In this document: in pieces, positions 1 to 64,000 of the stretch
Numbering within the stretch: position 1 is the first letter of the stretch
How the letters are laid out: each line of letters starts with the position of its first letter
Source of the DNA: Chitinophaga caseinilytica
Lineage (GTDB): Bacteria; Bacteroidota; Bacteroidia; Chitinophagales; Chitinophagaceae
Direction of reading: 5' to 3'
Length of the DNA: 64,000 nucleotides
Assembly (NCBI RefSeq): GCF_038396765.1
Contig: NZ_CP150096.1
Coordinates: 3,021,001 to 3,085,000, forward strand
Translations under genes and position numbers: made by a program
Notes under the pieces: generated by a model
Told to the model about the DNA's origin: nothing
What the model saw: the letters and a program-made list of their open reading frames with translations, nothing else
Databases searched by the model: none

Positions 1-2870
1 GGGTAATCTACCTGTGAAATTAATCGGCTGTACTTGACCTATCGGCATTTCAACAAGATAATTCGTAACTTTATTTGTATTATAACTTAAAAGAAAGACA
101 TTTCTTATTGAAATTTCACCAAGCTTATTGTTGTTTGCTAGGTTTAGATCCATCCCTTTTGTCTTTATGCTTGCATTATTGCCCTGATATTCCAGAAATC
201 CTGTGCTTGGTGCTGATTTTATCGGTCCAATTAAATTCTGCCCATTTTTCAAATAGAATTCTAATGTCCCACTGAGTCTATTCTTAAAGAATGAAAAATC
301 TGAAGCTATGTTAATGTGTTTGACTTTTTCCCATCCAAGTTTTGGATTAGGTGGAGTAGTAATAGTTGCATATGGAATATTTGTAGGGCTGGTAGGGTTC
401 ATGTAAGTGGCTGTAGCAAATGGGGATGTTCCGGCATTGACATTTCCACTATAGCCATATGTGATACGAAAAGCAAGTCTATCGATAAACTTTGTATTGA
501 AGAAGGACTCATTTGATAGCTTCCAACCCAAACCAACAGAGCCTAGCGGTACAATTCTATCGTTTGCTTTCACGCCAAAGAAATTGCTCTGGTCTATTCG
601 GCCGCTAGCAGATATTATATATTTTTCATCATAGGTGTAAGAGGCATTTGCCAAGTAACTACCAAATCTATTTACAAAACCTGATAAAATGGCAGAATAG
701 GGAGCAATGATACTTGAGCTATTAAACGGACGTTCAATCCATGTGCCATAAAGTAAATTTTGAACCGTATTTGTTTCTTGATTGTATCCCCATTGGCGAA
801 CTTCTATGTTTTGATCTTGGTTGGTTTCTCTTCTTTCAATTGCAGCTAATGCGACGATACTATGTAATCCAAATGTTTTATTGTAATTTAAGCTTCCTCT
901 TAAATTCCAGGAGGTGATTTTAGATGTTGATCGATCATAGGAGTCACCTTTCGGGTAGGGATATACTAAAGTGCCTGTCGATGGGTCTGTTTGTACGAAT
1001 TTGTTTATTTGGTCGCGGGTGTTATACGTTTCCAAAGAATTAATCACATTGCTTTCTGCTTGATTGTGCTGGTATTGATACTGGATTGAAGCAGTTAGTG
1101 CTCCTGAAAACTGAAAATTTAAAGCCCCAATAAATCTAATATCATTTGATTGGTTTTTTATTTGCCCATTTTGAGCCTCACTTAATGGATAATAGTGCCA
1201 ATCAAGAATTCCTGGAGCATTTATGGTATCAGTAAAAAGACTTCTGAAATTAGCCTGAATTGGTAATGCGTTGCCCTGATGATCAGCTAGCTTATTATAC
1301 GTATATTTTAAGAGCCTATCCTGATCATTTGTTAGATTGTTTTTAGAATTTAGATCAGACTTTATCCAATTTATTTCAGTTGTAATACTTAGTTTATTAA
1401 TTGGCTGCCAACTATTGTTCCATCTAAATGTTAGTCGTTCGTTTTTAGTGTTAATGTCGAATGGGACTGATTTATCGTAGCCAAAGGACGTATAATACTG
1501 GTTCTTTTCGCTTCCCCCAGTTATACTTAAGGAGTATTGCTGAGTGGTAGGGTGTTGCATTAAATGATTGTAAATTTCAGTTCTTATATCCGTATTTTCC
1601 ATCTCACTGATTAACTTTTGAGTTTCGGCATTTGAAAGAGTTCCGAGCCTATTCTTGTGAAGAATTTCAGCTACAAGAGGAATCGGTTGAAATGAGTATG
1701 CACCAGTTAGATAGCCATCATAGTATCCCTGATTAAACCTTTTTTTTCCAAGTCAATTACATCTTTGCTTGGTACTGATGGGATAGATCGTATATTAGGC
1801 TTATTACTGAATGAGAAATTGCTATTGAAAGATAATGTTGCTTTTCTATTTGGTTTACCTCTTTTTGTAGTGATAACAATTACCCCGTTTCCAGCCCTTA
1901 CCCCCCAAATAGATGCGGAGGCTGCATCTTTTAAAATTGTTACGCTTTCAATATCATTAGGGTTGATTACTGCGGGATCTCCCTCAAAGATGAAATTGTC
2001 AACAACTAATAGTGGAGAGGTTTCGGCGTTTATGGTTGAGATTCCTCGTATTTGATATCCAGAAAGTGGTTTAGAGATTGACGTTTGAGTTGTTCGAACA
2101 AGCCCCGGAACAACGTCGTTTAACCTATCAAGTACCTTTGATCCAACTCTTCTATTAAACAGTTCGTTATCGACAAACGTAAAACTTCCAGTGGCTCTTT
2201 CTTTAGGAATGTCTTGGTAGCCAGTTGAGACTACCTCAATCTTCTGAAGTTCAGTTACTCGCTCTTTCAATACAATGCTAACAATTGCACTTTCCTTTAC
2301 TTTTAGTTCTTGATTTTCGTAGCCAATACTAGTAAATAAAAGAGTCGCATTTTTTTCGTTCGCATGTAATTCAAAGTATCCATTTTCGATAGAAATTGTA
2401 TGCGTAGGAGTACCTTTAACAATAACTGTAACACCTACTAGGCCATTCCCTTTTTCATTAAGTATTTTTCCTTTTATAATAAGAAGTTTATTAGTGTCTT
2501 GCTTATTCTGAATAAAGTTAAATGTAGTTGTGAGTCGCTGCTGCTTCTTCAGAATAATCGACTTATCCTTAAACTGATACTCCACCTTAAAAGGCTCCAG
2601 CAATTCGTCCAGCACCTTTTCGATTGGAGTCTGCTTCACGTTGATCGATATCAGCGATGAAGCGTCTATCGTTCCTCCAGAATAGAAAAACGTATAGCCG
2701 CTTTGTTTCTCTATCGACTGGAGCACTTTCGATATTTCCGTGTTCTGGTAGTTCAGTGTGATTTTGGTATTCACCTGTTCGAAAGCCAGGCAAGGGATAA
2801 TAAGCAAGGTCATTATCATGCCGGCGAGCAATCGAACCTTGCTGGATTTGATTGTAAACGTTCGTTCCAT
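1..2870 (-). pseudogene. SusC/RagA-type TonB-dependent receptor, frameshifted and truncated by the window edge
   Basis: This is an outer-membrane oligosaccharide importer of the SusC/RagA class. Reading down from ATG at 2868-2870 it has a membrane-type leader, a secretin/TonB N-terminal (STN) domain at about residues 35-105, a carboxypeptidase-regulatory-like domain at about 128-205, and a TonB plug with an LKDAASASIWG-type motif and an ITTKRG end at about 215-345. The frame then stops at 1707. The next frame is open without a stop from about 1735 to position 1 and encodes typical SusC beta-barrel sequence, for example GYYDGYLTGAYSFQP. The break lies at a T8 run, 1740-1747; one extra base would join the two parts into about 956 visible codons. 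The C-terminal end and any SusD partner lie outside the window. Function is clear from family features; the glycan is unknown. Sequencing error or phase variation cannot be told apart here. Confidence 0.85.
1740..1747. other. Homopolymer T8 (A8 on the coding strand) at the SusC frameshift
   Basis: Eight T on the given strand read GAA AAA AAA GG on the coding strand. The downstream frame beginning FNQGYYDG requires one added A or two removed. Everything else on both sides is intact. Confidence 0.75.
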
Positions 2871-3329
2871 TACGATAGCTTTAGATAGTCAGTAAGTTTG
2901 GTTGTGTTCTTCTGCCAAAAAGAGAATTGTAGCATTCCGTGTCCGTTGTGATTGATCTGGGTAATCACGCGCTAGTTTTTTATAGTTAACGAGGGAATTG
3001 TTAATGAACGTAAATTTAACATCCACTTTGTTGGGTCATGGTTAGCCGTTTGTTAACCAACTCGTGTTTTAATGATGAGATTAACAAATAATAAACATTT
3101 ATCCTTTATGGGAATTCGCAAATTTGTGTATAACATCTACGGTTGTACGTCCATGCAAATTAGTTCTAGCCTTCGATGTCCATAAAACTCAGATTCACCA
3201 GCCCCCGCCACTCAGCCGGCGGGGCGCTTTTTTTATAGCCCGTTACACCCCCGCCCACACCCACATTCCCCCCGCATCAGAAGAAAAAAATTCCTTACCT
3301 TCCCCATACCACAGAGCCCATATCAATCC
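2871..3329. other. Intergenic region between divergent SusC and histidine kinase genes
   Basis: A stretch of 459 bases without a convincing gene. The left two thirds are AT-rich and should hold the promoter of the minus-strand SusC gene, although I see no clean TTTG/TAnnTTTG pair. The right third holds the terminator-like hairpin at 3203-3234, followed by a C-rich leader up to the kinase start. Confidence 0.6.
3203..3234 (+). terminator. Rho-independent terminator-like hairpin with no visible upstream gene
   Basis: The arms CCCCGCC (3203-3209) and GGCGGGG (3218-3224) enclose an 8-base loop, and a T7 run follows at 3228-3234. It points rightward, but no plus-strand gene lies upstream, so it may end a short unrecognised transcript or attenuate the kinase gene 95 bases downstream. 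Confidence 0.6.
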
Positions 3330-5253
3330 ATGCCCGCACAAAACAACAATAACACCGAAAATCAAATCATCAACAGCATCCCCAACGCTGCATACCTCAC
3401 CGATCATAACGGTTTCATCCTCCATTGCAACTCCGCCGCCGCCAAACTCTGGGGCCGCGAGCCGGCCATCGGCCTAGACCGGTACTGCGGTGCCCACAAA
3501 GCCTTCCAGCTCGACGGGCACACCCCCGTTGACCCGGAATCCTGCCCCATGGCCATCTGCCTCCGCACCGGCGAGCCCGTGCAAGGGCAGGAGATCATCA
3601 TCGAACGGCCAGACGGCACCCGCTCATACATCCTCCCCAATCCCAAACCGCTGTTCGACGCCGCCGGGAACCTGGCCGGAGGCATCAACCTCATCACCGA
3701 CCTCACCGCCCAACGCCTCCAGAACGAAGGCCTCACACACCTGGCCGCCATCGTGGAGTCGTCGGACGATGCCATCATCTCCAAAACCCTCGAAGGCATC
3801 ATCACCTCCTGGAACAAATCGGCCGAACGCATCTTCGGGTACAAAGCCGATGAAATGATCGGCAAACACATCTCCACGCTCATCCCGGCCGACCGGCAAG
3901 ACGAAGAGCCCGCCATCCTCCGCCAACTCGCCGCCGGCAGACGGGTCGACCACTTTGAAACGGAACGCCTCACCAGCGATGGCCGCATCATCAATATATC
4001 CCTCACCATTTCCCCCATCCGCGATGCCTCCGGCACCATCATCGGTGCCTCCAAAATCGCGCGGGACATCACCAGCCAGAAACGCGGCGAACTGCTCCTC
4101 CGCCTCGGCGAAGAACGCTTTCGTATGGCTGTTTCCGCCACCAAACTCGGCGTCTGGGAAGTGGACCTCCGCACCGGGCTCGTCACCTGCTCAGACGAAT
4201 GCCGCGTCATCCTCGGGCTCGATATCGACTCCGTGGCCGACCTCCAGACCCTCGAAGCCCTCCTGCACCCCGTCGGCAACACCCGCGCCCTCCTCCAACT
4301 CAAAGCCCTCGTGGAAGAGAACACCGGCGGAGATTATGACGCCGTGCACCGCATCGTCCGCCCGGCCGATCATAAACACCGCTGGGTAAGGGTCCGCGGC
4401 GCATACTTCCATGGACGCGACGGCCGCCCGGAACGCCTCCTCGGCACTTTGCTCGACATCACCCCCGAAAAAGAAGCGGAATTGCACCTCGAACGGACCG
4501 TGCAGCAGCGCACCGTAGAGCTCATCAAATCCAACGAACGCCTGGGCAAATCCAACCGCGACCTGGAAGAATTCGCCTACATCGCCTCGCACGACCTCCA
4601 GGAACCCCTCCGGAAAATCCAGACCTTCATCGATATGATCCGGGAAAACCCGGGCGACCGGCAGGCGTTCGACAAATACTTCGTCAAAATCTCCGACTCC
4701 GCCCGCCGCATGTCTACCCTCATCCGCGACGTCCTGAACTATTCCCGCCTTTCCAATGCCGAAGGCACCCCCGCGGAAACGGACCTCAACGAAGTACTGG
4801 GCGATGTGCTGTCGGACTTCGAAAGCGCCATCACCGAAAAAAGCAACCATAATAACGGGGAGTTTGCCGGTCATCATAGGCGAAGCCGCGCAATTGCGGC
4901 AGCTGTTCGCCAATTTGCTGGGGAATGCATTGAAATTCTCGACGGAATTGCCGGAAATACGGGTCCACAGCCAACCCATCACCCCCACGGAAGCGGCGAT
5001 CCGGTTCAACCTGCCGGATAACAGGCCCTACGTGCAGATTACATTGGAAGACAACGGGATCGGGATCGAAGAACAGTACGTCGACAAGATTTTCGCCATT
5101 TTCAAACGGCTGCACAACCGCCAACAATACCCGGGCACGGGCATCGGGCTCGCGATCTGCAAAAAGATCGTGGAAAACCATCACGGCCATATTTTCGCGC
5201 GGCGGCGCCCGGAAGGCGGGACCGCCATGGAAGTGGTGCTGCCGCTGATTTAA
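3330..5253 (+). pseudogene. PAS-domain sensor histidine kinase, broken by a one-base frameshift
   Basis: This is a sensor kinase with no membrane segment and three PAS-like domains at about residues 10-130, 135-255 and 265-385. A HisKA dimerisation domain follows with phospho-accepting His421 in the motif SHDLQEP. The frame runs on to a stop at 5021 with nonsense after residue about 505. The HATPase_c domain continues in another frame to 5253, with the N box NLLGNALKF, G1 box DNGIGI, F box and G2 box GTGIGLAI. Removing one A from the A6 run at 4837-4842 joins them as ITEKATIITGSLPVI and gives a 640-residue kinase. No response regulator lies next to it. The architecture resembles phytochrome-like and LuxQ-like cytoplasmic kinases; the signal is unknown. 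It overlaps the convergent caspase gene by 4 bases. Confidence 0.88.
4837..4842. other. Homopolymer A6 at the kinase frameshift
   Basis: With six A the frame reads GAA AAA AGC AAC. With five it reads GAA AAA GCA ACC ATA and continues into the ATPase domain, so the lesion is most simply one surplus A here. Confidence 0.7.
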
Positions 5254-8200
5254 TCCATCATTTCCTTCAAAATTCTGATACTGCTGTTATAGTCGAAATA
5301 ATTGAGGTGGTGCGCGCTCGTCTCGATCGATTCGGCTACATATGCCGCCGGCACGGTCTGAATACTATCGACGCTCACGGCAATGTCGTTGGGCGTGCTC
5401 CAATACAACATCTTTCCCACCGCCAGTTCGATCTTCTCCATCAGCCCCGTATCTTCCGCTTCCAGCTTGTATTTGGCGGAATCGCCGGCCAGAATGTAGT
5501 AACGGGTGGCGATGGGCGGTTTCGGCGCCTTGTTGAGCGCCAACAGGAAATCCGACCCAACGTCCATCTGGCCGAGCGTATTGGTAATGAGGCCCGCCGC
5601 CGATAGTCCTTTATTGACGATCTCCAGGAACGGCCCCCAGGCGCCGAGGAACTGCTTGCCGTAATTGCAGGCCAGCGTCAGCACGCGGTTGGTCCATTTG
5701 CGGACGTCTTCCAGGTTCCCGAAAGCCGATCCCGCATTGGGCGTGCCGGCCATAATCAACCGTTTCACCAGCTTGTCGCCGCCCAATTCCTCGATTATGT
5801 AACGGCTGATCAGTCCGCCCATGGAGTGAGACAGGATGTCGATAGGCTTGCTGGCGGAAACGCCGTTTTCCTGCAGGCGGTCCAGCAGTTTGGCAGCGAT
5901 ATCTTCGAGGTCGGTATTGAGATTTTCGTAGTCGAAGGTGAGGATGCAGTCGTATTTTTTGTCGGTCAGGAGGGACGACAGGTTGGCGGACAGGGATTTC
6001 GTGTTGCCGATAATCCCGTGGATCACGAGCAATATCCGGTCCGACTGTGCGATTTTCTCCGCGACTTTATTTTTGACATATTCCGGCTCGCCCTCCGGGA
6101 ACTGCAGGTAGCGGAGTTTGAAGATTTCCTTATCGCGCCGGAAAACGACTTTCAGCAAACAGAACCACAGTGCCCGCACGGGGCTTTTGCCGGCGGCGCG
6201 CCGCTCGTCCGGCTCCCCGGGCGCATGATGCACGTACATCCGGTGGTCTCCCGAAGCGTCGGGCTCCAGGAAGCCCAACGGCACTACGATCCCGTTTTGC
6301 ATCGTAAGCGCCACCACCGCTTCGTTTTCCCCGATCGGCTGGCGGACGCGGATTTCCAGCGGCGCGTTTTTCAGCGAAGCCTCGTTTTCCAGCTGCGTCA
6401 ATTCCACGACGGTGTTGACGGGAGCTCCCCGCGTAGGCGGCGCCACCGGCAGAAAAGTGAACGCATCGGTATCGAACAGCGATTGCAATTCCTGCGCGGG
6501 ATTCAATCCCTTCGCGCCGTTATGCGTGGGCGTAACGGCCACATCCGCCCCGAACCCGGATGTGGATTTGATGGAAATGAGGCCGTTGTCGAACTGCTTT
6601 CCCTTTTGGATGCGCTGTCCATTGCGGACGATCCGGATGCGCAGGGTCTGCGTATCCCAATCCTTCCGGAAATTCTTTTTATTGCCGTCGCCGAGCCCGC
6701 GCGATTTTACGGCGTCCAGCGTCACCATTTCCCGTTTCAGCTCCTGCGATTCTTCCACGAAATAATCCGAAAACGGGAAGAGCGCGTACACGAGTTTGAA
6801 GATCTCGGTTTCTTCGTTGACATCGTCTTCCGTGAGCATGAAGGTGATGAAATCGTTAAGGGGATTGCATTTCAGCGCAATCGCCTTGCCGTTCCGCAAC
6901 ACGCTCGCATCCGTGTCGGGCGATTGTTTGTCGATGGAAAAAGTGGGGGACAGGTGATAAAGCGCCACGTGGTATTCCACCTGCGAAGTATTGGCCAGCC
7001 GGATGCGGAAAGGGATTTCGGGACGGGATTCCGTAATGTCGACCGTGATTTCCTGGCCGGTACAGGATTCCCAGTTCCCGTCTTCGTCCATCAGCTGCAC
7101 GTCCAGTTCGATATTCTTTTTAGGGATAGCCGTCTGCGGATTGTGCATGTTTTCCAGCGCGCGCCATTTCCCGATCTGCGCGAGGGCCTTGCCGATATAG
7201 TGGCAATGTTCGGCCTCGACGCCCATTACGCCATGCACGAGGTTGCCGGTATGATTGTCGAGGATTTTGATTTGACCGTCGGTCGTATCCAGCCGGTAAT
7301 CGAAATATTGTCCGGCATCGGTATGGTAATAAATGTCGGGATCTTTCGGCAGCAGGGCTTTCACATCCGCTACCGCATCTCCGGAAATAAATATGCTGAG
7401 GCGCGGCGGCAGGTTGATGATGGACGCGGCGTACCGGGCGCCTGCGTCCGCGCCTTCCGGCACGCGCAGCACGCAATCGGTTAGTCCCACGCGGATGATG
7501 GACGTCGTGAAGTCTGGCGCCGCACTGCCCGCGTTTTTGTACAGCAGCACCTGCGCCCGGAAAAATGCCGCGCTGTCTGCCGGGATGCCGTGCAGGGCGC
7601 CGGCGTTCACCACCCATTCGTTTTCCGAGAATCGTGCAATGAGCAATGGCGCGGAAGCGTCGCTGTCGGGCCGTCCGAAAAACTGGTCGGGATTGAAGCC
7701 GCCGTATATTTTGAGTTGCGGCGTTTGTGCGTTGGCGTTTTTCCTGATCGCGGCGTACAGCGATTCGTGCAGCTTTGCGTACGACAGTCCGCCGGAATAT
7801 TCCTGCAGCAGCCGCGTCATCCATCCGGAGAAAACCCCTCTCGCCGCCACGTCTTCATACGCCAGTTCGTTGCGCCCGCAGGCTGCCAGCAGCAGGTGCC
7901 GCGAGCGGGGCACTTCCAGTTTTCCGTTTCGCTGCATCTGGGCATAATTCACGCCATCGGCATGCAGGTAATCGGATAAGCTGCGGGGTATGTCGGCATC
8001 AGGGGTGAATTTCGGAAGCCCGGAATGCTGGAGGGTTTTGAGCGAACGGGTGGCGGAACCGGAATGGCAGGAATCGAGGATCACGACGGTATGCGCTTTT
8101 TCGGGGACGAGGGAAAGCAGCAGTGCCAGTTCTTTGTCGGCCAGGTCGAAGTTACCGGGCAGGCGGCTGTCGTAGAGTACGAGCGTTTCGTCTTGCGCCT

Positions 8201-8516
8201 GGCTGTCTTCGTTCAGTGCCAGGAATTCCGGTGCCGAGGGGGCGTGGCTGCCGTGGCCGCTGTAATAAAACAGGACGGTGTCGCCGTCGCGGATACCGGT
8301 ATTTTTGCAGAGATGTTCCTGGAATGCGGCGATCACCGCTTTGCGCGTGGCACTTTCGTTCAGCAGGATGCGCACATTGCCGGGAGGATCGTCCGGAAAC
8401 CGGTTGCGGAGCAGGTCGTGCATGGCTTTTACGTCGTTCAGACAGCCGTTCAATCCGGATACGCCGGAATCGGGATGGTAGGCGGAAACGCCGACGAGCA
8501 GGGCAAAGACGGACAT
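5250..8516 (-). CDS. Caspase-like (peptidase C14) protease fused to a C-terminal alpha/beta hydrolase
   Basis: The predicted protein has 1088 residues. Residues 1-235 form a caspase/metacaspase-type domain with the catalytic dyad visible as His88 in YYSGHGSH and Cys150 in LDSCHSGS. The middle, about 240-820, is a long region of beta-rich character that I do not recognise. Residues about 820-1088 form an alpha/beta hydrolase of the lipase/PGAP1-like kind, with HGIIG for the oxyanion hole, nucleophile Ser898 in SHSMGG, and candidate Asp1044 and His1069. There is no signal peptide, so it is probably cytoplasmic. I chose ATG 8514-8516 because the caspase fold starts there and a promoter-like pair lies between it and the longer in-frame ATG at 8615. 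Caspase-hydrolase combinations are known from conflict and regulated cell death systems; that role here is inference. Confidence 0.85.
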   Translation of the reverse strand: MSVFALLVGVSAYHPDSGVSGLNGCLNDVKAMHDLLRNRFPDDPPGNVRILLNESATRKAVIAAFQEHLCKNTGIRDGDTVLFYYSGHGSHAPSAPEFLALNEDSQAQDETLVLYDSRLPGNFDLADKELALLLSLVPEKAHTVVILDSCHSGSATRSLKTLQHSGLPKFTPDADIPRSLSDYLHADGVNYAQMQRNGKLEVPRSRHLLLAACGRNELAYEDVAARGVFSGWMTRLLQEYSGGLSYAKLHESLYAAIRKNANAQTPQLKIYGGFNPDQFFGRPDSDASAPLLIARFSENEWVVNAGALHGIPADSAAFFRAQVLLYKNAGSAAPDFTTSIIRVGLTDCVLRVPEGADAGARYAASIINLPPRLSIFISGDAVADVKALLPKDPDIYYHTDAGQYFDYRLDTTDGQIKILDNHTGNLVHGVMGVEAEHCHYIGKALAQIGKWRALENMHNPQTAIPKKNIELDVQLMDEDGNWESCTGQEITVDITESRPEIPFRIRLANTSQVEYHVALYHLSPTFSIDKQSPDTDASVLRNGKAIALKCNPLNDFITFMLTEDDVNEETEIFKLVYALFPFSDYFVEESQELKREMVTLDAVKSRGLGDGNKKNFRKDWDTQTLRIRIVRNGQRIQKGKQFDNGLISIKSTSGFGADVAVTPTHNGAKGLNPAQELQSLFDTDAFTFLPVAPPTRGAPVNTVVELTQLENEASLKNAPLEIRVRQPIGENEAVVALTMQNGIVVPLGFLEPDASGDHRMYVHHAPGEPDERRAAGKSPVRALWFCLLKVVFRRDKEIFKLRYLQFPEGEPEYVKNKVAEKIAQSDRILLVIHGIIGNTKSLSANLSSLLTDKKYDCILTFDYENLNTDLEDIAAKLLDRLQENGVSASKPIDILSHSMGGLISRYIIEELGGDKLVKRLIMAGTPNAGSAFGNLEDVRKWTNRVLTLACNYGKQFLGAWGPFLEIVNKGLSAAGLITNTLGQMDVGSDFLLALNKAPKPPIATRYYILAGDSAKYKLEAEDTGLMEKIELAVGKMLYWSTPNDIAVSVDSIQTVPAAYVAESIETSAHHLNYFDYNSSIRILKEMMD

Positions 8517-8587
8517 TCGTAAATGTATTTTGAGGTTACTTCCCGAAATTACAGATTTGATGCGGATGCGGCAATTATATTTCCCGG

Positions 8588-8616
8588 GAAACGTATACAG
8601 GAACTTGTCATGCAAA
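8588..8616 (-). promoter_or_regulatory. Candidate Bacteroidota promoter of the caspase-hydrolase gene
   Basis: On the minus strand TTTG (8613-8616) is followed after 17 bases by TACGTTTC (8588-8595), seven of eight matches to TAnnTTTG. Transcription from about 8580 would exclude the ATG at 8615 and favour 8516. Confidence 0.4.
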
Positions 8617-8754
8617 TCCGTTTGCGGTTAATGCTTTTTTCACATTTAATAGCGGAAATTTCCGGTTGTGGGGCGTATCCGCGCAAGGTTTGCTATTTTG
8701 TCGATGATCCGGTCCCACGTTTATCCGGAGATAACCAGTTAACAGCAACCTCAC

Positions 8755-11457
8755 ATGACCATCCACAGAAGAAATTTCCTGAAGCAAGGCGGACTTGCGG
8801 CGGCAGGTATCCTCACGCTGCGCATCCCTGCGTTGGCGGCCACGCAAAAGCCCTACCAGGGCGTGCTTCAGCCTACACATAATATCCCGGCAGATAAATC
8901 CATCGATGCGGCCTGGATCAAAAGTTTGTATGAGCGCGGCGAAACAACCGTATATCGTAAATCCGCCAACGAACTGAAATTTATCGGCATGCCGGCCGGC
9001 GGATTGCATGCCGGAACGGTATACCTCGGAGGCGACGGCCGCCTGTGGCTTTGGCAGGTCTACAACGATCCCCGCGAAGGGATAGACCCTAAAACGGTAT
9101 TGTGGAACGACGGTAAGCAGGAAGTGAAAGTCCGCAACCGCGACGGCGCCTGCTACGTAGAGCCCGCCATCGCCGCCAACAAGCGCGTGCTCGACCAGGG
9201 CTTTGCCCTGAAAATCGAATCCGGCGGCCAGGAATGGACCAAAGAGTTGAAAGAAGACGATTGGCAGGAAGTGACGTTCGAAGCCACGTACCCCGTTGCA
9301 GTGGTGCGTTTCAAGCATAATGCGTTACCGGTGGAAGTGGAAATGTTCGCCGGCGGCGTATTCGTACCGCTGGACGCCGACGATTCCGCTTTGCCCGCCA
9401 CTGTTTTCGATATCCGGATTAAAAATATTTCAGGGAAAGATGTGAAAGTGACGCTGGCCGGATGGCTGGAAAACGGCGCCCGGAAAGTATCCGCCAAAGA
9501 CGGGGAAGGTGAGCGCAGGAACCAGGTTGTAAGAGGCGATGGCTTCATTACGGTACAGGGCTCCTTCGCCGCGGCAGACGGCAGTTCCAACCGCCCGGAC
9601 GATGGCTATACCGCCATCACGCTCGCCGGGGAAACGGGTTTCGCCAATACCAATGCGCAACCCTGGCCGGTAACGTCCGCCTATTTTTCGACACACAGCG
9701 AAGCGCCCGCCACCGGTGCGCCTTCCGGCATCCTGAACGGCGGCATCGCTACGGAAACGAAATCCCTCGCACCGCAAGCCTCCACATCCAGCCGCTTCCT
9801 CCTCAGCTGGCATTTCAACCACCCGCTCGAAAAACTCCACGGCAAACTGAAAGACACTGAAGGCGGGTTCTTCTACGCCGCGCGCTTCAAAGACGCCGCG
9901 GCAGTGGGCAGCTATCTCGCCCGGCACCTCGATCGCCTCTGGGGCGCCACCCTGCGCTGGCGAGATACCTGGTATAATAAATCCACGTTGCCGCATTGGT
10001 TCCTGGAGCGCACTTTCCTCAATATCGGCACCCTGGCCACGGCAAACACCTACCGCTTCGCCAGCGGACGGTTCTGGTCCTGGGAAGGCGTGAACGCCTG
10101 CGAAGGCACCTGCACGCACGTTTGGCAATACGCCCAGGCCATGGGGCGCATCTTCCCCTCGCTGGAGCGCGACACCCGCCAGCGCACCGATCTCGGCATC
10201 GCCATGCAGCCCGACGGCGGTATTATCTTCCGCGCGGAATTCGAAGGCCGACCGGCGATCGACGGACAGGCGGGCACCATTCTCCGCATCTGGCGCGAGC
10301 ATTGCATGAGCGCAGACAACAAGTTCCTCACGCAAAACTGGCCCGCCATCCGCAAAGCCACGCAGTTTATGCTGGCGCAGGATAAAAACGGCGACGGCCT
10401 CACCGATACGCCCATGGAAAATACCCTGGACGCTATCTGGGAAGGCGAGATCGCCTGGATCGCAGGGCTGTGTATCGCAGCGGCGCGGGCGGCGGAAAAA
10501 CTGGCGGAAGACGCTGGCGACAAGGCTTTCGCTAAAATTTGCCGGGAATATGCGGACAAGGGCGGCAGGAATATGTCGCAGTTGTTCAACGGAGAATATT
10601 TCATCCACCGGCCCAATGCCGCGCACGGCCGCAGCAAACTGGGCTCGTACAATACCTGCCACATCGATCAGGTATATGGCCAGAGCTGGGCGTTCCAGGC
10701 GGGGCTCGGGAGGCTGTGGAACAAGGAAGAAACCCTTTCCGCGCTGCGCGCCCTCTGGAAATACAATTTCACGATGGACGTGGGGCCTTACATCAAGACG
10801 CACACCGGCGGCCGCCCTTACGCGGTTGCAGGCGAAGGCGGAATGGTGATGAACACCAATCCGAAAAACGAGGAAAAAGCCTATGGCGATAACGTTACCT
10901 GGCAATTGGGATACTTCCACGAATGTATGTCCGGCTTCGAGCACCAGGTGGCCAGCCACATGATGGCGGAGGGCATGACGGATGAAGCGATGGTGCTCAC
11001 CCGCGTCATCCACGACCGTCACCACGCCGCGCGCCGCAACCCGTTCAACGAGATCGAGTGCAGCGACCACTACGCCCGCGCCATGGCCAGCTACGGCACT
11101 TTCATCACTGCCTGCGGCTTCGATTATCACGGGCCGAAAGGGGAGATCCGCTTCGCGCCGGCGATCGAACAGCCGGTATTCAGCGCGCCGTTTACCGCGG
11201 CGGAAGGCTGGGGCACCTATTCCCAGGAGAACCAATCCGGCGGTAGCCGTACCTGCGAACTGGAACTGGGGTACGGATCGCTCCGGCTCAAAACTTTCAA
11301 AACCGGATCGGCTGCCGCATGGAAAAAAGTGACGGTACAACTGAACGGGAAAACCCTCAAAGCCACGCTGCGCCAGGCAGATGGTACGTCCACAGTAGAG
11401 CTGGCGGATGCGGTGCGCGTGCTGGAAGGACAAAAACTGCAGATCCAATTTTCATAA
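8755..11457 (+). CDS. GH116 family glycoside hydrolase (beta-glucosidase/xylosidase type), Tat-exported
   Basis: A 900-residue enzyme of the GBA2-like GH116 family (catalytic part formerly DUF608). The N-terminus carries a twin-arginine motif, HRRNFLKQ, and a hydrophobic stretch ending in ALAATQ, so folded export to the periplasm is likely. Residues about 45-400 form the beta-sandwich domain and about 415-830 the (alpha/alpha)6 barrel. Glu444 in FWSWEG sits where the family nucleophile is expected, and Asp638 in HIDQVYGQ where the acid/base is expected. The family hydrolyses beta-glucosides, beta-xylosides or beta-GlcNAc with retention; which one applies cannot be read from sequence. It stands alone, divergent from the caspase gene. 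The start is set by the signal sequence. Confidence 0.88.
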   Translation: MTIHRRNFLKQGGLAAAGILTLRIPALAATQKPYQGVLQPTHNIPADKSIDAAWIKSLYERGETTVYRKSANELKFIGMPAGGLHAGTVYLGGDGRLWLWQVYNDPREGIDPKTVLWNDGKQEVKVRNRDGACYVEPAIAANKRVLDQGFALKIESGGQEWTKELKEDDWQEVTFEATYPVAVVRFKHNALPVEVEMFAGGVFVPLDADDSALPATVFDIRIKNISGKDVKVTLAGWLENGARKVSAKDGEGERRNQVVRGDGFITVQGSFAAADGSSNRPDDGYTAITLAGETGFANTNAQPWPVTSAYFSTHSEAPATGAPSGILNGGIATETKSLAPQASTSSRFLLSWHFNHPLEKLHGKLKDTEGGFFYAARFKDAAAVGSYLARHLDRLWGATLRWRDTWYNKSTLPHWFLERTFLNIGTLATANTYRFASGRFWSWEGVNACEGTCTHVWQYAQAMGRIFPSLERDTRQRTDLGIAMQPDGGIIFRAEFEGRPAIDGQAGTILRIWREHCMSADNKFLTQNWPAIRKATQFMLAQDKNGDGLTDTPMENTLDAIWEGEIAWIAGLCIAAARAAEKLAEDAGDKAFAKICREYADKGGRNMSQLFNGEYFIHRPNAAHGRSKLGSYNTCHIDQVYGQSWAFQAGLGRLWNKEETLSALRALWKYNFTMDVGPYIKTHTGGRPYAVAGEGGMVMNTNPKNEEKAYGDNVTWQLGYFHECMSGFEHQVASHMMAEGMTDEAMVLTRVIHDRHHAARRNPFNEIECSDHYARAMASYGTFITACGFDYHGPKGEIRFAPAIEQPVFSAPFTAAEGWGTYSQENQSGGSRTCELELGYGSLRLKTFKTGSAAAWKKVTVQLNGKTLKATLRQADGTSTVELADAVRVLEGQKLQIQFS

Positions 11458-11513
11458 CCGGGCGCCCGCCGTATTTCGTAACTTCATGGTCAGCAACCCA
11501 TTAAATATCGACT

Positions 11514-11891
11514 ATGGAACCTAAGAAATACGGCGGGCCAACCGACCACCTGGCCAACGAGCGCACTTTCCTCGCATGGGTACGCACGGCTATCGGGATT
11601 ATGGCGTTCGGCTTTGTGGTGGTGAAATTCTCGCTGTTCGTTAAACAGCTGTCGCTCATGCTGGGCAAGGAATATGTGGTCAAATCGCATGGATTGTCGG
11701 CCATAGCGGGTATTACGCTCGTGGCAGTGGGCGCGGCCACCGTCATTTTCTCGTATCTCCGTTACAGGAATATCGAAAAGCAACTGAACGAGGGTTCCTA
11801 TGGCCATTCTTCGGGCCTCCTCACTACGCTGACCGGTTTCATCTTCCTGGTCAGCATTTTACTGATCGTTTATTTGCTGGAAAGCGTTTAG
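11514..11891 (+). CDS. DUF202 (YidH-like) small membrane protein
   Basis: A 125-residue integral membrane protein. The N-terminus has the DUF202 signature, LANERTFLAWVRTAIGIMAFG, followed by a second helix at about 64-84 and a third at about 103-123. The family is widespread and its biochemical role is unresolved. It begins 56 bases after the GH116 gene and its end overlaps the convergent GAF gene by 4 bases. Length and topology are normal for the family. Confidence 0.85.
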   Translation: MEPKKYGGPTDHLANERTFLAWVRTAIGIMAFGFVVVKFSLFVKQLSLMLGKEYVVKSHGLSAIAGITLVAVGAATVIFSYLRYRNIEKQLNEGSYGHSSGLLTTLTGFIFLVSILLIVYLLESV

Positions 11892-12622
11892 GGAAGCCGT
11901 GCTTCGAGGCAAAGCCCCAGGTCGGCGGCGATTTGCTGGTGCTCCCGGATGTTCCATTGCCAGTGGGGCTTGCTGGAATGTGTGCTCAGCATGCCGATGA
12001 ACCGGTTGCCCGTCGTCACCGGTGTGGAAATCACCGAGCGGTAGCCTGCGCGGGCTGCCACGTCCCAATGCTGGGAATAGCTCTGTAGTTGCGATACGTC
12101 TGGGATAACGACGGGCTGGCCCGTCCGCAGTGCATCTCCGCAGGCGGAGCGGTCGCCGGCCGTCACCACATTGAAATGCGTGAGGAAATCCCGCCGGAAG
12201 CCGCGCTGGGTAACGATGGAAAGGGAGCGGTAGGAGGGATTGAAAAGCTGGATGTTCCCGAAATCCGCCCCATCCGCCGAAATGGCTTTTTCCAGGTAAT
12301 ACCCCAGTTTCGGACAGTCGTTGTTCAGGCAATTCACCTTGTTTTCTTCCGCTTCGTCGATGGCCGCACCGGCCGATTCGCTGAGCAAGGTGCTGCTTTC
12401 ACTGTCGGTATGCACCCACTGGTTGTTTTTCTTTTTGAGCTGGATGGGCGGCATGACCGACATGCCGGTGTTTCCGGGGAGACGGACATTGTCGAGCGAA
12501 TAGCAGTGCTGTAGCGTGTTCCAGGTTACGTTCGCGGTAAGTAACAGTTCGGCGGGGAACCCTTCGAGGGGATATCTGAATTGAATTTCGAGTTGGTTGA
12601 ATAACATGTACGGGCTTTCCAA
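11888..12622 (-). CDS. GAF-domain protein
   Basis: A 244-residue soluble protein. The N-terminal third is not recognised and includes a KKKNNQW stretch. From about residue 95 to the end it is a GAF domain: FGNIQLFNPSYRSLSIVTQRGF, then DRSACGDALRTGQPVVIPDV, then YRSVISTPV and IGMLSTH, the usual order of GAF strands. There is no output domain, so it could be a stand-alone small-molecule sensor or the free sensory part of a signalling pair. A second in-frame ATG 15 bases later (12607) is also possible as start. Neighbours give no functional hint. Confidence 0.8.
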   Translation of the reverse strand: MESPYMLFNQLEIQFRYPLEGFPAELLLTANVTWNTLQHCYSLDNVRLPGNTGMSVMPPIQLKKKNNQWVHTDSESSTLLSESAGAAIDEAEENKVNCLNNDCPKLGYYLEKAISADGADFGNIQLFNPSYRSLSIVTQRGFRRDFLTHFNVVTAGDRSACGDALRTGQPVVIPDVSQLQSYSQHWDVAARAGYRSVISTPVTTGNRFIGMLSTHSSKPHWQWNIREHQQIAADLGLCLEARLP

Positions 12623-12735
12623 TTTCTCTAAAATTAGCTGTATTGCCGCAGATTTCCAAGCCGGAAAGGGGCTGCTGACATAGGGTTGTCACTTCCTCCC
12701 CCTAAATTTCGCCCGGATACAACTACCTTCGATTT

Positions 12736-13569
12736 ATGGAAGCAGACATTCGCCTGATGTTCGACTCGCCGGAATACAGCATCCGGGATTTCCGCTGCCG
12801 CTGCACCAGTTGCGGCGTTTCGGGGAAAGAGCACCAGGAGCACTTTTCCATCGCTTACATCCGGAAGGGAAATTTCCGGTTCAACGTGTTCCGCAACGAA
12901 CTGGATGCCTACAGCGGATTGTTCCTCTTCTGCAAGCCGGGATACGAACATACCGTGGGGCATGTCCACGATCTGCCGGACGAGTGTACCATCTTTTCTT
13001 TTTCCGCCGCCCATGCCGCGTTGCTGGAAAGCCAGGCGCCCGGGCTGAAGGGGTTTTTCCGCAATCCCGACCTGCATTCCATTCTCGTGAAAGCCACGCC
13101 CGACATGGAATATCTCCACCATCGCATTTTAACGCTGCTGGAGCGCCCGCGTTTCCCGCAAATGGAAGCAGAGCAACTGATGGCCGACCTTTTCGGCAGG
13201 CTGATGAACAACGCGGATAAAGGCCCCGCGCCGTTCAGCGGCCGGGAGATCAGGCATTACATGCCGCTGGTGGAAGCAGTGAAAATCCACATCAGCACGC
13301 ATTTCGATGAAGATCTGAGCCTGAACGCCCTGGCGGCCATGAGCCATATGAGCCCCTATCACTTCAACCGGATGTTCCGGCAAATGACCCACACCACGCC
13401 TTATCGCTATCTGCTCAATGTGCGCCTCCAGGAAGCGGCGTGGCAGTTGCGGCATACAGGCCGGCCGGTGACGGAGATCGCGTTTGCTACAGGGTTTCAC
13501 AGTCTCGAACATTTTTCCGCCGCTTTCCGGAAAGTGTTCGGCAAACCACCGTCGGGCGCACGGGCGTAA
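12736..13569 (+). CDS. AraC-family transcriptional regulator
   Basis: A 277-residue regulator with an N-terminal cupin-like sensing half (about 1-165) and two helix-turn-helix motifs at the C-terminus (about 180-277): LSLNALAAMSHMSPYHFNRMFRQ and VTEIAFATGFHSLEHFSAAFRKVFG. The sensing half contains CRCTSCG, an unusual Cys cluster near residue 20-28 that might be redox-active or metal-binding. It is followed by a DinB gene under its own promoter, so its targets are not evident. The start is the first ATG with normal family spacing. Confidence 0.85.
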   Translation: MEADIRLMFDSPEYSIRDFRCRCTSCGVSGKEHQEHFSIAYIRKGNFRFNVFRNELDAYSGLFLFCKPGYEHTVGHVHDLPDECTIFSFSAAHAALLESQAPGLKGFFRNPDLHSILVKATPDMEYLHHRILTLLERPRFPQMEAEQLMADLFGRLMNNADKGPAPFSGREIRHYMPLVEAVKIHISTHFDEDLSLNALAAMSHMSPYHFNRMFRQMTHTTPYRYLLNVRLQEAAWQLRHTGRPVTEIAFATGFHSLEHFSAAFRKVFGKPPSGARA

Positions 13570-13584
13570 AAACCGCAATTTTCC

Positions 13585-13617
13585 TTAAATGCCGCCGCGG
13601 CCGCTGCGATAGCTTTG
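13585..13617 (+). promoter_or_regulatory. Candidate promoter of the DinB-family gene
   Basis: An exact -7 box TAGCTTTG (13610-13617) lies 18 bases before the ATG, with a weak TTA in place of TTTG about 21 bases upstream. The short leader supports the start at 13636. Confidence 0.45.
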
Positions 13618-13635
13618 CCGTATCAAACATTTATT

Positions 13636-14043
13636 ATGAAAGCGAATTTGAAGAAAACACTGGAAAACGCCCGCACGTACACCCTCGCCGTGGCCGAAGC
13701 CATGCCCGAAGAAGGATTTGGTTTCAAGCCCGCCGACGGCGTATGGACGTTCAACGAATTGCTGCACCACATCGGCTATGGCATGTATTGGTGGGAAGAA
13801 AATTACATCCGCGGGCAGGCGGCCGATTGGGCGCCTACGCCCGTCACCTACGGCAAACAGGCCGTTACGAAGTACCTGGAGCAGGCGTTCGCCCATCTGG
13901 ATAAAAGCGTGGCGGCGGCGAAGGAAAAGGAATTGCCGCTGGAGGGGTTCTTTGCCACGATTGACCATATTACGCACCACCGTGGACAAGCCACCGTATA
14001 CCTGCGGTGCAAAGGCATCACCCCGCCGGAGTACATGTACTGA
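13636..14043 (+). CDS. DinB-family putative metal-dependent enzyme
   Basis: A 135-residue four-helix protein of the DinB/YfiT superfamily. The expected three histidine ligands are visible: LLHHIGY near residue 47 and HITHHRGQ near 115-120. Members include thiol transferases (bacillithiol- or mycothiol-dependent) and many stress-induced proteins without known reaction. The start was moved to the ATG at 13636 because the family begins with MKxxL and a promoter -7 box lies just upstream. It faces the FAH gene convergently. Confidence 0.82.
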   Translation: MKANLKKTLENARTYTLAVAEAMPEEGFGFKPADGVWTFNELLHHIGYGMYWWEENYIRGQAADWAPTPVTYGKQAVTKYLEQAFAHLDKSVAAAKEKELPLEGFFATIDHITHHRGQATVYLRCKGITPPEYMY

Positions 14044-14073
14044 CCGGCAGGTGATTTGGTTTTTTTGTTTGAT

Positions 14074-14099
14074 GCAAAGCCGCGGGATCGCGGCTTTGC
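14074..14099. terminator. Hairpin between convergent genes, possible terminator
   Basis: Perfect 11-base arms GCAAAGCCGCG (14074-14084) and CGCGGCTTTGC (14089-14099) with a GGAT loop lie between the DinB and FAH gene ends. No strong T run follows on either strand, so it is only a candidate. Confidence 0.5.
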
Positions 14100-14107
14100 T
14101 ATTGTGT

Positions 14108-14965
14108 TTAGCGCAGGGTCTGCACTTCGTTGATGAGCGTTCCGATGTGGTCGATGCTGATCTCGACGCGGTCGTTGTCGCGCAGGGTGAAGCTGTTGTC
14201 GGGCACGAGGCAGGTGCCGGTCATGAGGAAACAACCGTCGGGGAAGGCGCATCCGCGGAAGAGGAATTCCACCAGTTCGCCATGCCCGCGTTTCATCTGG
14301 CTGATGGCGATGCTGTCGTTATATTTGATTTCCCCGTCCCGGAAGATCGACATGCGGATCATGGTATCCGCCGGAATGGGGGATTCCGGAACGAGCAGGC
14401 AAGGCCCCAGCCCGGCGCATTTCTCGTACACTTTCGCCTGGGGCAGATAGAGCGGGTTTTCTCCTTCGATGCTGCGGGAGCTCATGTCGTTGCCGATCGT
14501 ATAGCCTTCGATGGTGCCTTGTGACGACACGAAAAGCGTCAGTTCCGGTTCCGGTACGTCCCACTTCGAATCGGGCCGGATGAAAACCACTTCCCGGTGC
14601 CCGGAAACGCGGTGCGGCGTGGCTTTGAAGAATAATTCAGGCCGTTCCGCCACGTATACTTTATCGTAGAAGGTGGCGCCGCCCGCATCCTCCGATTCTT
14701 CTATCCGCGCCGTGCGGCTCCTGTAATACGTTACGCCCGCCGCCCAGACTTCTTGCGAACCGATGGGCGCCTGCAAACCTTTGGCGATGGCCTGTTCGGC
14801 AGTATGCGCGTCCAGTGGCCGCATATCCGGCAGTTCGGCCACAACGGCGGCGTAGAGGCCTTTCCGGTTCACGAATTCGTTCCAGCCGGCAGGTGTCGCG
14901 TAGAAACGGCCATCTTGCTGAACGATGATGCCTTCGGATGTTTTATAGATCCTTACTAAGTTCAT
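14108..14965 (-). CDS. 2-dehydro-3-deoxy-D-arabinonate dehydratase (FAH superfamily)
   Basis: A 285-residue fumarylacetoacetate hydrolase-fold enzyme. It follows the archaeal 2-keto-3-deoxy-D-arabinonate dehydratase pattern: [10 protein letters not shown], then [18 protein letters not shown], then [11 protein letters not shown] with the metal-binding acids, then [11 protein letters not shown] and [12 protein letters not shown]. The reaction gives 2,5-dioxopentanoate, which the aldehyde dehydrogenase of the same operon would turn into 2-oxoglutarate. It is the last gene of the seven-gene minus-strand locus, 8 bases after the lipoprotein. The start at 14965 (MNLVRIYK) is preferred over 15022, which would overlap the previous gene. 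The alternative reading as 2,4-diketo-3-deoxy-L-fuconate hydrolase is weaker given the sequence pattern and the dehydrogenase neighbour. Confidence 0.82.
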
Positions 14966-14973
14966 AACGGGGA

Positions 14974-16197
14974 TTATTTTTGTTGGAGGAATTGACGAAC
15001 GGAATCCAGCGGCAGCTGCCACAACTTTTCCGCCAGGGCTTTCAACGCTTCGGCGTCTCCTTCGAAATGCATGGTGACCTGGCTGTATTTCCGCGCCTCA
15101 CCAGGTTTCAGGGCAATAACGTCTGAAGAGGATTCCACTTCATAGAAAGGCCCCATTTGCGTGCCGTCTTCCAGCGGCCCATCATTATAACAATTCACGG
15201 CATCGCCCTTGTACGGTTCCGCCTGGTCTTCCCATTTCGAATTCACGTATTTCCCATTGGGCGTAACATCGTACAGCAGAACGGTGATAGAATTGTTGGC
15301 GAGGTCGATGCTGCCGGCGCCGGTTTTCGCGATGCCCGGCGCGATGCCGAGTTTGCCGCGCGCCTTGCCGTCGGCACGGAACAGCAGCAGGCTGTCGTTC
15401 ACCTGCAGATTGCGCGCGGGGATTTTTCCGAAGTAATCGTCCGTGATCAGTTTGCGGGAATCCGCACCCGGCCGGAAAGGCGCTACCACGGCGGTTTGTT
15501 CAGACGGTTTGAACATGCCGAGGAGCCATATGCTGGGGAGCCCCGTTGTTTCCTGCCAGGCGCTGTCGCCCAGGTTGGAAACCTGGTTTTCGGTCTCGTA
15601 TGCCACGCTGCGCAAGCCTTCCGGCAATGCGATCCCCAGTCTGGATTCGATGGTCTTTTTGTCGAGCAGGCGAACGGTGCGCGCTACGCCGAGCTTGAAG
15701 GTATAACCGGCGTGGTTTTGAATGGTGCCGGTATATTGATAGGAAACTTCGCCCGGAGCTTCCGCCGTTACGTTGTAATGCGCAGTGTCGATCATGCCCG
15801 GCGTTTGCCAGTGCGTGAATTCGTAAGGCTTGCCGGGAGGGAAAAACAGGGCGTACTGGCCGCCTTCCGGCCCGAGCCAGAAGCGTTCTTCGCCGCCGAA
15901 GGCGTTGATGTGCGGCGTCAGTTTGCCGGAACCGATGAGGTCGTAATTGATCCAGCCGAAGCTGTTGCCCGCGTCGCCGGAGGCGGAACTGGTCATCACG
16001 CGGGCCTGGTAATCGCCGGTAACGAGCACGCGGCTACTGTCTCCCGGAAGCTGCAGCACCACTACGTTTTTAAGATGCTGGCGCAGGAAAGCCACGTCTT
16101 CGCCGAAGTTGGCGGGTTTGCCGGGCTGCTTGTTGCCGCTGGTTTGACAACCTGCGATGCCGGCGGTTAATAAACATGCCATGAGTAATGGTTTCAT
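14974..16197 (-). CDS. Secreted lipoprotein of unknown function in the arabinose operon
   Basis: A 407-residue lipoprotein with signal peptide and lipobox ending IAGC at Cys17. The body is beta-rich and resembles a Bacteroidota family I recall as DUF6786; I could not verify this. Stretches such as [17 protein letters not shown] and an early glycan-type sandwich pattern are reminiscent of aldose 1-epimerase-like folds, but no catalytic His/Glu set is certain. It sits between the dehydratase genes with 36 and 8 base gaps, so it is co-transcribed with a sugar acid pathway although it should be outside the cytoplasm. A role in binding or handling the released sugar is inference only. Confidence 0.6.
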
Positions 16198-16233
16198 ATC
16201 GTTCGGATTGTTTGTTACGGTTATGATGCGGGA

Positions 16234-17838
16234 TCAGAGCGAGACGCCCCGTTTCCAGGGGATGAAATCGTCCTGTTCCAGCAATTGCGCCTTGGCGGTG
16301 TAATGCCCGCTGGCGGAGGAAATGAGCAGTTCCATGATGCGGTCGGCCGCCTGCTCGAGGGTTTCGTCGCCATTGATGATCGGCCCCGTGTCCAGGTCGA
16401 TGATGTCGGGCATTTTGGCGGCGAGCCGCGAATTGGTGGAAAGCTTCAACACGGGCGTCACGGGGTTGCCGGTTGGCGTGCCGAGGCCGGTGGTGAACAA
16501 TACCACGTTCGCGCCGGCGCCTACTTCCGCCGTCGTCGATTCCACGTCGCTGCCGGGCGTGCACAGGAGGGCCAGTCCGGGCCGCTGCACCCATCCGGGA
16601 TAATCGATCACATCGGTAACGGGAGAGGAGCCTCCTTTCCGCGCGGCGCCGGCCGATTTGATGGCGTCGGTGATGAGGCCGTCGCGGATGTTGCCTGCGG
16701 ATGGATTGGAGTCGAATCCCGAGCCCACGGCCTCCGCGCGGGCGGCATACGTTTTCATCAGCCCGGTGTATTTTTCGGCGAGCCCTGTATTCACACATCT
16801 GTCGCTCAATTCCTGTTCAACACCGCAAAGCTCCGGGAATTCGGACAAGATCACCGATCCCCCCAACGCCACGATCCTGTCTGCCACTTTACCCACCGCA
16901 GGGTTGGCGGAAATGCCGGAAAACCCGTCGCTGCCGCCGCATTCCATGCCTACGATCAGTTTGCTCAGCGGCGCGGGTTTGCGTTCCTGCGCATTGGCTT
17001 TCGCCAGTCCGTCGAACGTTTGCCGCATCGCCTGCTCTATCAGCAGTTTTTCCGTGCCTTCCTGCTGCTGCTCGAGGATCACGAGGGGCCTGTCGTACCC
17101 CGGCGACCGCTTTTCGATCTCTTCCCGCAACATCGCCACCTGCGCGTTCTGGCAACCGAGGCTGAGCACGGTAGCGCCGGCAACGTTGGGATGCGTCACG
17201 TACCCGGCGAGGATGCCGCAAAGCGTGCGGGCATCGTCTTTGGTGCAGCCGCAGCCCATGGTGTGGGTCAGCAGTTTGATGCCGGTGACCTGCGGGAATG
17301 GGCGGCTGGAGGCCGATTCGGCTTGTGAAGTATGTTTGCCGCCGTGAAGCATTTCCTGCAGGAGGGATTCGTACGGATTGCCTTTTTGATAGCCCAGGCC
17401 TTTCGTGAGCGTTTCGTGGAGCAATTGCACGTTCCGGTTTTCGCAGAACACCAGCGGCAGGATGATCCAGTAATTGCCGGTGCCCACGCGGCCGTCTGAC
17501 CGGTGGTACCCCAGAAAACTGCGGTCTTTCCAGGTGCTCACATCGGGTGCCTGCCAGTCCGTTTTCCGTTCTGCCCGCACGCCGAAATTTCCTGATGCGT
17601 GGCGGACGTTGGCGGTGGAAATGAGTTCCCCGGGCGGGAGGTCTTCCTTCGCCTGCCCCACGAGCACGCCGTACATGATCACGTCGCCGTTTTGGGGGAT
17701 GAAGGTAGTGGTAAGTTTGTGTTTGGCAGGTACGTCGCGGAGCGCGGTGACGCCGCCGGCCGGGGTGCCTTTCGGAACGTCCTGCAGGGCCACGATCACA
17801 TTGTCTGCCGGGTGGATCTGAAGTATTTGCTGACGCAT
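16234..17838 (-). CDS. UxaA-family (altronate dehydratase type) sugar acid dehydratase
   Basis: A 534-residue dehydratase with an N-terminal SAF domain (about 1-95) and the UxaA/GarD catalytic region (about 105-530). Typical elements are GRVGTGNYW, a THTMGCGC motif with several Cys for the metal, GLGCQNAQ, VGMECGGSDGFSGISANPA and FTTGLGTPTGNPV. The family dehydrates D-altronate or galactarate to the 2-keto-3-deoxy acid. Next to a KDA dehydratase and a dioxovalerate dehydrogenase the likely substrate is D-arabinonate, which has the same C2-C4 configuration as D-altronate. That substrate is inference. It starts 6 bases after the SDR gene. Confidence 0.82.
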   Translation of the reverse strand: MRQQILQIHPADNVIVALQDVPKGTPAGGVTALRDVPAKHKLTTTFIPQNGDVIMYGVLVGQAKEDLPPGELISTANVRHASGNFGVRAERKTDWQAPDVSTWKDRSFLGYHRSDGRVGTGNYWIILPLVFCENRNVQLLHETLTKGLGYQKGNPYESLLQEMLHGGKHTSQAESASSRPFPQVTGIKLLTHTMGCGCTKDDARTLCGILAGYVTHPNVAGATVLSLGCQNAQVAMLREEIEKRSPGYDRPLVILEQQQEGTEKLLIEQAMRQTFDGLAKANAQERKPAPLSKLIVGMECGGSDGFSGISANPAVGKVADRIVALGGSVILSEFPELCGVEQELSDRCVNTGLAEKYTGLMKTYAARAEAVGSGFDSNPSAGNIRDGLITDAIKSAGAARKGGSSPVTDVIDYPGWVQRPGLALLCTPGSDVESTTAEVGAGANVVLFTTGLGTPTGNPVTPVLKLSTNSRLAAKMPDIIDLDTGPIINGDETLEQAADRIMELLISSASGHYTAKAQLLEQDDFIPWKRGVSL

Positions 17839-17844
17839 GTTGGT

Positions 17845-18639
17845 TTAAGGTTGAAGGGATTGTAATGCACGGTCGAGATGAACGTAGCCGCCGTCTACAT
17901 GGAGGAGCTGGCCCGTGGTGTGACTGGATTTTCCTGACAGCAGGAACGCCGTCATCTGCGCGATTTCCTCCGGCGTCGTCATCCTGTTTTCCAGCGGGAT
18001 GCGGGACACGATGGAGGCGAGTTTTGCTTCTTTGTCCCCGAAAGTATTGATCCAGTTTTCGTACAGCGGCGTCCACGATTCCGCGACGATGATCGCGTTG
18101 ACGCGGATGCTCCAGGGGAGCAATTCCACCGCCCATTCGCGGGTGAGTGCGTTTCTGCCGCCATTCGCCGCTGCATAAGCAGACGTATTGCCCTGGCCGG
18201 TTTCCGCCGTTTTGGAACTGATGTTGACGATGGCGCCGTGGCTTTCCTTGAGCATGGGCAGCGCATGATGCGCCATCAGGTAATAATGCACGAGGTTGCG
18301 GTGGATCGATCGCATGAAGGCTTCGTACGATCCGGACGCGAGCCCCACGCCATCATTGATGCCCGCATTGTTGACGAGCCCGTCTATCCGCTCGAATTGC
18401 TTTACTACCGCCTCAACGGCGCGTTTGCAGGCTTCGGGGTCGGTGAGCTCGGCAGCGGTTTGCCAGCCTTTTCCACCGGCAGCCTGGATGTTGGAAAGAT
18501 GTTGCAGATTGTCGGCTTCGCTTCTGCCGACGATAACGGGAATGGCGCCTTCCTGCGCCAGTACCGCCGAAATGGCCGCGCCGATGCCTTTGGCACCGCC
18601 GGTCACGATAATTACTTTGTCCTGTAAGCCAAGGTCCAT
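17845..18639 (-). CDS. SDR oxidoreductase, candidate D-arabinose/L-fucose 1-dehydrogenase with altered active site
   Basis: A 264-residue Rossmann short-chain dehydrogenase. The nucleotide motif TGGAKGIG (13-20) and NNAG (90-93) are present. Active-site Ser141/142 and Tyr155 are in place, but the residue four after the tyrosine is Asn159 (YAAANGG) where the family has Lys. The pathway context calls for oxidation of an aldopentose at C1 to the lactone. L-fucose dehydrogenases of this family also accept D-arabinose, which shares C2-C4 stereochemistry. The gene lies 39 bases after the aldehyde dehydrogenase and 6 before the dehydratase. Substrate is inferred; an inactive or differently acting SDR cannot be excluded. 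Confidence 0.75.
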   Translation of the reverse strand: MDLGLQDKVIIVTGGAKGIGAAISAVLAQEGAIPVIVGRSEADNLQHLSNIQAAGGKGWQTAAELTDPEACKRAVEAVVKQFERIDGLVNNAGINDGVGLASGSYEAFMRSIHRNLVHYYLMAHHALPMLKESHGAIVNISSKTAETGQGNTSAYAAANGGRNALTREWAVELLPWSIRVNAIIVAESWTPLYENWINTFGDKEAKLASIVSRIPLENRMTTPEEIAQMTAFLLSGKSSHTTGQLLHVDGGYVHLDRALQSLQP

Positions 18640-18678
18640 AACGTGTGGTATGAGGGTTTATTGAATATGCTGATCCGT

Positions 18679-20229
18679 TCAGGAAATGGCTGCGCGCTGC
18701 CAGTCGCCGTTCACCATCCGCCAGATGTTCCGCGGGTTTTCGTTGCGTAGCTCTTCCGGCAACATATGCCCCGGAAAATCCTGGAAACACACCGGCCGCG
18801 TGAACCGGTAGATCGATGCCGTGCCAACGGAAGTGCCGGCGCCGGGCGTAGCTGCGGGCCATGGCCCCCCGTGCACCATGGCGTGGTTCACGGCCACGCC
18901 TGTCGGGAAGCCGTTCACGAGCAGGCGCCCCGCTTTTTCGCGGAGGATGTCTGCCAGTGGCGCATGGCGATCGAGATCGGCCGGTGTACCGTGGATGGAC
19001 GCAGTGAGCTGCCCTTCCAGGGCTTCGGCGAAAACGGAAAGACCGGCGGCATCGTCGCAAAGCACGAGCAGTCCCGCCGGACCGAAAACTTCATGCAACA
19101 TGCCGGGTGTTTTCAATACTTTGTTCAATGACGTACGCATCATCACCGGCGCGGCTTTGCCGGCAACATCGGCGCCTTTGCAAACCGGCAGCGCGCCCAG
19201 GTCGGCGAGGCGTTGCAGGCCAGACTGGTAGGCGTTCAGGATCCCCGGGGTGAGCATAACGCCCGCCGCCAGCTGGGCGATGCCGGCTTCGAGGGCTTTG
19301 ATCAATTCGTTCCCATCGCCGACGGCTACGATCACACCGGGATTGGTACAGAATTGCCCTACGCCCATGGTGAGCGATTGCAAATATTGCGCAGCGAAGG
19401 TAGCGGCGTTTTCGGCCAGCATATCCGGGAGGAGGAAAATTGGGTTAACGCTGCCCATTTCTGCATAAACGGGGATGGGCACAGGCCGTTGCGCGGCCGT
19501 TTCGAAAAGCGCCTTCCCGCCCCCGAACGATCCGGTGAAAGCGATGGCGCGCAATTGCGGATGGCGGGCCAGGTGTTGTCCTGTTTCAACAGTGGCGCCG
19601 TGAACAAGACTGAAAACCCCTTCCGGCATACCGGTTTCTTTGGCAGCTTCGAGGATGGTTTTTGCGACGAGGTGCGAAGTATGCGGATGGGCGGGATGGG
19701 CTTTGCAGACCACAGGGCACCCGGCCGCAAGGGCGGCCGCAGTATCGCCGCCGGCCACCGAAAAGGCGAGGGGAAAATTGCTCGCGCCGAAAACGGCTAC
19801 CGGTCCCAGCGGGATTTGCATCTGCCGGATGTCTGGCGCGCCGCGGTCGATCCGCGCATGTACCCAGGAGCCTTCTTCGATGGTTTTCGCGAAAAGCCGG
19901 AGCTGGTTGGCCGTCCGGTCGCGCTCGCCGTTGAGCCTTGCCAGGGGCAGGCCGCTTTCTGCCGAAGCGGTCTGGAGGAGCGTTTCGCCGAGGGCTTCGA
20001 TCCCCGATGCGATGGCGCGGAGGAATGCGGCGCGCGCCGTGGCCGTGGTTTTCTTGTATGCCGGGAACGCTTTGGCCGCGAGGGCTACGGCCTGGTCCAC
20101 TTCCGCGGGCGTTGCTTCATGGAATGGCTGCGGGAGCCATTGCTGTTCGGCGGGGTTCCAGGCGCGGAAGGTTTGTGTGCCTTCCGCAGTCTGGCGGTTC
20201 CCGATCATCTGTGATCCGATTGTATGCAT
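18679..20229 (-). CDS. 2,5-dioxovalerate (alpha-ketoglutaric semialdehyde) dehydrogenase
   Basis: A 516-residue aldehyde dehydrogenase of the group that includes KGSADH. Catalytic Cys294 lies in GVGQFCTNPG, general base Glu257 in VYAEMGSVNP and the oxyanion Asn151 in GASNFPLAF; the co-factor loop reads AFTGSFGGGKAL. The EMGSVNP and FCTNPG combination is typical of KGSADH rather than of betaine or succinate semialdehyde enzymes. It would oxidise the product of the downstream KDA dehydratase to 2-oxoglutarate, closing a Weimberg-type route. It begins 20 bases after the GH172 gene; an internal ATG at 20208 is an alternative start. Confidence 0.85.
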   Translation of the reverse strand: MHTIGSQMIGNRQTAEGTQTFRAWNPAEQQWLPQPFHEATPAEVDQAVALAAKAFPAYKKTTATARAAFLRAIASGIEALGETLLQTASAESGLPLARLNGERDRTANQLRLFAKTIEEGSWVHARIDRGAPDIRQMQIPLGPVAVFGASNFPLAFSVAGGDTAAALAAGCPVVCKAHPAHPHTSHLVAKTILEAAKETGMPEGVFSLVHGATVETGQHLARHPQLRAIAFTGSFGGGKALFETAAQRPVPIPVYAEMGSVNPIFLLPDMLAENAATFAAQYLQSLTMGVGQFCTNPGVIVAVGDGNELIKALEAGIAQLAAGVMLTPGILNAYQSGLQRLADLGALPVCKGADVAGKAAPVMMRTSLNKVLKTPGMLHEVFGPAGLLVLCDDAAGLSVFAEALEGQLTASIHGTPADLDRHAPLADILREKAGRLLVNGFPTGVAVNHAMVHGGPWPAATPGAGTSVGTASIYRFTRPVCFQDFPGHMLPEELRNENPRNIWRMVNGDWQRAAIS

Positions 20230-20249
20230 GTGTCAAACATTTATATAGA

Positions 20250-21386
20250 TCAATTCACTTCCAGCTGGTCTTTCGGTTGCAGCTTCGGGAACGGCGCATG
20301 CGGCTCGCGCTGGTACCAGAACACGACCGAGCTGATGTCTGACTGCTGCGGCAAATACCGGCCACCGCTCCGCCAGCCCAGGTCCTGGATGGTGATTTTC
20401 AGTTCCTTGTCGAAGCGGATGGGGTCCATGATATGCCAGCGGTACAATCCGAACCGCTGCTGCGACTTGTAGAGCCCGTCCGGCCGGATCACCTGGTGCA
20501 AGCCCGCATACGGTGTAGTGAATTCCTGGTATTTCCCCTTGTTGTCGAAATTGTAGGAGCCGCAGAAATAATCTTCCGTCCCGGTGCCGCAGATCGTGGG
20601 GAATTTGCCGTCGCCGTCCATGAAAAACTTGATCTCGCCTTCTCCCCACCAGCCGTTGTTATTCACGCCCCAGGCCATGTAGGTGCCCACATAATGCCCC
20701 TTTCCCTTTATGCCGTCGATCAGCGTGAATTCCGCGTTTTTGACGGGGTTGTTTCGGCGGAACTGCGCGTGGAAATATGCCGCGTCGTCGGGCACCTGCG
20801 TGAGCGTGTAGTCGACCTGGTAGTAGAGCGTCATCCTTTCCGTATTGATGTTTTCCATGGTGATCTTACACTTCTTCCGGAAGGGCATGGGCCAGTAGCA
20901 GTTGAATGCGCTGCCGGGATTGACGGTTACGGGCAGGGATGTCAGTTGTGCGAATTCTCCCCATCCCATCCCGAAGAAATCGCCGACGGGCACTTCTACG
21001 CTGGGCGTGGTTTCATCGTCCCAATAGAAGCGGAGTATGGAATAGCGCCAGTTGCCGGTGGGCGTCATCCAGATATGCTGAATGGCGCCGGACGCGTTGA
21101 TTTCCGCGAGGGTAAACGTTTGTCCGGGCTCGATGTGCACGTAGGGATTCACTTTCCATCCCTGTCCGAGATCGCGCGCGGCGCCGCGTGCGTTGCCCTG
21201 TTCGAGGGTGGCCATGCCGCCCTTGCCGGGCTCGCCGGTAAAGTTTTCCGGGGAAATGGAGCGGGTTTTGGCGTCGGATAAACGGTGGAGGTTGCCCAGG
21301 TTCATGTCGAGCCCGTTAAAAGGCTGCTGCGCTGCCGACACGAGGGCCAGGCAGGCGCAAAAGGAGAGAAGGAGCAGTGTTTTCAT
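20250..21386 (-). CDS. GH172 (DUF2961) glycoside hydrolase, candidate alpha-D-arabinofuranosidase
   Basis: A 378-residue protein with signal peptide (cut near ALVSAAQ) and the DUF2961/GH172 jelly-roll domain: SFEN-like start, GAIQHIWMT, FYWDDETTPSVEVPVGDFFG, then the conserved GTGTEDYF and a late WYQ. GH172 members cleave difructose dianhydride or alpha-D-arabinofuranosides, including mycobacterial arabinan and arabinogalactan. As first structural gene of an operon for 2-keto-3-deoxy-D-arabinonate metabolism, D-arabinofuranosidase is the most coherent assignment. It follows a LacI gene and has a LacI-type operator 27 bases upstream. Family assignment is firm, substrate is inference. Confidence 0.85.
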   Translation of the reverse strand: MKTLLLLSFCACLALVSAAQQPFNGLDMNLGNLHRLSDAKTRSISPENFTGEPGKGGMATLEQGNARGAARDLGQGWKVNPYVHIEPGQTFTLAEINASGAIQHIWMTPTGNWRYSILRFYWDDETTPSVEVPVGDFFGMGWGEFAQLTSLPVTVNPGSAFNCYWPMPFRKKCKITMENINTERMTLYYQVDYTLTQVPDDAAYFHAQFRRNNPVKNAEFTLIDGIKGKGHYVGTYMAWGVNNNGWWGEGEIKFFMDGDGKFPTICGTGTEDYFCGSYNFDNKGKYQEFTTPYAGLHQVIRPDGLYKSQQRFGLYRWHIMDPIRFDKELKITIQDLGWRSGGRYLPQQSDISSVVFWYQREPHAPFPKLQPKDQLEVN

Positions 21387-21413
21387 AATGTGTATCGTTT
21401 GAAAGGTTTTCCG

Positions 21414-21427
21414 CTTTATCGATTAAG
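21414..21427. promoter_or_regulatory. LacI-type operator upstream of GH172
   Basis: CTTTATCGATTAAG is an imperfect inverted repeat centred on CG. It matches 11 of 14 positions of the perfect palindrome before the LacI gene. It lies between that regulator and the GH172 operon it most likely controls. Confidence 0.6.
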
Positions 21428-21485
21428 CGCCCTTAACTTCGACGGTTTCCATGCACGTGGCGTATTCAGTATTTTGATGGATGGT

Positions 21486-22505
21486 TCAATTGGCTGCGCT
21501 GGAACGGCGCACTACCAGTTCCGCATCTATCCGGATGTCTTCCGGCGGCCGTTCACTATCGGCGATCTGGCTGAGCAGCAGTTGCACCGCGGCTTTGCCC
21601 ATTTCCCGGATAGGTTGGCGGATGAAGGTGACGGGCGCGTGGAACAGGTCGAACGCCTCGCTTTCATCGAAGCTTACTACCGCCAGTTGCTCCGGCACGC
21701 GGATGCCCAGTTCGCTGATATACCGCAGCCCTTCGATTGCAAGACTGTTCGTGGCGAAAAACAGTGCGTCGGCCGGATGTTTGCCGCCGGTCAGCTGGTC
21801 GATCGCTTTGCGGATATCTTCGCGCAGGTGGCTGTACCGCGCCAGTTTGAGGCGCTTTTCCGTTTTCAGTCCGGCGTTGGCAAGGGCTACTTCGAAACCC
21901 CTGCGGCGTTCGGCGATGTGGTGAAGGCTGGTTTGGTACGCGATCATACCGATGCGTTTGCGGCCGGTGCGCAACAGGTGCTCCACCGCATTGTACGAAG
22001 CGCCGAAGTTGTTGATGCTGATGCTGCTGGCGGCGATGGAAGGGAACGGCCGGTCCATGAGCACGAACGGGAAGTGGCGCTCGCTGAGCTGGAGGATCTG
22101 CTGTTCGGAACCTTCCGAGGGGATAACGATCAGCCCGTCTACCTGCCGGTTCAGCAATACATTAATAAGGTCGGCGGATTTTTCCGCGTTTTCGTCGGAG
22201 CTGCCGAAGATGACGGTGATGTTGTGCCGTTTGGCTTCGTCTTCCACGATCCGGGCGATCTGTCCGAAGAAAGGGTTGGAGATGTCTGCCACGATGAGGC
22301 CGATGGTGTCTGTCCGCCCGCTTTTCAGGCTGCGGGCGAGGTAGTTGGGCTGGTAATTGAGCTTCCGCGCGATCTTCCTGATCTTGTTCGCCATTTCCCG
22401 CCCCACCCGGGCCTTCTCCTCTTTATTCGTCAACACATAGGATACCAGCGCCGTGGATACCCCGGCTTCCTGTGCGATGTCTTTCAGGGAGACTCTCTTC
22501 TTCAT
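21486..22505 (-). CDS. LacI-family transcriptional regulator
   Basis: A 339-residue repressor with an N-terminal helix-turn-helix (residues 5-28, LKDIAQEAGVSTALVSYVL), the hinge helix PNYLARSLKSGRT, and a periplasmic-binding-protein-like sugar domain from about 62 to 335 (IGLIVADISNPFF, DGLIVIPS, VLMDRP). It is encoded directly before the GH172/arabinose operon on the same strand, with a perfect palindrome 14 bases upstream of its own start, so autoregulation and control of that operon are likely. The inducer is probably a pentose or pathway intermediate; that is inference. Confidence 0.9.
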   Translation of the reverse strand: MKKRVSLKDIAQEAGVSTALVSYVLTNKEEKARVGREMANKIRKIARKLNYQPNYLARSLKSGRTDTIGLIVADISNPFFGQIARIVEDEAKRHNITVIFGSSDENAEKSADLINVLLNRQVDGLIVIPSEGSEQQILQLSERHFPFVLMDRPFPSIAASSISINNFGASYNAVEHLLRTGRKRIGMIAYQTSLHHIAERRRGFEVALANAGLKTEKRLKLARYSHLREDIRKAIDQLTGGKHPADALFFATNSLAIEGLRYISELGIRVPEQLAVVSFDESEAFDLFHAPVTFIRQPIREMGKAAVQLLLSQIADSERPPEDIRIDAELVVRRSSAAN

Positions 22506-22519
22506 GAAATAAATATAAG

Positions 22520-22533
22520 CTTAAACGTTTAAG
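22520..22533. promoter_or_regulatory. Perfect palindromic LacI-type operator
   Basis: CTTAAACGTTTAAG is a perfect 14-base palindrome with the central CG step typical of LacI-family sites. It lies 14 bases upstream of the LacI start and about 10 bases before the -33 box of the divergent small gene, so both may be controlled. Confidence 0.75.
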
Positions 22534-22542
22534 TAAGCAAGT

Positions 22543-22576
22543 TTTGCCGTCGAAAATCATTTTTTGGCTACATTTG
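22543..22576 (+). promoter_or_regulatory. Promoter of the small hypothetical gene
   Basis: TTTG (22543-22546) and an exact TACATTTG (22569-22576) are separated by 22 bases, slightly long. Transcription would start about 12 bases before the ATG at 22595. Confidence 0.55.
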
Positions 22577-22594
22577 CCGCTCATTTTTAGACAC

Positions 22595-22867
22595 ATGAGT
22601 TCATTAGGCTGGAAGTTAATCAGGAGTTTCGACAAGGATTTTGAAGTGAACGGAGAATCCGTGCGGGTACGTTTCGTGACGATGAATTGCGTGCATAAGC
22701 AATTGTACCAGGTGTATGTGCCGCACGAAGGCAGGGAAGTGCGTTTCCACATTCAGGAGAACGCCGCGGGGGAATTCAGGATCGTAGGCCGGGGGATTTG
22801 TCCGCCGCAGTACGTTCCCCTGGAAGCCGCGTTCGCCGAAGCGATCCTCGCATCGCCGGTAGGCTGA
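22595..22867 (+). CDS. Small hypothetical protein
   Basis: A 90-residue protein that I do not recognise. It looks globular and mixed: GWKLIRSFDKDFEVNGESVRV, a middle strand pair, and a C-terminal EAAFAEAILASP helix. The ATG at 22595 was chosen because a promoter with an exact -7 box ends just upstream; an earlier ATG at 22544 would lie inside the promoter. It is divergent from the LacI gene and ends near the AraC terminator. Codon use matches the surrounding genes, so it is probably real. Confidence 0.65.
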   Translation: MSSLGWKLIRSFDKDFEVNGESVRVRFVTMNCVHKQLYQVYVPHEGREVRFHIQENAAGEFRIVGRGICPPQYVPLEAAFAEAILASPVG

Positions 22868-22875
22868 TCTTTCCA

Positions 22876-22901
22876 TAAAAAAAGCCGCTCTCAAAGCGGC
22901 T
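22876..22901 (-). terminator. Rho-independent terminator of the AraC gene
   Basis: On the minus strand the arms AGCCGCT and AGCGGCT close a 5-base loop and run into seven T, 18 bases after the AraC stop. There is no T run in the plus direction. Confidence 0.85.
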
Positions 22902-22919
22902 CCCTCTACATATATCGTA

Positions 22920-23789
22920 TCAATCCGGCAGCGAGCGCACGTATTCCCGCGGGGTCATGCCTTTTATTTCCCGGAAAAAGCGGTTAAAGTTAGACAGGCT
23001 GTTGAACCCGCATTCATACGCCAGTCCCGAAATGGCAAGCTCGCCTTCCGCCAGCAGCTTGCAGGCATGCCCTATCCGCACTTCATTGACGAACGACACG
23101 AACGTTTTCTGCGTCCGGCTTTTGAAATACCGGCAAAACGCCTGCTTGTTCATGTTCACGAGGCGCGACACCTCGTCTAGCTGGATCTCGCTCTTGAAAT
23201 TTTCGAACACAAACTTGAACACCGTATCGATCCGGTCATTGTCTTTCGCCTGGTAAGTATTCACATAGCCCTGGCTGGCCAGCAGTTCGAATTCCCGCGT
23301 ACGGGTGAGCACGTCGAGCACGCGCATGAAGGAAATGAGCTGCGCGAAGGGCGGCTGCTCCGTCATCTCGAGCAATAACGATTTTAACGTCCGTTTCGCC
23401 TGTCCCGAAAATTTCATCCCCCGCCTCGATTTCTTCAGCAGCAATTCCGTTTGCCGCCCCAGCCCGAAATGCGTCATGGAGGCCAGGAGCTTGTCTGGCT
23501 CGATGAAAAGCGCCACGGACCGGGCGTGCTGGTAATTATTCCGGTCGAAATACCGGCTGTCGTTATGCCAGACATGCGGAATGTCCGGCCCCAGCAGAAT
23601 CAGCTCATCGCTGTCGAAATTCTCCACACTGTCGCCGATGATGCGCCGTCCTTCGCTTTCCACCACGTACACGAGCTGGCATTCCTTATGGAAATGAAAC
23701 TCCGTCGAGAAATACGGCAGGTCGATCACCCGCATCGCAAACACGCCCATGTGGGCCTCTTCCTGTATTTTGGTGAAAACCGGCTTCAT
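22920..23789 (-). CDS. AraC-family regulator, likely controlling the fucose locus
   Basis: A 289-residue regulator with an N-terminal cupin sensor (LPYFSTEFHFHKECQLVYVVESEG, then PDIPHVWHND) and a C-terminal AraC helix-turn-helix pair (about 185-285; LDEVSRLVNMNKQAFCRYFKSRTQ and ISGLAYECGFNSLSNFNRFFREIKG). The start at 23789 (MKPVFTKI) is preferred to an upstream ATG at 23882 because the cupin begins there and the longer form has an unrelated leader. It is divergent from the L-fucose genes with 231 bases between, the usual arrangement of an activator and its target. The inducer may be fucose or fuconate (inference). Confidence 0.85.
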   Translation of the reverse strand: MKPVFTKIQEEAHMGVFAMRVIDLPYFSTEFHFHKECQLVYVVESEGRRIIGDSVENFDSDELILLGPDIPHVWHNDSRYFDRNNYQHARSVALFIEPDKLLASMTHFGLGRQTELLLKKSRRGMKFSGQAKRTLKSLLLEMTEQPPFAQLISFMRVLDVLTRTREFELLASQGYVNTYQAKDNDRIDTVFKFVFENFKSEIQLDEVSRLVNMNKQAFCRYFKSRTQKTFVSFVNEVRIGHACKLLAEGELAISGLAYECGFNSLSNFNRFFREIKGMTPREYVRSLPD

Positions 23790-23939
23790 ATTGATGGAAT
23801 TTAAATTATCCGGGATATTACATGCTAATATAAGCGTAAATCTGAAATCCCCGTAACAAATCTGAATTTCTATTGCCTCCAATTATTAAAATGATGTGAC
23901 AAACTTGCTAATATAGGCGCAGAAGTCATCAACGGTCCG

Positions 23940-23971
23940 TTAGTATTCCCCGGGCTGTTACGTTAGTTTTG
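23940..23971 (+). promoter_or_regulatory. Promoter of the fucose operon
   Basis: An exact -7 box TAGTTTTG (23964-23971) has TTAG, a one-base variant of TTTG, about 20 bases upstream. The start of transcription near 23978 would leave a leader of about 43 bases. Confidence 0.55.
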
Positions 23972-24020
23972 TTGCATAACCGATGCCGCTGCGCGAAATG
24001 GTGGTGGAATGAATTAACTT

Positions 24021-24818
24021 ATGCCTGGATTAATAATGGAAAGAATGAAAGACATGCTGAAGGATAAGGTAGTCCTGCTCACGGGCGGGGCAGACGGTAT
24101 CGGTTGGGAATGCGCATTGGCCTACGCTTCCGCAGGTGCAAAGGTCTGCATCGCAGACCTGAATGCCGCGGGGCGCGACAAGCTGGCGAAGCTGCCGGGG
24201 GAAGGGCATTCCTTCCTGTTGTGCGACGTAACTTCCGACACGGCCGTAGGCCAGTTGTTCGCGGAGATCGGGAAAGTGTACGGTAAGCTGGACGCGGTCC
24301 ACAATAACGCTGGTATCGCGCAGCCCGCCAGGCCGCTGCACGATACGGAAGATGCAGAATGGGAAGCCCTCATGCGGGTGAACCTCAAAAGCATCTACCT
24401 CACCACCCGCCACGGCATCGCCCTGCTGCGCGCATCCAACGGCTGCATCCTGCACACCAGCTCGCTCGTAGGCAGCATCGGGCAGGAGAACCACGCCGCC
24501 TACGTTGCCACGAAAGGCGCCGTGAACGCGCTCACCAAAGCGATGGCGCTCGATTATGCGGCAGACGGCATCCGTGTCAACGCCGTGGCGCCCGCCGCCA
24601 TCCGCACGCCCATGCTCGAAGCCTGGAGCGCCGAACAGCCGCAGCCGGAAATCATGCAACGGTATCTCGACCGCCTTCAGCCGCTGGGCGCCATGCCCGC
24701 CGGCGACGTGATCGCCGACGCCTGCGTGTTCCTGCTCAGCGACGCCGCCCGCTTCATCACCGGTTGCATCCTGCCCGTAACGGGCGGCGCGGAACTGGGG
24801 TACCGGGCCATGATCTGA
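24021..24818 (+). CDS. SDR oxidoreductase of L-fucose catabolism
   Basis: A 265-residue short-chain dehydrogenase with TGGADGIG, NNAG and the complete Ser-Tyr-Lys set (TSSLVGS, YVATK). First gene of the fucose operon, 15 bases before L-fuconate dehydratase. In the non-phosphorylative fucose route two SDR steps exist: L-fucose to fuconolactone, and 2-keto-3-deoxy-L-fuconate to the 2,4-diketo acid; which one this is cannot be decided by eye. The first ATG (24021) is given; in-frame ATGs at 24036, 24045 and 24054 are possible, and the last fits the family length best. Confidence 0.85.
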   Translation: MPGLIMERMKDMLKDKVVLLTGGADGIGWECALAYASAGAKVCIADLNAAGRDKLAKLPGEGHSFLLCDVTSDTAVGQLFAEIGKVYGKLDAVHNNAGIAQPARPLHDTEDAEWEALMRVNLKSIYLTTRHGIALLRASNGCILHTSSLVGSIGQENHAAYVATKGAVNALTKAMALDYAADGIRVNAVAPAAIRTPMLEAWSAEQPQPEIMQRYLDRLQPLGAMPAGDVIADACVFLLSDAARFITGCILPVTGGAELGYRAMI

Positions 24819-24833
24819 CATTTCTTTCATTAC

Positions 24834-26054
24834 ATGATAAAAAACATCGACATCGCAGACGCCCGGTTTGCGCTGAAAAACGGCGCCGGCAGCGACGCCG
24901 TGCACAAAGATCCGCAATACGCCTATGCCGTCACGCACCTGCAGAACGAACAGGGGCAACGCGGCACAGGGCTCGCATTCACGCTCGGAGAAGGCAACGA
25001 CCTCGTTTGCCGCGCCGCCCGGTTTTACGCCGAAACCCTCCGCGGGAAAGACATCGAAACGCTCATGAGCAACTTCGGCAGCACCTTCCACGCACTGGCC
25101 AACGAACAACAGTTCCGCTGGCTGGGGCCGCACAAGGGCGTCGTCCACCTCGGCCTCGCTTCCGTCACCAACGCGTGCTACGACCTCTGGGCCAAACAGC
25201 GCGGCGTTCCCCTCTGGAAGCTGCTGATCGGCTTATCGCCCGAAAGCATTGTCAATACGCTCGACCTTTCTTATCTCGAAGATGTGCTCACCCGTGAGGA
25301 AGCCATCGCTATGTTGACCGAAGCTTCGGAAACGGCGGCCGGCCGGATGGGGATCCTCGAAAAAGGATATGCCGGGTACGATACTTCCGTAGGTTGGTTC
25401 AATTACGACGACGAGCAAGTGCGCGAGAATTGCAAACGCGCGCTGGACCAGGGTTTCGAAGCCATGAAACTGAAAGTGGGCTCCGCCGATCCGAAGCGCG
25501 ACATCCGCCGGGCCAACATCGTCCGCCAAACCGTCGGCGATTCCGTAAAAGTGATGCTCGACGCCAACCAGCAATGGAACCTCCCGCAGGCCATTTCCAT
25601 CTGCAACGAACTGAAGCAGATGCAGCCGTATTGGGTAGAAGAGCCGACGCATCCAGACGATGTGCAGGCGCACGTGACGCTGGCGAAAGCCGTAGCCCCG
25701 GTGAAACTCGCGCTGGGAGAGCATGTTCCCAACCGCGTGATCTTCAAGAACTACCTGCAATCGGGCTGCGCGGGGTTCATGCAGGTGGATGCCGTGCGGG
25801 TAGGAGGGGTGAGCGAATTCATCACCATCAGCCTGCTGTGCAAAAAGTTCGGCGTGCCGGTAGTACCGCACGTGGGCGACATGGGGCAGCTGCATCAGCA
25901 CCTCGTGTTGTTCAACCACATCGCCATGGGGCATGAAGCACTTTTTCTCGAACATATCCCGCATCTGAAGGAGCATTTCCTCCACCCGGTCCGCATCGAA
26001 AACGGCGTGTACGTTACACCGCAGGAACCGGGCAGCAGTTGCGACTTAAAATAA
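24834..26054 (+). CDS. fucD: L-fuconate dehydratase (enolase superfamily)
   Basis: A 406-residue enolase-superfamily acid sugar dehydratase converting L-fuconate to 2-keto-3-deoxy-L-fuconate. Catalytic and metal residues are visible: Lys212/Lys214 in MKLKVG, Asp243 in DANQQW, Glu269/270 in WVEEPTHPDD, Glu296 in LGEHV and His346 in VPHVGDMGQLHQH. The HPDD and GDMGQLHQH motifs are those of fuconate dehydratases. Slightly shorter at the N-terminus than the Xanthomonas enzyme as I remember it. Known fuconate dehydratases also accept D-arabinonate, which matters for the neighbouring operon. Confidence 0.9.
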   Translation: MIKNIDIADARFALKNGAGSDAVHKDPQYAYAVTHLQNEQGQRGTGLAFTLGEGNDLVCRAARFYAETLRGKDIETLMSNFGSTFHALANEQQFRWLGPHKGVVHLGLASVTNACYDLWAKQRGVPLWKLLIGLSPESIVNTLDLSYLEDVLTREEAIAMLTEASETAAGRMGILEKGYAGYDTSVGWFNYDDEQVRENCKRALDQGFEAMKLKVGSADPKRDIRRANIVRQTVGDSVKVMLDANQQWNLPQAISICNELKQMQPYWVEEPTHPDDVQAHVTLAKAVAPVKLALGEHVPNRVIFKNYLQSGCAGFMQVDAVRVGGVSEFITISLLCKKFGVPVVPHVGDMGQLHQHLVLFNHIAMGHEALFLEHIPHLKEHFLHPVRIENGVYVTPQEPGSSCDLK

Positions 26055-26069
26055 TCCAATAATCCACGT

Positions 26070-27707
26070 ATGATCGGAACCGCAGATATCGTCATAACCA
26101 TCGGTTATATCCTGCTTATCGTCGCCATCGGGCTGTGGACCGGGCTGCGGAAGAAATCCGCCGCCACGGAAGGCTCGGGCGCGTATTTCCTGGCGGGCAA
26201 AACCCTGCGCTGGCCCATGATCGGCCTGGCACTCTTCGCCACGAACATTTCCTGTCTTCACCTCGTGAGCCTCGCCCAGAGCGGGTTCGATTCGGGGCTG
26301 CTGAACGGGAATTTCGAATGGATGGCGGCATTCACCCTGATATTGCTCGCCCTGTTCTTCGTGCCGTTTTACATCCGGTCGGGCGTAGCCACGCTGCCCG
26401 ATTTCCTGGAAAGGCGGTACAACCGCGCTTGCCGCGACTGGCTGGCGATCGTGTCTATCGTATCGGCCGTCATCATTCATATCGCGTTTTCGTTCCTGGC
26501 GGGCGGCATTGTGCTGGAAACGCTCTTCGGGATCGATATGTACGCCAGTATCATCGTGATCGCCGCGCTCACGGGGCTTTACACGATCGTGGGCGGCTTG
26601 CGGGCCGTGGTGGTGACCGAATCCATTCAAAGCGTAGTGCTCATCGCCGGAGCGGTCATCATTACCGTGGCGGCCTGGAACAAAATGGGCGGCTGGCAGC
26701 CGATGGAAGCGGTGCTCGCCAACCAGGGCGCGCTGGACAAACTGAGCATGATGCGCCCGGTGGGCGATGCTTCGGGCATGTCGTGGATGGCGGTGTTCCT
26801 CGGGTACCCGATTTTGGGGATATGGTACTGGTGTGCCGACCAAACCATCGTGCAGCGGGTGCTCGGCGCCAAAGACGAGAACCATGCGCGGGTGGGCGCA
26901 CTGTTCTGCGGATTCATCAAAATCCTGCCGGTATTCATTTTCGTGCTGCCGGGGCTTTTCGCCTGGGCACTGTATCAATCCGGCGGGCTCGACCTGTCGG
27001 CCCTGAAACACGGGAACGGCGAGGTAGACTCCAAAGGCATATATACCCTCATGATCACGCAGCTGCTGCCTTCCGGGCTGATCGGCGTGCTGGTGGCGGC
27101 GTTGCTGTCGGGCCTCATGAGCCAGATCGCCGGGGCGCTGAATTCCATCGCTACATTGGCCAGCTTCGATCTGTACAAGCGGTTCCGGCCGGAGACGAAA
27201 GATGCCGACCTCGTGAAAGTGGGCCGTTGGGCGTCGGCGGTGGCGCTGCTCGTCTCCATCGGGCTGTTGCCTTTGCTGAACCGCTACCAGAGCCTGTTTG
27301 AAGGGATCAATGACGTGATCGCACACATCGCGCCGCCCATAACCTGCGTATTTCTGCTGGGGATTTTCTGGAAGCGGGCTTCCGCGCGGTCGGCCCAGCT
27401 CACGCTGTGGATCGGGTCTGCGCTCGGTGCGCTGGTGTACGCGATGAACAAATTGTACCCGCAGGGGCCGCTCGGCGGCATTCCTTTCATGATGATGGCA
27501 TTTTACCTCTTCCTGGCCTGTGTGGCCATGCAGGTACTGTTTTCGTTCCTTTATCCCGTGGTGCATACGGAAAAGAGCGGCGCCTTGTACTGGCGCTCCT
27601 GGCGCGAGCCGCTCGAAGGGGAAGGATGGAAGGGTTTTGGTAACTATAAATTTTTGTCGGTACTGTTGCTCCTGGTGATGGGGGTGCTGTACTGGATTTT
27701 CAGATAA
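26070..27707 (+). CDS. Sodium:solute symporter (SSS/SGLT family), probable L-fucose importer
   Basis: A 545-residue transporter with about 14 hydrophobic segments. The N-terminal part shows the SGLT-like pattern YFLAGKTLRWPMIGLALFATNISCLHLVSLAQSGF, and GLMSQIAGALNSIATLASFDLYKRF marks the sodium-binding fifth-repeat region. It lies 15 bases after fucD and just before the fucosidase, so import of released L-fucose across the inner membrane is the natural role; related sugars such as D-arabinose are possible. The neighbouring arabinose operon has no transporter of its own. Confidence 0.85.
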   Translation: MIGTADIVITIGYILLIVAIGLWTGLRKKSAATEGSGAYFLAGKTLRWPMIGLALFATNISCLHLVSLAQSGFDSGLLNGNFEWMAAFTLILLALFFVPFYIRSGVATLPDFLERRYNRACRDWLAIVSIVSAVIIHIAFSFLAGGIVLETLFGIDMYASIIVIAALTGLYTIVGGLRAVVVTESIQSVVLIAGAVIITVAAWNKMGGWQPMEAVLANQGALDKLSMMRPVGDASGMSWMAVFLGYPILGIWYWCADQTIVQRVLGAKDENHARVGALFCGFIKILPVFIFVLPGLFAWALYQSGGLDLSALKHGNGEVDSKGIYTLMITQLLPSGLIGVLVAALLSGLMSQIAGALNSIATLASFDLYKRFRPETKDADLVKVGRWASAVALLVSIGLLPLLNRYQSLFEGINDVIAHIAPPITCVFLLGIFWKRASARSAQLTLWIGSALGALVYAMNKLYPQGPLGGIPFMMMAFYLFLACVAMQVLFSFLYPVVHTEKSGALYWRSWREPLEGEGWKGFGNYKFLSVLLLLVMGVLYWIFR

Positions 27708-27724
27708 CCATGTTTAAAAACGTT

Positions 27725-29026
27725 ATGATGATGAAGAAACTGATACTATTGATGATGCTGTATTGCGGCGGATCGTTCGCGCAGTCGCCCGCTAAGACCG
27801 ATCCCGCGGTATTGCGCCAGTTCATGGACATGCGCTTCGGGATGTTTGTGCACTGGGGGCCGGTAAGCCTCCGCGGCACAGAGATCGGCTGGTCGAGGGG
27901 CGAGCAGGTGCCAACCGCTGAATACGACAATCTCTATAAAGAATTCAATCCCGTATTGTTCAATGCGGACGAATGGGTGAAAGTGGCCAAAGACGCGGGC
28001 ATGAAATACCTCACCATCACCGCCCGCCATCACGACGGCTTCTGCCTATGGCCTTCCGCCTTCACGGAATACGATATCGCTTCCACGCCTTACAAAAAAG
28101 ACGTGGTAGGCGCGCTCGCAGCCGCCTGCAAGAAACAAGGCATCAAATTCTGCATTTACTATTCCGTGCTCGACTGGTGGCATCCGGAATATCCCAACCA
28201 CTCGTCTACCAAGCCTTCCATCGATCCTAAATCGGATATGAACAAATACGTGGCTTACATGAAAAACCAGCTGAAGGAGCTCGTTACCAAATACGACCCC
28301 TACATGCTGTGGTTCGACGGGCAGTGGGAAGAACCCTGGACCGACGAGCGCGGCCGCGAGATCTACGCTTATCTCAAACAGCTCAAGCCCTCGCTCATCA
28401 CCAATAACCGGTTGGGGAAAGAATTCGCGGCGATGGACAACAAGCAGATCGACCATACCAAAATGGTGGGCGATTATGATACGCCGGAACAGGTGATCGG
28501 CAAAATGAACCTCACAACGCCCTGGGAAAGCTGCTTCACCATTTGCAAGCAATGGGCCTGGAAGCCGAACGACCAGCTGAAATCCCTCGAAACCTGCCTC
28601 GACATCCTTTCCAGAACGGCCGGCGCAAACGGCAACCTGCTCCTGAACGTAGGCCCCATGCCCGATGGCCGCATCGAAGCCCGCCAGGTGGCGCGCCTCC
28701 GCGAAATCGGGGACTGGATGCGGAAATACGGAACAGCGGTATACGGAACGATGGGCGGCCCCTGGGAGCCGAACGACAAATTCGCCGCCACGCGCAAAGG
28801 CAATAAAGTGTTCATCCACGTACTCAAATCCGCCGAAGGCGGGCTCACGCTGAAAGCCCTGCCGGGACGGAACATCAGCAAATCCGCCATCATCGGCGGC
28901 GGCGCCGTTACCACGGAAACCGCGAGCGACGAACTGCGCATCAAAATCCCGCAGCAGCCGGCCACTTTGCCGTATGTGATCGAGCTTACGCTCGACGGCC
29001 CGGCGGAACAATTGCCTATTCTTTAA
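27725..29026 (+). CDS. GH29 alpha-L-fucosidase
   Basis: A 433-residue secreted retaining fucosidase. Signal peptide MMMKKLILLMMLYCGGSFAQ, then the (beta/alpha)8 domain: MRFGMFVHWGPVSLRG, the substrate motif ARHHDGFCLW, and the nucleophile Asp198 in LWFDGQW. A beta-sandwich C-terminal domain follows from about residue 335. The start at 27725 is chosen for the signal peptide; 27710 is in frame and only adds five residues. It begins 17 bases after the symporter stop. Linkage specificity cannot be told. Confidence 0.9.
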   Translation: MMMKKLILLMMLYCGGSFAQSPAKTDPAVLRQFMDMRFGMFVHWGPVSLRGTEIGWSRGEQVPTAEYDNLYKEFNPVLFNADEWVKVAKDAGMKYLTITARHHDGFCLWPSAFTEYDIASTPYKKDVVGALAAACKKQGIKFCIYYSVLDWWHPEYPNHSSTKPSIDPKSDMNKYVAYMKNQLKELVTKYDPYMLWFDGQWEEPWTDERGREIYAYLKQLKPSLITNNRLGKEFAAMDNKQIDHTKMVGDYDTPEQVIGKMNLTTPWESCFTICKQWAWKPNDQLKSLETCLDILSRTAGANGNLLLNVGPMPDGRIEARQVARLREIGDWMRKYGTAVYGTMGGPWEPNDKFAATRKGNKVFIHVLKSAEGGLTLKALPGRNISKSAIIGGGAVTTETASDELRIKIPQQPATLPYVIELTLDGPAEQLPIL

Positions 29027-29044
29027 TCTTTTTAAACGCAATAC

Positions 29045-29443
29045 ATGAGAACGGTTTTCGTTTTGCTCATCGTGATGCTGGCCGCAGGTTGTGCGGAAAA
29101 GAAGACGGAGCGCTTCGGGATGGTGACCGGCATCAAACCCGAAAAGATCGCCTATTACAAGCAGTTGCATGCCCATGTCTGGCCGGGCGTGGTGAAAACC
29201 ATCGAGGCATGCAATATTCGCAATTACTCCATTTATCTGAAAGAGATGGATGGAAAAACATATCTGTTCAGTTATTTTGAGTACACAGGAAACGATTTCG
29301 CCGGAGATATGAAGAAGATGGCGGCAGACACGGTCACGCAGCGTTGGTGGAAAGAAACCGCTCCCGCGCAGATCCCCCTGCCAGACGCGGCCGCAACCGG
29401 CGAAACGTGGTCGAAGCTCGAAGAAGTGATGCACCTGCCTTGA
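29045..29443 (+). CDS. Lipoprotein L-rhamnose mutarotase-family enzyme (probable periplasmic L-fucose mutarotase)
   Basis: A 132-residue protein: a lipoprotein signal ending in LAAGC (Cys16) is followed by a complete RhaM/DUF718 domain (KPEKIAYYKQLHAHVWPGVVKTIEACNIRNYSIYL, then YLFSYFEYTG). The family interconverts alpha and beta anomers of 6-deoxy-L-sugars. The catalytic His of the family corresponds to the HAHVWP segment. It sits between two fucosidases, 18 and 30 bases away, so L-fucose is the likely substrate. Typical members are cytoplasmic; a membrane-anchored form would act where the fucosidases release the sugar. Confidence 0.85.
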   Translation: MRTVFVLLIVMLAAGCAEKKTERFGMVTGIKPEKIAYYKQLHAHVWPGVVKTIEACNIRNYSIYLKEMDGKTYLFSYFEYTGNDFAGDMKKMAADTVTQRWWKETAPAQIPLPDAAATGETWSKLEEVMHLP

Positions 29444-29473
29444 AATAGTCAACCAGCACAGTAAGCAATATCC

Positions 29474-30976
29474 ATGTACAGTTTTATGAAACGATGCGCG
29501 GGCGCCATGGCGCTTTCGCTCGCCACACTGGGCGCCACGGCCCAGCAGTTGCCCGCAAACAAGCCCAGCGCCGCCCAACAGGCGATGATCGACCGGGGAT
29601 ACGGCATGTTCATCCATTTCGGGGTGAATACTTTCGCAGATGTGGAATGGTCGGACGGTACCATCCCCGTCAGCCAGTACAACCCCACCCAACTGGATCC
29701 CGAACAATGGGTGAAAACCGCTAAGGACGCAGGTTTCCGGTATGTACTGCTCATCACCAAGCACCACGACGGGTTTTGCCTGTGGGACAGCAAGTACACC
29801 GAGTACGACGTGGCTTCTTCGCCCGTGAAGACCGATGTGGTGAAAGCTGTGGCCGACGCCTGCAAAAAGCACGGCCTGCAGTTCGCCATTTATTATTCGC
29901 TGTGGGACCGCAAGGAACCCACCTACAAAGATGCCGATCCGCAGCCTTACATCGACTATATGAAGAACCAGTTGACGGAGCTCTTCACGAATTACGGCCC
30001 CATCTGCGAGCTGTGGCTCGACGGTGGCTGGGACCGCAAGCCGGAGAACTGGGGCATCGACCAGCTGTATGCGCTGGTGAAGAAATTCAATCCCAAATGC
30101 GCCGTGAGCGTCAATCACACCATCGTGAACGAAGAAGGGAAACGGAATTACACGCGGCCGTCGAACATGACGGAAGACAACAAGTATTTCTTCCAGTATT
30201 TCCCGTCCGACTTCCGGCTGTGGGACCCGCAGATCATCACGCGGTTCGATAAAAAGCAATATCTCCACCAGGGGAAATCGTACTACCTGCCTTACGAAGC
30301 CACGATTTGCCTCAGCAGCCGCTACAACTGGTTCCAGAAATCGGCGCAGCTGCCCGTGCGCGAGATCGACGAAATGGAAGAACTGTTTTACTGGAGCACG
30401 GCCAACAACAATTGCCTGGTGATGAACATCCCGCCCGACCAGACGGGCCGCATCCGCGAATACGAAGCGTTGGCGGCCATCAACCTGGGGAAACGGCTGG
30501 GCCTTGCGCCGGGGAAACCTTTGCCGAAGAACGGTAAATTCGTGTCGGAACGCAGGCCCGCAAAGGCGTCGAGCGTGTATCCGGCGGATGCGAACAATCA
30601 GTACGACGGCAGTAAGGTGACCGACGGAAAGCTCGATAGCCGCTGGGCTTCGGCAGATACCCTCGCTTCCCTCGAAATTTCGCTCGATCCTTCCGAATAC
30701 TTCAATAAAATCAGCATTTTCGAATACAAGGATGTGAAGAATTCCAAAGACGGGTTCTCGCAACTGCGCGAGCCGCGCATCCGGGAATATGCGATCGACA
30801 TCCGCCAGAACGGCCAGTGGGAAACGATCTTTCTCGGCCATGAGCCCATGGGCGATTGCAAGGTGGTCCACCTGCCGAGGCGGTACAAGACAGACGTGCT
30901 GCGCTTCCGCGTGATGAAAGCCATCGACCTGCCGTCTATTTACGAAATTTCGGTAATCGATATGGCAAGAAAATAG
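29474..30976 (+). CDS. GH29 alpha-L-fucosidase with C-terminal discoidin-like domain
   Basis: A 500-residue secreted fucosidase, distinct from the upstream one. Signal peptide cut near ATAQQ, then RGYGMFIHFGVNTF, ITKHHDGFCLW and the nucleophile Asp183 in ELWLDGGWD. The (beta/alpha)8 barrel ends at about 345; residues about 360-500 look like an F5/8 type C (discoidin) domain, as in GH29 enzymes of the 1,3/1,4-specific group. The pairing of two different GH29 enzymes suggests attack on more than one fucosyl linkage. An ATG 12 bases in is another possible start. Confidence 0.88.
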   Translation: MYSFMKRCAGAMALSLATLGATAQQLPANKPSAAQQAMIDRGYGMFIHFGVNTFADVEWSDGTIPVSQYNPTQLDPEQWVKTAKDAGFRYVLLITKHHDGFCLWDSKYTEYDVASSPVKTDVVKAVADACKKHGLQFAIYYSLWDRKEPTYKDADPQPYIDYMKNQLTELFTNYGPICELWLDGGWDRKPENWGIDQLYALVKKFNPKCAVSVNHTIVNEEGKRNYTRPSNMTEDNKYFFQYFPSDFRLWDPQIITRFDKKQYLHQGKSYYLPYEATICLSSRYNWFQKSAQLPVREIDEMEELFYWSTANNNCLVMNIPPDQTGRIREYEALAAINLGKRLGLAPGKPLPKNGKFVSERRPAKASSVYPADANNQYDGSKVTDGKLDSRWASADTLASLEISLDPSEYFNKISIFEYKDVKNSKDGFSQLREPRIREYAIDIRQNGQWETIFLGHEPMGDCKVVHLPRRYKTDVLRFRVMKAIDLPSIYEISVIDMARK

Positions 30977-31022
30977 GAAGTCCAGTTATTTAATTAAAAT
31001 TTGAGAGAATTTCCAGAGACCG

Positions 31023-31044
31023 GCATCCCGATTTTTCGGGATGC
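31023..31044 (+). terminator. Hairpin between GH29 and GH95-like genes
   Basis: GCATCCCGA and TCGGGATGC (31023-31031, 31036-31044) form a perfect 9-base stem with a TTTT loop. Only TTCCTC follows, so it may be an mRNA-stabilising or partial terminator element inside the operon. Confidence 0.5.
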
Positions 31045-31076
31045 TTCCTCATTAATACCCAATTAAATTGTATGAT

Positions 31077-33296
31077 ATGAAACAACTTTTTACAGGGATG
31101 CTACTCGCCGTTGCTTTCTGTGCCGCGGCGCAGCCGAAGCCGGAACATAACCTCCGGCAAACCGATCTCCCGCGGAAATGGGACGAAGCCATGCCGCTGG
31201 GGAACGGGATGATCGGCGCCCTCATCTGGCAGAAATCGGACAAGCTGCGGTTTTCGCTGGACAGGGTAGATCTGTGGGACGACCGGCCCATGGCCAACAT
31301 CGACAAGCTGACTTTCAAATACGTAACGGAGCAGGTCCACAAAAAGGATTACGCCCCCGTTCAGCAATTGGGCGACGTGCCCTACGAAGCCAACGCCGCA
31401 CCCACCAAAATCCCCGGCGCCTCGCTGGAACTGGACATGAAAGGCTGGGGAAACCCCGTTTCCTCCGTGCTGGACATCAGCAACGGTGTGCACGAAGCCC
31501 GGTTCGCTTCCGGGGCGGTTTTCCGCACCTACGTGCACGCGGGGCAGGATGTAGGCGTGTTTTCGCTGGAAGGCGCGGTTTTCAGTCCCGAGCTCATCGC
31601 GCCGTCGTATGTCTCGGAAAGCAAGGGCGGTGAAGCCACGAGCGTAGACGGGCAAAGCCTGGTAAGACTGGGATACGGAAAGGGAACGGTCACCAAAGGC
31701 GCGAACGCCATCCGTTACCGGCAACCGACTTACGAAGGGCATTTTTACGAAGTATTGGTAGAATGGACCGTGAAAAACGGTAAAACCACCGGCTGGTGGA
31801 CGATCACCCCCGATCGGCCCGCCGTTATTCCTGCCGCTTCCAAAAACGAAGCGAAGAACTGGAAAAGCCACGCCGCCTGGTGGGCCGCTTTCTGGAAACG
31901 CTCTTCCATCCAACTGCCCGAGCCCCTGCTCGAAAAACAATACTATCTCGATATGTACAAATTCGGCAGCGTAGCCCGTGCGCATACGCCGCCGATCTCC
32001 CTGCAAGCGGTGTGGACGGCAGATAACGGCCATCTTCCGCCGTGGAAGGGCGATTTCCACCACGATCTCAACACCCAGCTGAGCTATTGGCCCGGGTATA
32101 CCGCCAACCATACCGATCTCACGGAAGGTTTTACCAATTGGCTCTGGAACACCCGCGCGGAAAACGAACGCTATACGAAGCAGTATTTCGGGGTGGAAGG
32201 GCTCAACGTTCCCGGCGTTACCACGCTTACCGGCAAGCCCATGGGCGGATGGATCCAGTATTCTTTCAGTCCCACCGTGGCGGCGTGGCTGGCGCAGCAT
32301 TTCTACTGGCAATGGAAGTTCAGCGGCGACGAAAAGTTCCTCCGGGAACGCTGCAAGCCATGGTTCGACCGGGTGGCCGTTTACCTGAAGAACGTCCGCG
32401 TCAAGGATCCCGCTACCGGTGTGTACAAATTGCCGCTCAGCTCATCGCCCGAATATCATGACAACAGCATCGATGCCTGGTTCACCGATTATTCGAACTA
32501 CGACCTCGCGCTCATCCGTTTCTTCTTCACCGCATATGCCGAAGTGGCCGCAGCGGCGGGAGACGGATCGGTGCCTCCGGCCGCGGACGCCCTGAAAAAC
32601 TATCCGGAACTATTCAGTGTAGACGGAAGGCTGGCCATCGCGCCGGGGCATCCGCAATTATCGTCGCACCGCCACCATAGCAACCTCATGGCGATTTATC
32701 CGGTAAAGATTTTGTCGTACGACCGGCCGGACGACCGCCGGGTGATCGACAGTTCCCTGGCCTGGATGAGCCGCAAAGGAACCAGGGCCTGGGTGGGTTA
32801 TTCTTTTGCCTGGGCGGCGTGCCTATACGCGCAAACGGGCAATGGGGACAGTACGGTGAGCTATCTGCGGAAGTTTGCGTCGAACTTCGTGTTGAGCAAC
32901 AGTTTCCATGTGAACGGCGATCAGAAAGGCGGACAATATTCCGGGTTTACATACCGTCCGTTTACGCTGGAAGGCAACTTCGCGTATGCGCAGGGTGTAC
33001 ACGAAATGCTGCTCCAAACCCGCGATGGCGTGGTGCTGCTTTTTCCGGCTACTCCGAAAGACTGGAAGGCGGCTGGTTTCCAGCAACTGCGCAGCGAAAG
33101 CGGTTGCCTGGTCAGCGCTTCGCTGGAAGGCGGAAAACTGAAAAGCGTGACTTTTGCGTCCGATAAAAATCAAACCGTGAAAGTGAAGCGGAATACGCCC
33201 GTGGGGAACATCGCTCCCGGGAAATCCGCTGTGGACGGGGATGTGATCACTGTAGAACTGAAGAAGGGCCGGCCCGTTACTTTGTTAGTAGATTGA
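31077..33296 (+). CDS. GH95-like glycoside hydrolase, probable alpha-L-fucosidase
   Basis: A 739-residue secreted enzyme of the (alpha/alpha)6 type. Signal peptide ends near FCAAAQP. The N-terminal sandwich begins KWDEAMPLGNGMIGALIWQ with LDRVDLWDDRP, the GH95 opening pattern. The barrel holds DLNTQLSYWPG, where GH95 carries its catalytic Asn-x-Asn; here the first residue is Asp. The presumed general acid is the Glu in SSSPEYHDNS. GH95 enzymes invert alpha-1,2-fucosyl or alpha-L-galactosyl bonds. Last gene of the fucose locus. The start at 31077 is preferred to 31068 because the leader MKQLF is typical. Family membership is likely rather than certain. Confidence 0.72.
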   Translation: MKQLFTGMLLAVAFCAAAQPKPEHNLRQTDLPRKWDEAMPLGNGMIGALIWQKSDKLRFSLDRVDLWDDRPMANIDKLTFKYVTEQVHKKDYAPVQQLGDVPYEANAAPTKIPGASLELDMKGWGNPVSSVLDISNGVHEARFASGAVFRTYVHAGQDVGVFSLEGAVFSPELIAPSYVSESKGGEATSVDGQSLVRLGYGKGTVTKGANAIRYRQPTYEGHFYEVLVEWTVKNGKTTGWWTITPDRPAVIPAASKNEAKNWKSHAAWWAAFWKRSSIQLPEPLLEKQYYLDMYKFGSVARAHTPPISLQAVWTADNGHLPPWKGDFHHDLNTQLSYWPGYTANHTDLTEGFTNWLWNTRAENERYTKQYFGVEGLNVPGVTTLTGKPMGGWIQYSFSPTVAAWLAQHFYWQWKFSGDEKFLRERCKPWFDRVAVYLKNVRVKDPATGVYKLPLSSSPEYHDNSIDAWFTDYSNYDLALIRFFFTAYAEVAAAAGDGSVPPAADALKNYPELFSVDGRLAIAPGHPQLSSHRHHSNLMAIYPVKILSYDRPDDRRVIDSSLAWMSRKGTRAWVGYSFAWAACLYAQTGNGDSTVSYLRKFASNFVLSNSFHVNGDQKGGQYSGFTYRPFTLEGNFAYAQGVHEMLLQTRDGVVLLFPATPKDWKAAGFQQLRSESGCLVSASLEGGKLKSVTFASDKNQTVKVKRNTPVGNIAPGKSAVDGDVITVELKKGRPVTLLVD

Positions 33297-33312
33297 GGAA
33301 ACATACCGAATG

Positions 33313-33348
33313 AAAAAGGCTCCACGTGTTTTGCGTGGAGCCTTTTTT
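33313..33348. terminator. Bidirectional terminator between fucose and mannose loci
   Basis: AAAAAGGCTCCACG (33313-33326) pairs perfectly with CGTGGAGCCTTTTT (33334-33347). T runs on both strands fit termination of both convergent genes. Confidence 0.88.
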
Positions 33349-33362
33349 ATGCCGGGGCATTA

Positions 33363-36300
33363 TTATGGAACAATAAAGAATTCATGGACGCCCATGGCCG
33401 GAAGACTGATTTCCGCATCGGGCGCAAACCGTTCGCCGCTTTGCAAACGCTGTAGGCCGGAGGGTTTCAGCGATCCCCAAACGAACTTCGTGCTTTGCGC
33501 GGTTTTTTCGGGATTAAACAATCGCACCATGAGGCTGCCGTTTTCCTGCGGTGTGATGGAAGTGGCGATGACGGATTGATTGCTGAGGCTGAAGAGGCTC
33601 TGTGGCACAGTTACCCCGGCTTTCAGCGGGAAGCTCAGGAAGGGCTGGGTGAACATGGCCGCGGCTTTTTCCATATCGGCGCCGCTGTTTTCCGCGTGGG
33701 GGCGCAAAGCGTACCGGTAGCTGCTCACGCCTTCCTGGTCGGATTTGTAATTGGTATGCCAGTAATTGTTCATGACGTACGCGAACCATGTGGCGGTGGG
33801 TTTCCCGTCTTTCCGCCATTCCTTGTGGCTTTGCGAAATGGTCAACCGCTCGTCGATCATGGCGCCGGGCTCTACCATTGGTGTTTCGAGCAGCATCCAT
33901 TGGACACCGCGGTTTTCATCGGAAACGTTCAGCCACCGGCGGCCGTAGAGGAAATCCATGTTGGAGCCGGGAAGCTGATCATCCAGGTAGCGCATGGTGC
34001 CATAACCCGCGTCCAATGTAGTTGTGGGCGATGTGATGCCGAAGGGGAACCCGAAATGCAGGGCTTCCTTGCTACGAACGGGCTTTTTGTCTACGATATT
34101 CTCTATCACCGCTTCTTTCGCGCCGGCATACAGGATGATGCGCTTTTCGAGGGAGCGCGCGCCGGGCGCTTCGCCTTTCAGTGAAATTACCGTCAACACC
34201 GGCCCTTCGTCGATAACGCTGGCCGTGAGCGCAGGCGTGGTTTGCGCGCCGGCGGGGTCTCTGCCGGGAACGTACCAGTAACTGTTCAGGCCCTGATCGC
34301 CGAACTGGCCGGCGAGGTTATGCCCGTCCGGCCCGGAAAGTTGCGTGATGCTCCCATTCCCCGGATGCCACGCCAGCGAAACGAATCCGTTGGAAAGGCC
34401 TTGCGCGCTGCGTTTGAACGGCGTCGCGGTTTTAACGGTTTCGTCGGAAACGGTGTAAACGGCCGATCCGAAGGGAGGGACGTTTTCTGCGATGAATGCG
34501 TAGCGGCCGTTGTGGATTTTTTGCAGGGGGGATTTTTTTCCTTTCGCATCTTTCACCGAAGCGCCTGCCACCTGTATTTCAACGGGCCCCGACGCCGGCC
34601 ATGAGTGCGTGTTTACGACTACGATCTTTTTAGAAGTGGCGTCTGTAAAGGGTTCCAGGAGGGAGGTCGCCAGTGCGCCCGTCTGTTGGTCGCCGTCTTG
34701 CATGAACTGCTTCTTGATCCGCCATTGCTCCGTCACGAAATCGACATCGGGTTGGGAAATGCTGTTATGCGCACCCCAGGTATGTTCGTGGAACATGAGG
34801 ATGTTGGTCCAGGCTTCGTAGAACTGCCGGCTGGAATAGCGTTTCGGCGACAGAATGGCGTAAGCGTTGGCGATCTGCTGGAGGCGCAGGCTGTTGACGC
34901 GGTTCTTCCCTTCTTCCTGCGCAGTAGAAGCGGCACCGTCTTCCCAATAAGGTGTGATGTCTCCGGAAACCACCGGCAAGTCTTTCCCGTATTGCTTTTC
35001 GAATGCGGGGAAAAGTCGGTCGGGCGTGGAAAGCACGATTTTCGGTGACGAATATTTTTCATTCCATTCCTTCACGAAACGGCTGATGGCAGTGTCTATC
35101 GGCCCATTGTCGGCCACAACGTTATAACGCCATTGCACGAGGGTGTAGGGATAGTTTTTGTTGGCCAGGTCCTGGAGGTATTCGGCGATCTTCTTCGCGC
35201 CCCGTTCGAAAACGGCGCCGGGTGCGGTACCATGCCAGGAAGAATAACCTTTCCCGCCTGTCCAGAAGAGGATTTTCTCTTCTCCCGACGGACTTTTCCA
35301 GTACACCGGCTTATCGCCCCAGGTGCGCACGAAATGCCCGACACGGTCGCCGAGGTAGGGATGGTTCTCGCCCAGGTAATTCGGGCCGCTGGAGAAATAT
35401 TTCACGCCCCCTTTCGCCAGGGCCGTGACCGTAGACCAGGTGTAACCCGGCACGTCGGAGATCATGGCGCTGGGGATGGTAAACCCGAACTCCTTCCGCA
35501 ATTGCTGCGCGTAGTCGGTGTAATGGAACATTTCTTCCGGGAGGCTCAGCCCGGTGAGGATGTTGGCGTACAGCGCCGAAAGACAGATGTCGCCATTTTT
35601 CACGGCCTGGACGAACGCGGCTTTCCGGTCGGCGCTGGCCTGTTTTATCCAATGCTCCACGGCCCACAGCGATTCGATGTTCCAGCGGAATTTCGCTTCG
35701 TCGGGGTAATGCTTCGTGGAAGCGATCATGTCGAGCGCATCGTCGATATTCTTGAGGTGGATTTTCAGGACGTCGGGCTGTAAATGTGAGTAGCCGATGT
35801 CGGTATGGGAATGATGGATGAAATGCAGTTCCCGGTGGATGATCGGAGCGAGCTGCACGAATTTGTCGGTAATCACTTTCTTCCCGTCGAGCACTTTGAC
35901 CCGGATGCTGTCTGCCCGCTGCACGGGCGTTACCGGTACATCGAAGTTGGAAAGGCCGTCCGTCGCCACGAATGAATACGTGGCATTGCCCGCCTCCACC
36001 CGGTATGTGCGCGGCATTCCGAAATGGAGGGCCGTCAGCGTGAGGGGCTGCTTCCCGTTCCGCAACAGGAAAGGCTGTGGCGCAATGTCCACTTTTTCCT
36101 GGAACGTGAATTTGAAGGTCATGTACCAGTCGTTGCTTTGCTGCGCCTGTCCTACCACTTTCAACACTACCGGTTTTCCGGGCTGAACGGCGGAAACGGG
36201 CAGCCGCAGGAAAGCGAGGCCGTGCGCGTCATTGGCGCCGTCGCGCTTCGTTTGCATGAACACGATCCGGCTGCTGTCGGGCCCGGCGTACGACCAGTTC

Positions 36301-36671
36301 GGGTTGCTGTTGCCGGGGATGGTGGTGAACGTCAGCATTTTTTTGTTGTTGACATACAGGTCCCAATGGCGGTTGCCGCTGCTGGTGGCCGACGAGTGGC
36401 CCGCCACCCAGCTGAAATAGACATATTTCCCTTTGACCTTCGCGGGAACGGGAGCTGTTTCCCAGACGATTTCCTTGTGGCCGTCTGTAGCGCGGGTCAG
36501 CAGGGCGATGTTGGCATCGTCGGGGAAAGCAGAGAAATACCGGATGTTTTCGCCGGAAATTTCTTTTTCGTATCCGCTGATCCAGTCGATCTGCCCGAAA
36601 TACGGCACTGTTTTTTGCGCGGTCGCCTGTAGAGCACAAGCCGCCAGCGCGGCTATTATCATCATCCTCAT
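33363..36671 (-). CDS. GH38-type alpha-mannosidase, secreted
   Basis: A 1102-residue enzyme with signal peptide (cut near LQATAQK). An extra beta-rich N-terminal part (about 25-275) precedes the GH38 catalytic domain: zinc ligands in HHSHTDIGY (His287/289, Asp291) and the presumed nucleophile Asp406 in MISDVPGYTWS, which is itself a zinc ligand in the family. The GH38 middle three-helix region (about 560-680) contains HEHTWGAHN, and the C-terminal beta domains fill the rest. It would release mannose from alpha-mannosides in the periplasm or outside. Last gene of the mannose operon, 10 bases after the transporter. Unusual relative to cytoplasmic GH38 enzymes are the leader and the N-terminal extension. 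Confidence 0.83.
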   Translation of the reverse strand: MRMMIIAALAACALQATAQKTVPYFGQIDWISGYEKEISGENIRYFSAFPDDANIALLTRATDGHKEIVWETAPVPAKVKGKYVYFSWVAGHSSATSSGNRHWDLYVNNKKMLTFTTIPGNSNPNWSYAGPDSSRIVFMQTKRDGANDAHGLAFLRLPVSAVQPGKPVVLKVVGQAQQSNDWYMTFKFTFQEKVDIAPQPFLLRNGKQPLTLTALHFGMPRTYRVEAGNATYSFVATDGLSNFDVPVTPVQRADSIRVKVLDGKKVITDKFVQLAPIIHRELHFIHHSHTDIGYSHLQPDVLKIHLKNIDDALDMIASTKHYPDEAKFRWNIESLWAVEHWIKQASADRKAAFVQAVKNGDICLSALYANILTGLSLPEEMFHYTDYAQQLRKEFGFTIPSAMISDVPGYTWSTVTALAKGGVKYFSSGPNYLGENHPYLGDRVGHFVRTWGDKPVYWKSPSGEEKILFWTGGKGYSSWHGTAPGAVFERGAKKIAEYLQDLANKNYPYTLVQWRYNVVADNGPIDTAISRFVKEWNEKYSSPKIVLSTPDRLFPAFEKQYGKDLPVVSGDITPYWEDGAASTAQEEGKNRVNSLRLQQIANAYAILSPKRYSSRQFYEAWTNILMFHEHTWGAHNSISQPDVDFVTEQWRIKKQFMQDGDQQTGALATSLLEPFTDATSKKIVVVNTHSWPASGPVEIQVAGASVKDAKGKKSPLQKIHNGRYAFIAENVPPFGSAVYTVSDETVKTATPFKRSAQGLSNGFVSLAWHPGNGSITQLSGPDGHNLAGQFGDQGLNSYWYVPGRDPAGAQTTPALTASVIDEGPVLTVISLKGEAPGARSLEKRIILYAGAKEAVIENIVDKKPVRSKEALHFGFPFGITSPTTTLDAGYGTMRYLDDQLPGSNMDFLYGRRWLNVSDENRGVQWMLLETPMVEPGAMIDERLTISQSHKEWRKDGKPTATWFAYVMNNYWHTNYKSDQEGVSSYRYALRPHAENSGADMEKAAAMFTQPFLSFPLKAGVTVPQSLFSLSNQSVIATSITPQENGSLMVRLFNPEKTAQSTKFVWGSLKPSGLQRLQSGERFAPDAEISLPAMGVHEFFIVP

Positions 36672-36681
36672 AGTCAGTTAT

Positions 36682-38067
36682 TTATTGGCTGATGGGCAGC
36701 ATCTCGCCGGAAGCGATCTCTTCCAGGGTTTTGCCCTTCGTTTCGAAAAGGTATTTTTTAGCGTAAAAGAAGGAGATAAGGCAACAGGCGGAGAAAATGA
36801 AGAACGTGGCCGCCACCCCGATGCCGTCGCGCAGCATGGGGAAGAGGAGGTTCACGAGCCAGTCAGACACCCACATGGTCAGGATGCACATCGACAAAGC
36901 CGTTCCCCGCACGTGCGTCGGGAAAATTTCCGTAGCGATGACGAATTTCAAGGGCCCGAGCGAAAACGCGAAGAAAAGGAGGAACAGCATGATGGACAGG
37001 AGCATCCCCCATCCCGTAACGCCCGCCAGGAAGCAGGTGGCCGTGGCAGCGAGGGCAATCGCCGAGCAGAGCGAACCTACGATGTACAGCGGTCGTCTGC
37101 CCAGGGAGTCGACTTTCCAGATGGCGATGAAAGTGAACAGCGTGTTGGCCGCGCCGAGCATCACCTGGTACAATAGCGCGTCGCTCGCTACGATGCCGGT
37201 GCTTTTCAGGATGGTGGGACCGTAAAAAATAACCGCGTTGATGCCGCTGAATTGCGACAGGGCTGTGAGTACCGCCGCCATAACGAGTAAATTCCGCAGG
37301 GGCGGGCGCATCAGTTCGTTGAACCCGCCGGCCGGTTTTTGCGACAGCGCGGTGATGGCGGTCATTTCGCGTCGCGCTTCTTCCGGGCCGCTGATGTTGG
37401 TGAGGATGGAAAGGGCTTCGTCGTTGCGGCCGTATTGCGCCAGCCAGCGCGGGCTTTCCGGCACAATGGTCAGCAGCAGGAAAAACGCCCCGGCAGGCAG
37501 CGCGCCCACGAGGAACATGCCTCTCCAGACTTCCGCCGCGAACAGCCAGCCCCAAACGCCGTCGGTACTGGCGCCGGCCGCGTGGCGCTGGATGAAAAGG
37601 TTGCTGATGTAGGCGCAGAGGATGCCGATGGTGATAGCGAGCTGGTAAAACGTGACGAGCCGCCCGCGCTGGCGGGCCGGCGCCAGCTCGGAAATATACA
37701 GCGGCGAAATATTGGAAGCCACGCCCACGCCCATTCCTGCCAGTATCCGGAACCCGATGAGCATGGTGTAAGAGGTAGACCACGCAAACCCCGCGGCGCT
37801 CACAAGAAACAGGATGGCGGCGAGGAAAAGCACTTTCTTGCGGCCGATACGGTCGCTGAGGTTGCCGGAGAACAATACGCCGATGATGCAGCCCAGCAGC
37901 GCGCAAGACACGAACCAGCCTTCCTGCGAGGCGGAAAGGCCGAACTGTGATTTCACGGGGTCGATGATGCCGCTGACAACGGCCATGTCGAACCCGAAAA
38001 GAAACCCGCCCAGCGCGGCGATGAGCGTAACGGTGATGGTGAAGAACTGTTGACGGTTTGGCTTCAT
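36682..38067 (-). CDS. MFS sugar porter, probable mannose importer
   Basis: A 461-residue transporter with 12 predicted helices and sugar-porter signatures: GFLFGFDMAVVSG in helix 1, SDRIGRKKVL after helix 2, PLYISELAPARQRGRLV after helix 4, PESPRWL after helix 6, and a C-terminal FETKGKTLEEI motif. It sits between the kinase-isomerase (17 bases upstream) and the mannosidase. A proton-coupled monosaccharide uptake role is typical of the family. The start at 38067 avoids overlap with the kinase gene; 38091 is possible but overlaps by 7 bases. Confidence 0.87.
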   Translation of the reverse strand: MKPNRQQFFTITVTLIAALGGFLFGFDMAVVSGIIDPVKSQFGLSASQEGWFVSCALLGCIIGVLFSGNLSDRIGRKKVLFLAAILFLVSAAGFAWSTSYTMLIGFRILAGMGVGVASNISPLYISELAPARQRGRLVTFYQLAITIGILCAYISNLFIQRHAAGASTDGVWGWLFAAEVWRGMFLVGALPAGAFFLLLTIVPESPRWLAQYGRNDEALSILTNISGPEEARREMTAITALSQKPAGGFNELMRPPLRNLLVMAAVLTALSQFSGINAVIFYGPTILKSTGIVASDALLYQVMLGAANTLFTFIAIWKVDSLGRRPLYIVGSLCSAIALAATATCFLAGVTGWGMLLSIMLFLLFFAFSLGPLKFVIATEIFPTHVRGTALSMCILTMWVSDWLVNLLFPMLRDGIGVAATFFIFSACCLISFFYAKKYLFETKGKTLEEIASGEMLPISQ

Positions 38068-38084
38068 AACGTAGGATTTATAAT

Positions 38085-40703
38085 TCAGCAATGATCGTCT
38101 TTAACGTACGCTACCACGAGGGACGCGGGACTTTCACCTTCGTTGCGGCATGTGTAGGCATTTGCTTCCGCAGGCACCACGAATGTTTCTGCGTAATGGA
38201 ACATTTGTTCTAATCCGCCGGCGGCCACGCTGATCGCGGATCCCGAAACGAGCATGCAGATGTGGCATTGCCCGTTGGTAGGGATTTCCACGGTGCCGGT
38301 GAACTCGTACCGGTCAACGGTGTAGAAATGTTCCGGGTGGGTAGGCAGGTGGATTTTTCGGCCGGTGTCCCAACTCTGCGCGATTTGCGGTTGGGAGATG
38401 AGCTCTTCCGGGACCCGATCGCCCTTGCGGTCGAAATACAGGTTGGCGAAGGCATGATCAAGATGGATGGGGCGCGGCTGGCCGTTGAGGCCGGGCCGGA
38501 GCCAGTCGTACATCTTGAACGTGAAGATATAGGGGGTGCTGCTGATCTCCAGCACGAGGTTGTTTTTTCCGGAGGCGTGAACGGTACCGTTGGGAATGAG
38601 GTAGAGCCCATGCTTTTCCGCGGGGAACCGTTGCACATATCGCTCCACGTCCAGCGGGATGGATTTTTCCTGCGCGTCGTTCAGCGCCGAACGGAATTCC
38701 CGCGGATCGATGTTTTCCTGGAAACCAAGGTACACCGCGGCTTCCGGCTCGCAGTCGAGTATATAATACGTTTCGTCCTGCGTGAAATTTTCCCCGAAAT
38801 GTTCGCGGACGTTTTCCGGGCGCGGGTGGCACTGGATGGAGAGGTTACCGCCGTCGTAAGTGTCGAGGAAATCGAAACGGATGGGGAATTCTGTACCGAA
38901 GCGCTGGGCCGCTTTGCCGAGGAGTTGTTGATTGTTGCGGTAGGCGAGGAAGTCGAACGAAACCTCCATCAGCAAGCCTTTCCCTTCCAGCACGATCCCG
39001 TTTTCAGGCGTGATCAGCTCAAACGACCAGGCGTAATTCACTTCGTCGGGGTTGAGGCCGGCGAGGTGTTTTTTCATCCAGTTCCCGCCCCAGACGCCGG
39101 CTTCGAACCAGGGCCGGGCGCGGAAAGGCGTGCGCAGAAGCTCGTCGAGCGAGGCGCGGAAATCGTCGCCGGTCATGAAGGTGAGGGTTGCTTCCCGTTG
39201 CGCGTCGGCCATGATGGCGATACGCGGCAGGAGGGAGGCTTTGTGCAAGTTCAGTACCGGCCAGTCTACGAAGTAAAAGCGTTTATACGTTGCCGTTTCC
39301 GACCCGATGTTGGTGATACTGCCGGCCCGCATGCGGTATTGAATTTCGTTTTTGGGAACGTCGGCGTAGACCAGCATTCCGTCGGGGGAAGCAAGCGCGG
39401 CGCCCGTTCCGTATATAATGTGGATGCCGGGCGTGCTGGCGGGCCTGAGCATGGCGAGTTTGGACGGATCGAAGAAATCCCCCAGGGCGCCGGTGTATTT
39501 TTTTCCGAACACGGGATCGTCGCCACCGAGGGAAGCGGCGACTATTTCATCGATGACGGAAGTGTCGTACAGGCAGGCATTCACATCGTACCAATGCGCA
39601 GGAATCCCGCGGCGCTGCAAAGCGGTGTGCAATTGCGCACGGAAGGTTTCCCATAGCATGCCGCCGAACCCGTCTATCACCACCCGCGTTTCTCCCGCTA
39701 TCTTTTCTGCCAGCGCATCGAACCCTTCGGCAATGGCGCGGCCGGTTTTGCAGGAAGGGAAAATATTGTAGCCTTCTGTGGGTTGGGCTTGAACGGGCAG
39801 CAATGGCTGGGAACTGAGGCGTGCAGGCGGTTTGGTGGATGCGTCTTTCAACGCGGCGGCGCCGGTGAGGATGCAGGGCTCAGTTTCCAGGCAGTAGGAC
39901 AGGTGGATGTTCAGTCCGTTCAAACGCTGTTGCAGCGCAGGCCCGAAGTGCGCAGCCGCCCGGGCGATGTTACCGCCGATCACGAGCTCTTTACATGCAA
40001 ATGCTTCCAGCCTTGGACGAAGGAAAGCGCCAAGGTTGTCGCCGAAGGTTTCGAAAATGGGGAGGGCGGTTTCGATGTGCACCGTGGCCATTTCGCGGAC
40101 GGAAGTGATGGGTTGTCCCGTGGCGGTGGCGAAAGCGCGGAGGAGCCAGCGGGTGGAAAAGTAATCATCGGCCAGGGCGTCTTCGAACGGTTGGTCGAAA
40201 AACGCGCCGGAAGCGGGAATGCCGGGGCCTGATCCGGCCAGTTCGCCGTTTGCCAGGAAGGCCGATCCGAAACCCGTGCCCAGCGTCAGCAGTACCGTTT
40301 TTTTCCCTTGCAGCTGCATGCGCTGTTGCGCGCCCAATGCGAAACAATGCGCATCGTTCGCAAAAAGCACCGGCAAACCGGCGGTTTCCGGCCTGTCCTG
40401 CAACGCCTGCTTCACATGCAGCCCGAAAAGCTGTCCGAATTTCCCCACCGTTGCCGGGATGGCGCAGACGCCCTTTTTGTAATCGAACGGCCCGGGGAAC
40501 GCGATCCCGATGGCCACCGTTCCTTCCATCATCACCTCGCCGATGCATGCGGCGATGGTACCGATGACGGTCTCCGCCGGTGCATGTGAATCCAGTTGGC
40601 GATGCGCCATGCGCAAAGGCGCGTCTGGCGCCCCGTCGTTAAATATTCCGGCGGAAACATGGCTCCCGCCTACATCCACCCCAATTCGTCGTTGTGCTTG
40701 CAT
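38085..40703 (-). CDS. ROK-family sugar kinase fused to class I mannose-6-phosphate isomerase-like enzyme
   Basis: An 872-residue fusion. Residues 1 to about 295 form a ROK kinase: GVDVGGSH phosphate loop, AFPGPFD, catalytic Asp117 in FANDAHC and GTGFGSAF. The usual ROK zinc motif CxCGxxGC is absent. After a linker rich in Pro/Gln (about 296-312) comes a segment that looks like a degenerate P-loop kinase (VVIDGFGGMLWET, about 333-480), then a cupin isomerase domain to the end with the metal motifs SIQCHPRPE, DETYYIL and PNGTVHASG. Together with mannosidase and sugar porter it should phosphorylate mannose and isomerise mannose-6-phosphate to fructose-6-phosphate. First gene of the operon. Kinase substrate is inferred. 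Confidence 0.82.
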   Translation of the reverse strand: MQAQRRIGVDVGGSHVSAGIFNDGAPDAPLRMAHRQLDSHAPAETVIGTIAACIGEVMMEGTVAIGIAFPGPFDYKKGVCAIPATVGKFGQLFGLHVKQALQDRPETAGLPVLFANDAHCFALGAQQRMQLQGKKTVLLTLGTGFGSAFLANGELAGSGPGIPASGAFFDQPFEDALADDYFSTRWLLRAFATATGQPITSVREMATVHIETALPIFETFGDNLGAFLRPRLEAFACKELVIGGNIARAAAHFGPALQQRLNGLNIHLSYCLETEPCILTGAAALKDASTKPPARLSSQPLLPVQAQPTEGYNIFPSCKTGRAIAEGFDALAEKIAGETRVVIDGFGGMLWETFRAQLHTALQRRGIPAHWYDVNACLYDTSVIDEIVAASLGGDDPVFGKKYTGALGDFFDPSKLAMLRPASTPGIHIIYGTGAALASPDGMLVYADVPKNEIQYRMRAGSITNIGSETATYKRFYFVDWPVLNLHKASLLPRIAIMADAQREATLTFMTGDDFRASLDELLRTPFRARPWFEAGVWGGNWMKKHLAGLNPDEVNYAWSFELITPENGIVLEGKGLLMEVSFDFLAYRNNQQLLGKAAQRFGTEFPIRFDFLDTYDGGNLSIQCHPRPENVREHFGENFTQDETYYILDCEPEAAVYLGFQENIDPREFRSALNDAQEKSIPLDVERYVQRFPAEKHGLYLIPNGTVHASGKNNLVLEISSTPYIFTFKMYDWLRPGLNGQPRPIHLDHAFANLYFDRKGDRVPEELISQPQIAQSWDTGRKIHLPTHPEHFYTVDRYEFTGTVEIPTNGQCHICMLVSGSAISVAAGGLEQMFHYAETFVVPAEANAYTCRNEGESPASLVVAYVKDDHC

Positions 40704-40821
40704 GTAGATTTATATCGGTCTTTTGATGTTACTGATCTGCTTGCTATGGATATTTTCGGTCCCGACGGGATTCCCGTTTGCCGGGTGCCGTTCGGGCCTG
40801 TTCACTGTTTATACATCCATA

Positions 40822-40837
40822 TTGTACATATGTACAA
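40822..40837. promoter_or_regulatory. Perfect 16-base palindrome, GntR-type operator candidate
   Basis: TTGTACATATGTACAA is a perfect inverted repeat. A degenerate second copy, TTTGT...GTACAAA, lies at about 40848-40865. GntR/HutC-like regulators use TGTAnnTACA-type sites. It lies about 120 bases before the kinase-isomerase start and about 80 before the divergent protease. No GntR gene is in the window. Confidence 0.6.
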
Positions 40838-40916
40838 ACATATTCAATTTGTCCATCGGTACAAAAATAATTTTCGACTGGCGGTAAGAATGATGCAAGT
40901 GAGGGCTTTATATAGT

Positions 40917-42530
40917 ATGTTTTTGAAGAAAGCGGCCCTGGTGGCCTTATTTTTCGGGTGTTTGACCGCCTGTTTACCGGCGTCGGCGCAAGACGGTATT
41001 TCCGCCACGATGGCCGTCCAGCAAGCGATCCGTAAATCCGGGCGTGCGGTGGTGAAGGTCTTTGCGTTCGATACGGTGAAGCAGGTGCAAACCGGCGGAC
41101 CGTTCAGCGCGGTGGTCGTTTCCGCGGATGGATGGCTGCTGACGGCCGCCCATGCATCGCGGCCCGGGCATACCTACCTCGTTACTTTTCCCGGCGGGAA
41201 AACCGCGCTGGCCGTAGGGATGGGCCGGATCGACACCGACGAAAAAGAAACCCTGCCAGACATCGCCACGATGAAGCTCCTCGCCGCCGGCCCATGGCCA
41301 TTCGCGGAAATGGGCGCCGCGGCGAAAAAGGGAGACGCCTGTATGATGCTGGCTTTCCCCGAATCCACCGGGCTGCCGTTCCCCACGCTACGCTTCGGGC
41401 TCGTCACCGATCCGGCAGACGGGCACGGGTTCCTCATTTCCGGATGCACGATGGAAGTGGGGGATTCCGGCGGGCCGGTTTTCGATATGGACGGCAGGGT
41501 GATCGGGGTGAACAGTCGCTGCCAGGCGGCGGAAGCCCTCAATCATCATGTGCCCGTAACCGAATTCAGGAAATATTGGTCGTCGCTCACCCGGCAGGCC
41601 AATTACCACCAATACCCGCAACCAGACAGCGGTTGGGATGTGCCCGTTCCCCCGGCGATCGTTCCCGTGCTTCCGCCGCGCACGCTGGCGATACAGGGCG
41701 CGGTTGGGTTGATCAGTAAAGGAAAAACGACCGGCGGAACGGTCTGGCGTTCCGGTAAGCGGGGAACGTTCATCATCGGCAAGCTTTCCGAACTGGGGGA
41801 TACGGTTTGGTTGAAAACAGCCGGTGGAAAGGAAATCCGGTTGAAAGTAGTGGCGCGCGATCCTGGAAATGACCTGGTATTGCTGTCTGCCGGAAAGGAT
41901 CTCCGCTTGCCGGGTGTGGAAAATCTCGCGCGGAATGGGGAGGAGCCTGTGCTTGGAGGGTTCCTTTTCGCCGCGCTGCCAGGCGGAAAGCAGAAAAGAG
42001 GGATCACCGGCACCGGGACGTTCGACATGCCGCCCCGCCTCAGCAGCGGGTATTTCGGCGCGAAGCTGGTTGAGAAAAACACCGGTGCCTCCATCGCGTT
42101 CCTCGATCCGCAGGGCCCCGCATCGCGGAGCGGTTTTTTGCCGGACGATCAACTGTTGCGCATCAACGATCTGCCATCCTCGGGCTTCGTCAACGATCTC
42201 CAGCGATATCAACCCCATCAAACCATCACCATTACTTTTCAACGCGGCGACAGTCTACTCCGCAAATCCGTCACCCTCGCGCAGCGCCTGGAAGCGCCGC
42301 TTAACAACCATCCCGCGGAAATGTATGAAGGCGGGAAAAGCGGGCGCAGGGATGGTTTCACGAAAGTATGGTTCAGCGACCTGCACATCTCTTCCACCGA
42401 ATGCGGTTCACCGGTTTTCGACGAAGAGGCCCGGTTCTGCGGGATCGCCATCGCCAGGTACAGCCGCACTGCGACGGTGGTTTTGCATGCCGCGGAGATC
42501 GTTCGCTGGATGGGATCGCTGTCGCTTTGA
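40917..42530 (+). CDS. Tandem trypsin-like protein with PDZ domain, second unit degenerate
   Basis: A 537-residue exported protein; the leader ends LTACLPASAQ and could be read by signal peptidase I or, through LTAC, as a lipoprotein. The first trypsin fold (about 25-225) has the full triad: His79 in TAAHAS, Asp115 in PDIATM, Ser184 in GDSGGPVF. A second trypsin-like unit (about 258-380 and 465-537) is interrupted by a PDZ domain (about 380-455). Its Ser position reads TECGSPVF, with Cys496, and no His motif is visible. The start at 40917 was chosen for the leader; the frame is open further upstream. Role may be HtrA-like quality control (inference). Confidence 0.8.
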   Translation: MFLKKAALVALFFGCLTACLPASAQDGISATMAVQQAIRKSGRAVVKVFAFDTVKQVQTGGPFSAVVVSADGWLLTAAHASRPGHTYLVTFPGGKTALAVGMGRIDTDEKETLPDIATMKLLAAGPWPFAEMGAAAKKGDACMMLAFPESTGLPFPTLRFGLVTDPADGHGFLISGCTMEVGDSGGPVFDMDGRVIGVNSRCQAAEALNHHVPVTEFRKYWSSLTRQANYHQYPQPDSGWDVPVPPAIVPVLPPRTLAIQGAVGLISKGKTTGGTVWRSGKRGTFIIGKLSELGDTVWLKTAGGKEIRLKVVARDPGNDLVLLSAGKDLRLPGVENLARNGEEPVLGGFLFAALPGGKQKRGITGTGTFDMPPRLSSGYFGAKLVEKNTGASIAFLDPQGPASRSGFLPDDQLLRINDLPSSGFVNDLQRYQPHQTITITFQRGDSLLRKSVTLAQRLEAPLNNHPAEMYEGGKSGRRDGFTKVWFSDLHISSTECGSPVFDEEARFCGIAIARYSRTATVVLHAAEIVRWMGSLSL

Positions 42531-42625
42531 TGAGCCGTTCCGATGTTATTTTGACTTTTGCTTCCTGAATTTTGTTGCTTGCTTGTCTATGTAAGGGAGC
42601 GGCTTTTATTTCGTGCCTTATCGTT

Positions 42626-43180
42626 ATGAAAGGTAGATCAGACGCCGCGTTTCTATTCCAGCAACTGCCGCATGCCAATGGCGAAGCGGTGTTGATGCAA
42701 TTGCACGGGTGCTACTTCGACCGGATTTTCAAGCTGGTCCTTTCGCTCGTAAAACACCGCGAATCCGCTGAGGAACTGGCCAGCGACGTGTTCGTCCAGC
42801 TCTGGCAGCGCCGCGATAAATTGTCTGAAATCAGGAATCCCGAAGTGTATCTCTACGTCACCGCCCGCAACAAAGCCTTCACTTTCCTCAAGCAGCAGCA
42901 TAATTTTACCGATCCGCTCGATGGGATCGATGATTTCAAACTGGAACTGGCCCGGTCTCCGGAAGACCTCCTTATTTCCTCGGAGATGCTCCACCGCATC
43001 AATATGGCCATCAACGAACTACCCCCCAAATGCAAGCTCATCTTTCAGCTGGTGAAGGAACAATCTTTCAAATACCGTGAAGTGGCTGAAATCCTCAATC
43101 TTTCCCTCAAAACCGTAGAGGCCCAGATGGGTATCGCCATGAAAAAACTGGGGAAAGCCATCGCTTTTTCCACTATCTGA
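42626..43180 (+). CDS. ECF-type RNA polymerase sigma factor
   Basis: A 184-residue sigma-70 family protein. Region 2 is visible at about 20-85 (YFDRIFKLVLSLVKHRESAEELASDVFVQLWQ), and region 4 at about 130-180 (LPPKCKLIFQLVKEQSFKYREVAEILNLSLKTVEAQM). It is followed 73 bases later by its FecR anti-sigma and then by SusC/SusD, the standard cell-surface signalling arrangement in Bacteroidota in which SusC with an N-terminal STN domain senses the glycan. The start at 42626 gives the usual family length; 42572 is in frame but adds an unlikely leader. Confidence 0.9.
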   Translation: MKGRSDAAFLFQQLPHANGEAVLMQLHGCYFDRIFKLVLSLVKHRESAEELASDVFVQLWQRRDKLSEIRNPEVYLYVTARNKAFTFLKQQHNFTDPLDGIDDFKLELARSPEDLLISSEMLHRINMAINELPPKCKLIFQLVKEQSFKYREVAEILNLSLKTVEAQMGIAMKKLGKAIAFSTI

Positions 43181-43253
43181 AATTTTTTCATTTCCATTTA
43201 AGGGTACCGGGCATTTTTTGCACTCCTTCTATAAACGACCGGCATTTTTCCAT

Positions 43254-44327
43254 ATGAACAGAATCTGGGAATTACTCGCTAAGAAATTCAGTCAAGAGAT
43301 CACGGAGCAGGAGAGCCGGGAGTTGGAGGATTTGCTCAAAACGCACCAGCGCGATTTCCAGCAGAACGAAATGCTGCAGGCCGCCTGGGAGCTGGATGCC
43401 GTGGCGCCGGAAGACGATGGCGCCCGCGGGCGCAGCGAGTTGCGGCTGAAGAAAATGCTGGGTGAGGTGGCGGTGGAAGTGCCGGGAGAAGAGGCCGTCG
43501 TTCCGTTCGTAGTTAAAAAAACGCATTTCCGGCGATACGCCAAATTGTACATCGCGGGGCTGGTGAATGTGGCGGCCATTGCCCTGGTATTGGTGTTGCC
43601 GCGTTTGGGAGGAGGCGATCCGCTGTACAACAAGATCAATACGGAGCGCGGCGCCAAAACCACGGTGCATTTGCCCGATGGGTCTGTCGTAACCCTCAAT
43701 TCCGGCAGCCGGCTGAGTTACAACAAGGATTTCGGCGAAAAGAACCGCGAAATCAGGCTGGAAGGGGAAGCCTATTTCGATGTGGTGAAAAACCCCGGCA
43801 TGCCGATGATCGTTTCCACCGGGAACGTGGAAGTGAAAGTGCTCGGTACCACCTTCAACGTAAAAGCCTACCCGGAAGATTCGGTAGTGGAAGCGTCCCT
43901 GTTCACCGGTACCATCCAGCTGACCACCGAGCAGGACCCGGAACGGGTGATCATGATGCGCCCCCGGGAAAAGGTCACCATCAGCCATCAGCACGATCAA
44001 CTCGCCACCGCAGCTTCCACCCGCGATAAAATGAACGAAACCGTTTCCCTCCGGCAGGTGATGTTCAACCGGTCAGACAGCAGTTTCGACGAAACCGCCT
44101 GGATGAAGAACAAAATCGTTTTCAAATCCGTCCGCTTCCGCGACGTAGCCAACGAATTACAGCGTAAATTCAACACAGACATACATTTCAACGATACCAT
44201 TTTCCAGGACATCCGCATAACGGGAACATTCTCCGATGAATCCATCCACGAGATCATTCTTGAATTGCAGCAAACCATACCATTTCAGTACACCAGTTCG
44301 GGCCATAAAATCTATATCAGCCAATAA
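43254..44327 (+). CDS. FecR-family anti-sigma factor
   Basis: A 357-residue inner-membrane regulator: a cytoplasmic N-terminal part with a short helical sigma-binding region, one membrane helix at about 96-113 (YIAGLVNVAAIALVLVL), the FecR domain (TTVHLPDGSVVTLNSGSRLSYNKDF, then LEGEAYFDVVKNP and VLGTTFNVKAY) and a C-terminal DUF4974-like STN-related domain (about 285-357). It relays a signal from the adjacent SusC to the sigma factor. The start at 43254 is the conserved MNRIWELL form. Confidence 0.9.
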   Translation: MNRIWELLAKKFSQEITEQESRELEDLLKTHQRDFQQNEMLQAAWELDAVAPEDDGARGRSELRLKKMLGEVAVEVPGEEAVVPFVVKKTHFRRYAKLYIAGLVNVAAIALVLVLPRLGGGDPLYNKINTERGAKTTVHLPDGSVVTLNSGSRLSYNKDFGEKNREIRLEGEAYFDVVKNPGMPMIVSTGNVEVKVLGTTFNVKAYPEDSVVEASLFTGTIQLTTEQDPERVIMMRPREKVTISHQHDQLATAASTRDKMNETVSLRQVMFNRSDSSFDETAWMKNKIVFKSVRFRDVANELQRKFNTDIHFNDTIFQDIRITGTFSDESIHEIILELQQTIPFQYTSSGHKIYISQ

Positions 44328-44476
44328 TTAAATACCTGTAGAGAAAGGTATTCCACGTCTTCGGCACAGACGCATTTTTATACAACAATGCTTTACATAC
44401 ATGGGATGATGCGGCTTCCGGAAGCCGCAGGTATCGCCTGTTGCCTAATATGTTCATTTTAAAAACCAAAATTGAC

Positions 44477-47400
44477 ATGACTTTGATACAATGCTGCAGG
44501 TTTTTGCTGTATGCGACGGTGATACTTTGCCTGGGGCCTTTCCATGGCGCGTATGCACAGCAAGTCGGCATTCCCGGCGGGAAGAAGACGGTCAGGCAGG
44601 TGCTCGAGTTCGTAGAGCAGACTTCTTCGTACCGTTTCCTCTATACCGAAGATCCCGCGTTCGACCGGATTGCGGGCAGCTACGAGGGGAAAGGCGAGAT
44701 CGCCCAGGTCCTCAACGCCGTCCTCAAACAAACGGATATCACTTACCGCGTAAACGCCAATAAGCTCGTCACCCTCCAGACACCACGCTCGGCGCAGCTG
44801 GCGGCTAAAGACAGTGTAGGCGAAAATGTTACTGTTTCCGGCACTATCTCCAATCTGCAGAACCAGCCCATCGCTTCGGTCAGTATTTATTTGAAAGCCA
44901 ATCCGCTCGTAGGTACGGTGTCCGACAAAAACGGCTATTTCATCATCAGCAACATTCCCCGCCATTCCGTGCTGGTGCTTTCTTCCGTGGGTTATAGGAC
45001 GCAGGAGGTGGAAGTAAAGTCCATCCCCGCCGGCAGCCTCCGCAAGTTCCCCGTGCTCATGGAACTGGAAAGCCTCACACAGAGCGAAGTGGTAGTAACC
45101 GGAACGGGCACGCAGAAGAAAGTGAGTGTGGTTGGTGCTATCACCACCGTGAACCCCTCCGAGCTCAAGGGCCCTACGCGCTCCCTCACCACGCAGCTCG
45201 CGGGAAGGGTGGCCGGCGTCACGTTCGTACAGCAATCCGGGCAACCGGGGCAAGACGGTGCTTCCTTCATCATCCGCGGCATCAATTCCGTGACGGGGAA
45301 CACTTCGCCGCTGGTGCTGATCGACGGGCTGAGGAGGAACATCGATGACGTAGACCCCAACGACGTGGCCACTTTCACCGTGCTGAAAGATGCGTCTGCC
45401 ACGGCGGTTTACGGGCTGGAAGGCGCGAACGGCATCATCGTCATCACCACGAAAACGGGTAAAGTGGCCTCGCGGCCCACGATCCGGCTTTCGGCTTCGT
45501 CTTCCATCAACAACGCCAGCTACAAACCGAAATGGGTGGATGCGCCTACTTATGCGCGGATGAAGAACGAGGCGCTGGTAGTCCGCGGGAAGCGGCCATA
45601 CTACTCGGAAGCCGACATCGCCCGGTTTGCGGACGATGACATGGATTTTTACCCGAATGTAGATTGGTACGAAACCATGGTCAAGCAAAACAACCGCTCC
45701 AATCGCGCCAACTTCAATATCAGCGGCGGCGGCAATGCCGTTACCTACTATATGTCCGGCGGCTTCTACAATGAAAAAGGCATGTTCAACGCCCGGAACG
45801 ATAATAACGCCAACTACAACCAGTTCAATTTCCGCTCCAACCTCCGCGCCGACCTTTCGCCTACCACCGCGCTGGGACTGGGCTTTGACGGGCGCTACAA
45901 TACTACGACCGAGCCGGGGCAAGGGGTTGGCAACCTGCTGAATATCATGAACATGATCAACCCTACATTGTTCCCTGCGGAATTTTCGAACGGCATGGCG
46001 CCGGAGGAGCCGGCCAATATCAGGAACCCCTGGTCGCTGCTCAATAAAACCGGCTTCGTGAAGCGGTATCAGAATTACATGTCTACCAATGTGAACGTTA
46101 CGCAGAAGCTGGACTTCCTCACGCAAGGGCTTTTCCTGAACGGGATCGTGTCTTTTACGAAAGGGAATGTGTATGCGCACCGCTATTCCAAGAATTACCA
46201 GCAGCATGCGCCGGATTTCGCCAACAGCCACATGGGTACCGGGCGTGATGAAAACGGGAAGCTGGTCACCATTAACAAAACGCCGGACATCGACGACAAG
46301 ATGCAGTTCGTGTACGAGGCGCCAACGGGCGACCGTGTCATAGAACTGCAGGGGAGCATCAATTATGCGCGGACGTTCGGGAAACTCTCCACCACGGGGC
46401 TGCTGTTGTACAAACAGCGCGAATACCTGACCGATGCGCCGGGCGGCTCGGGCGCCACGTTGCTGATCAATGCCCTGCCGGCCCGGGAGCAATCCGTAGC
46501 CGGGCGGGTGACTTTGGGATGGGACGACCGCTATTTCACGGATGTGAATTTCGGGGCCTCGGGCTCGCAGATGTTCACGCCCGACAAACGCTGGTCTTCG
46601 TTCCCCTCGATCGGTTTCGGCTGGGTGCCGTCTTCCGAAAAATTCTGGGGCGGGATGGAAGACGTCGTAGACTTCCTCAAGTTCCGGGTTTCTTATGGAT
46701 CGGTGGGTTCTGCCGGCAATGCGGAGCGTTTTGGGTACATGGCCACTTCCGGGCCGGTGACCGGATATGTGTTCGGGTTTGGACGGGCGGCAGGCAGTGG
46801 ACTGGGGATTCCCGGTGTGGGAGAGTCGCGGCTGGAGCAGCTGGGCCTTACCTGGGAACGCAACCGGAAATTGAACCTGGGCGCCGAGATCGGGCTGTTC
46901 CGTGCGTTAAAGATCATCGTAGATGCATATAGCTACACCAACAACGATCAGCTGATTTTCCTGAACAGGTTGCCAGCCACGCTCGGCCTCCCTTCCGTGC
47001 CCCGTGCCAACCTCGGGAGAACGAAATCGGAAGGGGTCGATATCGATCTGACGTACGCCAAATCCTGGGGGAATTTCAAGATCAGCTATATCAAGGGCAT
47101 CATCAGCTATAACAAAAATACCATCCTGGAAAACGGGCAGCTCGATCCCAAAGTTTCATACCAAAGCGGGATCGGGCTGGATTATGGCCGGCAACTGAAC
47201 TACATCGCGCTGGGGCTTTTCAAAGACCAGAAAGATATCGACAACAGTCCGGTGCAAACCTGGAACAAAGTGATGCCGGGCGATATCAAGTATAAAGACA
47301 TCGACGGAGACGGGGTGATCACTCCGAACGACCGGATCTGGGCAGGCAACAGCTACCCCAAATGGAGCTACTCGCTGGCGTTGGATTTACGGTATAAAAA

Positions 47401-47875
47401 GTGGACGCTCGCTACCCGCGCCATCGGCAAATTCAACCTGTACAGGTCCATCAGCGGCGGAAGGATTCCCTTCAACCCCTACAACTCCGGCGGTACGGAT
47501 AACGGCGCCGTGTACCAGGCATCGGTGAACGACCATTGGTCGCCGGCTTCCTGGTCGGGTACCACTGCCACTGAGAATTTCAACGCCACCTATCCACGGC
47601 TCGGATTCGGAACGGACAATCAGAACAACGCGCAAACATCCACTTTCTGGCTGCGGGAATCGTCGTACCTGCGGATTGCGGACGCGGAGCTCGGTTATAA
47701 CTGGACGCCCCGCACGAAAAAATCTCCCTTCAAGAGCATCTATTACTACGGGCGCTGCGATAACGTGATCACCTTTTCCCGTTTCAAAGACTGGAACCCC
47801 GAACAGGAATCATCGTTCGCTTATCCATTGAAACGTACGCTTTCAGTGGGGCTGGAAATTGGATTTGACCTTTAA
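44477..47875 (+). CDS. SusC/RagA-type TonB-dependent receptor
   Basis: A 1132-residue outer-membrane receptor. Signal peptide ends GAYAQQ; an STN domain (about 30-100) marks it as a signalling transporter for the FecR/sigma pair. A carboxypeptidase-regulatory-like domain follows (about 115-200), then the plug (about 205-330; DGASFIIRGINSVTG, LKDASATAVYG, ITTKTGK) and the beta-barrel to the C-terminal phenylalanine-like end GLEIGFDL. It starts 149 bases after fecR and lies 9 bases before SusD. Substrate unknown. The gene is intact, unlike the copy at the left edge. An upstream in-frame ATG at 44441 is less likely. Confidence 0.93.
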   Translation: MTLIQCCRFLLYATVILCLGPFHGAYAQQVGIPGGKKTVRQVLEFVEQTSSYRFLYTEDPAFDRIAGSYEGKGEIAQVLNAVLKQTDITYRVNANKLVTLQTPRSAQLAAKDSVGENVTVSGTISNLQNQPIASVSIYLKANPLVGTVSDKNGYFIISNIPRHSVLVLSSVGYRTQEVEVKSIPAGSLRKFPVLMELESLTQSEVVVTGTGTQKKVSVVGAITTVNPSELKGPTRSLTTQLAGRVAGVTFVQQSGQPGQDGASFIIRGINSVTGNTSPLVLIDGLRRNIDDVDPNDVATFTVLKDASATAVYGLEGANGIIVITTKTGKVASRPTIRLSASSSINNASYKPKWVDAPTYARMKNEALVVRGKRPYYSEADIARFADDDMDFYPNVDWYETMVKQNNRSNRANFNISGGGNAVTYYMSGGFYNEKGMFNARNDNNANYNQFNFRSNLRADLSPTTALGLGFDGRYNTTTEPGQGVGNLLNIMNMINPTLFPAEFSNGMAPEEPANIRNPWSLLNKTGFVKRYQNYMSTNVNVTQKLDFLTQGLFLNGIVSFTKGNVYAHRYSKNYQQHAPDFANSHMGTGRDENGKLVTINKTPDIDDKMQFVYEAPTGDRVIELQGSINYARTFGKLSTTGLLLYKQREYLTDAPGGSGATLLINALPAREQSVAGRVTLGWDDRYFTDVNFGASGSQMFTPDKRWSSFPSIGFGWVPSSEKFWGGMEDVVDFLKFRVSYGSVGSAGNAERFGYMATSGPVTGYVFGFGRAAGSGLGIPGVGESRLEQLGLTWERNRKLNLGAEIGLFRALKIIVDAYSYTNNDQLIFLNRLPATLGLPSVPRANLGRTKSEGVDIDLTYAKSWGNFKISYIKGIISYNKNTILENGQLDPKVSYQSGIGLDYGRQLNYIALGLFKDQKDIDNSPVQTWNKVMPGDIKYKDIDGDGVITPNDRIWAGNSYPKWSYSLALDLRYKKWTLATRAIGKFNLYRSISGGRIPFNPYNSGGTDNGAVYQASVNDHWSPASWSGTTATENFNATYPRLGFGTDNQNNAQTSTFWLRESSYLRIADAELGYNWTPRTKKSPFKSIYYYGRCDNVITFSRFKDWNPEQESSFAYPLKRTLSVGLEIGFDL

Positions 47876-47884
47876 AAACCGTTT

Positions 47885-49834
47885 ATGAAAAATAGCATTC
47901 TGAAAATAACGGCGATCGTGCTGTTGACGATGCAATCCATCAGCTGTAAATACCTGGAAGCAGACGAATATCTGCACGAGGTGAACAACCTGAACGATAT
48001 CTGGACGCAGCGCGTGGATATCCGTAAAGCATGGGCGGCCTGCTACGGGCATCTTCCCAACTATACCGACCTGGCCTGGTCCTGGCCTTTCAATACGAAT
48101 TACGACGAAGGCCATGCCGGCAGGGATAACTATACCAGTCTCGTATTCGCACAGGGGAAATTCAATGCAGACAACGTGCTGTTCAACTTCTGGGCCAATT
48201 TCTACCGCGCTGTCCGCACCTGCAACCTGTTCCTCGAGAATTACCATAAAGCCAACGACAAGCTGCTCGTGCCCGGCGAAGTAGAAGGCTATGCGGCCGA
48301 TGCACGTTTCCTGCGGGCATACTACTATTCCCTGTTGCTGCAGATGTACGGGCCATTCCCCATCGTCGAGAAAACGGTGGACTACTCCAACGAAGCCGCA
48401 TTGCCCACCAATCGCAATACGGAAGAGGAATGCGTGAATTTTATCATTGCCGAACTGGATAAATGCATCGCCACGCTGCCGCAAAACGACCGGATACTCG
48501 TTTCCGAACTGGGAAGGCCCTCGCGCGAGGCCGCTATGGCATTGAAAGCCGTGGTTTTGCTTTGGGACGCCAGTCCGCTCGTAAACGGCAACCCCGACTA
48601 CAGCGGTTTCAAAGATGCGAAAGGGCGTAATTATTTCAGTCCCGCAACGGATATAGAAAAGTGGCGCAAAGCGGCGGCGGCGGCCAAAGCCGTGATCGAC
48701 CTGGGGATATTCGAATTGCATACCACGCCGGCCAACCGCGGCTACACGACGGTGCCGCTCGGCGATTTTCCGGGGAACGATGTGGCCTGGCCAAACGGCC
48801 CCGCGGGCATCGATCCATACCGGTCTTTCAAGGAGCTGTTCAGCGGTGGACAAACCTATTGGAACAAGGAAGGCATCTGGCAGGTGAACGTTGGATCGCA
48901 GACGGCCCTGCTGTCTTTACTCGGCTTTCCCAGGAACTATAACAACGGGGAAGACGCCACCTCGACCGCTGTTGTATACGCCACGCAGAAATTGGTGGAT
49001 GCTTATTTCATGAACAACGGGGAAACGATAGACGTGGAAGACAAGCGGTTGTACAACGACGTAGGCATTGCCGAAAACGGGGACGGCTATTATATCAGCG
49101 GGTCCGGTATGGAAGCGCATACGCCGATCATTACCGGCTTCAAGCTGTCGAACACCAATGCCAAAGTGCCGAAGCGGGTCTTGAACCGGGAAGCGCGGTT
49201 TTATGCGACCATCGGGTTTATCGGCCGGGGATACCAGCAAAATAACGGAACGCTGTATTATGCCGATTACAAAGCCAATGCGCTCGACGGTTTCCTGCAA
49301 TCCGACCGGCCTTCCACCCGCTCCGGCTACCCGATCGTGAAATGGGTGGCGGAAGACGACCTGAAGGCGCGCGGCAGCAGCGACAAGCCTTACTACGTGC
49401 TACGCCTGGCGGAAATTTACCTGAGTTATGCCGAGGCGCTCAATGAATACGATCCCGGTAACGCAGATGTGTTGAAATATCTGAACCTGGTCCGCTTCCG
49501 GGCGGGATTGCCGGGGTATGCCGCCGCCAGCAAGGAGGAGACGCGAGAGCGCATCAAGCGTGAAAGGCATGTGGAATTCGCTTTCGAAGGGAAACGGTAT
49601 TTCGATTCGCGGCGCTGGAAAGATGCCGGGAAGCCCTTGCGCGACCGGTGGGGCAACAGCCAGGGCATGGGCGGGCTGGTGTACGGTTGCAACTATACCG
49701 CGCCCGACGGCAGTTTTTATGACCGTGCGGTGATCGACGGCTATATCTTCCGCCCCAAAAACTACTTCCTGCCGATCCCTTTCGAAGAAGTAGCGAACTA
49801 TTGGGGCACCATGACGCAAAACCCAGGTTGGTAG
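47885..49834 (+). CDS. SusD/RagB-family surface glycan-binding lipoprotein
   Basis: A 649-residue lipoprotein forming the lid of the SusC transporter. Lipobox SISC at Cys20; SusD-type TPR helices (RAWAACYGHLPN, the early GEVEGYAADARFLRAYYYSLLLQMYGPFPI motif) and the C-terminal RagB part with RHVEFAFEGKRYFDSRRWKDAG. Its length is somewhat above the usual 500-600 residues. It is coupled to susC (9 bases) and precedes two further lipoproteins, completing a polysaccharide-utilisation core without an adjacent glycosidase. Confidence 0.92.
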   Translation: MKNSILKITAIVLLTMQSISCKYLEADEYLHEVNNLNDIWTQRVDIRKAWAACYGHLPNYTDLAWSWPFNTNYDEGHAGRDNYTSLVFAQGKFNADNVLFNFWANFYRAVRTCNLFLENYHKANDKLLVPGEVEGYAADARFLRAYYYSLLLQMYGPFPIVEKTVDYSNEAALPTNRNTEEECVNFIIAELDKCIATLPQNDRILVSELGRPSREAAMALKAVVLLWDASPLVNGNPDYSGFKDAKGRNYFSPATDIEKWRKAAAAAKAVIDLGIFELHTTPANRGYTTVPLGDFPGNDVAWPNGPAGIDPYRSFKELFSGGQTYWNKEGIWQVNVGSQTALLSLLGFPRNYNNGEDATSTAVVYATQKLVDAYFMNNGETIDVEDKRLYNDVGIAENGDGYYISGSGMEAHTPIITGFKLSNTNAKVPKRVLNREARFYATIGFIGRGYQQNNGTLYYADYKANALDGFLQSDRPSTRSGYPIVKWVAEDDLKARGSSDKPYYVLRLAEIYLSYAEALNEYDPGNADVLKYLNLVRFRAGLPGYAAASKEETRERIKRERHVEFAFEGKRYFDSRRWKDAGKPLRDRWGNSQGMGGLVYGCNYTAPDGSFYDRAVIDGYIFRPKNYFLPIPFEEVANYWGTMTQNPGW

Positions 49835-49852
49835 CACATTAAAAACCAGAAC

Positions 49853-51016
49853 ATGAAACGCATTCAAAACATATTTCTTGGCCTGATCGCCACCGTCGTT
49901 TTTAACGCCTGCGGAAAGAACGACTACGAGAACAAGGAGTTCTACAAACAGGAAGTCTACATCATATCTTCCGAGTCCACCTCGGCGGTGGAAAGGGAGA
50001 TCAGTGACATCCAGGTCCACACTTTCGTGGATACGCTGAAATATCTCAATGAGCAATATGATTCCGACACCATCATCGACGATAAAACTTTCATGGCGGA
50101 GATCAAGTTCAAGGTGGGTATCGGCGGATCTTTGCCTGCGGCGGAAAAAGTTCGGGTGGTAGTAGGTTTTGATAATGAAGCACTGGAAGATTACAATATC
50201 CTCAAGAATGCCGATAAAATCATTCCAGCAGCTACGGAATACATGTCCAGCAAGCCTTTCGATGATAAGGAGGGCGGTTTCGTCATCGAAATCGAAAAAG
50301 GGAGCGCGTCGGCGTCCCTGATTTTTACCGTGCCGGTGGAAAGAGCCAAAATGGAAACGTATGAGAAATTCGCTTTCCCGCTAAAAGTGCTCCGCGCCGA
50401 TAATGTCCCGCTAAGCAGGCAGTTTACCAATTTCATGATCGCCGGGCTGCGGGTGGATAAAGACAAAACCGTGAACTGGTCGGGATTCCCCATCCCGAAA
50501 ATCCCCACGGGCCGATACACTTCGGTACAGATCATGGGCAACCCCGGAGAAAACAATACCGACGGCCGTACCCGGAAATACAAATACATCACGCCGCTGA
50601 GCGTCACCGACGATCCGAAGCTGAACGATAAATATATGGTCTGGGGCACCAGCGCCTGGAGCTTCGAGATGTTCGGATTTCACAGCGCGGGGTACATGTA
50701 CAATGTCCTGACGCTGGTCGACAAAAACTACGGCATCTACAGGATGGACCCCATCCTGCCCGGGAACAACGATTTCCCTTACCACACCTTCGCATACGCG
50801 ACCACGCAGGAGCCCAGCGAAGAAAATTTCTACGATCCACGGCTGAAAACCCTTACGCTGCATTATAAAAACGTGATCGGGGAAGACTATACGGATGTGC
50901 TGACGTTCGAAAGCGAAGACCTGACGCTGAACCCCGTGCGCGGCGGGTCCTTTTATCAGCCGCAAAGCTGGGAACAGGTAAGGAGCAGAGGCTATAAATA
51001 CTGGCTTCCGCTGTAG
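49853..51016 (+). CDS. PUL lipoprotein, probable surface glycan-binding protein (DUF1735-like N-terminus)
   Basis: A 387-residue lipoprotein with lipobox ending FNAC (Cys20). Residues about 25-205 resemble the DUF1735/BT_3987-like immunoglobulin module of Bacteroidota PULs (AEIKFKVGIGG, VRVVVGFDNEALEDYN, FVIEIEKGSASASLIFTVPV). The C-terminal half, about 210-387, is a beta-rich domain I do not recognise. Position directly after SusD (18 bases) is typical of surface glycan-binding proteins, which hold the polysaccharide at the cell surface. Family reading is moderate, function inferred from position. Confidence 0.72.
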   Translation: MKRIQNIFLGLIATVVFNACGKNDYENKEFYKQEVYIISSESTSAVEREISDIQVHTFVDTLKYLNEQYDSDTIIDDKTFMAEIKFKVGIGGSLPAAEKVRVVVGFDNEALEDYNILKNADKIIPAATEYMSSKPFDDKEGGFVIEIEKGSASASLIFTVPVERAKMETYEKFAFPLKVLRADNVPLSRQFTNFMIAGLRVDKDKTVNWSGFPIPKIPTGRYTSVQIMGNPGENNTDGRTRKYKYITPLSVTDDPKLNDKYMVWGTSAWSFEMFGFHSAGYMYNVLTLVDKNYGIYRMDPILPGNNDFPYHTFAYATTQEPSEENFYDPRLKTLTLHYKNVIGEDYTDVLTFESEDLTLNPVRGGSFYQPQSWEQVRSRGYKYWLPL

Positions 51017-51051
51017 CGACTCCCGTCATTGCCATCATCCAAACATTCATC

Positions 51052-51081
51052 GCCTCCCGGTCCATGCAAGGGCCGGGAGGC
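51052..51081 (+). terminator. GC-rich intercistronic hairpin
   Basis: GCCTCCCGG (51052-51060) pairs with CCGGGAGGC (51073-51081). No T run follows, so it is more likely an mRNA-stability or partial termination element between the binding lipoprotein and the RbsD/FucU-like gene. Confidence 0.45.
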
Positions 51082-51101
51082 CCGATTATTAAATATCCGA
51101 T

Positions 51102-51662
51102 ATGAAGAAAATCATGCGATCCGCCTGGATACTGGCATTCCCCCTGCTCGCCGCGTGTTCGGCCATGCCCGTGAAAACCGCTTCCAGCCCCCGCTGGCAA
51201 CAGCAATTCTCCGAAACGCTTCCACTGCTGGGGCACCGCAACTGGATCATCGTGGCAGACCAGGCTTTCCCGCAATTGAAGGCGGAAGGCATCACATACA
51301 TCAACACGGGCGACAGGCTGCTGCCGGTATTGCAGGAAGTAATGGCCGCCGTGCAGCAATCAGGTCATGTTAAACCCATCGTGTACCGGGATAAGGAGCT
51401 TCAATTCATCACCGAAACCCAAAGCACCGGCATCGGCGCTTTCCGCGATTCCGCAGCGGCCGCGCTCAAAGGGAATAACGTCCGCGAGATGCTGCACGAT
51501 TCCGTATTCGCGAAACTGGACGCGGCCGCCGGGCTGTTCCGGGTAGTGGTGCTGAAAACGGACGAAAAGCTGCCCTACACCTCGGTGCTGCTGGAGCTGG
51601 ATTGCGCGTATTGGGACGGGGAGAAGGAAGCCGCCCTCCGGAAGGCCATCGCACAACCCTGA
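51102..51662 (+). CDS. RbsD/FucU-like lipoprotein (putative periplasmic sugar mutarotase)
   Basis: A 186-residue lipoprotein: signal sequence with LLAAC (Cys19), then a domain that follows the RbsD/FucU pattern, LPLLGHRNWIIVADQAFP near the start (conserved His and Asp), a central helical segment, and PYTSVLLELDCAYW near the end, corresponding to the PYANxIL active-site strand. RbsD and FucU convert ribose or fucose between pyranose, furanose or anomeric forms, normally in the cytoplasm. Encoded 85 bases after the PUL lipoprotein, it may act on the sugar released outside. Family assignment by motif only. Confidence 0.68.
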   Translation: MKKIMRSAWILAFPLLAACSAMPVKTASSPRWQQQFSETLPLLGHRNWIIVADQAFPQLKAEGITYINTGDRLLPVLQEVMAAVQQSGHVKPIVYRDKELQFITETQSTGIGAFRDSAAAALKGNNVREMLHDSVFAKLDAAAGLFRVVVLKTDEKLPYTSVLLELDCAYWDGEKEAALRKAIAQP

Positions 51663-51710
51663 CCGCTGTAATGATATTTCCGGTAGATTACCATTAATTT
51701 GTGGTTGCTT

Positions 51711-52169
51711 ATGAAATACCTTTTTACCACATACAGCTCGTTTTTCTATACAGCCCTCATCGCGTGCCTGACTTACCTGGTGATGGATGGCGAGAAACTG
51801 AATATCGTCATCGATGGGGAATATTATACCTTAACCAACCGGACGGGACTGTTGTATTCAGCCATGATATTGGGTTTGATGTGGCTGATCTACATCGGGC
51901 AGGATTCTTTTTTGTATTCGAAGAAGCTGATCTGGCTGCATTTCGGCGGCACATTACTAGCGGTGGCGGCCATGTGCTGGTATCATTCACAGGGGTTTGA
52001 AGGGAGATATGTGTCCATCAGTCAGCCCGGAGCTTCACGATATGGTGGCAGTTCAGGCACGCATCAATATTATGTTTTGCCTTATACCTGGCTGCTGGTG
52101 CTGCTTTTCATGGCGGCGCAGACCATTTTTATCACGCATGTCGTGAAAGGGAAGACCTCCCGTTACTGA
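51711..52169 (+). CDS. Hypothetical membrane protein
   Basis: A 152-residue protein with four predicted hydrophobic helices (about 8-24, 44-62, 76-93 and 126-146) and a polar loop before the last helix rich in Ser/Gly/Tyr. I do not recognise a family. The start at 51711 (MKYLF) is preferred to 51699, which adds four residues. It ends 5 bases before the convergent SDR gene and has no evident functional neighbour. Confidence 0.65.
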   Translation: MKYLFTTYSSFFYTALIACLTYLVMDGEKLNIVIDGEYYTLTNRTGLLYSAMILGLMWLIYIGQDSFLYSKKLIWLHFGGTLLAVAAMCWYHSQGFEGRYVSISQPGASRYGGSSGTHQYYVLPYTWLLVLLFMAAQTIFITHVVKGKTSRY

Positions 52170-52174
52170 ACTTG

Positions 52175-52900
52175 TCAGGGCAACTTCGCGACAAGTTTTT
52201 CCGGCGCATGTTTCAGGAACAGGTGGATGAGCTTCCATTTCCATCCTGGTACGATGGTAAACCCGTTCCCTGCATTCACAACTGCTTTCGCGATGAAGGC
52301 GGGCTCCATGAGGAGGGATGCTGGCAGGTCGAGGCCGGCGGTCATTTTACTGCGGATGTATCCCGCAACGATCACGTTCACGATTACTTTCCGGGGAAAC
52401 AAATGCTGCCGCAACCCGGCAAGGTATTGCGTGAAGGCCGATTTGGTGCTTCCATATATGAAATTGCTTTTCCTGCCCCTTACGCCCGATAGCGACGATA
52501 GCCCCACGATCCGCTCCAGCCCCGGGTTTTCCGGATCGGTGGCAATGATGTTAAGGATGGATACGGCCCCTGCATAATGCACCTGCATCATCCGGAAGCT
52601 CCCTTCAAAATCCACCAAAGCCTGCTCCTGTGGCACCTGGAACCCCGCGGCATACAGAACGATCTGCGGCTTTTCGGGGAGCGACCGGTAAAACGCCCCA
52701 TGCCCCGCGAAATCCGTAGCGTCGAAATACAGGACGGTGACATTTGAGCCTTTCGGAACGCCCGTCTGCACAAAGCTTTCCAGCTCCGCGGTACTGCGCG
52801 ATGCGGCGATAATACGGTAGCCCCGGTCTGCATATTGCACGATGGCGGCTTTGGCCACATCGGAATTGGCGCCGAGAATAAGAACGGTTTTGGGATGCAT
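52175..52900 (-). CDS. SDR-family NAD(P)-binding protein
   Basis: A 241-residue Rossmann protein with an atypical glycine motif LGANSDVAKA at residues 8-17 and a YGSTK active-site Tyr/Lys pair near 148-152; the family Ser lies in GLSSLSG. It resembles the SDR group used by envelope or polyketide-type ketoreductases, but no substrate can be named. The start at 52900 (MHPKTVLILGAN) is chosen because the strand-glycine motif starts there; a longer reading would run through the terminator hairpin of the upstream gene. Confidence 0.78.
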   Translation of the reverse strand: MHPKTVLILGANSDVAKAAIVQYADRGYRIIAASRSTAELESFVQTGVPKGSNVTVLYFDATDFAGHGAFYRSLPEKPQIVLYAAGFQVPQEQALVDFEGSFRMMQVHYAGAVSILNIIATDPENPGLERIVGLSSLSGVRGRKSNFIYGSTKSAFTQYLAGLRQHLFPRKVIVNVIVAGYIRSKMTAGLDLPASLLMEPAFIAKAVVNAGNGFTIVPGWKWKLIHLFLKHAPEKLVAKLP

Positions 52901-52938
52901 GCGATCGGTTTGGCCGGTAAAGGTAATCGTTCGGCACG

Positions 52939-52969
52939 AAAAAAGGTTGCGGACGAACGCCGCAACCTT
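52939..52969 (-). terminator. Terminator of the discoidin/lyase-like gene
   Basis: On the minus strand AAGGTTGCGG and CCGCAACCTT (52943-52952, 52960-52969) close a 7-base loop, followed by T. It lies 23 bases after the stop of the gene ending at 52992. Confidence 0.85.
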
Positions 52970-52991
52970 CTGACAGAAAGCATCGATCATG

Positions 52992-55169
52992 CTACAACTT
53001 CTGGACCTTCCGGGAAACGGTTTTACCATGATGCTGCAACAGCAGGATGTAAGTGCCCGTCTGCAGGCGGGCGCCGTTCACCGGGTACGTATGTCTGCCT
53101 TGCTGGAGCATGCCGTCCACCATCACGCCCACCGTTCTGCCCTGCATGTCTACAAGCGCCAGGCGCGTTCTGCCGGGTTTCGGAAGGGTGAACGTTACGT
53201 TGGCCGTATGCTGGAAAGGATTGGGATAATGGCGCAGCTCCGTGGTTTCGATCTTCGCTTCCGCCGGCAGTTTCACTGCGGATATCGCCTGCAATCCGCT
53301 GCCGGTGAGGATGTCCACCTCCGTATAGCTGTTCCACGCATTTACGCTGTTGCCATGCCCCAGGATCCGTACGTATTTTGCGGATTGGGGCGTGATGGAA
53401 AAGGTTTCTGCGTTCAGCGAAGTGCCGCTGCTGCTGAGGTTGGCGGCCGCAGTAGCCCACGTCGCGCCGTCCTGCGACAACTGGATATCAAAAGAAGAAC
53501 TTCTCACATTCCCGTTATAAAACGCGATCGCCACGCCGGATACGGTTTGCGGCGATCCGAGGCAGAATTGGATCCATTGCCCGTCGCCACTGGCCGACCA
53601 GCGGGTGTTCAGGTCGTTATCAAGCACGTTCGCCGGCACATTGCCATCGTCTCCGCTCGCGGAAACGGGCAGGCACGCGGGTTCCGTAGCCACGTTCACT
53701 TTCACTTCCGTATAACTGTTCCACGCATTCACGCTGTTGCCATGCCCGAGGATGCGTACGTATTTGGCGGTTTGCGCCGTGATGGGGAACGTTTCCAGCT
53801 GGAGCGATGCGCCGCTGCTGGAAACATTGGTTGCGGCGTTCGTCCAGCTGGTGCCGTTTTGCGACAGCTGGATGTCGAATGAGGAACTCCGCACATTCCC
53901 GTTGTAGAACGCGATCTGCACACCGGTCACCGTTTGCGCCGTATTCAGGCAGAACTGGATCCATTGCCCGTCTCCACTGGCCGACCAGCGGGTATTCAGG
54001 TCATTGTCCAGCACGTTCGCCGCCACGTTCCCATCGTCTCCGCTGGCCGCCACCGGCACGCAGGAGGGCGTGGCATTCACGGTGATATTGACGGCCGGTG
54101 TGGTCGTAGCAGCGTTGTCGTTATCGGTCGCTTTGGCGGTGATGGCGTAACTGCCCGCCGCAACATTGCTCCAGGTGATGCTGTAGGGCGACGAAGCATC
54201 TTCGCCGATTTTGGTAGCGCCCTGGAAGAATTCCACTTTGGAAACGGTACCGTCGCTATCCGCCGCGTTCGCGGAAACCGTGATGCTGGCCGGTGCCGTG
54301 AAAGTGGCGTTGGCGGCGGGCGAAGTGAGGCTCACCGTGGGCGGGGTATTGCTGCCAACGTCGCTGGGACAAAGGTCTGTCGTGCTTTTGGCGACGCAGA
54401 TGTCGGCGAGGTAAATGGTTTCGTCGCGGAGGTAGGAGGGGCTGGTAAGACTGCGGTAGAACCCGAATTTAGGGGCACCATATCCTGCACCGTCTTCCCA
54501 CATGTCGATGTTATTGTTGGTGCAAGACAGCAAGGTAACGCCGTCGCTGAGGCGTTTGATGACGAATTGCAGCGTGCCGGCATCGTCGTGCTTTATCTTA
54601 ACGTACGCTTCCACCCAAACGCCGAGAAAAAGACTGAGATCGGCGCTGGCTTTCACGCCGCCACTTCCCGGGTGGCCAATTTCCATTTTGTTGTCGTAGC
54701 GGGGTGTGAGGTGAAGGATGGGAGCACCGCTGCCATGGCCGTTGCCATAGGCTTTGAGCTGCATGATGTGGGTGAAGTTGGGCGACGCCTGGAAGTTGGC
54801 GTCCAGCTTGAATTTCCAGCGGTAATGGGAGGTAGAGCCCTGCGTGCCCTGTTGCTGGGTTCCATTGCCGCGCAGCTCGATCCGCTGGCGGTCGGTGGCG
54901 CCGCAACGGTCGTCGTCGAGGTCGCGGTGAAGGGTAAACGCGAACACGTATTTGCCGAGCGCCGCGTCCATCACTTCCGCGATGTGGCGGACGGCGTGCC
55001 CGCAGTCGGGCGATTCCACGTTGTAGCCTTTAGGTTCCAGCAATTCATACGTGTTGCCGGGGCCGTCGGCCACGGCGGTGGATTGGGCGTTGGCGGACAA
55101 CGGTCCGAAGAAAAGGGCAAAGGATAGCAGCCAGGCCGGCCTGCTGCGCGATAAGTAATTGTGGTTCAT
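52992..55169 (-). CDS. T9SS-secreted multidomain protein: lyase-like domain, Ig-like, two discoidin domains
   Basis: A 725-residue secreted protein. Signal peptide ends SANAQS. Residues about 30-275 look like a jelly-roll polysaccharide-lyase-type domain (RQRIELRGNG, FTHIMQLKAYG, then a K..MEIGH strand); the exact PL family is uncertain. An Ig-like module (about 276-368, PPTVSLTSPAANATFTAP) and two near-identical F5/8 type C domains (about 370-495 and 496-620) follow, then a C-terminal T9SS type A sorting domain (HYPNPFQHTANVTFTL to KTVSRKVQKL). The start at 55169 gives the signal peptide. The discoidin and Ig modules are shared with the divergent GH5 gene. Confidence 0.8.
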   Translation of the reverse strand: MNHNYLSRSRPAWLLSFALFFGPLSANAQSTAVADGPGNTYELLEPKGYNVESPDCGHAVRHIAEVMDAALGKYVFAFTLHRDLDDDRCGATDRQRIELRGNGTQQQGTQGSTSHYRWKFKLDANFQASPNFTHIMQLKAYGNGHGSGAPILHLTPRYDNKMEIGHPGSGGVKASADLSLFLGVWVEAYVKIKHDDAGTLQFVIKRLSDGVTLLSCTNNNIDMWEDGAGYGAPKFGFYRSLTSPSYLRDETIYLADICVAKSTTDLCPSDVGSNTPPTVSLTSPAANATFTAPASITVSANAADSDGTVSKVEFFQGATKIGEDASSPYSITWSNVAAGSYAITAKATDNDNAATTTPAVNITVNATPSCVPVAASGDDGNVAANVLDNDLNTRWSASGDGQWIQFCLNTAQTVTGVQIAFYNGNVRSSSFDIQLSQNGTSWTNAATNVSSSGASLQLETFPITAQTAKYVRILGHGNSVNAWNSYTEVKVNVATEPACLPVSASGDDGNVPANVLDNDLNTRWSASGDGQWIQFCLGSPQTVSGVAIAFYNGNVRSSSFDIQLSQDGATWATAAANLSSSGTSLNAETFSITPQSAKYVRILGHGNSVNAWNSYTEVDILTGSGLQAISAVKLPAEAKIETTELRHYPNPFQHTANVTFTLPKPGRTRLALVDMQGRTVGVMVDGMLQQGRHTYPVNGARLQTGTYILLLQHHGKTVSRKVQKL
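53305..54063 (-). repeat. Two tandem discoidin (F5/8 C) module repeats
   Basis: Approximate spans 53305-53680 and 53690-54063. Both units carry NVLDNDLNTRWSASGDGQWI and end HGNSVNAWNSYTEV. They are nearly identical to the two units in the divergent GH5 gene. Confidence 0.8.
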
Positions 55170-55529
55170 GGTGCGTAGGGTTTGAGCTTTGGTTAAACAA
55201 TGATTTTCATACACGCGGAATATGGGGCGGAATTGACGGAAAATGGGAGTGCGGGCGGATTACAGTCGACCGAAACTCGATAATTTCATAACCGGGAATT
55301 TTTTGTTTTGATGAATTTAGTTATATTTATGCAAACGATTGCACGAATTAACAAGAAAGTAGAAAATTATCGAAGTAGAAAGCCCGGAATATAATAAGGA
55401 CACGTTATGAACAGCTAAGCCGTTTCCGCGAAGCGTATTCCCATTGTTTACATCTGAAATGCAGGGCATGGAACATGCTCCTGGCACTGTATTGCCTTTG
55501 CATTTAATAACCCGACAATATAAACCCGT
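55170..55529. other. Divergent intergenic region of the two T9SS genes
   Basis: A stretch of 360 bases without a gene, AT-richer than its surroundings. It holds the LacI-like site at 55330-55343 and must carry both promoters, although no exact TAnnTTTG box stands out. Nothing else is recognisable. Confidence 0.6.
55330..55343. promoter_or_regulatory. LacI-family operator-like site
   Basis: TGCAAACGATTGCA matches 12 of 14 positions of its own inverted repeat and fits the GCAAnCGnTTGC form used by many LacI-family repressors. Located 186 bases before the GH5 start and 161 before the divergent gene. Confidence 0.4.
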
Positions 55530-57908
55530 ATGAAAACACATCTAACCAAACTCTATGCGCTGGCCGCCTGGCTTTGCCTGTTCATCCTCCCGGCGTCGGC
55601 CCAAACCCCGGTTTCCCAGAATGGCCAGCTGCAGGTCATCGGCCTCAAACTCTGTAATCAATATGGCAACCCCATCCAGCTGCGGGGCATGAGCACCCAT
55701 GGCATCCAATGGTACGGATGGGGGAGCTGCCTCACCGAAGCATCGCTCGACGCGCTGGCGTACGACTGGGGGGCAGACGTGCTGCGGATTTCGCTGTACG
55801 TGCAAGACGATGGCTACGAAACGGATCCCGCGGGCTTCACCGCCCAGGTGAACCGCCTCATCGAAGAAGCCACCGAACGCGGGATGTACGCGCTGGTAGA
55901 TTGGCACCAGCTTACGCCCGGCGATCCGAACTTCAACCTGGCAATGGCCAAAACTTTCTTCACCGCCATCGCCAATCAGCACAAAAACAAGAACAATATC
56001 ATCTACGATGTCTGCAACGAGCCCAACGGTGTTTCCTGGGCAAAGATCAAAACCTACGCAGACCAGATCATCCCCGTGATCCGTGCCATCGATTCGGACG
56101 CCGTGGTACTCGTGGGCACCCATGCCTGGGCTTCCATGGGCGTGTCTGACGGGCGCTCGGCGCAGGATATCGTCAGCAATCCGCTGAACTTTTCCAACAT
56201 CATGTACACGTTCCATTTTTATGCGAAAGACCACCAGGCACAATATCTCAACGAACTGAACTGGGCATCCGACCGCCTCCCGGTTTTTGTGACGGAGTTC
56301 GGATCGCAGGAAGCCACCGGCGACGGACCCAACGATTTTACGATGACGCAGCAGTTCATCGACCTGATGCGCAACAAAAAGATCAGCTGGTGCAACTGGA
56401 ATTATTCAGACGATTTCCGTAGCGGGGCCGTTTGGACAACAGGCACCTGCTCCGCCGGCCCCTGGACCACCGCGCGGCTGAAGCCCGCCGGCGCATGGAT
56501 CCGTCAGCGCATGCTGAGCCCGGCAGACGATTTCCCCACCGGCCCCACGAACCCCACTTGCCAGCCCGTTTCCGCCAGTGCAGACGATGGCAACGTACCG
56601 GCCAATGTGCTCGACGGTAACCTGGCCACGCGCTGGTCTGCCAGCGGCAATCCCCAATGGATACAGTTCTGCCTGGCCGATACCGTAACCGTTACCGGCG
56701 TGAAAATCGCTTTCTACAGTGGCAACACCCGCACGTCGAACTTCGACGTCCAGACGTCGCTGAACGGCAGCACCTGGGCCAATGCGATCACGAACCGCAA
56801 CAGCAGCGGCACCAGCACCGCCCTGGAAACGTTCACCTTTACCGCGCAACCCGCAAAATATGTGCGCATCGTAGGCCATGGCAACAGCGTGAACGCATGG
56901 AACAGTTATACGGAAGTGCAGATCATGCAGCAAACGAACGTTCCGCCCACCGTGAGCCTTACCGCTCCCACAAACGGCGCCACTTTCACGGCACCGGCCA
57001 GCATCACGGTTTCCGCGAACGCAGCGGATAGCGACGGTTCCATTTCCAAAGTGGAATTCTTCCAGGGTGCCACCAAGATCGGGGAATCGCTCACGTCGCC
57101 CTACAGCATCAGCTGGAGCAACGTAGCGGCCGGCAGTTACGCCATCACCGCCAAAGCAACCGACAACGGTAATACTTCCACCACTTCGGCCGGGGTCAGT
57201 ATCACGGTAGGCGCCGCGCCTGCCTGTTTGCCGGTAAGCGCCAGTACAGACGATGGCAACGTTCCGGCGAATGTGCTCGATAACGATCTGAACACCCGCT
57301 GGTCGGCCAGTGGCAACCCGCAATGGATCCAGTTTTGTCTGAGCACGGTGCAAACCGTTTCCGGTGTGCAGATCGCGTTTTATAACGGGAACGTACGCAC
57401 GTCGAATTTCGATATCCAGGTGTCGCAGAACGGCACCAGCTGGACGAACGCCGCCACCAATCTCACCAGCAGCGGCACGTCTACCCAGCTGGAAACCTTC
57501 TCCATCGCACCGCAGTCCGCCAAATACGTGCGGATCGTGGGGCATGGCAACAGCGTGAATGCCTGGAACAGTTATACGGAAGTGAAAATCGTGGCCGGCA
57601 GCGGGCTGCAGTCCATCGCGGCGGCCAAACTGCCGGAAGGGGAAGCAGCGGCGGAACCGGAGCTCATCGCTTCACCCAACCCCTTCACATCGCGGCTGAA
57701 CGTACAGTTCGTGCTGCGTAAAGCGGGACAGGTGCGGCTGATACTTTTCGATATGAACGGGAAACCGGTTACGGTGTTGCAGGAAGGACAGCTCCCGGCC
57801 GGAAGGCACAATGTTTCCCATGCCTGCGGAGAACTGGCACCGGCTACGTACATCCTGCAATTGCAGGCCGGTGGCAGATCGCTGTCGAAGAAAGTGCAGA
57901 AATTCTGA
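55530..57908 (+). CDS. GH5 endoglucanase with discoidin and Ig modules, T9SS-secreted
   Basis: A 792-residue secreted enzyme. Signal peptide ends PASAQT. The GH5 (GH5_2-like) barrel covers about 30-325: LRGMSTHGIQWYG, acid/base Glu164 in DVCNEPNG, HFYA and nucleophile Glu256 in VTEFGSQ. It then carries a discoidin domain (343-466), an Ig-like module (about 468-562), a second discoidin domain (565-688) and a T9SS type A sorting domain (SPNPFTSRLNVQF to SLSKKVQKF). It probably cleaves beta-1,4-glucan, with the modules binding polysaccharide and the tail directing export across the outer membrane. Divergent from the lyase-like gene. Confidence 0.9.
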   Translation: MKTHLTKLYALAAWLCLFILPASAQTPVSQNGQLQVIGLKLCNQYGNPIQLRGMSTHGIQWYGWGSCLTEASLDALAYDWGADVLRISLYVQDDGYETDPAGFTAQVNRLIEEATERGMYALVDWHQLTPGDPNFNLAMAKTFFTAIANQHKNKNNIIYDVCNEPNGVSWAKIKTYADQIIPVIRAIDSDAVVLVGTHAWASMGVSDGRSAQDIVSNPLNFSNIMYTFHFYAKDHQAQYLNELNWASDRLPVFVTEFGSQEATGDGPNDFTMTQQFIDLMRNKKISWCNWNYSDDFRSGAVWTTGTCSAGPWTTARLKPAGAWIRQRMLSPADDFPTGPTNPTCQPVSASADDGNVPANVLDGNLATRWSASGNPQWIQFCLADTVTVTGVKIAFYSGNTRTSNFDVQTSLNGSTWANAITNRNSSGTSTALETFTFTAQPAKYVRIVGHGNSVNAWNSYTEVQIMQQTNVPPTVSLTAPTNGATFTAPASITVSANAADSDGSISKVEFFQGATKIGESLTSPYSISWSNVAAGSYAITAKATDNGNTSTTSAGVSITVGAAPACLPVSASTDDGNVPANVLDNDLNTRWSASGNPQWIQFCLSTVQTVSGVQIAFYNGNVRTSNFDIQVSQNGTSWTNAATNLTSSGTSTQLETFSIAPQSAKYVRIVGHGNSVNAWNSYTEVKIVAGSGLQSIAAAKLPEGEAAAEPELIASPNPFTSRLNVQFVLRKAGQVRLILFDMNGKPVTVLQEGQLPAGRHNVSHACGELAPATYILQLQAGGRSLSKKVQKF
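56556..57593 (+). repeat. Two discoidin module repeats flanking an Ig-like module
   Basis: Units at 56556-56927 and 57222-57593 share NVPANVLD, TRWSASGNPQWIQFCL and HGNSVNAWNSYTEV, with an Ig-like module between (about 56940-57214). The second unit is closer to the units of the divergent gene than to its own partner. Confidence 0.8.
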
Positions 57909-57933
57909 CCATTACTCCTGACCTATACGATCG

Positions 57934-57965
57934 GGGAGCAGGCCGCAGGGTTTGCTCCCTTTTTA
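57934..57965 (+). terminator. Terminator of the GH5 gene
   Basis: GGGAGCA (57934-57940) pairs with TGCTCCC (57953-57959), followed by five T. It begins 25 bases after the GH5 stop. Confidence 0.82.
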
Positions 57966-57989
57966 TTTTCAAGGTCTGGCGCCGACAAC

Positions 57990-58439
57990 CTATGCCCCGA
58001 ACTGGCGCAGGTGATGGTCGGCATGCTTGTAGGCGAAAATGCCGATCTGCTCCTCGGTCATCTTGCCGAAGAAGTCGTGGATGAAGGTGGGATTGGAAAA
58101 TTGCCCGTATGCCTGTACGCCCTCGATCCAGCGTTGTTTCTGCTTTTCGACGTCGCCCTCATCTTTGACGGTAAACCTTTTGCCGGTGGGGGTATTTTTT
58201 GGCAGGGGCTTTTCGTTCCGGGTGTTGCTTTTCAGCGCCCATCTGCCGAAGATTTTCCCGAGGAAATCCTGCCGGTAATCTTCGGGTTGCGTGCCCTGCA
58301 CCCATTCGTCCCAGATCGTGCAATGTTTGGCCATCTGGTATACGTTCATCTTTCCCCAATTCCGGCGGCTGTTTGCGCCGATAGACCGGATGCGTTCGAT
58401 GAGCTCGTTGCGGGTGGAGGGATCAAATACTGTTTTCAT
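57990..58439 (-). CDS. DUF1569 (DinB-like) protein
   Basis: A 149-residue soluble protein of the DUF1569 branch of the DinB-like superfamily. The candidate metal-binding histidines are visible in YQMAKHCTIWDEW (near 54) and in FAYKHADHHLRQFG at the end. The reaction is unknown. It overlaps the upstream VOC gene by 17 bases, so the two are translationally coupled and probably controlled by the AraC regulator at 58909-59391. Confidence 0.82.
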   Translation of the reverse strand: MKTVFDPSTRNELIERIRSIGANSRRNWGKMNVYQMAKHCTIWDEWVQGTQPEDYRQDFLGKIFGRWALKSNTRNEKPLPKNTPTGKRFTVKDEGDVEKQKQRWIEGVQAYGQFSNPTFIHDFFGKMTEEQIGIFAYKHADHHLRQFGA

Positions 58440-58857
58440 GGTTGAAATTGTTGATGGGTTGAAGGGAGAAGTAGTTGCCGGAATCGTCTTTAAAGAAAGC
58501 TTCCGTGCCGTAGAATTCTTTGGTAGGCGGCTTGATGAATTCCACGCCTTTCGCTTTGAGCTCTTCGTATGTGGCGTAAATATCTGAGCAGGTGAGCACG
58601 CCGCAGCCGAAAACGCCTTGTTTGATGAGGGAAATCAACGTTTCGGCGGTTTCTTTCGGGAACATCTTGCTCACTTTGACGGGGAACAGGACGATCTGGA
58701 GGTCGGGCTGTTCGGGCGGGGAAACGGTCAGCCAGCGGGAATCCGGGCCCATGGGGATATCGTCCACCACTTTGAAGCCGAGCTTGTTCACGTAGAAGTC
58801 GTAGGCGCTGTCCTGGTTCAGCACATGAATGTTGGTAATGGTCATTTTGGTGATCAT
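58423..58857 (-). CDS. VOC-family (glyoxalase/dioxygenase-like) protein
   Basis: A 144-residue vicinal-oxygen-chelate protein with two beta-alpha-beta-beta-beta units: MTITNIHVLNQDSAYDFYVNKLGFKVV at the start and CSDIYATYEELKAKGVEF in the second half, ending AFFKDDSGNYFSL. Members include glyoxalase I, antibiotic-binding and dioxygenase proteins. Only some of the metal ligands are evident, so a specific reaction is not claimed. It lies between the AraC gene (51 bases) and DUF1569. Confidence 0.85.
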   Translation of the reverse strand: MITKMTITNIHVLNQDSAYDFYVNKLGFKVVDDIPMGPDSRWLTVSPPEQPDLQIVLFPVKVSKMFPKETAETLISLIKQGVFGCGVLTCSDIYATYEELKAKGVEFIKPPTKEFYGTEAFFKDDSGNYFSLQPINNFNHENSI

Positions 58858-58908
58858 GTCAGTTTGTTTTTTGATGATGAAACAAAGTTCCGGAATGGGC
58901 GGGAGATA

Positions 58909-59391
58909 CTATTCTTCAAAATTGCTATTCTCGTGCAGCCCGAGGCGATGGGCATAACAACCGGGAATGAAGGAAAGCGGCGTGGCGCGGATTTGCTCCC
59001 GCACGGATTTTTGCCGCAGCAGAAAGGCCGACGGGGTTTCGCCGGTCAGTTTTTTGAAGAGGCCGCTGAACGACGTCAGGCTCTGGAAACCCACGGAGAA
59101 GCAGGCTTCGGCAACGGGTTTGTTATCGCGGAGCAATTGCCGCGCCGCATCGATCCGGGTGGCTTGCAGGTATTGATGGGGCGTTTTCCCGTAAATGGAT
59201 TTGAACAGGCGGATGAAGTGGAACTTTGAAAAGTAAGCCTCGTCGGAAATATTGTCCAGGTCGATCTCTTCTGCATAATTGGCGTCTATGTACAGCTTCG
59301 CCTGAACGATCCGCCGGTAGAGGTATACCTTCGGATATTCTTCCGCCTGGGCGGGCGATTGGGCGATATGCGGCAGTTGCTTCGTTTCCAT
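58909..59391 (-). CDS. Short AraC-family regulator
   Basis: A 160-residue regulator made almost only of the DNA-binding domain (about 30-130): IDLDNISDEAYFSKFHFIRLFKSIYGKTPHQYL and VAEACFSVGFQSLTSFSGLFKKLTG. There is no N-terminal sensing cupin. It heads a three-gene minus-strand group with VOC and DUF1569 proteins, which it probably regulates. Confidence 0.85.
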   Translation of the reverse strand: METKQLPHIAQSPAQAEEYPKVYLYRRIVQAKLYIDANYAEEIDLDNISDEAYFSKFHFIRLFKSIYGKTPHQYLQATRIDAARQLLRDNKPVAEACFSVGFQSLTSFSGLFKKLTGETPSAFLLRQKSVREQIRATPLSFIPGCYAHRLGLHENSNFEE

Positions 59392-59601
59392 CCACTGCCA
59401 AATTACGGAATGGCGGCTACTGCGGCGGGTGGAGGATGTGACGGATGAAGGGGGGATTTATGCCGCGAAGCGGGCGCCGTATTTGGCAGGTTATCGAAAA
59501 AGATGCATATTGAGGCGTCACCGGCCATGCTGCCCCATCCGAATACTACAAACGGCCACCGCCCCAGCGCCGTATCATCTACTATGTAAACGAATTTTAA
59601 C

Positions 59602-60120
59602 ATGACGATCGAACAAATCTTCAAAGACAAGACCATCAAGGCCAAAGCCAAAGTGGCTACCATCGGCCAGTGGCTCGTTGCCGGTGAACTGCCGCTGGAC
59701 GAACTGCTCGCTTACGCCGAAAACCAAAAGGCGGCCGACAAAGCTACCTGCATCGAATCGGTGGAATATGCCACCAAAACCGCGCCCGGCATCGCCGATG
59801 AAACCCTGCTGGCCTTCGTGACCAAATCCCTGAAAGACGAAGAGCCCCGCGTGAAATGGGAAAGCGCGAAAGTCATCGCCAACATCGCCAAACAGTTCCC
59901 TGCGCAACTGGCCCCATCCATCAAGCACCTCCTGGCGAACGCGGAGAACGATGGCACGGTCGTACGCTGGGCCACCGCCACCGCATTGGCCGAAATCCTG
60001 AAGCTGAAAACGGAAGCCAACGCCAAACTGCTGCCGGCCGTGGAAAAACTCTGCGATAAAGAAGAAGACAACGGGGTGAAGAAAAAGTACCAGGACGGTA
60101 TCAAGAAAGCGAAGAAGTAA
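59602..60120 (+). CDS. HEAT-repeat-like protein
   Basis: A 172-residue, Lys/Ala-rich helical protein. Helix pairs such as LLAFVTKSLKDEEPRVKWESAKVIANIAKQF and VVRWATATALAEILKL follow the HEAT/armadillo pattern, with four to five repeats from about residue 40 to 160. No catalytic motif. Such proteins in Bacteroidota are unassigned scaffold or binding proteins. It is convergent with the TPR regulator, 5 bases apart. Confidence 0.72.
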   Translation: MTIEQIFKDKTIKAKAKVATIGQWLVAGELPLDELLAYAENQKAADKATCIESVEYATKTAPGIADETLLAFVTKSLKDEEPRVKWESAKVIANIAKQFPAQLAPSIKHLLANAENDGTVVRWATATALAEILKLKTEANAKLLPAVEKLCDKEEDNGVKKKYQDGIKKAKK

Positions 60121-60125
60121 GCCGG

Positions 60126-62077
60126 TCAGGCCATATTGCGGACGAACGCATCGAGGTCTTCATCTTTCGCCAATCCCAGTTTTTGTTTGATGCGGTACTT
60201 GCTCATGCGGATGCTTTTCGGCTCAATCCCCATGATGCTGGCCATTTCCTTCGTGTTCCGCTTGAGGAAGATGCAGGCGCAGTATTTCAGGTCGAGGTCG
60301 GTCAGCTTATGGCCGGCCTTTTGCTGCAGGCGCTGGTAAAAGCCGGGATGCACGTCTTTGATATCGGTCTTGAGCTCCTCGAAATCATTGTCCAGCCGCG
60401 TTTGCTGGTGTAAGAGCCGGTTGAGTTCCGTTCGTTTGATGTCGGGGCTGCGATGGTCTTCCAGTTTTTCTTTCAGGAGCTGGAGCATTTTATTCTTTTG
60501 TTCCACCTGCAGGGCACCGGCCATGACTTCCTTCTGCAGGATTTCGTTCTGCGCCAGGATGATGGCCTGTTCGGTTTGCAGGCGAGCGGCTTCTTCGGCT
60601 TTGAGTTTGGCCTGTTCCTGCTGTAGCTGCGCGTTCAGTTCGGCATTTCGTTTCCCGGTTTCGAGGGTACGGTTTTCTTCCGCTTTCAATTTGGCGTGGA
60701 GGCGGGCTTCTTCTTTTTCCAGTTCCAGCAACTGGCTGCGTTGGAGGGAATACCGCAACCGGAAATGATAGGAGCGGAACATGAACAGTAAACCCGCCAG
60801 CAGCGCGGCTGCGATGGCGATGTAAAGATATTTCTGCCGCCGGTGGAAGGTTTCGCTTTCCCGGAGGAACCTGATCTCCTGTTCCTTTTCCCTGGCGAGA
60901 TATTGGGCTTCGAGCTTTTTGCCGGCGCTGCTTTGTTCTGCGTCGTAGACGCTTTTATAGTCGGCCACGTAAAGTTTATGATACTGCAACGCTTTGGCGA
61001 AATCGTTCCTGCGTTCGGCGAGGTCGGAAAGATCGTGATAGATGCTGGAACGGATATAATAGTCGGGCATGGGATCCCCCGCAAAAAGCGACAGCGCCTG
61101 GATAAGGTAGGTTTCCGCAAGTTGGAAGTTGCCGCTGCGCTTGGCGTCTTCGTTCATCAGTCCGTATGCCGAGGCCTGGAGGCGTTTGTCTTTGTCTTTC
61201 GTGGCGTAATTGAATGCCAGCATGGCGTATTTGCGGAGGGAGTCCGTCGTTTGTGCGGACGCGGGGAAATGGCGGTTGTACGAATCGGCGAGATTGATGC
61301 AGGGGATGGTGATGAGTTGCACCATGCGCATGTAGGGCTCGTTTTGCAGGTATACGGCCACGGCGCGGCGGTATGCGTTCATGGTGGAGTCGAGGAGGGA
61401 CGCGTCTTTCCCGCCGTTTTTCATGTATTTGTCATGCACCGCCGAGCCGATGGCCTGCCACGATTCGCAGATGTTGTTGGGGTCGCGGCTTTGCAGCGCC
61501 GCTTCGAGCGACAAATGCGCGTAATGGACTTCTTTTTCAATGTCTTCCCAGGTGGAAAAGACCGTATAGACGGCATAGTAGATGGAAGCCTGCAGCGCCG
61601 GGTCATTTCCCGTTTTAATGAACGCCAGCGCCTTCAGGAAAGCGGCCAGCGCTTCCTTTTCGTGGTTGTCCATATTGAGGTCGCGGCCTTTGTTGTACCA
61701 GGCCCAGGCTTTGGTGCGGGCGTCGGTGGTTTGGCCGGCGAAGTAGAGGCTGCTGTCGGCATCGCGGATGTTTTGGGGAACGTCGCGCAGTTTGAGGTAA
61801 ATGCTGGCCCGGGCAACGTAAGCGTACGCCTTGTACCGGGCGTCGTTTTCGGCGGAGGCGAGCGTCAGCGCGCGGGCCGCCAGGCGAAAAGCTTCCGTGG
61901 TGTCGTAATAGCGGACGGTATGGGCCAGCAGGCTCAGCGGAATGATCTTGTCGCGGTCGGCGGCGCCTTCCCGGTCCACGATCGCGTACAGGCTGTCGGT
62001 ATAGCGGTTTTGCGCGGCGAGGGGAAAGCCCGCAGCAATACGACCGTCAGCAATATCATGAAAAAGCGCATGCGCAT
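60126..62077 (-). pseudogene. TPR-coiled-coil transcriptional regulator with LuxR-like HTH, frameshifted in the signal peptide
   Basis: The readable body (61979 to 60126) has tetratricopeptide helices up to about residue 370, a membrane helix near 390 (YLYIAIAAALLAGLLFMF), a long Glu/Gln-rich coiled coil, and a C-terminal LuxR-like helix-turn-helix (LTDLDLKYCACIFLKRNTKEMASIMGIEPKSIRMSKYRIKQKL). Such proteins are periplasmic-sensing regulators of Bacteroidota. Upstream, ATG at 62077 or 62071 opens a signal peptide (FFMILLTVVLLRAFP) in another frame. One extra C in the C4 run gives AFPLAAQNRYTDSLY and an intact 650-residue protein. Read as a broken or mis-sequenced gene. Confidence 0.82.
62021..62024. 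other. G4 run (C4 on the coding strand) at the TPR-regulator frameshift
   Basis: Adding one base here joins the signal peptide frame to the mature protein with a signal peptidase I site at LAA/Q. Neither flank is otherwise damaged. Confidence 0.65.
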
Positions 62078-62088
62078 TCGGATATGGA

Positions 62089-62739
62089 TTACAGGGAAGC
62101 GTCCCAGTTCAGCGGAATGCTTTTCAGCAGCTGCCCGTGCAGTTTATCATCGTTGGAAGCGAGGTACACGCATAACGGGGCGCCTTTGTCGTTGGTAGGC
62201 ACCAGCGCGATGGCGGTGTTGTTTTGCAGGAAGAAACGATAATATTGATGGGTGATGCCTTTCACTTCCGTCCATTCGTTTTCCAGTTGGAGCATGGTGG
62301 CTTCGGTGAGGCCTTCCGCGAACGCCAGGTGTGCCAATCCGCCCATGCCGGCCTGCACGTATGCCATCGACCAGAGGAAATGTTCCATCGTATCCGCGTC
62401 CAGCAGCCATTCTTCGCGGTCTGCGTCGTAGCTGCCGTATACGGCGGGGTCGGGCTTTCCGAAGTCTTCATGATCGATCCCCCAGATCACCACGTCCTGG
62501 TTTTCGGTATAAAACACGAGCATGCCGCTGTCTGACAGGTACAGTTTTTCCGGTGGCAGCAGCCGGTTGAAGGCGGTGTTCAGGGCTTCGAAACGGCCCA
62601 TCGTGCGGTAATAATCCCGCAGCACGGCGGGTAACCGGCAGCCGAGGCGGGCTTCGGCGGCGGCGATGTCGGTTTCTTCATATCCCTGCGGCTGGTCGGG
62701 GAGGGAGAAGAGTTGGTGGATGAGGGGTTTATAGGTCAT
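62089..62739 (-). CDS. SMI1/KNR4 (SUKH)-family protein
   Basis: A 216-residue protein with the SUKH opening, TDIAAAEARLGCRLPAVLRDYYRTMG at about 23-48, then LYLSDSGMLVFYTENQDVVIWGI and a C-terminal tail. SUKH proteins are frequent immunity proteins against nuclease and other toxins, and also occur as regulators. It overlaps the upstream gene by 11 bases and forms a group with two further acidic soluble proteins, without a toxin gene in view. Confidence 0.82.
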   Translation of the reverse strand: MTYKPLIHQLFSLPDQPQGYEETDIAAAEARLGCRLPAVLRDYYRTMGRFEALNTAFNRLLPPEKLYLSDSGMLVFYTENQDVVIWGIDHEDFGKPDPAVYGSYDADREEWLLDADTMEHFLWSMAYVQAGMGGLAHLAFAEGLTEATMLQLENEWTEVKGITHQYYRFFLQNNTAIALVPTNDKGAPLCVYLASNDDKLHGQLLKSIPLNWDASL

Positions 62740-63418
62740 GCTGTTTCAGTACGAGTTTGTATTCGCGTTTGAAGCTTTTGGGATTGAGGTCCTGGAACTC
62801 GAACTGCCCCGGTTTTTCTACGAGCGTTCCGAGCAGTGCCATCGCCTGATCCTGGGTATAATCTTTCGGGTAGTATATCCCGTCGAACGTGATATCGCCG
62901 AGCCGTGCTTCGAAACTGTATTTGAATTCGTCGTCGCCGCCGTAGGTAAGGGCGATTTTGCCCGTCCAGTGTATGTGGAACGTGTTGCCGGTTTGCCGTT
63001 CGATGCGGATGTGGTGATCGGCGACGGAATCGTGCCCCAGCAAATAGATACTGAAGTTCAGATCGTCGTATTCCCAGTCGTCCGGCAGCGGGAAGGTGTC
63101 TGCCGCGAGCTGCAGCGTTTCCCATCCCCCGAAATCGAATTTTTCCCCCGGCGCAGCCACCCGGATGCCGGTATTTCCGTGTGCGGTAGACGACAACGTG
63201 CAGCTATGATAATTCCCCCAAACGGATTTGGATTGCCAGTCGGGCACCGTATCATCCTCCTCTTCCTCGCTTTCGTCTTCCGCGTAATAATCGTCCGTTT
63301 CCAGGTGGAAATGAAAGAACAACCCCGCTTCGGGGTCCATTTTGGCGCTCCAGCTGAACTTTTTCACCGCATGGCCGCCGGGGTACGGGTTATCTTTAAA
63401 ATATATCCGGTTTTCCAT
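62729..63418 (-). CDS. Hypothetical acidic protein next to SUKH gene
   Basis: A 229-residue protein that I do not recognise. It is beta-rich and contains a strongly acidic tract, EDESEEEEDD, near residue 47-56. The sequence KFSWSAKMDPEAGLFFHFHLET and YYPKDYTQDQAM suggest a compact globular fold. No signal peptide. It is encoded 12 bases after the DUF1963-like gene and overlaps the SUKH gene by 11 bases, so the three are one operon. An immunity-associated role is possible from context only. Confidence 0.7.
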   Translation of the reverse strand: MENRIYFKDNPYPGGHAVKKFSWSAKMDPEAGLFFHFHLETDDYYAEDESEEEEDDTVPDWQSKSVWGNYHSCTLSSTAHGNTGIRVAAPGEKFDFGGWETLQLAADTFPLPDDWEYDDLNFSIYLLGHDSVADHHIRIERQTGNTFHIHWTGKIALTYGGDDEFKYSFEARLGDITFDGIYYPKDYTQDQAMALLGTLVEKPGQFEFQDLNPKSFKREYKLVLKQHDL

Positions 63419-63430
63419 AGCTGCATATTA

Positions 63431-64000
63431 TTAATAAAAGTCACAGTAATAATTCCAATCGCCGGTTTTTGGATGTTTGGCGAGGAAAACCGTGCCGCTG
63501 TCTACGATATTGATATTGGCTTTTTCGTCGGTGGCGATTTGCATCACGAACTCGAAACCTTTGCCCATGCTTACGCCGGGTTGGCAAAAAGAGGGGAAAC
63601 CGCCCAGTTTGTGCCCGTAATGGTTCGGGAAATCGTGGTGGTAGTCGGAAATGATCCCTTTGTCTTCCAGCGCAATAATGGTATCGCTATCGCCGGAGGC
63701 CAATCCGCCGCCGTCCCAAACGGGACAATCCTGCGCAATGAGGTTGGCTTTAAGCGGGAACGGTTTGAACCAGGAATCGGGGTTGTGCAGCTCCTTGCGC
63801 ATGATAGGTTCATCGTACCCATATTCCCGGACGAGCCAGTTTTGACCGTTGGGGGTTACGCCCATGGGCAGCTCCGGCGACAGGAATACCGTGAGGAACC
63901 GGGTGTTTTTTACGATATCAGGTACGAAAGGCAGGCCTTCCAGGCAAAGCTGGAAAAGGGGGAACATGGGGTGGCCGGACTTGTCGAGGGGAATGACTTC
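63431..64000 (-). CDS. DUF1963/YwqG-like protein, 5' end outside the window
   Basis: About 189 residues are visible. The frame is open to the right edge, and the residues before the first ATG in view (IPLDKSGHPM) continue sensibly, so the true start lies outside. The segment GGFPSFCQPG, then FEFVMQIATDEKANINIVDSGTVFL, fits the DUF1963/YwqG fold with its GGxPxxxQ motif. YwqG-like proteins are often encoded with SUKH and other immunity proteins. First gene in view of the three-gene minus-strand operon. Confidence 0.7.
   Translation of the reverse strand, partial: EVIPLDKSGHPMFPLFQLCLEGLPFVPDIVKNTRFLTVFLSPELPMGVTPNGQNWLVREYGYDEPIMRKELHNPDSWFKPFPLKANLIAQDCPVWDGGGLASGDSDTIIALEDKGIISDYHHDFPNHYGHKLGGFPSFCQPGVSMGKGFEFVMQIATDEKANINIVDSGTVFLAKHPKTGDWNYYCDFY

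Follow-up and report, generated by a model that had tools for sequence, protein, structure and literature searches.

A LacI-associated operon of Chitinophaga caseinilytica with a predicted role in the release of D-arabinofuranose and its oxidation to 2-oxoglutarate

The window analysed here is a stretch of 64,000 nucleotides (C1:3021001-3085000) from the Chitinophaga caseinilytica genome, which consists of one contig of 6.5 Mb. Seven co-directional genes were found on its reverse strand between positions 14108 and 22505, with gaps of 99, 20, 39, 6, 36 and 8 bp in gene order, and their family assignments were checked with Pfam and NCBIfam (Table 1). All seven ORFs of the original prediction were present in the order it gave, 6–99 bp apart. 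At its longest the FAH ORF extends to 15022, and alignments with homologues begin at the ATG at 14965. The N-terminus of GH172, read by eye, is signal-peptide-like. No transporter genes were found within the operon.

Table 1. Coordinates of the operon genes and proposed operators in the window.
Feature	Position	Strand	Family or remark
lacI	21486-22505	-	PF00356 + Peripla_BP_3; first gene of the operon; LacI-family regulator
GH172 (DUF2961)	20250-21386	-	PF11175
ALDH	18679-20229	-	PF00171
SDR1	17845-18639	-	L-fucose-dehydrogenase-like SDR, NF052481
UxaA/GarD-type dehydratase	16234-17838	-	PF20629/PF04295/SAF
DUF6786 lipoprotein	14974-16197	-	galactose-mutarotase-like fold
FAH (KdaD-type)	14108-14965	-	likeness to SsKdaD 2q18
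Operator 1 (proposed)	22518-22535	-	TACTTAAAC-GTTTAAGCT; palindrome before lacI
Operator 2 (proposed)	21412-21429	-	CGCTTAATC-GATAAAGCG; palindrome between lacI and GH172

A search of genome contigs identified the same seven-gene order in 6 of 80 retained GH172 loci, every one from Chitinophaga; given this recurrence, the grouping exceeds chance. In 27 of the 31 FAH-positive Chitinophaga genomes FAH shares its strand with GH172 and lies no more than 6 kb downstream of it, and 36 of the 63 Chitinophaga genomes with GH172 have no linked FAH. The locus of the closest relative (G239) is without SDR1 and UxaA, and UxaA is missing at the locus in three further genomes.

The palindromes before lacI and GH172 are LacI-operator-like and are proposed as operators. 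Operator 1, whose centre precedes the lacI start by 21 bp, has a counterpart in all 16 scanned Chitinophaga oxidative loci (15 distinct; L037 and L140 are apparently one contig), and operator 2 in 14 of the 16, none having been found in L123 and L142. Within the window the exact sequence TTAAACGTTTAA occurs at the operator 1 site only; at two mismatches the pattern is no rarer in the window than expected by chance, and the case for these sites is built on position and conservation. Control by LacI, as originally predicted, is supported in this respect, and the regulator would repress through both operators until D-arabinose or a derivative is present.

GH172 matched PF11175 at 329.7 bits (cut-off 27). 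Alignment with ExoMA1 (8ic8) gave 195 of 346 identical residues (56%) and 431 bits, versus only 152 bits for aFFase1, and GH172 residues E249, E271 and N279 align with E223, E245 and N253 of ExoMA1, so that both catalytic Glu are retained. We take E270 and E291 to be the catalytic residues of aFFase1. Asn253 of ExoMA1 is described as a specificity residue that excludes fructofuranose, with Gly299 as its fructose-admitting counterpart, and conserved catalytic Glu pairs have been reported for DgGH172c. The enzyme is probably exported, and is probably an exo-α-D-arabinofuranosidase of the ExoMA1 clade that frees D-arabinose; clade membership and the retained Asn support the D-arabinofuranose release suggested earlier. 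The cleavage of an arabinan-type polymer, also part of the original prediction, was not supported: a profile search for GH183 endo-D-arabinanase gave 0 matches in this genome (with silent controls), and no SusC/D pair was found within the operon. The same GH183 model matched 36 of 79 genomes of the genus (34 above cut-off; mostly weak or partial). Since no GH183 was found, attack on the polymer is unproven, and GH172, being exo-acting, would trim chain ends only, removing terminal α-D-arabinofuranose from oligosaccharides.

The FAH protein is identical to KdaD of Saccharolobus (Sulfolobus) solfataricus (SsKdaD, 2q18) at 97 of 218 residues (45%) and shares every active-site residue, with E110, E139, E141, D160 and K178 corresponding to E114, E143, E145, D164 and K182 (5 of 5 kept). 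Glu114 and Lys182 of KdaD are described as a dyad, and Glu143, Glu145 and acidic residue 164 as metal ligands (PMC9795676); residue 164 is printed there as Glu and is Asp in the PDB chain. An H-A-K-E stretch, the spacing of which agrees with the His83/Glu86 pair described for a diketo-acid hydrolase (PMC6336799), is absent from the operon FAH and present in two of the genome's other FAH proteins. The conserved KdaD residues support the predicted KDA dehydratase: the protein appears to be an archaeal-type KdaD that would convert 2-keto-3-deoxy-D-arabinonate to 2,5-dioxopentanoate by dehydration. D-KDP also arises from D-xylose, so FAH by itself leaves the sugar unfixed.

Matches of UxaA to the GD_AH second and C-terminal domains scored 127 and 298 bits, and the NCBIfam galactarate dehydratase model 251 of 731 bits. 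The genome encodes a second UxaA elsewhere, 55% identical to the operon copy; seven Cys are common to these two proteins and the Runella UxaA, and four of the seven (Cys 132, 196, 229 and 300) are roughly similar in spacing and order to the conserved Cys 134, 173, 208 and 276 of C785_RS13685 (published positions). Among the matches listed from a plasmid search (40 of 319 records), 35 lay outside Bacteroidota, at 34–46% identity. UxaA is proposed to be a D-arabinonate dehydratase, which would yield 2-keto-3-deoxy-D-arabinonate.

For ALDH, the best PDB matches were 3v4c and 1eyy at 430 bits (next, 87), and the expected Cys and Glu are present in GQFC (from 291) and EMGS (at 257). No NCBIfam equivalog backed the substrate of ALDH or UxaA; ALDH fell below cut-off for NF052305 (110 of 750 bits) and NF042993 (108 of 770 bits), models that may not span the 1eyy/3v4c-like type, and its role thus depends on context. 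By context it would be a 2,5-dioxopentanoate (α-ketoglutaric semialdehyde) dehydrogenase, producing 2-oxoglutarate. The pentose-type end to 2-oxoglutarate that had been predicted is thereby supported by FAH and, through context, by ALDH. Dehydration of the L-fucose-derived acid would chemically give a ketone, not an aldehyde, and FAH together with ALDH therefore suits a pentose.

SDR1 scored 416 bits against the L-fucose dehydrogenase model NF052481 (cut-off 300) and is 58% identical to 4gkb, which we take to be BmulJ_04919. Its motif is YAAAN, with Asn replacing the catalytic Lys in 18 of 18 distinct GH172 loci examined; the Lys is kept in 4gkb, 6drr and the L-fucose-dehydrogenase paralog of this genome. 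Since the SDR1 orthologs have Asn and the paralog keeps Lys, the D-arabinose dehydrogenase step is doubtful, and the view of this protein as an ordinary sugar dehydrogenase was not supported. BmulJ_04919 is described as an L-fucose dehydrogenase (PMC10079672) and keeps YxxxK where SDR1 has YxxxN. An SDR1-type protein also occurs at L063, an isomerase/kinase locus that has no need of a 1-dehydrogenase, and searches of the open-licence PMC literature gave no report of a sugar SDR with YxxxN. D-arabinose may pass through D-arabinono-lactone to D-arabinonate via SDR1 or via the L-fucose dehydrogenase and lactonase candidates near 2.73 Mb. The lactonase candidate (L164:7346-8176; NF052480, 314 bits, under the cut-off of 400) lies at that separate L-fucose locus, in agreement with the suggestion that a lactonase is encoded elsewhere.

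The original prediction correctly placed a lipoprotein in the operon and overlooked its mutarotase-like fold. H377 is the sole invariant His across 35 DUF6786 sequences, and the protein would most likely act on the anomeric or ring form of the sugar that GH172 frees. We found no paper on DUF6786 in the open-licence PMC literature. One genome has DUF6786 fused with GH116 as a single ORF.

Related gene sets, with the order changed, occur in three other genera: ALDH-UxaA-DUF6786-FAH-FucP-GH172 at L191, GH172-FAH-DUF6786-FucP-SDR1 at L192, and similar sets at L194 (genus shared with L192) and L195. At some loci the GH172/DUF6786 core is accompanied by an L-fucose isomerase and a ribulokinase-type kinase; FucI was found at 8 of 80 GH172 loci and, within the genus, at the GH172 locus of Chitinophaga G229. 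The one kinase tested, from L063, scored 678 bits against NF003154 (cut-off 428) and 30 against the L-fuculokinase model, and fell just below the cut-off of a second model, for L-ribulokinase (568 of 583 bits). It appears to be ribulokinase-type, which fits conversion of D-arabinose to D-ribulose and D-ribulose-5-P, and the oxidative and isomerase/kinase routes alike fit D-arabinose.

The gene set, families, active-site residues, palindromes and conservation are read directly from the DNA. They lead us to regard it as quite probable that the operon serves exo-release of D-arabinose and its oxidation to 2-oxoglutarate. This reading draws on the ExoMA1-like GH172, the KdaD-type FAH, the 27/31 linkage and the reshuffled sets elsewhere, on the separate L-fucose locus and second UxaA in the genome, and on a known oxidative route described with a UxaA-type D-arabinonate dehydratase (PMC6336799). 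Weighing against it are the loss of the catalytic Lys in all SDR1 orthologs examined and the SDR1-type protein at L063, the loci lacking SDR1 or UxaA, the genomes with GH172 and no linked FAH, the haloarchaeal KdaD relatives, the missing equivalog matches for ALDH and UxaA, the near-threshold L-ribulokinase score of the L063 kinase, and an operon with no transporter gene. Overall, the original prediction was supported in part. The oxidative genes might instead handle a different pentose or a sugar acid (D-xylonate, L-arabinonate or free D-arabinonate), GH172 being an unrelated neighbour, and such a role could explain an AraC-FAH-ALDH-UxaA set standing alone on a Runella plasmid, the GH172-positive genomes of the genus without linked FAH, and the KdaD-type relatives found in many haloarchaea. 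We hold this to be unlikely, as the linkage with GH172 recurs within the genus and again, reshuffled, in other genera, and palindromes are common to the lacI and GH172 upstream regions; furthermore, the dehydratases known to act on D-arabinonate and D-altronate include UxaA-type enzymes, whereas those named for D-xylonate and L-arabinonate in bacteria are of IlvD/EDD type (PMC6336799, PMC9795676). That GH172 hydrolyses α-D-fructofuranosides of the difructose anhydride type, with the operon serving a fructose-derived sugar, would accord with the founding enzyme of the family, described as a difructose dianhydride I synthase/hydrolase (PMC8605356). It is nevertheless very improbable given the far higher score to ExoMA1 than to aFFase1 and oxidative genes that suit an aldopentose, and the Asn at the Gly299 position, matching ExoMA1, led us to reject it.

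L-fucose requires closer consideration, since a divergent neighbour operon (24021-33296), overlooked in the original prediction, consists of L-fucose genes. Its SDR2 reached 144 of 300 bits in the L-fucose dehydrogenase model, its L-fuconate dehydratase scored 346–361 bits against L-fuconate dehydratases of known structure and against the homologue from human, and it further holds an SSS gene (26070), two GH29, a rhaM-type mutarotase and GH95; no FAH gene was found in it. The seven-gene operon could accordingly provide it with L-fucose dehydrogenase and diketo-fuconate hydrolase for L-fucose (or L-galactose) catabolism, and SDR1 does exceed the L-fucose dehydrogenase cut-off; at L046, moreover, GH172 is followed by a fuconate-dehydratase-like gene and SSS. 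We judge this improbable: the genome has a second locus for L-fucose at 2.728-2.734 Mb (with an L-fucose dehydrogenase of K-type, a lactonase candidate, an FAH of hydrolase type, an SDR and FucP), the operon FAH carries the KdaD dyad and not the H-A-K-E stretch, and a dioxopentanoate-type ALDH would be useless in L-fucose Route III. We know of no GH172 enzymes that release L-fucose. L-fucose was rejected as the main role of the operon on account of the separate locus. The FucP-type gene there is 51–52% identical to the operon permease of relatives; for D-arabinose, entry would be by a FucP-type permease in several relatives and here probably by another gene. The activities, flux, inducer, repression and transport assigned to the D-arabinose operon are ones that we infer.

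The window also encodes a GH116 (8755-11457) whose nearest match was ExoMA2 at 215 bits (next, 50). Its E444, H455 and D559 correspond to the ExoMA2 nucleophile Glu431, His446 and Asp557, published numbers that fit the PDB chain only after an offset of 4. It has Asp487 at the position of ExoMA2 Arg483, and was dropped as a β-D-arabinofuranosidase partner on this difference. The GH116 adjoining Chitinophaga operons L028, L030, L124, L125, L126, L140 and L142 retains the Arg stretch, and that of L130 scored 354 bits to ExoMA2; ExoMA2-type GH116 beside several operons of the genus is a likeness to D-arabinan loci.

GH172 exo-α-D-arabinofuranosidases are likewise described with D-arabinose catabolic genes in Dysgonomonas gadei PUL42 and Microbacterium arabinogalactanolyticum (PMC10115798, PMC10509167). 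According to these reports, the Microbacterium locus has a putative isomerase and kinase, whereas the route proposed for the Chitinophaga operon is oxidative; the predicted fucose isomerase of PUL42 was the most abundant carbohydrate-active protein of D. gadei on D-arabinan; and both organisms have GH183 endo-enzymes, of which none was found in the Chitinophaga genome. The oxidative route was known earlier from archaea and Burkholderiales (PMC6336799). Route II of Herbaspirillum and Paraburkholderia, as described there, likewise has a UxaA/GarD-family D-arabinonate dehydratase, a FAH-superfamily KDP dehydratase and a terminal KGSA dehydrogenase; its FAH is of COG3970 type, poorly related to the archaeal enzyme, whereas the operon FAH is archaeal in type, and in Paraburkholderia an aldo/keto reductase serves as the 1-dehydrogenase, where the operon candidate is an SDR. 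The S. solfataricus pathway is given as having an MDR-type 1-dehydrogenase and an enolase-type D-arabinonate dehydratase, unlike the operon (PMC6336799). The last three steps of Route II have candidates in the operon, with the 1-dehydrogenase doubtful (SDR1) or encoded elsewhere, and a glycoside hydrolase leads its structural genes. No report of GH172 release coupled to oxidative D-arabinose breakdown was found in the open-licence PMC literature; the individual steps are already known.

As a tentative joint reading, which we consider possible and no stronger, GH172 loci of Bacteroidota would comprise a core (LacI, operator, GH172, DUF6786 and FucP) for regulation and release that takes either an isomerase/ribulokinase or a UxaA-KdaD-ALDH module, in both cases for D-arabinose, the core-associated SDR having traded Lys for Asn for a new D-arabinose job, perhaps non-dehydrogenase or Lys-independent, and the DUF6786 lipoprotein being a periplasmic D-arabinofuranose mutarotase. 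An oxidative alternative under the same LacI operator type would show that the catabolic half is exchangeable while sensing and release are retained. The conserved Lys-to-Asn change and mutarotase-fold DUF6786 pose two well-defined enzymology questions; as a source of D-arabinose enzymes, the operon would be both compact and testable. The chains targeted by GH172 are probably like the sugar chains in mycobacterial cell walls; if the D-arabinose reading is true, Chitinophaga and its relatives would turn an actinobacterial cell-wall-type sugar directly into a citric-acid-cycle intermediate.

The seven genes of the original prediction are present, co-directional and closely packed (gaps of 99, 20, 39, 6, 36 and 8 bp), and a domain search assigned them to the LacI, GH172/DUF2961, Aldedh, SDR, UxaA/GarD, DUF6786 and FAA_hydrolase families, with no transporter gene within the operon. 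That the operon would couple D-arabinofuranoside release to D-arabinose oxidation to 2-oxoglutarate, as predicted, is well supported by comparative evidence, with enzyme activities inferred for all operon proteins; searches of the open-licence PMC literature turned up no report of such coupling. The predicted link to cleavage of arabinan-type polymers is not well supported, as a model search for GH183 gave zero matches in this genome.

In a search against all PDB sequences, the closest match to the operon GH172 was the exo-alpha-D-arabinofuranosidase ExoMA1 (431 bits; 195 of 346 aligned residues identical), while the difructose anhydride enzyme scored 152. E223, E245 and Asn253 of ExoMA1 aligned with E249, E271 and N279; according to PMC10509167, Asn253 blocks fructofuranose and is Gly in the difructose anhydride enzyme aFFase1. 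Across 84 GH172 proteins from the 80 loci among the matches listed, this residue was Asn in 60, Asp in 14 and Cys in 1, the motif not being found in 9. The nearest named relative among the matches listed was from C. deserti (93%); the host genome is Chitinophaga. For the operon FAH protein, the top PDB match was the archaeal KDA dehydratase (195 bits; runner-up 62), and all five active-site residues named in PMC9795676 were conserved in alignment. Two of the five FAH-family proteins in this genome, from the L-fucose locus (L164) and L166, carry an H-A-K-E stretch absent from the operon protein in an alignment of these; its spacing matches that of His83 and Glu86, the pair which PMC6336799 describes in a diketo-acid hydrolase. 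The L-fucose-locus FAH scored 355 bits against a diketo-deoxy-rhamnonate hydrolase model (cut-off 500). The genome's two UxaA-family proteins are 55% identical; the second lies with a KDPG-aldolase-type gene and an MFS-like gene (called from its N-terminus), surroundings as expected for uronate use, and D-arabinonate-specific UxaA-type enzymes are known (PMC6336799).

At E <= 1e-30, FAH was found in 31, GH172 in 63 and FucI in 1 of 79 Chitinophaga genomes. The FAH gene lay on the same strand downstream of GH172 in 27 of the 31, with gaps of 5.2–5.8 kb (23 genomes), 3.6 kb (3) or 2.9 kb (1); counting against linkage, 36 of the 63 GH172-positive genomes had no linked FAH. Seven of the 23 long-gap loci were read for gene content alongside the window (L128, L133–L135, L140–L142), and gene set and order were identical, with broken frames in L128. 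Among short-gap loci, UxaA was absent from L124–L126, and SDR1 and UxaA from the closest relative, L123. GH172, ALDH, DUF6786 and FAH are retained there despite this absence. Each of four FAH genes unlinked to GH172 was preceded by a DUF6786 gene (in L130, ALDH-DUF6786-FAH-GH116). The set reappeared in altered order in three other genera: ALDH-UxaA-DUF6786-FAH-FucP-GH172 (L191), GH172-FAH-DUF6786-FucP-SDR1 (L192; reshuffled in L194, same genus) and DUF6786-FAH-GH172 at a contig end (L195). On a Runella plasmid, outside the genus, FAH, ALDH and UxaA were grouped behind an AraC gene. The FAH protein occurred in 33 of 395 Bacteroidota genomes drawn; of these 33 matches, the window's own not counted, 19 were read with ∼1.5 kb per side, and FAH was adjoined by ALDH in 6 (L175, L179, L181, L182, L187, L188), DUF6786 in 3 (L172, L174, L178) and GH172 in 1 (L178).

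A FucP-like gene lay 3' of FAH in L027, L030, L031, L086, L134 and L141, and was not seen after it in L028, L037/L140, L123–L126, L133 and L142. The window GH116 is without one ExoMA2 substrate-binding residue; a 95% identical copy occupies the equivalent site in L123.

Features around the operon and at two other loci
Feature	Location	Strand	Remarks
GH116	window 8755-11457	+	nearest ExoMA2 (GH116); Asp in place of ExoMA2 Arg483
Seven-gene operon	window 14108-22505	-	
Short ORF, 107 aa	window 22544-22867	+	points away from lacI; between proposed lacI operator and AraC gene; possible internal Met start
AraC gene	window 22920-23882		between divergent L-fucose operon and lacI
Divergent L-fucose operon	window 24021-33296	+	SDR2, L-fuconate dehydratase (enolase superfamily), SSS symporter, GH29, rhaM-type mutarotase, GH29, GH95
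GH38-domain protein, sugar-type MFS permease, long ORF with ROK-kinase-like start	window 33363-40703	-	consecutive
FecR/SusC/SusD-like row	window 43218-51016	+	from N-termini; perhaps a glycan-uptake locus
GH116 + DUF6786	L067:7263-10964		single 1233-residue ORF; junction signal peptide not seen by eye
GH172, L-fuconate-dehydratase-like gene, SSS symporter	L046:653-4731		Chitinophagaceae MAG; the other two directly after GH172

SDR1 exceeded the L-fucose dehydrogenase model threshold. The catalytic Lys of YxxxK is normally required in SDRs; it was Asn in SDR1 orthologs at 18 of 18 distinct loci read, including L192, L194 and L063 (three duplicate loci entered once), which makes the predicted role of SDR1 as D-arabinose dehydrogenase doubtful. 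Lys is retained in PDB relatives as well as in the L-fucose paralog of this genome (65–66% identical). A 17-sequence tree separated the 13 Asn forms from the rest by a single branch, with support of 90/92 and recovery in 87% of 200 bootstrap trees; the positions of L063 and 6drr are unsure owing to long branches. Given the substitution, the first oxidation may fall to the paralog at 2.73 Mb, which a lactonase candidate adjoins (314 bits, cut-off 400), or to an unusual SDR1.

A second route proposed for D-arabinose, FucI plus an FGGY kinase, occurred at the same kind of locus. The 80 GH172 loci listed, some on short contigs, included DUF6786 at 24, a FucP-like permease at 18, FucI at 8, the FGGY kinase at 6 and the UxaA-ALDH-FAH module at 6; FucI and the module were together at none, and the majority had neither. 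The L063 kinase scored 678 bits against one ribulokinase model (cut-off 428), 568 of 583 against a second and 30 against the L-fuculokinase model, and this ribulokinase type fits D-arabinose better than L-fucose. Chitinophaga G229 has LacI-GH172-DUF6786-FucI-FucP-kinase-GH116 (L127). PMC10115798 and PMC10509167 describe a putative isomerase and kinase at the Microbacterium D-arabinan locus, and a predicted fucose isomerase made abundantly by D. gadei on D-arabinan.

All 16 oxidative loci scanned in Chitinophaga, 15 of them distinct, had a TGCTTAAAC|GTTTAAGCA-type palindrome 18–21 bp upstream of the script-assigned lacI start, and 14 of the 16 had a comparable palindrome upstream of GH172. Among five further loci scanned, similar sites were found at the FucI loci L127, L063 and L081, less clearly at L062; L070, with neither route, had a partial palindrome before GH172 only. 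Palindromes at both oxidative and FucI loci support the placing of both routes under one regulator type, which may perhaps respond to one common inducer.
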